DNA of 25,081 nucleotides. Origin: a virus. A program made the position numbers and the translations under genes. The stretch spans positions 1 through 25,081 of the IMG/VR virus record IMGVR_UViG_3300032047_000117; one strand, given 5' to 3'. The notes below the pieces were generated by a model, which saw nothing but the letters and a program-made list of their open reading frames with translations, had not been told where the DNA came from and searched no databases. Shown piece after piece: positions 1 through 25,081 of the stretch. Within the stretch, counting starts at the first letter, position 1, and each line of letters starts with the position of its first letter.

Positions 1-767
1 GCCGTTTGCCTGCCAGACGCGATGTTTTGAGTTGAGGAATTGCTGTGGAAGTCATTGCCCCAGTAGCTCCAAGATGTCTGAGCAGGCGCACCGCCACGCC
101 AGCTATCCCCCTTACCGCTTGATAGATTCCCATCAAAAAAACAAAGCACCTGCGTGTCGTTGTCTGAATCAGCGTTCTCACCTATAACGCAGAAAGAGTC
201 TGCGTGACCAGATATGCCAGTGCCCCCAATGTTTCCAGAAGACGCTGACGTTCTAACAGCGGAGTAACCGTTACCGCCAATTACCATCTCCGTGATGCCG
301 GGACTTACCGCTGAGACCTGAGAGTCTCCCGAGCTGCTGCCGTGATTACTTACCCCAAGATAATTATTAGCGTTCATTGCAGTGCCTATTCTTTTTAGGA
401 TGTCATAAATGCTTTCGTTACCTGAAGTATTCCGGCTGTTGCTGTAATTTGTTTCGTAGACCGCATAGATAGAGTTAGAAGACGGAGTTGTTAAATTTCC
501 GTTGCCGTTTATGTAAGCGAACTTCGTGACGTTGGTGCAATCAAAGAACGCCTTGTATACGCCTTCGCCATCGCCTATTGCGGTTCTTGAACCCGCGCCT
601 GTTGATGATTTAGTGGCACTCAAGAATGAAGATGTTCCGGGGTTCGCAAAATGCGCCTCGGTACGGCTTGTTGATTTGGTTCCTGTAGCCGCCATCAAAA
701 TATGCCATCGCGGGCCAGATGCGACTGTGGCTCCTTTACCAATAAAAAAGCTCGTAGGTAGGCTCAC
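1..767 (-). CDS. Putative tail adhesin/fibre protein, N-terminal part (cut by left window edge)
   Basis: Reading the minus strand shows a frame that stays open for at least 255 codons from position 767 to the left edge. A stop codon (TAA) sits directly before the chosen GTG at 765-767, only 4 nt after the stop of the preceding gene. An ATG at 693-695 is the alternative start, but it has no visible ribosome-binding site and would discard in-frame coding-like sequence (GKGATVASGPRWHILM). The visible protein is rich in Ser, Gly, Asn, Thr and Tyr with few charged residues, which is typical of beta-rich phage fibre or receptor-binding proteins. Near the edge it has Trp-rich stretches such as SWSYWGNDF. 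I recognise no family. It does not share the INEYR or KKGARTLD motifs of the two adhesin paralogues downstream in coordinate. Its place at the end of the duplicated adhesin block suggests a third, unrelated receptor-binding protein. The coding call is firm; the function is inferred from context. Confidence 0.7.
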   Translation of the reverse strand, partial: MSLPTSFFIGKGATVASGPRWHILMAATGTKSTSRTEAHFANPGTSSFLSATKSSTGAGSRTAIGDGEGVYKAFFDCTNVTKFAYINGNGNLTTPSSNSIYAVYETNYSNSRNTSGNESIYDILKRIGTAMNANNYLGVSNHGSSSGDSQVSAVSPGITEMVIGGNGYSAVRTSASSGNIGGTGISGHADSFCVIGENADSDNDTQVLCFFDGNLSSGKGDSWRGGAPAQTSWSYWGNDFHSNSSTQNIASGRQT

Positions 768-771
768 TTAC

Positions 772-1374
772 CTAGACCGTGAATCCAGTAGCCGAAGCAA
801 GCGTAATGGTGCCGCTGTGACCAATCACCGAAACTAGCCAGTAAACGTGATCCGCCCAAGTCGGCTCCGTAGCCGCAGGCCATTTCGTGTTTGATCCAAA
901 GCTAGGGGTTCTGCCGCTCGCAGCATTCATCTTGATCATGGTGATCTTACCTTCAGCGAGGTTCGTAAAGCTGAAGGTCGTTGAAGCTGACAAAGTAATG
1001 ATATGAAGGGGCTTGTTCATATCGATGTTGTGCGTGGACGATACAGAAGCCGTTACTTGTTCTGGCTGTAAGCTCGAATAATCACCACCACTAATGTTGT
1101 TGGTGTTGATGATCAAGTCTCCACCGAGCGTCAGACTGCTCGGCGTTGTAAGAGCGCCTGACAATTTAGCGGATGTGACACTTGTATTCGCTAGTTTGGC
1201 GGTCGTGACGTTGGCATCCGCCAGCTTTGCGGTGGTAATCGCGTTGTTCGATACGGCTGCTGAACCAATAGCGTTGTCTGCGATTAAAGCGGTTGTGATC
1301 GCGTCGTCAGCTATGGCTGCGGAAGTCACAGCGTTGTCTGCAATGCTAGTCGCTTTGATCTTTGTTGTCGGCAT
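772..1374 (-). CDS. Repeat-bearing short fibre protein X3 (200 aa)
   Basis: The first 75 residues are a run of roughly 10-residue repeats of the type (D/N)NAITTAKLA, with variants such as DNAVTSAAIA and DDAITTALIA. Such runs are seen in many phage tail fibre proteins and probably form a trimeric or beta-structured shaft. The remainder (about residues 76-200) is a distinct C-terminal domain with HIITLSASTTFSF and a GTITLA strand near the end. The same repeat type occurs in the genes at 2791-3234 and 4617-6260, so this is the third member of an X family. Its C-terminal domain diverges from the other two, which end in a TITLP...GW domain. The ATG lies 1 nt after the stop of the chaperone-like gene, and the ribosome-binding site (GGAG) is formed by that gene's last sense codons. 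It likely contributes to the host-contact structure; the exact role is unknown. Confidence 0.8.
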   Translation of the reverse strand: MPTTKIKATSIADNAVTSAAIADDAITTALIADNAIGSAAVSNNAITTAKLADANVTTAKLANTSVTSAKLSGALTTPSSLTLGGDLIINTNNISGGDYSSLQPEQVTASVSSTHNIDMNKPLHIITLSASTTFSFTNLAEGKITMIKMNAASGRTPSFGSNTKWPAATEPTWADHVYWLVSVIGHSGTITLASATGFTV

Positions 1375-1375
1375 G

Positions 1376-1570
1376 TCAGGCTCCTAACACTGGACGAGTA
1401 GTTGGGAAATCGTCACTAGCGGGCCAGTCGCGAAGAAGCTGTCTATACGCAATCACTGCCTCTGCGTTCGGGAAATCAGAAACAGTCGCGGCAACGTCTG
1501 TGCGTTGTAGTTCTTCGTCACGCCACTTGCGAGCTGCTTGGATTGGATTTAATACGGTCATGCCAACCAT
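1376..1570 (-). CDS. Tail/fibre assembly chaperone-like protein Z2 (64 aa)
   Basis: This small protein carries the pattern WRDEEL, then TD, then AYRQLLRDWP, then FP, then RPVLG. It resembles the phage tail assembly chaperone family (Phage_tail_APC-like) found beside fibre genes of many phages. I recall the family and have not searched it. Its start overlaps the stop of the preceding adhesin by one base (TAATG). The ribosome-binding site AGAGG lies inside the adhesin's final Gln-Arg codons. It is a clear paralogue of the 67-aa gene at 3236-3439, sharing WRDEEL, LRDWP and RPVLG in register. Because each copy follows its own adhesin paralogue, it probably helps that adhesin fold, trimerise or attach, by analogy with small fibre-assembly chaperones. 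Confidence 0.75.
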   Translation of the reverse strand: MVGMTVLNPIQAARKWRDEELQRTDVAATVSDFPNAEAVIAYRQLLRDWPASDDFPTTRPVLGA

Positions 1571-2790
1571 TACTTGATCCTCTGGTATTGGGTTTGATTC
1601 TGTCGAGAGCTGAACGAGCCAGAATTTTCGCCGATAATAGGGACGTTTAGAGCAAACTCGCGCAAGGCGTTGGTGCCATTGCCGTGCCCCAAAAACTTAG
1701 GGACAGAGTTGACGGTCTTGTAATAGCGGGGCAGCTCCTCCAGCGTTTCAACGCTCCAAGTGCCGTTAGAATTTTGAATTAGAACACTCTGTCCCTGCGA
1801 ACCCGGGACAGATACCGAACCAGCTACGTCAGTTCCACTAGACCAACTGAGGTTACCTGACAGCGGTATTTTACGAATTTTATTCTCACGATAGCCGTCA
1901 GAATCAACCGCAAGGGTATAGTAGCCAACGTAGAGATGCGTCGAGTCACCGGACATCGAATCTATCGAATAAGCGGCATCTGTCCCACTGCTTGACTGTG
2001 ACTGCCAATCGATCACTACATTTGCGCGATCCTGATTCGACGAAATACTAAAACCAGTGTGTCCAAATGTTGAGCTGTTTAAGTAATACACGAACAGATG
2101 GCATCTGTTATTGGAGTAAGCCAGCATCACATACAGTCTGCGATTCACAGGATCCCAGTGAATGCAGGCAGGCTGGCCCGGGGTGGTATATGTATAAGGC
2201 GAGGCACTCAAAAGCGTACCGCCTGAATCTTTTAGTGAGAAACTATTCGCGTTACTGCTAGGTTTCCCTGCGTCTGTTCCTGAGCCGCCGACTAGACTAG
2301 CCGCATAAAGGACGAGATTACTACCGCTGAAGGTAACTAAAGCAACCGCGAAATAATCGTTCGCGTTTGCGATGCTTGATTGCGGATTGCTACCGTTACA
2401 TTTGATGTAACCTGTCCCCATGATCCAGCCACCGCCCGTACCGGGCCAGTTTTGGTTTGGAGCATTTACAGTGTCTGATGCTATATCCGTCTGATACCAA
2501 GTCCCATTATAGGACGTCGTGTAATTGATCGCCCACGCGCCATCTGAACTGACGCCCAGACCCCCAGGGCTAGTACCGCCGCTCGCAGCCGCCGCTTGAT
2601 AATCCGTGCTCCTAGATAGCGCACCGCCGATAGCGTTGGCATCTGGGTAAGTTGTTGTGTCGAGGGTTCGAGCGCCCTTTTTTAGCCAAACAAAGCCGTT
2701 GCTGCCCGTCCAGATATTCCCTTTATCGGGAAACCATCGGTACTCGTTAATCTCAGCACCAGCGCTACCGCCACCTAGTTTAATAGCCAT
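1570..2790 (-). CDS. Putative adhesin/receptor-binding protein Y2 (406 aa)
   Basis: This is a paralogue of the 393-aa protein encoded at 3439-4620. An N-terminal block starting GGSAGAEINEYR and containing NGFVW and KKGARTLD is identical at 37 of 47 positions. The C-terminal block LREFALN...IGE...TQYQRIK is also conserved, while the middle diverges. The middle has evenly spaced strand-like motifs (RLYVMLAY, HLFVYYLN, THLYVGYY, KIRKIPLSGNLSW), which may indicate a beta-propeller or another repeated beta fold; this is only a structural guess. No catalytic motif is visible. The ATG directly abuts the TAG of the upstream X2 gene, with GGAAGGAA in X2's last codons as ribosome-binding site. The conserved ends could attach the protein to the fibre and to its chaperone, with the variable centre contacting the host surface. 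Confidence 0.75.
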   Translation of the reverse strand: MAIKLGGGSAGAEINEYRWFPDKGNIWTGSNGFVWLKKGARTLDTTTYPDANAIGGALSRSTDYQAAAASGGTSPGGLGVSSDGAWAINYTTSYNGTWYQTDIASDTVNAPNQNWPGTGGGWIMGTGYIKCNGSNPQSSIANANDYFAVALVTFSGSNLVLYAASLVGGSGTDAGKPSSNANSFSLKDSGGTLLSASPYTYTTPGQPACIHWDPVNRRLYVMLAYSNNRCHLFVYYLNSSTFGHTGFSISSNQDRANVVIDWQSQSSSGTDAAYSIDSMSGDSTHLYVGYYTLAVDSDGYRENKIRKIPLSGNLSWSSGTDVAGSVSVPGSQGQSVLIQNSNGTWSVETLEELPRYYKTVNSVPKFLGHGNGTNALREFALNVPIIGENSGSFSSRQNQTQYQRIK

Positions 2791-3234
2791 CTAAAGTTCC
2801 TTCCAGCCGATGGTGGAATCGACGTAAACCAGGGTTGCAGCAGCGTTCGCCGCAAGCTCACCGTTGTCTGCTGTCGAATTAATGGGTGATCCAGCGCGAG
2901 CTACCGTGACCGTGCCAGTACCTGCGTTTTTGATGAAAACCACGTTGCCAGCGCTGGGGCTTGAGGGCAGCGTAATAGTCACCGCGCTTGATGAGTTGAC
3001 TATGAGTTGGTCGCGAGTAGCCGCTGTATAGTTCCCCGTCTTGATGGAGAAGTTATTGAAAGCTCCACCAGCGCCTGCTGATAATTTCGCGGATGTTATA
3101 GCGCCATCAGTTATTTTTGCAGACGTAATGGCGTTGTTTGCTATTGCCGCAGTGCCGACCGCGCTGTCAGCAATCAAGTCAGCCGTAATCGCGTCGTTGG
3201 TAACACCCGTTGTTTTTATGGTAGTGAGCGGCAT
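2791..3234 (-). CDS. Repeat-bearing short fibre protein X2 (147 aa)
   Basis: Residues from about 8 to 55 are short repeats such as NDAITADLIA, NNAITSAKIT and DGAITSAKLS. The C-terminal domain (about residues 75-147) starts at AVTITLPSSP and ends in GWKEL, with INSTADNGELAANAAATLVYV between. The same C-terminal domain type ends the 547-aa protein at 4617-6260 (TITLPASP ... VGWAMS), so X2 looks like a shortened version of it without the long N-terminal part. The start ATG lies 1 nt after the TAA of the chaperone-like gene. Its GGAG ribosome-binding site comes from that gene's Gly-Asp codons. Its own end (GW-KEL) supplies the GGAAGGAA site for the next gene. It is probably a fibre segment that carries adhesin Y2. 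Confidence 0.78.
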   Translation of the reverse strand: MPLTTIKTTGVTNDAITADLIADSAVGTAAIANNAITSAKITDGAITSAKLSAGAGGAFNNFSIKTGNYTAATRDQLIVNSSSAVTITLPSSPSAGNVVFIKNAGTGTVTVARAGSPINSTADNGELAANAAATLVYVDSTIGWKEL

Positions 3235-3235
3235 A

Positions 3236-3439
3236 TTAGTCTCCTAACACGGGTCGAATGTCAGGGAAGCCTTCATGCTCGGGCCAGTCGCGCAAAGCAG
3301 TCCTAAACGTCATATAAGCCGCTCGTTGTGGATGATCGGACAAAGGTACGATGTAGTCTGTAGCTTTTAGCTCTTCATCACGCCAAGATCTTGCAGCCTC
3401 TTCTGCTGCCATTGGAGACGGGGCCGTCATTTTAATCAT
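3236..3439 (-). CDS. Tail/fibre assembly chaperone-like protein Z1 (67 aa)
   Basis: A small protein with SWRDEELKATD, FRTALRDWP, a FP pair and the terminal RPVLGD, paralogous to the 64-aa gene at 1376-1570. The pattern resembles Phage_tail_APC-like tail assembly chaperones. I chose the ATG at 3437-3439 because it overlaps the adhesin stop by one base (TGATG) and aligns exactly with the start of the other copy. In both copies GAGGATCAAGT(A/G) precedes the ATG. A GTG one codon earlier and an ATG at 3428-3430 are possible alternatives. Placed directly after its adhesin, it probably assists adhesin folding or attachment and need not be a virion component. Confidence 0.75.
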   Translation of the reverse strand: MIKMTAPSPMAAEEAARSWRDEELKATDYIVPLSDHPQRAAYMTFRTALRDWPEHEGFPDIRPVLGD

Positions 3440-4620
3440 CACTTGATCCTCTGATATTGCGTTTTAGCGGCACGATAATCAGGTGAATCTTCCCCAATGA
3501 CAGGGGTGTTCAGAGCAAACTCTCTAAGCCTTTTAGAGCCGCTACTGTTAGTTCCAGCCATGAATTTAGTAACGGAATTCACTGTCTTGTAGTAACTCGG
3601 CGGGTAGCTCATACCCTCCTTAGAAAAGTAAGTAGAATAATCAACCAAGACGTTCGCCCCGGTATCCCCACTAACTTTGACGAAACCCAAGTCTGTGCCG
3701 CTCGACCAGCTTAGATTTCCTGACTTTGAAATTTTGCGTATTTTCGTGCCGCCGGAAGCGGAATAGCCCACATATAGATGGGTAGCATCACCTGACATTT
3801 TGTTAATCGTAGATGCGTTATTCCCAGCTTGCGTTCTCCAATCTATTTGAGTGGTGGCGTTGTTGGTGGTGCTAGGTGCGTTATAATTATTGTATCCAAA
3901 CCCTGCGCCGTTCCAGTGATAAACAAACAAATGGCAGTTAGTGCTTGTTTGAGCCATAAAGTACAGCTTTCGGCTAGAAGGATCCCAGTGGAGCTCCCCA
4001 ACACCATAAGCGGCTCCATAGCCGTACTGTGAGAACAATTTGTTTCCCGAAGTATCTCTCAGGGCCGTATCATTCATATACTGATAGGGTTTTCCAGCGT
4101 CAGTACCAGACCCTCCTACTAGAGAGTACATGCGTAGCCTCATGTCAGAGGTGTTAGAAGGTACAACTTCGCTTCTAATAACAAAATAATTGTTGGCGTT
4201 AGTTATCGATGATTGGTTTGATGCATTACACTTAATGTAAGCAAGCCCCATAGTCGCGTAATGACTACCTGAGCTAGGGAAAGATGTATTGGCTGTAGTT
4301 GTGTCTGTTGCAATATTAGTCTGTCTGTATGACGTAGCGTAGCCGTTGTAGGCAACGATAGCCCACGCGCCGTCTGAAGATATGGCCATTGGGCCATCGC
4401 CCGTGTAATCGTCTGATTGGTAATCAGTGGTTCGTGAAACCGCAGAATCGACCGCATATGCATCAGGGTAGGTTGTGGCGTCTAGAGTCCTAGCGCCTTT
4501 CTTCATCCAAACGAAACCGTTGCTGTCAGTCCAAACATCTCCCCTGTCTGGATAAAACCTGTATTCATTAATGTCAGCACCAGCGCTACCGCCAGATACA
4601 AAATCAGAAAATTTACTCAT
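3439..4620 (-). CDS. Putative adhesin/receptor-binding protein Y1 (393 aa)
   Basis: The first 60 residues (GGSAGADINEYRFYPD, then NGFVWMKKGARTLD) and the last 30 residues (RLREFALNTPVIGED, TQYQRIK) match the 406-aa protein at 1570-2790. The central part is more diverged and rich in Asn, Ser, Thr, Gly and Tyr. Strand-like motifs recur (KLYFMAQ, HLFVYHWN, THLYVGYSA, KIRKISKSGNLSW) in the same order as in the paralogue. The start is taken as ATG at 4618-4620. It forms an ATGA overlap with the stop of X1, and GGGTGGG, from X1's Val-Gly-Trp-Ala codons, serves as ribosome-binding site. A GTG 12 nt upstream would instead bury that site. The function as host-binding adhesin is inferred from composition, position and the downstream chaperone; no enzymatic motif is visible. 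Confidence 0.75.
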   Translation of the reverse strand: MSKFSDFVSGGSAGADINEYRFYPDRGDVWTDSNGFVWMKKGARTLDATTYPDAYAVDSAVSRTTDYQSDDYTGDGPMAISSDGAWAIVAYNGYATSYRQTNIATDTTTANTSFPSSGSHYATMGLAYIKCNASNQSSITNANNYFVIRSEVVPSNTSDMRLRMYSLVGGSGTDAGKPYQYMNDTALRDTSGNKLFSQYGYGAAYGVGELHWDPSSRKLYFMAQTSTNCHLFVYHWNGAGFGYNNYNAPSTTNNATTQIDWRTQAGNNASTINKMSGDATHLYVGYSASGGTKIRKISKSGNLSWSSGTDLGFVKVSGDTGANVLVDYSTYFSKEGMSYPPSYYKTVNSVTKFMAGTNSSGSKRLREFALNTPVIGEDSPDYRAAKTQYQRIK

Positions 4621-6260
4621 GACATTGCCCACCCGACCGTAGCGTTCGTGTATATAAATTGTAGTGATAAGTGAATTTGATCTAACGTCATGTCGCTCGC
4701 GCTGGACATGATGTTGCTGCCGTTACGACCGATCACGGTGTCATCAAAGTTACCGACAGTAACCAGAACTCGTTGACCTATAGTCGGTGAAGCAGGAAGC
4801 GTGATGGTTCTGCCAGCGGTATCTACATAGACATGCGTATTTACCGTCGCGGTCATATTGGCGCTTGCAACAACCGTTGTTATGCCAACCGCAACGGGTT
4901 CTGAAGCAATTTTAGCTGCCGTCACCGCGTCGTTTGCCAGCGAGGCTGTGACTACGGCATTCGTCGCAAGCTGATCCGAGCCAACGGCGTCGTTCGCGAT
5001 CTTAGCTTGAGTCACCGCGCCGTCCGCGATCTTTACGGTACTCACTGAGTTATTGTCTGGGGTGCCGATGCTGAGCGTGACCCCCTCAGAACTCATGACC
5101 TCGATAGCCACACCGTTTTCTGGAGCGGTGCTAAAAGTTATCGTAGCTCCAGATACTGAGTAGTTCGCCTTGCTTTGGTACACGCCGTCGAAGTACACGT
5201 TAGTGTTGTTCTCGACAGTCTGCGCGGCGAGCGTAAACGCGGTAGCTGAGCCGTTACCTGTAAGCTGCGTGACCACAAAAGTTGTTGATGTCGTAGAGAC
5301 TTCAGCAATTGTAGCCGCAGTAACCTCGATGACTGACCCGCTAGCGGGCGCGGCTGAGAAGGTTATAACGTCGTTAGCGACGGAATAAGCGGACTTGTTT
5401 TGGTAAACGCCGTCGATGTAAATGAGCGTATTCGCGATCAACGGGGATGACGATATCGTGTAAGCGGTTGTTGATCCGTCACCAGTAAACGTGTTGACGT
5501 TTAGATCGGCTCCACCGCCACCAATCTCGCCCCAACCTGACGTGTAACCCTCAAACTGGCTGGTTGTGCTGTTAAATCGGAACATGCCAGCAGCAGGACT
5601 GCTGTCTCGCTGAGCGGTCGTACCAGTTGGAACCTTAACCGAGCCGGTGCCATTCAGGGTTAGGTTATTGAACGCAGGGCTGTCAGTGGTCGCTACGCCT
5701 TGATTCAGCGCTTTCACAGAGGCTATAGCGGTAAGCTCGCTGTCCATCAGCGCACCAGCAGCCGTTACGTTCGTCGCGTCAGTGACATCTGCGCTGGCTT
5801 CAACACCATCTAGCTTGGACTTCAACGCATTGGTGAAGTTGTTTTGCGTCAGACCACCGTCACCTACCGTGTAGGTGGTGTTGTTGTCCGTGCTGGTGAT
5901 CGTGAAGTTAGGGTACGTCCCACTGACAGTCGTAGCGCCAGCACCTGTCAGAGCAACGGTCTGATCTGAAACATCGTTCAAACTACCAGCAGTTAAGCGG
6001 TTCTCAGCTTTGTCGCCCGACGCATAAGCTCTAGCGGTCGTGCTCTCTTGCGCCCGAACTACGGTCAGGGTGTTCGAGCTAACCGCTGTGACCTTCACGA
6101 TCTCTACGTTACCGCTGAGATCTTCAAAAGTTACATAGAAGTACTCGCTGCCCGAAATAGAGGGAAACACGGAAGCATCCGCAACGGCAATCGACGTAGC
6201 GGAGCTTGTGATCCCTGACGACAGCGTCGTCTTAGCATTGTTGCTAAATTTTACAGACAT
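4617..6260 (-). CDS. Multidomain tail fibre protein X1 (547 aa)
   Basis: The order of parts is as follows. Residues 1-95 form a beta domain (TTLSSGITSSATSIAVAD ... VEIVKVTAV) common at the N-terminus of marine phage tail proteins and probably used for attachment. A linker follows, with a FNSTTSQFEGY segment at about 225-240. Two homologous beta domains of about 77 residues come next, each starting like FTGDGSTTAYT or LTGNGSATAFT and containing (I/F)DGVYQxKxxYSV near residues 280 and 357. At about 405-460 lie short repeats (TVKIADGAVTQAKIANDAV type). A C-terminal domain with TITLPASPTIG ends in VGWAMS and is shared with the 147-aa gene at 2791-3234. The protein is thus a mosaic of known fibre building blocks. 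It begins the first X-Y-Z cassette and its end overlaps the start of Y1 (ATGA). Confidence 0.82.
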   Translation of the reverse strand: MSVKFSNNAKTTLSSGITSSATSIAVADASVFPSISGSEYFYVTFEDLSGNVEIVKVTAVSSNTLTVVRAQESTTARAYASGDKAENRLTAGSLNDVSDQTVALTGAGATTVSGTYPNFTITSTDNNTTYTVGDGGLTQNNFTNALKSKLDGVEASADVTDATNVTAAGALMDSELTAIASVKALNQGVATTDSPAFNNLTLNGTGSVKVPTGTTAQRDSSPAAGMFRFNSTTSQFEGYTSGWGEIGGGGADLNVNTFTGDGSTTAYTISSSPLIANTLIYIDGVYQNKSAYSVANDVITFSAAPASGSVIEVTAATIAEVSTTSTTFVVTQLTGNGSATAFTLAAQTVENNTNVYFDGVYQSKANYSVSGATITFSTAPENGVAIEVMSSEGVTLSIGTPDNNSVSTVKIADGAVTQAKIANDAVGSDQLATNAVVTASLANDAVTAAKIASEPVAVGITTVVASANMTATVNTHVYVDTAGRTITLPASPTIGQRVLVTVGNFDDTVIGRNGSNIMSSASDMTLDQIHLSLQFIYTNATVGWAMS

Positions 6261-6274
6261 CTATGCTCTCTCGG

Positions 6275-6700
6275 TTAAGAAGCGGTAATGACCCACGTAA
6301 TTGTCATGGCATCGTTTGCACCTTTATTCACGATTGAAAACACGGTTCGGCATAAAAGATCGCCGTTAGAGCTGGCGTTCAGGATGCCCGCTTCAGTCAA
6401 AGCGCCAGTTCCAGTGCCAGCAGCAAACGTGCAGACGTAAGTAATCGTGTTGCTTGAGACAGTGCTCGAAGTCAACGCAGCACGGGCAACCTCTGCTCCG
6501 AGCGCGGTGTTATTCGCAGCCGCCGCTGTAGCCGACGTACCAACAGCCATATGGCTCATCGCGCCTTTGCTGGTGTCCTTCATCCGCGATGTGACGTATG
6601 CCTTGCCAGATGTGACAACCAAGTTCGGGATCTCTTGAACCACTTCGCCGTTGATCGCAACGGTCACATGGCCTTTCAGTTTTAGTTCAGAGTCAAACAT
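6275..6700 (-). CDS. Small tail/fibre-associated protein (141 aa)
   Basis: The sequence begins with a strand-rich segment (LKGHVTVAINGEVVQEIPN) and continues with MAVGTSATAAAANNTALGAE, then FAAGTGTGALTEAGILNA, then CRTVFSIVNKGANDAMTITW. This pattern is frequent in small phage tail proteins, usually annotated only as tail fibre or hypothetical protein. The GxGTGALTEAG core resembles domains found in tail proteins of marine podoviruses and of some larger phages. The start ATG has an AGAGG ribosome-binding site 8-9 nt upstream. It stands between the repeat protein and the multidomain fibre gene, 11 and 14 nt from them, so it belongs to the same adhesion operon. It is probably a structural connector; no catalytic residues are seen. 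Confidence 0.72.
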   Translation of the reverse strand: MFDSELKLKGHVTVAINGEVVQEIPNLVVTSGKAYVTSRMKDTSKGAMSHMAVGTSATAAAANNTALGAEVARAALTSSTVSSNTITYVCTFAAGTGTGALTEAGILNASSNGDLLCRTVFSIVNKGANDAMTITWVITAS

Positions 6701-6711
6701 TCCAATATCCT

Positions 6712-7557
6712 CTACGAGTTTAGGGGGTAAGTATTTAGTGCTGACGTAGCCAGTACCGAGGAAACCGTGGTCAGAAGAGAGACGCTGACATTCTCACCAA
6801 AGGTCACAGATTCGTTGAAATCGCGGGTGAAAGAGACTTCGCGAGCAAACACGTCCGTTACTGAAATCGAGTCGCTTGGGGCTTTCGCTACAGCAAGCAC
6901 CTGTGTGTCAGCAAAGGTAAATACATTGACCTTGTTAGAACTCGTTTCTTTGCTGAAGGCATCCACCGTCGCAGCGTCGTCCAGCGCGAATTGATCAGAC
7001 AACGCCCGAACATAAGTAACCGAACGGGCAAAATTGTCGGTGACAGCGACCGGGTCGCTTTCAGCCTTCGAGACCCCGAACTGAGCCGCTTCGGTCATAG
7101 ACAGCGCATCGCTCTTCGCTACTGACACAGCCATTTCAACCACATCAGCCAGCGGTATCGAGTCAACAACTCCCTTGTCGATAGACAGTACACTCACGTC
7201 GCTGATTGCGAAGGAGTCGTCGAAATCACGCAAGATGGTCAGAAGAATCGCTACATTTTCAGAAAACGCGAAGGCGTCGGCCAGTCCCTTCTGCACTTCT
7301 ACAACTTGGCTGTCAGAGAAGCCGAACGAGTCCAAGTTCGTCTTCGTAAACCCAAGCGAAGCTACATCGTTGAAACTAACCGTATCGTCGCGGAAGTATC
7401 GATTAAGCGTATCGGGATCGAGGATAATCTCTGCCGCAACAACGTCTTGCCACGCGATTTCGCCGCGAGCGAACTGGTAAGCAGTTGCGGCGTCGATCTG
7501 AACGAACGTTGTCGCAGACCGAATATGGCGATGGGTTAGATCAGTTTTTGCCGCCAT
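6712..7557 (-). CDS. Tandem-repeat tail protein, about eleven 17-21 residue repeats (281 aa)
   Basis: From about residue 57 to 265 the protein is a run of degenerate repeats of 17-21 residues. Each has an initial Asp followed by an alternating hydrophobic pattern, a second Asp or Glu, and often a Lys near the end. Examples are DSFAISDVSVLSIDKGVV, DALSMTEAAQFGVSKAES, DPVAVTDNFARSVTY and DSISVTDVFAREVSF. About eleven units can be aligned by eye. The regular D(S/A)hxh(S/T)(D/E) pattern suggests stacked beta coils, a solenoid-like rod, but this is inference. The first 50 residues are unrelated and may be the attachment domain. The gene overlaps the upstream stop by one base (TAATG). A fibre shaft or spacer role is likely. 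Confidence 0.75.
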   Translation of the reverse strand: MAAKTDLTHRHIRSATTFVQIDAATAYQFARGEIAWQDVVAAEIILDPDTLNRYFRDDTVSFNDVASLGFTKTNLDSFGFSDSQVVEVQKGLADAFAFSENVAILLTILRDFDDSFAISDVSVLSIDKGVVDSIPLADVVEMAVSVAKSDALSMTEAAQFGVSKAESDPVAVTDNFARSVTYVRALSDQFALDDAATVDAFSKETSSNKVNVFTFADTQVLAVAKAPSDSISVTDVFAREVSFTRDFNESVTFGENVSVSLLTTVSSVLATSALNTYPLNS

Positions 7558-7931
7558 TAGTCAAAATCACTTCTGACTTTCAGCTTGATTAGGTCATAGA
7601 CGGTCTGGATACCCCCACTAGAGAAGGTGATCTCAATCTCACCCTCAAACGTTCCGGCTGTATCTAATGTACCCGGAGGAAAGCCGGTCACCACTTTCCC
7701 TGCGCTGCCATCCGTAATGCTACAAACAAGGGTGCTTTTGACGGTGGTGCTGCCTAGCTCACGTAGACGAAGCTTCACTGAACCACCGGACACGTTGATC
7801 GGTGCCCAAGTGGCGCTGTTGTTTGGATCTAAAGTCTGCCCAGACGCGGCTGCGTTACTGTCCCTCAAAGTAAAGGTCAGCTCGGGCAGGGTATCGCCTG
7901 TAACCAAATTGATGGTCTCTGAGTACGCCAT
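7557..7931 (-). CDS. BppU-like beta-sandwich tail protein (124 aa)
   Basis: The sequence alternates short strands and turns. It starts with a (T/S)GDTLPELTFTLRD segment and has VKLRLRELGSTTVKSTL in the middle. It ends with GTFEGEIEITF, then GGIQTVYD and LIKLKVRSDFD. This resembles the N-terminal domain of phage baseplate upper proteins (BppU_N type), which in other phages connect receptor-binding proteins to the tail. The match is from memory of the FEGEIE...VYDLIKLKVR signature. The start ATG follows an AGGTG ribosome-binding site. It is the first gene after the lysis pair, with a 56-nt gap containing a palindrome upstream, and overlaps the repeat-protein gene by one base. It likely links adhesion proteins to the short tail. 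Confidence 0.68.
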   Translation of the reverse strand: MAYSETINLVTGDTLPELTFTLRDSNAAASGQTLDPNNSATWAPINVSGGSVKLRLRELGSTTVKSTLVCSITDGSAGKVVTGFPPGTLDTAGTFEGEIEITFSSGGIQTVYDLIKLKVRSDFD

Positions 7932-7987
7932 TTAATGCACCTATATGTACCGGCAGTATATTAGCCCCGGTAATAACTTACCATAAA
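7932..7987 (-). promoter_or_regulatory. Intergenic palindrome with promoter-like -10 between lysis and adhesion genes
   Basis: This is the only sizeable gap in the left half. On the minus strand the inverted repeat TACCGG ... CCGGTA (7948-7953 and 7967-7972, 13-nt loop) encloses TATACT (7955-7960), a near-consensus -10 element. No good -35 element lies 17 nt upstream. The octamer GCTAATAT (minus strand, 7958-7965) is also present in the promoter candidate before the capsid gene. No T-tract follows the hairpin, so it does not look like an intrinsic terminator. A weak promoter or a protein- or RNA-binding site for the adhesion operon is possible. Confidence 0.3.
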
Positions 7988-8338
7988 TTAATAGCACCAC
8001 ATAACTGGGGTCGTGGTTCTCGTGTCGACGTGAACAAAGCTCTTCGCCACACCCACCGACATCCCCATACCGAGCGCCTTTTCAACGATTGATCTGCGTT
8101 GTACGCCGCCTTGTACCGCTATATCGGCAGCAATCCCCTGCGCGTGAGTACCAGGCTTTGCTTTCTTCTTTTCTATTGGGTGTCCTTCTGGGTCTCGGTA
8201 CCCGCTTGTTATGTAGAACGGGAATCCACATGCTTCTCTTAGCTCATCTAAACGGTGTATAAACGCCTCCGACATGGCGTTATTCCCAGTAGCCGTACAG
8301 TTAAAATCCTCGATGTTGAAATACTTGAATTCGCTCAC
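7988..8338 (-). CDS. Endolysin, M15-family (VanY/D,D-carboxypeptidase-like) zinc peptidase (116 aa)
   Basis: The protein cuts peptide cross-links of peptidoglycan for host lysis. It shows the M15 (Peptidase_M15_3-like) layout: SGYRDP at residues 45-50, the zinc-site motif GTHAQGIAAD with His65 and Asp72, and FVHVD with His103 as third ligand. At 116 residues it is a bare catalytic domain with no cell-wall-binding domain. There is no signal peptide, so release depends on the adjacent holin. The start is a GTG that overlaps the holin's TGA (GTGA), implying translational coupling. No Rz-like spanin gene is visible in the window; it could lie elsewhere or be absent. Confidence 0.9.
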   Translation of the reverse strand: MSEFKYFNIEDFNCTATGNNAMSEAFIHRLDELREACGFPFYITSGYRDPEGHPIEKKKAKPGTHAQGIAADIAVQGGVQRRSIVEKALGMGMSVGVAKSFVHVDTRTTTPVMWCY

Positions 8339-8712
8339 TTATCGACTCCTTTGATGCGCTCGTAGCTTCTACCGCCAGACAGACCGAGCATCCCAAGAAG
8401 CAAAGGCATCATTACGCCAGCATCAGCCTGCGGTATCTCAACACCGAATCCAGCCGCGATGGGCGCGATTAAGAAGTTCACCATGAGCCCCAGCACACAT
8501 GTGTAACCGGCTAAGGGTCGCCACGACGATTGGAACCAATTGCCCTTTGCGTCGAGCTTCAAAACTTCTATTTGCTCAAGGGCGAGTTGCTGACTGTGCC
8601 GCTCTGACATAGTGGAAATTTCATGCGCGAGAGCAGCGGCTTTGTCCTTGTCTTCAATGACCTTGCCGAGCAGACCGCTTACAGGGCCGATCAACTGTCC
8701 TACTAAACTCAT
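8335..8712 (-). CDS. Holin, 3TM-type (GTA_holin_3TM-like) (125 aa)
   Basis: The N-terminus (LVGQLIGPVSGLLGKVI) is amphipathic or hydrophobic. A charged central helix follows (about residues 20-60). Then comes the characteristic NWFQSSWRPLAGY motif leading into a membrane segment (about 66-88) and a second one (about 98-113, MMPLLLGMLGLSGG), with a charged C-terminal tail. The (F)xxSWRP(L)xGY motif is typical of the 3TM holins first described in gene transfer agents. Position directly before the endolysin supports the call. Its ATG overlaps the stop of the giant ejection protein gene by one base (TAATG). It would form the inner-membrane lesion that frees the endolysin. Confidence 0.85.
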   Translation of the reverse strand: MSLVGQLIGPVSGLLGKVIEDKDKAAALAHEISTMSERHSQQLALEQIEVLKLDAKGNWFQSSWRPLAGYTCVLGLMVNFLIAPIAAGFGVEIPQADAGVMMPLLLGMLGLSGGRSYERIKGVDK

Positions 8713-11700
8713 TACAGAAGTCCTGTTGGTAACATTCGATTTTCAAAGGTGCTGGAAAACCCATCGGTAAAGATACGCTGCACGGTTTCAGCAGTTGGGC
8801 CCGCAACAACTGCGGCCGCGCCTGTAACGCCGCGCCCCCAATCAGCTGCCTGCATCGCCTGCTGAGCAATCGTTATGGGACCGGCAGCAAAAGAGCGGTC
8901 AAATGCAGCGCCTAGGTATTCAGGCCAACTGAGGTTGTCCGTGCGGAAGTAATCTTTAGCGTCGTGGTCTATGCCTGGGATTGCGTAAGCAAGACCAAAC
9001 TTGGCGTATTCACGAAGCTCCATGCCCACCATAGCTAGCGGCATAGTGGCTATACCCATTAGGGCAAACACGCCAGCTGCACCAGTCAATGCCGCGTACT
9101 TGCTTGCGTCGGCTGCGGTAGCGCCATCCAAACGTGAGGCTGCTTCGCGTCGTGCGCCTGCAAGCATCACCTTGCCGTAGGAGTAGAAGAAACCTTTCAG
9201 CTGCCAGAACAACGCCCAGTGTGGGTCAGACGCCCACAGAGGTCGTTCAGCAGCGTTCGGTCGTAGCGTTGATGATTCGACAAAACGTTGAAGCGCCATT
9301 CTGACGCGCTGGCCCTCTGGAGTGTTGAAGTTCTGATCTGACTTAGACCATGCCTGCACATCGGCAGAGGACACGCCTAGCTCATCGAGGTACTTCTTGG
9401 AAAAGGCGTTCGCGTTTCCGTCGATATCAGCGTGCTTCATAATAAACCGCACGCCCATATTCGAAGCAAACTCGCGCGTAAACTTGGTGTATGTATCTAG
9501 CAGAGTCACTCGGAAGAACCCGTCTGTCAGCTTGCGCGCACCTTCGCTCATGAAATCTAGTTCTGCCTGCGACATCATGATGTTCGCGACTGATTGACTA
9601 GTTACAACTCCGAGATCCCTAGCTAAGGCTCGCGCTTCATCTCTGTTGCGGATACTTCTGACAATCTCCTTCATACCTTCAGTAACCGAACTGAATTCTT
9701 TGCTTGCTATAACAGGCCCAGCCAACTCTGGGATAGACCCCAAAACCGCCAGTGGGAGAATGGCGAAGATCTGCAGTACAGAACCCCAGCTGTTAATCGT
9801 CCGCCACATGGGGCTCAGCGGGGACTCTTGGTAGCCGAGATACTTGTGTACGATTTTTTGTACTTCTGCCTGATCTTTGCCTGACAACTTGCGCAGTTCT
9901 TCTTCGTAGATGCTGTTACCGAAGTCGTCTTCAGTATTACGCTTCCACTCGACGCGCTTCACAGTCTTCGTGATGTAGGTCATCAACGCGACGTCTGTGT
10001 CTTCGAGAAGACCGGCGGCCTTCAACTTGTCTCGTCCTACAGCCTTCGTCAGCTTAATTGCCGCTTCAGCTGATTGCGCAGGATTAGTCCCCTTGATGTC
10101 TATCGGGGCACCGTCCATAACGGCTTGCTGATAATCGACCAGTTTCTGCACGGCAAACTTGATGTTCGCAGGCTTTGCTTCTGGATCAGATTCGAGGATT
10201 AGCTTAATCAGCACGTCTGGATTTTGCTCGATTTCAGAAAGCTTGAGCACAACAGGCGCATAATCAGTCTGCCTACCAATGTCAGCCTGAGACGGCTCTA
10301 TGTACTCATCGTAGAACTGGTCAAACCACTTACGCACAGCGATCGCGTTCTTGTTCGTCAGGTCTCGGGTTGGTGTGTCTGAAAACGCTATATCAATGTC
10401 AGCTTGTACTTCCGGCGAATCTAGGTCGCCATCGATTGCGTCCTCCAGCTTGTTAAGCCAACGGTTACCTTCAAGCATTGAGGTCTTGATAAAGCCAAGC
10501 TTATTCCGTCCTTTGCCTTTGGCCTGCTGCGCTCTGCCATAGAACAGGTCGGCCACCTTATTGCCAGCGACTTTTCGGAGGCGCGAATCAGCTGTAAAAA
10601 TGAAGTTGTAAACAGGTGTGAAGCCGTCGCTTCTGATCAGCTGCTGTACTTTCTTGTTAACCGCGCCGACAAAACCTGGCTGCTGTTTCTCGATGACTTC
10701 TGCCATCTTGCGGACAATGACTTTCTCCTGCATCGACGCTGTTTGCGCACCAGATGCCGTGCTGCCTTCGGAACGGCGTCGTATAACTTCATCCATATAG
10801 CCACGGAATTCTGGCGAAACGGCTTCTCGGCCGAACCGTTTCTTCATGTCAGCAGAGAAGGCTTTGTAAAACTGCTTTAGCTTGCGAGCAACTTTCTGGA
10901 AATGCGCGCCTACCAAGCCTTTCTTTCTGTCTTTGGCGTATTCAGCAATGGCCCAGTTAGCGGTCTGATCTGCATACCACTCCTCGAAGCCATGCTTACC
11001 TTTATAGGCAGTAGGGGCGTCAGCTGCATCGCGCGCTTTTTGGAACTCGTCAAACAGGCGGTTATATAACGCAGGGTTTTTCAGCGTTGAAGACAGCTGC
11101 TCTTTGAATAGGGCATGCCCCAGTTCGTGAGCAACAATCAGCGCCGTGTCCAGGTCGTTCTTGCCCGCGCTTTCGTCAATAAGAATGATGTGCGCGTCGC
11201 CAAACCCGATATACCTACCACCACCTTGTGGATCAGCTACAAGCTGCTCGGCAACGTCCTTTACATACTTGGCCACTTTCGGATCGCTAAACGCGTCTTC
11301 GAAGTTGTCCATACGCAGCAATTCGCGGACTGACAAGACTGACGTAGGCTTATCTAAGTTCAACGTTCGGCGCGCGATATTAACAACACGCTCTGCAATC
11401 GAACCGGCCTTTACGCCGAGCGGCTTGAGGTCACCTAGGTTTTCCGCTTCAGGGTCAAAAGCGTAATCAGCATCAGCGTCCGTTGTTTGCTCTGAGAAGC
11501 CGATCGGCCTTAAGTCTTCGCTCGGCGTGTCAGCCACAGGCTCGTCGGGCCGGAAGTTAGTCGGGCGGTCGTTGAAGCCTACGTTGCGCTCTTGCGCAAA
11601 CTCTTCGTCAGTTAGGCGCGTGCCGTTCTTGCTGATGATGTAAGGCCTGTTGGAGCTTTCAATCTCCTCTTGCACCTGCTGCTTGTTACCTTCGAAAACA

Positions 11701-14700
11701 ACAAAACCGTCTTCGTTTGTCAGCGTGTAGATTGCATCTTTTGAGGGCGTGTTCTCAGGGGTTTTATTTAGGAGTTTGCCGACGGTGATTGACCGTCCGT
11801 CTTCCATCCCAGCCTGCACGTCCATTAGCGCAAGAAGCGGCGGCTTCACAGGTTCCGTCAGGCCTTTCACGCCTTGCGCCGTAAGCTTTTGATACTCGGC
11901 GTAGTCGCGTGCCCATTTCGCGCGCTGAATTTTTAATCGATCCAGTGGCGAGTTTCTTCGGGCCTCTCTGTCAGCACGACGTCCTTGAGCGACTCTGCCT
12001 TCAACTTCAGATAGGTACTGTTGAACCTCGGCAAGACGCGCATTTAAATCGGGGCTGTCAGGATCTAAGTCCCACTCCAACGCTGCATCCGCCACTGCTT
12101 GCTCTTCTTGAGCGATCTGGGTCGATATGTCTTGCAGGTCTTTGAGGAGCTTGGAGCGAATGTCGTATCCGCCAATCTTCACCACTTTGCCTTCAGCAAT
12201 CAGCGAACCGATTATCTGAAACAAACCGTTGCGCATCGCTGTTACTCGACCGCCTTGGGTGAACTCGCCGCGCTGTTCGATTGAAAAAAGACGCTGTCCG
12301 TCTTTGACTAGATCGACGAGGTTTACAGCGACTCCATCTACGGTGACGAGTTCCTCTGGCTTTTTGTTTACCCAACCTTTCTTAGTACGGCGTTGACGCG
12401 CAAAACGGCTTTTTTTCGCCTTTTTAATGGCGTTGCGAATAAACTGCGCTGCCGTCGCTACTCCGCCGATAACTCGTGGCGCGTCTTCGCCTCGCTGCAA
12501 TGGGTCTGGCTCAACAGGGCCAGCTGGTGGGGCTTCTCTAGGCTGCTGGTCGAATAAGTCGAGCCCAGGTTGTAGCTCCGTTGTGTCTTTAATCTGGTTG
12601 ACGGCTTCTTCAGCATCAAGCTCTGCTTCCGTTGCTTCAGCACGCGCGGCCTCAGCGTCTATCTCTGCTTCAACTGCAGGATCAAGAAGAGTGTCAGTGC
12701 GGGAGTCAAAGCCAAATAACTCAGCTTCAGGGCTGACCGTCTGCATGAGTGAGTGACTGCCGTCTTCATTCTCAATGACGAAGATATCTGTGCCTGGGTT
12801 TTCACGCTTTGCTTTCGCAGCTTGTCGCAAGAAAGCATCTGACATCAGCGCAAACTTACTGCCCTCTGCAAAAGAGACCCCTGTGAACTCATCTTTACCC
12901 AAGTCCGACAGGTCTACATCTTCAAATGCTGCTGCGAACTCGCTGCGTGCTTCATTGGTCGAATCGAAGATTCTATTGCCATCGGAACGGGGCTGATAAG
13001 TTTCCTCGTTACCAATGTTTATTTCTTTCGCATCGCCAAGCTCAGTGCTGCCAATGCCAAATTCGTCAATTTCAAAACCAAGCTCTTGGTCAACCTTTAG
13101 CTCGTTATCGATATCGGTGAAGCCATCCTCGAAACCTTCCGCATCGATGTTTCTTACTTGCGGGCCTTGTTCTTGGTTGAACAGCGTTTGCCGTTCTTCG
13201 AGTGCTTCTTTCACCGAGCGACGTCTTACCGTGCCGCCCGCAGGAACCTGAGAACCAGCTGCGCTAAACGCACCAGCCAATCCGTCTTCGTTTGTACCTT
13301 GCTGCCAGACTACGTTGCCTTCGCGATCTAAGGCCTCCACAACAATGTCGCCGTCTATCGGCTTAACGTCGCTATATTGTAGTGCCGCTGCTAATGCTTC
13401 ATCGCTCGCCTGTGACTCAGCGACTTCTTCAACGATGTCGAAGTTCTTAGAGATGATCGTGCCGCGACCAGGTACGAAGCGCGTATAGAACTTTTGATAG
13501 GTGACGTTCCCGTCCTCATCAACGCCAGCCTCGATCTCGACTTCTTTTGTTTCTGTCTCGGAGGAATCGTACTCAGGGTTTGGCCCTTCGACCCAAATGG
13601 AGTGCCGCGCGGTGGTGGGGTCTACGGCTGCTCTAACCTGCGCATTAACTGAGCTTCGTGGTTCCGGTGTCGTGAACCCCATTGAGTCCACACCATACTG
13701 CTCACCATCAATTTTTGCGTCGACCTGCTGCTGTCGGGCCTGCTCGATGTAGTCCTTGGCTTTACCCATGACGTTCTGAGCGCCGCGAAACGTACCTACT
13801 GTGGCGCTTCCAGCGCCTGAGATACCGGCTCCGCCGAAGAAACCAGCAAAAGCGGATTCGCCCATTCGAAGGGCAGCGTCTTGCGCAGTGTATTCAGGGT
13901 CAATGTCGAATCGATTAGCAACACTAATACCTTCTTGCAAAGTTTCGGCTACGCTTTCTGTAGCACCGCCCCTCGCTAGATTTTTAGCGAGCTTCGCAAA
14001 CGAGGAGCCTTCTTTTGTCGACCGCTTAGCTGCGATGTCGCCAAGGTCTCTCATCAGCATTTTTGTAAGAAGCTGCTCGCCCTTGAGGCCAATAAACGCT
14101 TGCGGCACGGCCAGGCCCGCCGACCTCAGTGCTGCTTCTTCATCATCTAAGAAATCGAGGTTCTCGCCGAAATTTGAGCCAGCCATGCTGCTGTACTCTT
14201 GGCCGTACATGCCTGTGGCAGCACCGCCTTTTAGGGTTATCTTGTCGGCAGCGTTATTGCGCTGCGCCAGACGGTACGCGACAGCTAGCACGCGTTCCTC
14301 TTCAGGGGTTGCTTCGCCCTTGAGCTTTTTCTCAAAAGCATCTCGCACTAGGCGCTTTGTTACGTGACGGCTCCCCGCACTAACGCCGAGCTTCATAAGG
14401 CCGGAAACTGCAGCACCAGCGAGTCCGCTACCAAGCGTAGTAGCTAGATACGGTGTAACTTGGCCGAGGTTCTTAGCAACCTGAGATACAAAGCCGCTGA
14501 ACGATGGGTTTTCTATGAACTCCTCAAAGTTCTGCATCTCGCCGAAGTTTCCGGCAAGACGTTGTTCTCGCATCCTCGCCCTTCGGATGTTCTTCGCAGC
14601 CGCTTCTTCATCCCCGATAGCGGTATTTAGCAGTCCTTTGAAGAAGTCAGTATCGGTGCTGATGCCTTCAATACTTTGGTCGAACCCGCGACCAAACGTC

Positions 14701-14807
14701 TCCGCGACACCGTCGGGCGTAGTAGCTTTGGTAGAACCCTCAGTAACCTGAGTGTCGTATCCGTCGTTGCTCCAATCATAGAGCGCTTGTACTGGATCTT
14801 TAGCCAT
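8712..14807 (-). CDS. Giant internal virion/DNA-ejection protein with zinc-metallopeptidase motif (2031 aa)
   Basis: By position (last and largest of the ejection block, before the holin) this corresponds to T7 gp16-type internal virion proteins, though it is about 600 residues longer than T7 gp16. Hydrophobic, Gly/Ala-rich segments lie at about residues 100-140, 313-340, 1674-1702 and 1902-1929 and could cross the cell envelope during ejection. Residues of about 400-800 are acidic and low in hydrophobics, probably extended. At residues 1227-1231 lies HELGH within IVAHELGHALF, a zincin motif. A Glu-Glu-Trp-Tyr-Ala-Asp stretch begins at about 1275 and could give the third zinc ligand. The C-terminal third has the look of large polyvalent phage proteins. 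I see no clear lytic transglycosylase domain. The peptidase may cut an envelope or virion protein during entry; this is inference. The ribosome-binding site is weak. Confidence 0.82.
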   Translation of the reverse strand: MAKDPVQALYDWSNDGYDTQVTEGSTKATTPDGVAETFGRGFDQSIEGISTDTDFFKGLLNTAIGDEEAAAKNIRRARMREQRLAGNFGEMQNFEEFIENPSFSGFVSQVAKNLGQVTPYLATTLGSGLAGAAVSGLMKLGVSAGSRHVTKRLVRDAFEKKLKGEATPEEERVLAVAYRLAQRNNAADKITLKGGAATGMYGQEYSSMAGSNFGENLDFLDDEEAALRSAGLAVPQAFIGLKGEQLLTKMLMRDLGDIAAKRSTKEGSSFAKLAKNLARGGATESVAETLQEGISVANRFDIDPEYTAQDAALRMGESAFAGFFGGAGISGAGSATVGTFRGAQNVMGKAKDYIEQARQQQVDAKIDGEQYGVDSMGFTTPEPRSSVNAQVRAAVDPTTARHSIWVEGPNPEYDSSETETKEVEIEAGVDEDGNVTYQKFYTRFVPGRGTIISKNFDIVEEVAESQASDEALAAALQYSDVKPIDGDIVVEALDREGNVVWQQGTNEDGLAGAFSAAGSQVPAGGTVRRRSVKEALEERQTLFNQEQGPQVRNIDAEGFEDGFTDIDNELKVDQELGFEIDEFGIGSTELGDAKEINIGNEETYQPRSDGNRIFDSTNEARSEFAAAFEDVDLSDLGKDEFTGVSFAEGSKFALMSDAFLRQAAKAKRENPGTDIFVIENEDGSHSLMQTVSPEAELFGFDSRTDTLLDPAVEAEIDAEAARAEATEAELDAEEAVNQIKDTTELQPGLDLFDQQPREAPPAGPVEPDPLQRGEDAPRVIGGVATAAQFIRNAIKKAKKSRFARQRRTKKGWVNKKPEELVTVDGVAVNLVDLVKDGQRLFSIEQRGEFTQGGRVTAMRNGLFQIIGSLIAEGKVVKIGGYDIRSKLLKDLQDISTQIAQEEQAVADAALEWDLDPDSPDLNARLAEVQQYLSEVEGRVAQGRRADREARRNSPLDRLKIQRAKWARDYAEYQKLTAQGVKGLTEPVKPPLLALMDVQAGMEDGRSITVGKLLNKTPENTPSKDAIYTLTNEDGFVVFEGNKQQVQEEIESSNRPYIISKNGTRLTDEEFAQERNVGFNDRPTNFRPDEPVADTPSEDLRPIGFSEQTTDADADYAFDPEAENLGDLKPLGVKAGSIAERVVNIARRTLNLDKPTSVLSVRELLRMDNFEDAFSDPKVAKYVKDVAEQLVADPQGGGRYIGFGDAHIILIDESAGKNDLDTALIVAHELGHALFKEQLSSTLKNPALYNRLFDEFQKARDAADAPTAYKGKHGFEEWYADQTANWAIAEYAKDRKKGLVGAHFQKVARKLKQFYKAFSADMKKRFGREAVSPEFRGYMDEVIRRRSEGSTASGAQTASMQEKVIVRKMAEVIEKQQPGFVGAVNKKVQQLIRSDGFTPVYNFIFTADSRLRKVAGNKVADLFYGRAQQAKGKGRNKLGFIKTSMLEGNRWLNKLEDAIDGDLDSPEVQADIDIAFSDTPTRDLTNKNAIAVRKWFDQFYDEYIEPSQADIGRQTDYAPVVLKLSEIEQNPDVLIKLILESDPEAKPANIKFAVQKLVDYQQAVMDGAPIDIKGTNPAQSAEAAIKLTKAVGRDKLKAAGLLEDTDVALMTYITKTVKRVEWKRNTEDDFGNSIYEEELRKLSGKDQAEVQKIVHKYLGYQESPLSPMWRTINSWGSVLQIFAILPLAVLGSIPELAGPVIASKEFSSVTEGMKEIVRSIRNRDEARALARDLGVVTSQSVANIMMSQAELDFMSEGARKLTDGFFRVTLLDTYTKFTREFASNMGVRFIMKHADIDGNANAFSKKYLDELGVSSADVQAWSKSDQNFNTPEGQRVRMALQRFVESSTLRPNAAERPLWASDPHWALFWQLKGFFYSYGKVMLAGARREAASRLDGATAADASKYAALTGAAGVFALMGIATMPLAMVGMELREYAKFGLAYAIPGIDHDAKDYFRTDNLSWPEYLGAAFDRSFAAGPITIAQQAMQAADWGRGVTGAAAVVAGPTAETVQRIFTDGFSSTFENRMLPTGLL

Positions 14808-14812
14808 TTGCT

Positions 14813-16945
14813 TTAGAAGCCGCGCTGACTGCTAATTTCAGTCAGCTTTTCATCAAAGAATGCCTTCAGTTCTTTATCGCTGAAAAACTCCGCTAGTTGT
14901 TTCCCTGTAAAGCCATCTCCATCCTTATCCTTAGATCCAGGCTTAACGATGATGTAGCCATCCCCATCCTTCGCGATGCGAGATAGCGCAGAATCGTTAC
15001 CAGATGCAGGCGCTCCAGAATCGGTTGCCATACTCCACTCCAAGCCGCCATCTTGGCTGAGAAACTGCATACCGAAACTGATCTGCGCAAGGAGTGCTTG
15101 TTGCAACATGTTGAGCTGTTGCTGAGCAGTCTTCCTCTGCATATCTGATGCATTGCCATCATTAACAATGCGCAGTTGCTCTTTTGTTTTACCCCAGATG
15201 GACGATATAGCGCCGCCTGGGCCTATCGCTGCTTGCAAGTAAGTGTCTTTGTCTACGTCTTGTGGCTCGCCATTTTTATCGACGAACAGGTCAGAAATCT
15301 TCTTAACCTTGCCACCAATAAATGTGCCTTGATCACCGCGAAAGGTTTCGAACATTTCCGTCTGGAGGCGTCTGGCGTTCTCTCGACCTGTCTCCATTGT
15401 TCCGCGTTTAGTGTCAGAGTCAAAGTCTGCTTGGTCTTGCGCTCTTTGAGCGAGGATAGCTTCGCCGAGCGTCTTCGAATCGAAGTCAGCATTACCTGTT
15501 GCCATGACGTTGTTCATTCGCGTCAAGTATTCTTCTCGCTGATCTTCATTCGCTGCAATTGTCGATAGCATGGCCCGCATATACTGCTGTTCGGCACGCG
15601 TTGCCTTATTCATGTCTTCGAGTGTTTGTATGCCTTTAGCTTCCAGCTTCTTTTTCAGAGCAGCGATCCCTTCAGCTGTGACCCGCACTTTGCCTGCCGC
15701 GATTTCCTGATCAGTAGCCGCTTCAGCTGCTTGAGCAGTGGCCTGAATCTCAGGGTCATCGTCTTTTATAGGCGTCTCAGCAGGACTTTTAGGGGCGGGC
15801 TGTTCAGCGGCAGGGTTCTTCGCAGCTGCAATAGCTTCCCTTTGCTCCATGCCACCTAACATGTTCTCAAGTGTTCGGACACGTTGTTCTGCCTGATCGA
15901 TATAACCTGTACCACCGCTGAGTTTTCCTCGATCACCGATCTGTTTTTGCCGTTCAAGCTGTTTTTTAGCGACCTCTAGCTGCTTCTGAAGTTTAGCTTC
16001 CTGTTGAGGCGACATAGTTTTTTCAGGGTCAGCTTTAGTCGCGGCCTGCGCGTCACTATCACCAGCTGCAGTCGCGGCCTGCGCGTCACTATCACCGGCT
16101 CCGGCTCCGCCAGCTGATTGTGTTTGCGCTTCTTCGGCGGCAGCTTTTTCTACGTCTGGATTAATAATGTCGCTTGTATCTAGTGAAAGGTTTCCGGCCT
16201 GCTCGCGCAGAATTTCAAGCTGCTGATTGAATGGCAGGCCAGCTAACGCCTCTTTCATCTTAGTTGCGGTCGCGGGGCCGTCCTCGCCGCCAAGTTCAAG
16301 GACTGCAGCTTCTACCTCGTTGGTTAGTTGGCCAACGGCTGTAGCGATCTGGGCTTCGTTGTCTTGAATAGACTGTTCTGAGTCAATTAAGTTGTTCTTC
16401 AGGTTGAGCTCATTTTTAAATGCGGCGGCTCCTGGCTGGTTCCATACTTGGTTGTATTGATTACCGAGGAGTGCTGCGACTTCTGCTGGTGTGGAGAACG
16501 CTACCTTTGCATTAGGGTCTTTACTTCTACCTTCAGTGGCGAATTTATTTCCTTCCTCACCTTCATAACTGCCACTCATTGTGAGCGTACCCTGTGGGCC
16601 GACCTGAAATTGCTTCCACGAAAAACCAGGATTTTGCTTTGTAGCTAAGTCTTCGTTACCAAGGAGCACAGCTAGCTGATTAAGCTTAGGGTCAATTTTC
16701 CCCGTCTTACGCTGTTCTGTAAGGAGTGTGGACAGTTTTTCTACGTCAATCTGTTCGCCTGCTCGTTTGGAAACGCCCAAGTCACGAGAAAGGTTAGCAA
16801 TCTGACTTACCTTTTCACCCGCTAGCTGCCGCTGTTCCTCGTTCTCAAGCAAATCGAGCTGACGGTTCTTGTACTGACGGTTGGCCGCGTCTCGGTTGTA
16901 ACTTGCGTTTGCGCCTGCACCGCCAAAAAAACTTGATAAGGACAT
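14813..16945 (-). CDS. Internal virion/ejection protein, T7 gp15-like position (710 aa)
   Basis: The start MSLSSFFGGAGANASYNRDAA is followed by a long helical protein rich in Gln, Ala, Glu and Lys. Coiled-coil stretches lie near residues 20-90 and 310-370 (repeated QKQLEVAKKQLERQK). A low-complexity Ala/Asp/Ser region at about 270-310 contains a perfect repeat (GDSDAQAAT twice). The C-terminal part (about 480-700) looks globular, with LGEAILAQRAQDQADFDSDT and IRIVN-like segments. Size, composition and place between a gp14-like small protein and the giant last gene match T7 gp15-type core proteins. Those are ejected with the DNA and help form the trans-envelope channel. Sequence similarity to T7 itself is not evident. 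A 24-nt gap precedes it and 5 nt separate it from the giant gene. Confidence 0.72.
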   Translation of the reverse strand: MSLSSFFGGAGANASYNRDAANRQYKNRQLDLLENEEQRQLAGEKVSQIANLSRDLGVSKRAGEQIDVEKLSTLLTEQRKTGKIDPKLNQLAVLLGNEDLATKQNPGFSWKQFQVGPQGTLTMSGSYEGEEGNKFATEGRSKDPNAKVAFSTPAEVAALLGNQYNQVWNQPGAAAFKNELNLKNNLIDSEQSIQDNEAQIATAVGQLTNEVEAAVLELGGEDGPATATKMKEALAGLPFNQQLEILREQAGNLSLDTSDIINPDVEKAAAEEAQTQSAGGAGAGDSDAQAATAAGDSDAQAATKADPEKTMSPQQEAKLQKQLEVAKKQLERQKQIGDRGKLSGGTGYIDQAEQRVRTLENMLGGMEQREAIAAAKNPAAEQPAPKSPAETPIKDDDPEIQATAQAAEAATDQEIAAGKVRVTAEGIAALKKKLEAKGIQTLEDMNKATRAEQQYMRAMLSTIAANEDQREEYLTRMNNVMATGNADFDSKTLGEAILAQRAQDQADFDSDTKRGTMETGRENARRLQTEMFETFRGDQGTFIGGKVKKISDLFVDKNGEPQDVDKDTYLQAAIGPGGAISSIWGKTKEQLRIVNDGNASDMQRKTAQQQLNMLQQALLAQISFGMQFLSQDGGLEWSMATDSGAPASGNDSALSRIAKDGDGYIIVKPGSKDKDGDGFTGKQLAEFFSDKELKAFFDEKLTEISSQRGF
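16037..16096 (-). repeat. Tandem 33-bp repeat (27 nt identical) inside the ejection-protein gene
   Basis: Two copies of the same 27-nt stretch occupy 16037-16063 and 16070-16096, giving a 33-bp period that keeps the frame. They encode GDSDAQAAT twice within a flexible Ala-rich region. The near-perfect nucleotide identity indicates a recent duplication by replication slippage. Copy number may vary between related phages. Confidence 0.9.
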
Positions 16946-16969
16946 AAATTAATCTCGGATAATGTGCTG

Positions 16970-17554
16970 TTACAGGAAGATCATCGCCGCAGCGCCGAGC
17001 GAGCCCAGCATCCCGTAGGTTTGCGCTTTGCTTGAAGCCTTTGCGTTCTTATAGGAGTTTTCACGTTGCGCAGCGGCACCTGCGGCATTTTGCAGAGAAC
17101 CCAAAGACGCGCGGTTTACGCCTTGCCCGATATTTATCAAGTCAGCCATCAGGGCTCTGTTAGCGTCTTTCTGAGCAACACGAGCGTCTGCCACGCCTTG
17201 GATTCCGCTAAGGGTAGTGCCCCTAGCTAAAGAGCGCCTTTGTTGCTCCATTTGCGCTGGCGTGAGCGCAGCACCGTAACGCGCCGCGTTTCTGTCGATA
17301 ACGCCTTGCGTTAATTGGTTCGCGTTGTCTCGATCTTCTTTAGCCTGATCAATCAGGCTTGTATCGGTCTTCGCTTTTTCTACAAGCTCAAGTTCAATCG
17401 GCCGTACGTCGCGCAGGTAGTTGGCGTACTCAGCTTGCGTAATATTCGCTAGAGTTTGCTCAGGGTCTACCTCTCCACCTTTATACGCGGTCAGCGACGA
17501 GCCTTGGGGGTTGCCGCTGTATTGTGCGAACTGCAGAATGTCTTCGAAGGCCAC
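16970..17554 (-). CDS. Small internal virion protein, T7 gp14-like position (194 aa)
   Basis: Mostly helical and Ala/Gln-rich, with ALTPAQMEQQRRSLARGTTL and IQGVADARVAQKDANRALM in the centre and a short hydrophobic C-terminus (GMLGSLGAAAMIFL). The central pattern, with a RYGxxLTPxQ-like motif, Gln/Arg-rich helix and repeated Ala helices, is common in small internal virion proteins of marine T7-like phages. In T7 the equivalent protein (gp14) inserts in the outer membrane as part of the ejection channel. The hydrophobic end could serve membrane contact, but this is inference. The start is GTG, overlapping the preceding stop by one base (TAGTG), so translation is probably coupled. Confidence 0.68.
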   Translation of the reverse strand: MAFEDILQFAQYSGNPQGSSLTAYKGGEVDPEQTLANITQAEYANYLRDVRPIELELVEKAKTDTSLIDQAKEDRDNANQLTQGVIDRNAARYGAALTPAQMEQQRRSLARGTTLSGIQGVADARVAQKDANRALMADLINIGQGVNRASLGSLQNAAGAAAQRENSYKNAKASSKAQTYGMLGSLGAAAMIFL

Positions 17555-18132
17555 TAGGTAACCCCTTGCGCTTTGTTGTAAGCGTTTCGGAAGTTATCCC
17601 AGGCGTTTGGTTCATCCTCATTACCCGAACCGAACTTCTTGTCGGCTGCTGCGCCAGCGATCTTCAATCCGGCATCCAATCGAGCCTGTCGCATCAATTC
17701 GTTATTCTTCGCTCTAGTCAAAGCGCGGCTGGTACCGATATTAGTGAGGGTGGATAAAGCTGATCCTGAATCTGCACTTTGACCCTGCGCTACGCCGATA
17801 GCCGCCGCGCCTCTTGTGTTCTGAATCTGTAGCGCACCAGCACCTGCTTTACCTAGCTGCCCTTGGTACGCGCCGGATAAGTCCGCTGCCACTTGACCGG
17901 CGTTTTGTGTCTGGCGGAAATTCGGCTTAGCGGTCAGCCCCTGCATTACATCCGCATTGCCACGGCGTCGTGCGATATTTTTGATATCGTCGGTCAGGGA
18001 GTCTTTTAGTTCGGCAACGTTCAGAGGCTGGTAGGTTTGATTAAAAAACTCAGCTTTCTGCGCACCAACGCGGGCTTCAGTTTTCTCGGCCTCTGATGCT
18101 TTGTAGTCTGATTGCTTTGGTTTGCTACCCAT
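17554..18132 (-). CDS. Small Ala-rich virion-core protein of unknown family (192 aa)
   Basis: I place the start at the ATG at 18130-18132 (MGSKPKQSDYKAS). It overlaps the stop of the preceding gene by one base (TAATG), a GAGAG ribosome-binding site lies upstream, and the 13 residues before it (from 18171) overlap the neighbour. The N-terminal 40 residues are charged. The middle contains LNVAELKDSLTDDIKN and ARRRGNADVMQGL. The C-terminal half is Ala/Gly-rich with ALTRAKNNELMRQARLDAG and ends in DNFRNAYNKAQGVT. I do not recognise the family. Composition resembles the next gene, and its location in the chain between the acetyltransferase-fold gene and the gp14-like gene suggests it is packaged in the virion core or ejected. 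Confidence 0.65.
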   Translation of the reverse strand: MGSKPKQSDYKASEAEKTEARVGAQKAEFFNQTYQPLNVAELKDSLTDDIKNIARRRGNADVMQGLTAKPNFRQTQNAGQVAADLSGAYQGQLGKAGAGALQIQNTRGAAAIGVAQGQSADSGSALSTLTNIGTSRALTRAKNNELMRQARLDAGLKIAGAAADKKFGSGNEDEPNAWDNFRNAYNKAQGVT

Positions 18133-18587
18133 TACAGTTCTCTCGTGTAAATTACTGTGTCTTTCTTCCAACCTTCAGCTAAAAAGTAATCCTCTAAAGC
18201 TGGTATAGGCGTTCGGGTTTCGATGTTCTTGAAACCGTTTTCTCTGGCTAGCTCCGCAAAAAAGGGGAGGTACTTAATCGCGCAACTTTGTCCGCGATTC
18301 TTGGCCCATGCCAACCAGAGTAAAAATGTCTTTGCTCCCGTAAACTCGTCTACCTCTGCGGTAGTAATTACAAAACCCTCTGGTGCTACCCAAAGGTGGG
18401 CTTCTCCGTTTAGACAAGCCGCATATACATCTTCTGGTCTAAACGTAAGCTGAGCCTGCTCAGCTAAAACTTCTTCAATCCCACACTTCACCCAGTCCCA
18501 CTCTTCACGGATCTGTGCAAAAGCTGGTTTATCCTCCGCTACCGTAACGTCGGCGTCTTGTGCGCAAAGCACCCGAACTTCCGCCAT
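18132..18587 (-). CDS. Acetyltransferase (GNAT)-fold protein, T7 gp13-like (151 aa)
   Basis: The C-terminal half reads like a GNAT domain: AHLWVAPEGFVITT strands, KTFLLWLAWAKNRGQ, then FAELARENGFKNIETRTPI and a final ALEDYFLAEGW...VIYTREL, typical of the acetyltransferase C-terminal alpha-beta arrangement. The usual Q/RxxGxG/A acetyl-CoA loop is not clear, so catalysis is doubtful. A related fold is seen in T7 gp13-like proteins placed just before internal virion genes, and position fits that here. The gene starts 59 nt inside the preceding gene. An AGGAG ribosome-binding site 8 nt before the ATG supports this start despite the overlap. It may be a virion assembly factor or a modifying enzyme. 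Confidence 0.65.
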   Translation of the reverse strand: MAEVRVLCAQDADVTVAEDKPAFAQIREEWDWVKCGIEEVLAEQAQLTFRPEDVYAACLNGEAHLWVAPEGFVITTAEVDEFTGAKTFLLWLAWAKNRGQSCAIKYLPFFAELARENGFKNIETRTPIPALEDYFLAEGWKKDTVIYTREL

Positions 18588-19209
18588 ATCGAACTCTCCT
18601 AGCTATGCCGGTATCTGCCCCACGAGCTTGTAGCTCAGCGCGCTTTACACCGTCATTAAATAAAGATCCGTACAAGCCTGCGCCGGTCAGATCCGTCCAA
18701 TCTTTGTTTGGTATCCGCAGCAATCGGAATAGGGCTCCGTTAACAATCGTGTCCCTATGGCGATCCATTACGTCGTTGTCGCAAGCAGTGCTTGTATGAG
18801 TCGGCCTCAGCACTGCGCGCACAATCGTGCTAGATACAGACGTCGTTGTAGGTACGGGAGCTAGCCAGAACGTCTGGGTGCTTTGCTGCACAAAGTATTC
18901 GGGTACACCGTTGCCTTCTCGCCACTTTGGTATCCGTTGCTCTAAAAGCGTGCTGGATAACGGTTCTATGTCTTTACCTTCATGCGTGACCCAGAGGATC
19001 TTTTGAACCGAAGTACCGCTTGGCGGTTCTAGGTCATACTCGTATATCCCACCGACAGTGGTCACTGGATCAAGCTCGGCCTGATACACCTCTGACAGTT
19101 CGCACAGCTCGATAACGGCAGCGCGAATACTGTTCTCTACCATAGTGTCGGAGCATCCAGACACCATCGGTAGGATTTCAGGAAGAAGCGTTTCGTATGA
19201 AATCGCCAT
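18529..19209 (-). CDS. Head-tail connector/tail-tube adaptor-like protein (226 aa)
   Basis: The N-terminus (SYETLLPEILPMVSGCSDTMVENSIRAAVIELC) is a helical segment typical of podovirus connector or adaptor proteins. Beta-rich middle parts follow (VQKILWVTHEGKDIEPLSS, YFVQQSTQTFWLAPVPT). Near residues 150-200 lies a helical RLLRIPNKDWTDLTGAGLYGSLFNDGVKRAELQARG segment, and the C-terminus is Arg/Gly-rich (RTRRRRYGSGG). This layout of helices, beta domain and returning helix is shared with the adaptor proteins that sit below the portal. The exact family name is uncertain. It lies 3 nt after the preceding adaptor gene and its end overlaps the next gene by 59 nt. It probably joins the portal to the short tail. 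Confidence 0.68.
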   Translation of the reverse strand: MAISYETLLPEILPMVSGCSDTMVENSIRAAVIELCELSEVYQAELDPVTTVGGIYEYDLEPPSGTSVQKILWVTHEGKDIEPLSSTLLEQRIPKWREGNGVPEYFVQQSTQTFWLAPVPTTTSVSSTIVRAVLRPTHTSTACDNDVMDRHRDTIVNGALFRLLRIPNKDWTDLTGAGLYGSLFNDGVKRAELQARGADTGIARRVRYGGSSGALRTRRRRYGSGG

Positions 19210-19212
19210 GCC

Positions 19213-19899
19213 TTACGCTCCCATAGCCGTTCTGCGTTCAGTATTCGGGTTTGTGAGTGCGTCGATCGCACCCTTACCAGTAACTTGCCCTTGGAATATC
19301 TGATAATGCGAACCAGCCCGCTGGGCATTACCTGCGTATTCGGCATCTTTCATGAACGCCATGTAGAGCACATAGTTCATGACGGCGTTTGCGAAGATGT
19401 CAGGGATATCTAGATTCCCATTCAGCGCGACCGTACTTGGGTTATCTGAGTAAATGATTTCTAAGAACGCGCTGCCAGCAACGCCAGGGTAGACGTAGAA
19501 GTTTCGAGGGTTCGATTCTTCATAGACGTAGTGCTTCACGATATTAGTGTGCGCAGCGACGCCTGATACAGAAGGGTCATGCCAGTCGGGGGTCTGACCG
19601 TTTAATACTTCAGCATCTACGAGCCTTACAGAACGCTTACCCGTTCCATTAGATGCAGCAGACATGTTGCGGACAACTTTGAGCAGCCTGTTGCCACCAG
19701 CCGGAATCGACTGCTTGGTACCCGCCGCGAGTGTGATTGTTTCATTCTTAGCCGACGCATCTGGCTTCAACAAAGCGATCTCGCGTTGGGCATCGTTCAC
19801 CCACAGTACAAGCTCATCGACTACCGGCCACCGCACGCCAGTAGTGTCCTGCAGTACTGCTTGTACTCGGTCAATAACGCTTTGAACCGTTACCGTCAT
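19213..19899 (-). CDS. Head-tail adaptor protein, DUF6682-like (228 aa)
   Basis: Motifs include VIDRVQAVLQDTTGVRW, ELVLWVNDAQREIALLKPDA, a LAAGTKQSIPAGGNRLLKVVRN strand region (about residues 57-80), HYVYEESNPRNFYVYPG at about 120, and a C-terminal helix ANAVMNYVLYMAFMKDAEYAGN with YQIFQGQVTGK. I associate this signature with the phage adaptor family called DUF6682, recalled and not searched. In podoviruses these proteins form the ring beneath the portal (the P22 gp4 position). The conserved RW, (D)ELVLWVNDAQRE and helical DAEYAGN segments support a structural role. Both neighbours are close (9 nt and 3 nt), consistent with one transcript. Confidence 0.75.
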   Translation of the reverse strand: MTVTVQSVIDRVQAVLQDTTGVRWPVVDELVLWVNDAQREIALLKPDASAKNETITLAAGTKQSIPAGGNRLLKVVRNMSAASNGTGKRSVRLVDAEVLNGQTPDWHDPSVSGVAAHTNIVKHYVYEESNPRNFYVYPGVAGSAFLEIIYSDNPSTVALNGNLDIPDIFANAVMNYVLYMAFMKDAEYAGNAQRAGSHYQIFQGQVTGKGAIDALTNPNTERRTAMGA

Positions 19900-19908
19900 C
19901 GTCTTCGC

Positions 19909-20286
19909 CTATGAGTTAAGGATTGATTCCCAAGCCGCTTCTCGGTCATCCGTGTTAACGGTCCTTCCGACAGCTTTGTTTACAGCCGCTGCCTTCGGGT
20001 AGCCGTCCGTCTTAAAGTTGTCTGGGTCACCTTCATCCATCATCTTTTCAAGGACGGTTACTAGCTCTGAGTCCAGCTGCACGATCTCCTCGACAGATGT
20101 TTCTTCGACAACCGAGACATCAATTTCTTCCTCAACAACAGAAGAACCCTTGAGTTCTTTTGCTCCCTGTTGGATCGCTAAAAGACCAATCTCCTCAGAT
20201 ATTTCCCGAGGTACGCCTGGTTCGAACAAGACGGCGGTTCCGCCCAGTGTTGTAATGCGTAAGTCCTCGCTGCTAACAATCTTCAT
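19909..20286 (-). CDS. Small head protein with Mu/HI1506-like C-terminal domain (125 aa)
   Basis: Residues 1-45 form a compact domain with the pattern LGGTAVLFEPGVPREI and LLAIQQGAKE. This kind of FxPGxPxxxxxxxxxxAxxxGAxx module is seen in small phage head proteins. Residues 48-82 are acidic and probably flexible (several Glu-Glu pairs). The C-terminal part has FKTDGYPKAAAVNKAVGR and TVNTDDREAAWESI, resembling the small domain of Mu-like head proteins (HI1506/FluMu type). In those, DGxPKxxAVxxxxG and ERDxAW are conserved. The role is probably in head completion or the head-tail junction. A short TAGG serves as ribosome-binding site. The domain assignment rests on motif memory alone. Confidence 0.62.
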   Translation of the reverse strand: MKIVSSEDLRITTLGGTAVLFEPGVPREISEEIGLLAIQQGAKELKGSSVVEEEIDVSVVEETSVEEIVQLDSELVTVLEKMMDEGDPDNFKTDGYPKAAAVNKAVGRTVNTDDREAAWESILNS

Positions 20287-20296
20287 GATTTATTGC

Positions 20297-20818
20297 CTAC
20301 TTAGTTTTGGTCGTGTACTTCTTGCCGTTCCAAGTGAATGTCTTCTTGCCTGTTTTCTTCGCCGTAGCGAAAGCTGAGCGGAAGCTGCCTGCAGCCTGTG
20401 ACTTCTTCTTGAATACTTTGTACTCGCCTGCTTTGGTCTTTACCCCACCGGTCTTGTCGCGTTGCATACTAAGAGCACGGGCGCGTGGGTTAGGGTTTGT
20501 ATTCCGTGGGGCGGCATCGAAATCCATATTGGTTTTGGAATCGACGGAGGTGCGGGCGCGCCCTGTTCTTGGATTTTTAGGTGGAACCGGCCTTTTAGCT
20601 GCAGCAGGCTTACTAGAAAGGCTTCGCTTCTTATCTTGCCCAAGTGTCGCAGGTGCCTTCTTCTTAGCGGGAGCTGCTTTTCTGGCTGCGGCTTTCTTCG
20701 CGGCCTCAGCTTTTTTCGCTTTCATTTTCGCGTCCATTCGAGCCATCTGCCCGCGCAAGCGATCGCGGCGGGTGGACGTAGCTGTTGTTCTTGCCTTGGC
20801 GTAAGGTCTTTTTTTCAT
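20297..20818 (-). CDS. Highly basic, histone H1-like protein (173 aa)
   Basis: The first 90 residues are Lys/Ala/Arg/Pro-rich (MKKRPYAKARTTATSTRRD, then AKKAAARKAAPAKKKAP), with composition like histone H1 tails. A central PRNTNPNPRARALSMQRD stretch follows. A folded-looking C-terminus contains GEYKVFKKKSQAAGSFRSAF and KTFTWNGKKYTTK. The FxWxGKxYTT ending occurs on other phage proteins that I recall from marine phages. The gene begins immediately after the capsid terminator. Its GGAG ribosome-binding site directly follows the T-tract, so its expression probably depends on read-through. A role in neutralising packaged DNA or a minor capsid role is plausible; neither is shown. Confidence 0.7.
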   Translation of the reverse strand: MKKRPYAKARTTATSTRRDRLRGQMARMDAKMKAKKAEAAKKAAARKAAPAKKKAPATLGQDKKRSLSSKPAAAKRPVPPKNPRTGRARTSVDSKTNMDFDAAPRNTNPNPRARALSMQRDKTGGVKTKAGEYKVFKKKSQAAGSFRSAFATAKKTGKKTFTWNGKKYTTKTK

Positions 20819-20829
20819 TTGGGCACTCC

Positions 20830-20860
20830 AAAAAAAGAAAGCCCCCTCCGAAGAGGGGGC
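20830..20860 (-). terminator. Intrinsic terminator after the major capsid gene
   Basis: On the minus strand GCCCCCTC-TTCG-GAGGGGGC (20841-20860) forms a perfect 8-bp GC-rich stem closed by a UUCG tetraloop. It is followed at once by TTTCTTTTTTT (20830-20840). It lies 8 nt after the capsid stop codon. The last T of the tract touches the GGAG ribosome-binding site (20826-20829) of the next gene, so that gene has no room for its own promoter unless one lies inside the capsid gene. Confidence 0.93.
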
Positions 20861-20868
20861 TATCAGCT

Positions 20869-22026
20869 CTACTGAGCGGTATCGAGGCAGATGACACCGA
20901 AGTCCTGTACAGAGCCACTAATGTCGCTGTTGTACTTAGGCTTGCGGAGGCCAAAGATCTTGCCTACGGAGATACCTGACTGGTTGCCGTAGTCGAAGGT
21001 GTCTTCGACCATCTCAGGCAGACCGATATCAGCCAATGCGAGAGCTTGAGCACCGCAGAACAATGCGCGAGCACCGTCTACGTTAGCGCCAGCGCCCCAC
21101 TTGTACCCTGCAGCACCAGCGTTTCCAGAAGCACCAGAAGCTGCGCCAGTAGTGTTAAACACATGACGGAACTCATGGATCATCACGCCGTCTACCATCA
21201 GGCTTGAAGAACCCGCGAACAGGCTGTTCGCAGTTCCTCGGACACCGGCATTACGCACGTTGGCCAAGAAATCGCTATCAAGCTTGAGGTCAGCCATTTG
21301 CTGCGGAGTAACAAACATGTGGAAGGTTTCTTGGTTACCAGCACCTCGAATACCTCGGATGTAGTTATCCTTGGCGTACGCTTTCAGGTTCACAATATCG
21401 CGATAGGCGATTTTGTCGGTCGCAGCAACAGCAGTGGTATCACCAGCTGCTAGCGTTGATGTACCACCTGACACATCTACCCGCAGGTGACGCTTGTTAG
21501 TCGGGGCAGAAACATCTGACGCGAACTCCAGATCTACCAACTCGTGGCCAGCAGAAGAAGAAGTAGCACGCAGAGCGCCATTGTTTTTGTGAGTGTAAGC
21601 AACACCTGACAGAGTCAAGAATGCCAACTGGTCACAGCGGTCCGCAATTGCATAGGCAAGTGCGTCGCGAGACTGCTCACGGAAGTTCACTACCGTCTTC
21701 TGGTCCGTCATACGGCCAGCGATCCGGTTAGCAAAACGCAGCTGATCCAGCTCGATGCTGATGTCGAACGCGCGCAGTGCTTCTTCGTTCCCTTCAAGCG
21801 TGTTATCGCCCGTAATACCGTCACCGGTCATGTCGGCAAGCAACGTAATGTTTGCTTTCGTGCCTTTTTGGTTCTTGGTCAGTTCAGTGACTCGCTGAAC
21901 CATCGCGTTAGAGCCAGTACCAGCGAACTGGTTAATGAAAGATTGGTTGCGTGCTACTTTCCAGAAATCACGCGACCACATCTGCAGTTGGTCGCCCGTA
22001 AGCGTACCGAAGTTCGTTAAAGCCAT
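20869..22026 (-). CDS. Major capsid protein, N4-gp56 family (385 aa)
   Basis: This protein forms the icosahedral shell. The signature GDGITGDNTLEGNEEAL (about residues 68-84) is typical of the N4-gp56 (DUF4043) major capsid family. Supporting motifs are a RIAGRMTDQKTVVNFREQSRDAL segment and PQQMADLKLDSDF in the middle. Late in the protein an insertion-like Gly/Ala-rich loop (NTTGAASGASGNAGAAGYKWG) precedes RALFCGAQALALA. Start choice: an upstream ATG at 22036-22038 overlaps GGAGG, which is a perfectly spaced (5 nt) ribosome-binding site for the ATG at 22024-22026. MALTNFG is therefore the likely N-terminus. It is preceded by a long structured leader and followed by a strong terminator, so capsid mRNA may be made in excess over its neighbours. 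Confidence 0.92.
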   Translation of the reverse strand: MALTNFGTLTGDQLQMWSRDFWKVARNQSFINQFAGTGSNAMVQRVTELTKNQKGTKANITLLADMTGDGITGDNTLEGNEEALRAFDISIELDQLRFANRIAGRMTDQKTVVNFREQSRDALAYAIADRCDQLAFLTLSGVAYTHKNNGALRATSSSAGHELVDLEFASDVSAPTNKRHLRVDVSGGTSTLAAGDTTAVAATDKIAYRDIVNLKAYAKDNYIRGIRGAGNQETFHMFVTPQQMADLKLDSDFLANVRNAGVRGTANSLFAGSSSLMVDGVMIHEFRHVFNTTGAASGASGNAGAAGYKWGAGANVDGARALFCGAQALALADIGLPEMVEDTFDYGNQSGISVGKIFGLRKPKYNSDISGSVQDFGVICLDTAQ

Positions 22027-22287
22027 GATGGCCTCCATAAAATTGTCGTATTAATAGCGCAGCTAATAAAGCTGCTCGTTTAGCCGACTTACTGGAGCGG
22101 CTAATCCGTGTTCCCGTGTCGTGGGACGACGAACTAGCGCGTTTTAACGAGAGCGACCTCGGCAGGTTTAACGCCTTGTGCAGGCGATGGTTACGTTTTT
22201 TACGGCTACGGGCCGATCAGATATCGCTCTGATGGACGAATATACATCGAATATTAGCGATACTAATATATGTATGCAACACCTAAA
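22027..22287 (-). other. Non-coding, hairpin-rich leader upstream of the capsid gene
   Basis: This is the only long gene-free stretch (261 nt). On the minus strand five perfect inverted repeats occur in order: ATATTAG/CTAATAT (22251-22269), ATCAGA/TCTGAT (22216-22233), GTCGT/ACGAC (around 22118-22130), TTAGCCG/CGGCTAA (22080-22104, 11-nt loop) and GCAGCT/AGCTGC (22059-22075, 5-nt loop). The first two hairpins carry complementary 7-nt loops or loop edges: TATCGCT at minus 22262-22256 and AGCGATA at minus 22228-22222. None of the hairpins is followed by a T-tract, so they do not look like intrinsic terminators. No open frame with a ribosome-binding site is present. A 5' untranslated leader or small RNA is likely. 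Confidence 0.6.
22251..22279 (-). promoter_or_regulatory. Candidate promoter for the capsid gene with overlapping palindrome
   Basis: On the minus strand TTGCAT (22274-22279) and TAATAT (22251-22256) are separated by exactly 17 nt. They match the bacterial housekeeping consensus at 3 of 6 and 4 of 6 positions in AT-rich surroundings. A perfect 7-bp palindrome (22251-22269) covers the spacer and -10 element and could be an operator. Transcription would start near 22244 and give a 5' leader of about 215 nt. It is a modest match, supported mainly by its place before the most strongly expressed structural gene. Confidence 0.4.
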
Positions 22288-22713
22288 TCAGCTGCGTCGG
22301 CTAGGGCGGTGACTCGCTTTTCGAACCCGCGCTGTCTTCTTCGCTATCTTTTTTGGCTGCTTTGAGAACTGCTTGCCTTTCTTTGTGTCTTCCCGCTTCT
22401 TTCGGGAAGTGGCAGCGTACTCCTTGTCTGATAAAGCTTTTCGAGCCTTCTTCGGGAGATACCTTTCACCTGTCGCTTTGCTTCCTTGAGTTGAGTTTTT
22501 ACCGGACTTTGTTCCCCATTCCTCTTTAGTCCACTTAGACAGCGACTTCTGGGCCTTTGTTTTGGGGCCCTTATAACCGCCACCTGACTTTTTGTAGCGC
22601 TGCGTCGCGATTTGCGCCTTACGGGCTGACCACTGGCCAGGTTTTCCGCCAGCTGAGCCCGCCTTAACCGACGCGACAATGCGTTTCCATTTAGGTTCGT
22701 CTGTTCTAGCCAT
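22288..22713 (-). CDS. Small very basic protein, DUF5872-like (141 aa)
   Basis: Lys/Arg-rich throughout. The motif series WKRIVASVKAGSAGGKPGQW, SARKAQIATQRYKKSGGGYKG and LSKWTKEEWGTKSG is followed by GERYLPKKARKALSDKEYAA and a Lys/Arg-rich end. The GKPGQWSARKAQ...Y...GGGYKG...WT(K)EEW signature matches a family of small phage and virus proteins I recall as DUF5872. Its function is unknown to me. It stands between scaffold and capsid genes with the other small basic gene only 4 nt upstream. It may coat DNA or assist packaging, inferred from charge and location. After it comes the long non-coding leader. Confidence 0.75.
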   Translation of the reverse strand: MARTDEPKWKRIVASVKAGSAGGKPGQWSARKAQIATQRYKKSGGGYKGPKTKAQKSLSKWTKEEWGTKSGKNSTQGSKATGERYLPKKARKALSDKEYAATSRKKREDTKKGKQFSKQPKKIAKKTARVRKASHRPSRRS

Positions 22714-22717
22714 CAGA

Positions 22718-23008
22718 TCACCACTTCACGCGATTTGCCCAATAGGCCGCGCTCATTTTGCCCTTGGATATGTTCTTAGCGTGGCGTGCTTTGAAGCTGG
22801 CGCGCTTCTTACGCATTTTGTCGCCTTCCCCAGCCTTGGGTTTGCCCGCAGTCTTAGCCCCTTGCTCACCAAAACGTATGGTTTTGATCTTATCTCCCTC
22901 TTTAGCCACAACAATGTGCGATTTTTTCGGGTGATTAGGCGTCCGCTTCGGTTTGTTAAAGCCCGAGACACCTGCTCGGGCTAATCGTGGGTCTCTTTCG
23001 CTCGCCAT
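22718..23008 (-). CDS. Small very basic protein, DUF6321-like (96 aa)
   Basis: The sequence has the features ASERDPRLARAGVSGFNKPK, RTPNHPKKSHIVVAKEGDK, KTIRFGEQG, then RASFKARHAKNISKGKMSAAY and ends WANRVKW. I recall this conserved pattern as the DUF6321 family, common in marine phages and also seen in giant-virus-like genomes; no function is known to me. The RHAKNI(S)KGKMSAAYWANRVKW end is the most conserved part in my memory. Its ATG has a GGAG ribosome-binding site. Only 4 nt separate it from the next basic gene and 12 nt from the scaffold gene, so these small basic proteins are made with the head proteins. Confidence 0.75.
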   Translation of the reverse strand: MASERDPRLARAGVSGFNKPKRTPNHPKKSHIVVAKEGDKIKTIRFGEQGAKTAGKPKAGEGDKMRKKRASFKARHAKNISKGKMSAAYWANRVKW

Positions 23009-23020
23009 TCAGGCTGCTCC

Positions 23021-24052
23021 TTACAAAATATCGCCGCGTAGGCGTCTTAGGGTGGCTTCAGGCAACGCTTCAAACTCTTCTTCGGTCATGTTGGAGACGT
23101 CTAGACCTTTCTCTCCATGAACCGAGGAGCTTTCACCTGGCAATTCAGGTGGTTGAGCTTCTGCGGCCTTCAGTTTTTTACTTACTTGCGCACGCTTCTT
23201 GGCAACTTCGTCTACAGACGGCGCTTTCCCAGCCAAACTCGGTGCGCTTTCTTCCGTTTGATCTAAATCGTGGTCTTTCACGACGTATTTGACGGCTTTT
23301 GACAGCGCATCTACTACGTCATAGCCGGTGGACATGAACGCATCGCGCAGTTCGAGGACCTCGTTCGTGTAATCCTCGTTGAACTCCGCTGAGTTACGGT
23401 CAAAAACGGGATACGCTTCTTCCATAGCGGTCGCTGCCTGCTGAAGCGCGTTCATTTGGCGGTCTTGGGTTACGGTTTGCGTCATTTCTTGGCGCATTTC
23501 GTACTCAAGCTGCTCGCGCTCCGCCTTTCTGATCTCGCGTCTCAGGGCTACGGCTTTCTCTGTCTCGCCGTCGAGCACCATGTTCTGGTATTCGACTTCT
23601 TTCTCATCGAAATCGTAGGCTTCGGGCGCTTCTTCAGCTTTTTCTTTGGCAGCATTTATCTCATCAAGCTGCTTCTGTAGGGCTTTCTGCTTTGCAAGCA
23701 CCTCATCGAGGCGGGCTTTAGGAACCATTTTGCTTTTTGCCGCTTTCTTAGGCGCGGGAGTAGGTTCTTCCGGTGCTTCTTCGGCTTCTTCTACCTCCTC
23801 TTCGACAGCTGCTTCGGTTTCTTCGGCTTCATCTTCGGCCACGTCCTCTTCGGGATCTTCGGCTTCAGGTTCTTCTTCCGATTCTTCGGCTTCAGCGACA
23901 GTGGGTTCCTCTTCGACAACGGTCTCCGGTTCCTCTTCCTGTGTAAAACTAAGGTCAAGTGCAGGCGCGTCGTCCTCTTCAGAACGATCGGCCCCTGGCA
24001 TTACGTCAAAGTCCAGTGACTTGTCTTCGGTTGCTTCGTCTTTGGTGCTCAT
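23021..24052 (-). CDS. Capsid scaffolding protein (343 aa)
   Basis: A typical scaffold composition is seen. Residues 1-100 are extremely acidic (long Glu/Asp runs such as EEPEAEDPEEDVAEDEAEE). Then comes a Pro/Ala/Lys hinge (APKKAAKSKMVPKARLDEV) and a coiled coil around residues 110-140 (AKQKALQKQLDEINAAKEK). A helical, charged region extends to about 210 (AVALRREIRKAEREQLEYEM). A short C-terminal tail with FEALPEATLRRLRGDIL follows. Its location between portal and major capsid genes is the classic one for the scaffold. It is expected to fill the procapsid and leave or be degraded during maturation; no protease gene is evident beside it. The GACTTTGAG spacer before the ATG includes a TAGGA site overlapping the portal stop. 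Confidence 0.85.
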   Translation of the reverse strand: MSTKDEATEDKSLDFDVMPGADRSEEDDAPALDLSFTQEEEPETVVEEEPTVAEAEESEEEPEAEDPEEDVAEDEAEETEAAVEEEVEEAEEAPEEPTPAPKKAAKSKMVPKARLDEVLAKQKALQKQLDEINAAKEKAEEAPEAYDFDEKEVEYQNMVLDGETEKAVALRREIRKAEREQLEYEMRQEMTQTVTQDRQMNALQQAATAMEEAYPVFDRNSAEFNEDYTNEVLELRDAFMSTGYDVVDALSKAVKYVVKDHDLDQTEESAPSLAGKAPSVDEVAKKRAQVSKKLKAAEAQPPELPGESSSVHGEKGLDVSNMTEEEFEALPEATLRRLRGDIL

Positions 24053-24061
24053 CTCAAAGTC

Positions 24062-25081
24062 CTATTGGGTTGGTTGGGTTGGTCCAGCTGTACGCGTAGC
24101 GCTTCTACCTTGCTTCATAGCTTCCGCAGCTATCTTGGCTGCGGCGGTAGTCTCACTTTGCCCTTGGCGGATTTCGTTGGTGGCAGCAGAAAGCTCTCTG
24201 CGGAGGGCTAGCTGCTCTTGGTTCATCTGGAGCTTCGCTTGTAGCTCAGCCAGACGGGCTTGCGGATTCACTTCCGCTACTTCCTGTACCTTCGCGACGT
24301 TTACGGCCGCTTCGGTCTGGAGTTTTTCGACTTCAGCTTGGAGCTTCATGGTCTCCAGCTGCAGGTTTTGCATCGCCAGCATCTGCTGTTGCTGCATGAC
24401 CTGTGCCTGTTCTGGTGTTGGCGGTTCTTGGCCGGTCATTTGACGTATACGTTTGGCCAGTTCTCCCTTCTTCACTAGATGGCTGTACTGAATGATTGCG
24501 TCGTCAGGTATTGCGACACCTGCTTGGCGTAAACTCAGTGCTTCTGCGAACTGAGTCTCGTCGAAGCTGTCCCGCGCAGGGGCAGTGGAGACAATTACGT
24601 CGTATTCACCCAGCGTTAGGTTGTTGATGATGTCTCCTTCGGGCGACATCGTGTTCAAAACCAGCGGTTCGCGCGGTTGCATCGGGTCTTCTTCGTTCGT
24701 GACCTGAATAACGCGCTCTTCAGTGTAAAAAGTCTGAATTAAGTTCAGAATTTTCTCTGCTAGGTACTGTCTGGACTTCGCTAAATTGTCTAAAGGCACC
24801 TGAATCATGATCGCGCCGCGATTCTGCTTCGCTTGGATAGCAATTCCAGACACTTCGGCGCTATCTGTACCCAACATTGAGTCGTTGATGCCCGAAATCG
24901 CCTGAATATTCGCTGCTGCTTTCAGCCCAATGCGGTCGAGGCCGGTCGGGATCTGGTTAGGTTGTATTTTTGCCGGTGGATTCGTCCCTCGGTTGTACTC
25001 AAGCACCAATCCAGTCTCTGCGCCGTGCTCTTCGAGGTCATCGGCCGTCATACCAACGAGCGATCCGCTCTCAACCATCCA
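24062..25081 (-). CDS. Portal protein, P22-like, C-terminal part (cut by right window edge)
   Basis: The frame is open through the right edge (the codon before Met is TGG), so the gene continues beyond the window and at least 339 residues are visible. The segment ISGINDSMLGTDSAEVSGIAIQAKQ is a hallmark of the P22-type portal family. After it come helical stem-like NLAKSRQYLAEKILNLIQ and the IVSTAPARDSFDETQF segment. The last 120 residues form a long Gln/Glu/Ala-rich coiled coil (MQQQQMLAMQNLQLETMKLQ and similar), corresponding to the barrel seen in P22-like portals. The dodecameric portal is the DNA entry and exit ring of the capsid. Scaffold follows 9 nt later. The terminase gene is expected further upstream. 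Confidence 0.85.
   Translation of the reverse strand, partial: WMVESGSLVGMTADDLEEHGAETGLVLEYNRGTNPPAKIQPNQIPTGLDRIGLKAAANIQAISGINDSMLGTDSAEVSGIAIQAKQNRGAIMIQVPLDNLAKSRQYLAEKILNLIQTFYTEERVIQVTNEEDPMQPREPLVLNTMSPEGDIINNLTLGEYDVIVSTAPARDSFDETQFAEALSLRQAGVAIPDDAIIQYSHLVKKGELAKRIRQMTGQEPPTPEQAQVMQQQQMLAMQNLQLETMKLQAEVEKLQTEAAVNVAKVQEVAEVNPQARLAELQAKLQMNQEQLALRRELSAATNEIRQGQSETTAAAKIAAEAMKQGRSATRTAGPTQPTQ

Follow-up and report, generated by a model that had tools for sequence, protein, structure and literature searches.

The long tail fibre gp37 of phages T2 and S16 bears at its tip a separate, exchangeable adhesin, gp38, whose gene lies just downstream. Several other systems separate or combine host-binding proteins in comparable ways. 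For A5 and V22, host recognition modules are reported to be common to distant phages, and gp27 of V22 is a protein of 21.8 kDa (PMC7289586, PMC10579305). Branched tail-spike complexes of Ackermannviridae (CBA120, S117) carry several receptor-binding proteins per virion, with dedicated interaction domains and modular exchange (PMC11414711). The receptor-binding protein of Staphylococcus phage phi11 is a five-bladed propeller (5efv; PMC4901313). The description of Lentibacter phage ICBM2 lists three tail assembly chaperones alongside two tail fibres (PMC6775973).

The window analyzed here is the whole stretch of 25,081 nucleotides from IMG/VR virus record IMGVR_UViG_3300032047_000117. It contains an array whose genes are read in the order X1-Y1-Z1-X2-Y2-Z2-X3-W (Table 1). 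An earlier note on this DNA had described seven genes, X1 to X3; all are found at the coordinates it gave, on the minus strand. Its boundary of 772–6260 holds for these seven genes, but the array does not end at X3, being continued by the eighth gene, W. The ATG of Y1 overlaps the stop codon of X1 (ATGA). The relatives compared below are contigs, that is, fragments of uncultivated phages. Because a separate contig (L001) matches window positions ~362–6700 at 100% and another (L011) has the same gene order, the array is not an assembly artefact. Among the genes upstream of X1, p124 (57–92%) and p141 (62–96%; 567 relatives in IMG/VR) are conserved in relatives, and p281 is strongly diverged. A promoter scan found fewer sites than in shuffled sequence. 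No reverse transcriptase is among the families matched in the window, which is a genome fragment.

Table 1. Genes of the array and its upstream neighbours in the window.
Gene	Position	Strand	Description
X1	4617-6260	minus	long tail fibre, 547 aa
Y1	3439-4632	minus	putative adhesin 1, 397 aa from GTG, 393 from ATG
Z1	3236-3442	minus	small protein of the tail assembly chaperone family, 67-68 aa, reduced to the C-terminal domain
X2	2791-3234	minus	short fibre, 147 aa
Y2	1570-2790	minus	putative adhesin 2, 406 aa
Z2	1376-1570	minus	small tail-assembly-chaperone-family protein, 64 aa
X3	772-1374	minus	short fibre, 200 aa
W	1-767	minus	after X3; 255 aa visible, truncated by window edge; complete in L011 with 275 aa
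p141, p281, p124	6275-7931	minus	upstream of X1; markers of the syntenic fibre locus in relatives

X1 matches tail-fibre PHROG families (phrog_892, E = 1e-72). Its N-terminal ~100 aa, conserved at 49–69% in syntenic fibres, are a candidate virion anchor. They are followed by NAIT-type repeats and a C-terminal tip domain, which is assigned to type T1a by a tip HMM (HLSLQFIYTNATVGWAMS). X2 has no virion-anchor domain and consists of NAIT repeats and a tip domain of type T2 (TLVYVDSTIGWKEL); its dN/dS against the related contigs L002 and L011 is 0.14. The TITLP...GW C-terminal domain noticed earlier is indeed common to X1 and X2, and the NAIT-type repeats are seen in all X proteins, X3 included. 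The C-terminal domain of X3 is of another type than TITLP...GW. X3 also matches tail-fibre PHROGs, and is 93–95% conserved in L002 and L011 (dN/dS 0.04).

Y1 is composed of the dock peptide MSKFSDFV, a short linker, a putative beta-propeller body and the C-terminal TQYQRIK. Y2 starts with the dock peptide MAIKLGGG, and a confident structure model predicts a beta-propeller for its residues ~55–384 (mcd56711ef287; pLDDT 84.6, pTM 0.86). The top rows of the VIA-align search with this model are beta-propellers, with Z-scores of 16.2 for 3qqz and 14–15 for glutaminyl cyclases. The propeller assignment of Y1 derives from its 51% identity to the modelled Y2; a first model of Y1, built from 4 sequences, was poor (pLDDT 51) and was left out of the fold search. 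The Y adhesins are plausible candidates for receptor binders. Many weak propeller-like matches to the Y fold are present in BFVD, none of them informative on function. When PDB sequences were searched with the Y profile, the outcome was a weak match to the LolA family (E = 0.033), which was set aside. In cultured phages, a nucleotide search with window positions 1–8000 reached 1–2% coverage in four records, and tblastn found no match to Y1 or to the adhesin and Z of the related locus L116. A Y profile search of genome contigs found no relative.

Z1 and Z2 match PF16778 (Phage_tail_APC, tail assembly chaperone) at 40.2 and 38.4 bits (curated cut-off 26.6 bits), as well as phrog_4628, 4912, 8716 and 8746 (annotated as tail fibre or its assembly; lowest E-value 1e-11). 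Both contain the Tfa-type C-terminal domain WRDxxL...YRxxLRDxP. The Tfa-type N-terminal domain is absent: Z1 and Z2 start ~30 residues into a 98-aa relative and into the 101-position phrog_37968 profile.

W has no Pfam or PHROG match and is probably a third adhesin (dN/dS 0.08 against L002). No PF16778 protein follows W in L011, and the X3-W pair has another tip type and no Z. This phage carries at least two, and probably three, putative host-binding proteins in a row. The fibre-adhesin units described in the earlier note are present, but they number three instead of two, and only two of them include a chaperone-family protein.

This arrangement is not unique to the window. IMG/VR contains 48 unique loci with at least two fibre tips in tandem (multi-tip loci). 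The earlier note knew of no such system, but contigs of related marine phages commonly contain X-adhesin-Z units repeated two or three times in tandem. The survey of cassette copies that it proposed finds both one-cassette and multi-tip loci.

Whichever body an adhesin has, its N-terminal ~10 residues always agree with the C-terminal type of the X encoded before it. Among the readable cases, T1a tips are followed by MSNFTDF (n = 36), T1b tips by MSNLTDLI-like sequences (n = 14) and T2 tips by MAIxLG (n = 71), with no crossover. Related tips have related plugs: MSNFTDF for T1a, MSNLTDLI for T1b and MSNLTDFF for T1c. Several misfits arose from pattern matching. A 484-aa protein in L185, mis-scored as MAIxLG, starts with MSNLTDFF when read by eye, and the peptides in L199 (MTIILGGGG), L137 (MAIKLG) and L144 (ATLSSLISAGGGG) differ slightly from the plug expected for their tips but belong to its type. 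The apparent mismatches in L127, L178 and L196 were rejected as wrong or interrupted reading frames. In Roseobacter phage CRP-2, which was outside the derivation of the rule, MSNLSDFLGGSGGGG comes after a T1-like tip. The surroundings of this pair yielded no Z; together with X3-W, this indicates that Z is not universal.

Tip types are all different in 47 of the 48 multi-tip loci, where a tip cut by the contig end was counted as its own type in 4 of the 48. In 10,000 shuffles, the mean was 26.1 (sd 2.9, maximum 37), a test that overstates independence because many loci are related. L278 is the sole locus with two T2-like tips, though these are diverged subtypes.

The bodies can be compared with the tips in the same way. 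Fourteen pairs of adhesin bodies, 70–98% alike, are found on differing tips (tip identity 28–45%), and in each case the plug matches its own tip. The trees require 6 changes of tip type for propeller bodies and 20 for Gly-rich bodies, where tip type is barely more clustered than shuffled labels (20 vs 22.0). By these sequence comparisons, tip type and adhesin body are exchanged independently, contrary to the earlier suggestion that each Y-Z pair is tied to its X. The body and Z, on the other hand, travel together. For 103 of 107 cassettes, the nearest Z comes from a cassette with an adhesin of the same class. Z similarity tracks the adhesin (rho 0.63) and not the tip (0.19), and Z is ~98 aa long in Gly-rich cassettes and ~67 aa in propeller cassettes. 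A transfer between slots is seen in L002, whose slot 2 DNA is 95% identical to slot 1 of the window from ~30–150 nt into Y to near the Z end. X2 and the plug of L002 track slot 2, unlike the transferred Y1-Z1-like body.

These patterns can be explained by an orthogonal docking code, which we consider a fairly probable reading. The C-terminal tip domain of the X fibre (T1a, T1b, T2 and others) would be a socket. The plug, made up of the N-terminal ~10 adhesin residues (MSNFTDF, MSNLTDLI or MAIxLG, then a Gly linker), would hold the adhesin non-covalently on the tip. Host contact would fall to the adhesin body, which is predicted to be a beta-propeller in the window and is a Gly-rich domain (PF21722) in many relatives, and Z would be the chaperone of that body, inherited with it. 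Bodies and Z would be exchangeable, new bodies entering by recombination from near the Gly linker to near the Z end. X2 and X3 would also be attached to the virion, and all adhesins would be displayed jointly; since the tips within a phage differ in type, two or three adhesins could be carried on one virion without mixing. The chances seem about even that the same holds for many marine phages, with any adhesin that has the matching ~10-residue peptide fitting the tip, and with adhesin-chaperone units of unrelated folds passing from slot to slot and from phage to phage, two or three being displayed per virion.

A physical coupling of tip and adhesin is supported by their fusion in Pelagibacter phage HTVC023P. 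Its four tandem genes gp59–gp62 encode the same tip domain as in the window together with a Gly-rich adhesin domain, Gly_rich_2 being matched in three of them. Here no plug is present because a single polypeptide comprises both tip and adhesin. The gp59–gp62 region yielded no PF16778-type protein.

The match of tip and plug might also arise, wholly or in part, without any specific contact, because the two adjoin in DNA. Recombination would then be driven by Gly-linker homology downstream of tip and plug, and the distinct tips per locus would reflect selection against tandem identical DNA, which is prone to deletion by recombination. The 3' end of the tip does adjoin the plug or share a few bases with it, L002 has its transfer boundary near the Y start, and identical tips in a repeat would be unstable. 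As the whole explanation, linkage is nevertheless unlikely. The plugs of related tips are themselves related, exchange boundaries are not observed between tip and plug, and tip and adhesin are fused in a cultured phage.

It is improbable that X1-Y1 alone is on the virion and that X2-Y2-Z2 and X3-W are silent variants activated by recombination. The missing N-terminal anchor domain in X2 and X3 and the cross-slot transfer would fit such a reservoir. However, the starts of X2, Y2, X3 and W are intact, purifying selection acts on all four genes (dN/dS 0.04–0.32), and both cassettes look functional (dN/dS 0.04–0.41). The short X proteins retain a common M[AS]xT[KQ]V-like N-terminal start, and unused slots would need no distinct tips or plugs of their own.

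Different X chains could instead share one trimeric fibre end, each chain with its own adhesin. The number of tips is two or three at most multi-tip loci, with T2, T1a and T1b frequent among them, and the NAIT repeats of short X are the same as those at the end of long X. Such a heterotrimer is very improbable, given that single-tip loci exist, that L123 has four tips and that HTVC023P has four fused copies. An invertible switch like S-U/S'-U' of Mu and P1 was rejected: the units are all on one strand, with weak inverted repeats (20–32 nt, 73–82%).

The array had been interpreted as a tandem duplication. Y1 and Y2 are identical at 207 of 407 positions (51%, E = 1e-118) over the whole length; their likeness is real, but the match spans the centre, described as diverged, and not the ends alone. 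The alignment of Z1 with Z2, which the earlier note proposed, gives 32 of 66 identical positions (48%, E = 7e-22), far above chance. Y2 falls among adhesins from phages with a single cassette (74–75%), not with Y1, and Y1 groups with the slot-2 adhesin of L002 (93–94%), not with Y2. Because Y2 is nearer to those one-cassette phages than to Y1, and slot 2 of L002 contains the Y1-Z1 body, the array was assembled by exchange. A simple scenario, in which one X-Y-Z cassette was recently duplicated in this phage and the copies then diverged, accords with the shared order and the homologous proteins, but it is hardly credible, as it is contradicted already by the adhesin tree, by far closer relatives of both Y1 and Y2 in other phages, in either slot, and by the X1 and X2 tips, which are old and widely distributed types. 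The refuting outcome named in the earlier note is half borne out, as the two halves were acquired independently, yet from homologous cassettes.

In uncultivated marine phages, sequence reveals little about changes of host range. If the tip-plug rule is true, adhesin genes of very different fold could be recognized by their position and a ten-residue signature, the adhesins of each phage could be counted in metagenomes, and the exchange unit would be defined as adhesin body plus chaperone. With the rule, the question of how several adhesins are kept apart on one virion can also be put to a clear test in biochemistry.

The locus resembles gp37-gp38 of T2/S16 in its downstream-encoded tip adhesin and in the Gly-rich adhesins (PF21722) of many window relatives. 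The L116 adhesin matches PF21722 (Gly_rich_2); in comparison with gp38, this type shows a weak match to phrog_863 (E = 0.0034) and no PDB sequence match at E ≤ 1. Unlike gp38, Y1 and Y2 are predicted beta-propellers with 10–12% Gly, and the gp38-type Gly-rich polyglycine-helix domain is absent from them. Besides, two or three copies of the unit are present, differing in tip type, and a PF16778 protein follows Y1 and Y2.

Z resembles the Tfa/TFC chaperones (Mu Tfa, lambda Tfa, Alteromonas V22 gp27 and A5 gp9) as a small protein directly downstream of a receptor-binding gene, matching PF16778 and tail-fibre-assembly PHROGs. It differs in having 64–68 aa without the N-terminal part, and in following an adhesin with whose body it is inherited. 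In ICBM2, a cultured marine podovirus (Cobavirus), three proteins are each followed by a PF16778 chaperone, as Y1 and Y2 are here, and one of the three is a beta-propeller-family protein. No TITLP...GW tip domain is found in its chaperone region, and the consulted passages of PMC6775973 do not describe a docking rule. The receptor-binding protein of phi11 shares a propeller fold with the Y2 model (5efv, Z-score 12.7 over ~249 residues), although identity is ~9%, the chain architecture is different and the fold alone is common.

X1, X2 and X3 match no Gp10-like XD/TD family in Pfam or PHROGs, where these domains are perhaps not modelled. The Ackermannviridae complexes are organized by Gp10-like XD and TD domains, whereas in the window a short N-terminal adhesin peptide matching the fibre tip is proposed for this role.

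The window is a viral record in IMG/VR of 25,081 bases. All of its genes are on the minus strand in a podovirus-like order: portal, scaffold, major capsid protein, virion proteins, holin and endolysin, where portal and scaffold are names assigned by gene position. Its capsid protein reaches 52% identity with those of cultured Pseudomonas phages (KPP25, for example), and IMG/VR contains 418 relatives of it. The tandem array of fibres (X), adhesins (Y) and small chaperone-family proteins (Z) described in an earlier note is borne out for all seven genes, and one more gene (W) is added. A 100% copy of the array region is seen on contig L001.

Genes of the array and other features of the window
Feature	Coordinates	Length	Strand	Remark
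X1		547 aa	minus	among last genes
Y1		393–397 aa	minus	among last genes
Z1		67–68 aa	minus	among last genes
X2		147 aa	minus	among last genes
Y2		406 aa	minus	among last genes
Z2		64 aa	minus	among last genes
X3		200 aa	minus	among last genes
W		255 aa, truncated by window edge	minus	last gene
p281	6712–7557		minus	upstream of X1
Virion protein	8712–14807	2031 aa	minus	HELGH metalloprotease-like motif
phrog_610 gene	18132–18587		minus	small, among virion genes

The product of the phrog_610 gene is presumably GNAT-like. A GNAT gene amid virion genes is described for cobaviruses (PMC6775973). In relatives, p281 is strongly diverged (24–57%) even though p124 and p141 on either side show conservation, and p281 may thus encode a further rapidly evolving component of the virion.

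Aligned as the earlier note had proposed, the repeated genes are homologous: Y2 matches Y1 at 51% across the full length (E 1e-118), and Z2 matches Z1 at 48% (E 7e-22). The TITLP...GW domain is common to X1 and X2, and X3 has only the repeats in common with them. X1, X2 and X3 match tail fibre families. Z1 and Z2 both score above the PF16778 (phage tail assembly chaperone) threshold, and their sequences are similar to the C-terminal portions of proteins for tail fibre assembly. Elsewhere, a Z of 122–123 aa (L002:1288–1659, L011:7321–7692 and L124) fuses two PF16778-type domains. Family searches gave no convincing match for Y. In a model built from 23 relatives (pLDDT 84.6, pTM 0.86), residues 55–384 align with beta-propellers, among them 3qqz (Z 16.2), glutaminyl cyclases (Z 14–15), GH62 and GH43 enzymes and the phage phi11 receptor-binding protein (Z 12.7). 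Based on gene position and exchange pattern, we infer that Y is receptor-binding; the propeller fold is no proof of function.

Scans with Y, X2 and p141 found 86 unique loci with X C-terminal (tip) domains, of which 48 contain two or more. Typical three-unit loci are L139, L144, L161, L176 and L201. A long X usually comes first, and later X proteins are mostly 100–150 aa, composed of NAIT repeats and a tip. L123 has the largest array among contigs, with four tips (T1c, one unclassified, T2, T1a).

The tip type, set by the last ~20 residues of X, corresponds to the first ~10 residues (plug) of the next protein. T1a (YLSIQFI..GWVMS) pairs with MSNFTDF, T1b (ANMSIGLIGTSTSSWVFI) with MSNLTDLI, and T2 (LVYVDSTIGWKEL) with MAIxLG; the plugs are followed by Gly residues. 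Tip and plug agree in all readable cases, whatever the adhesin class (propellers of 290 and 400 aa, Gly-rich proteins of 250–400 aa, others of ~590–660 aa), and isolate CRP-2, left out of the rule derivation, conforms. In L185, L214 and L123, a T1c tip is followed by a ~480-aa protein starting with MSNLTDFF and a 144-aa protein, with no PF16778-type protein directly after. The start of W (SLPTSFFIGKG) loosely resembles this MSNLTDFF start.

In 14 pairs, similar adhesin bodies (the part after the plug) are found on different tips, and the plug is always that of its own tip. The slot-2 adhesin of L002 is the slot-1 adhesin of the window, with 95% DNA identity from near the Y start to near the Z end; X2 and the first Y residues track slot 2, unlike the rest of Y-Z. 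In Pelagibacter phage HTVC023P, each of gp59–gp62 combines a tip domain with a Gly-rich adhesin domain on a single polypeptide, which favours tip and adhesin as physical partners. In the proposed mechanism, X tips would be sockets, adhesin N-terminal peptides their plugs, and Z a chaperone for the adhesin body. The main rival explanation is that linkage accounts for the tip-plug match. X2-Y2 and X3-W as a silent store is argued against by selection, which maintains X2, X3, W and Y2 (dN/dS 0.04–0.32) as intact genes.

Z similarity correlates with the adhesin body (rho 0.63) rather than the tip (0.19). For 103 of 107 Z proteins, the most similar Z accompanies an adhesin of matching class, and Z is ~98 aa beside Gly-rich adhesins and ~67 aa beside propellers. 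Body trees require repeated tip-type changes. This gene pattern points to the adhesin, not the fibre, as the putative client of Z.

L011 has the p124-to-W module of the window, with protein identities of 93% for X1, 99% for X2, 95% for X3 and 100% for W, whereas Y and Z are only 45–69% identical. Its head genes differ from those of the window, with identities of 41% and 30% for two virion proteins. These facts indicate that the scaffold is retained while the adhesins vary, and that the module is passed from phage to phage. In L003, an X3-type gene is directly joined to Y1-Z1, and single X-Y-Z sets are seen in L006, L007, L009 and L010. Other capsid relatives have wholly different genes at the same place, after the conserved X1 N-terminus. 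In the capsid relatives L107, L112, L114, L115 and L119, the fibre position is occupied by gene sets of quite another kind, with products of 430, 300 and 240 aa among others.

Tip types are all different in 47 of the 48 multi-tip loci (shuffled, 26.1 ± 2.9, maximum 37), a descriptive figure because the loci are interdependent and four include a contig-end-truncated tip scored as its own type. Their orders vary (T2-T1a, T1a-T2, T2-T1a-T1b, T1a-T2-T1b and T2-T1b-T1a).

Phages with several adhesins are of a known kind, as are tip adhesins and chaperones for fibres. No description of the tip-plug rule was found in the literature searched, whose coverage is partial. In V22, the chaperone serves the fibre itself (PMC7289586, PMC10579305), whereas the gene pattern of Z in the present loci points to the adhesin. 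In ICBM2 (PMC6775973), three tandem proteins, each with a PF16778 chaperone, are already seen.
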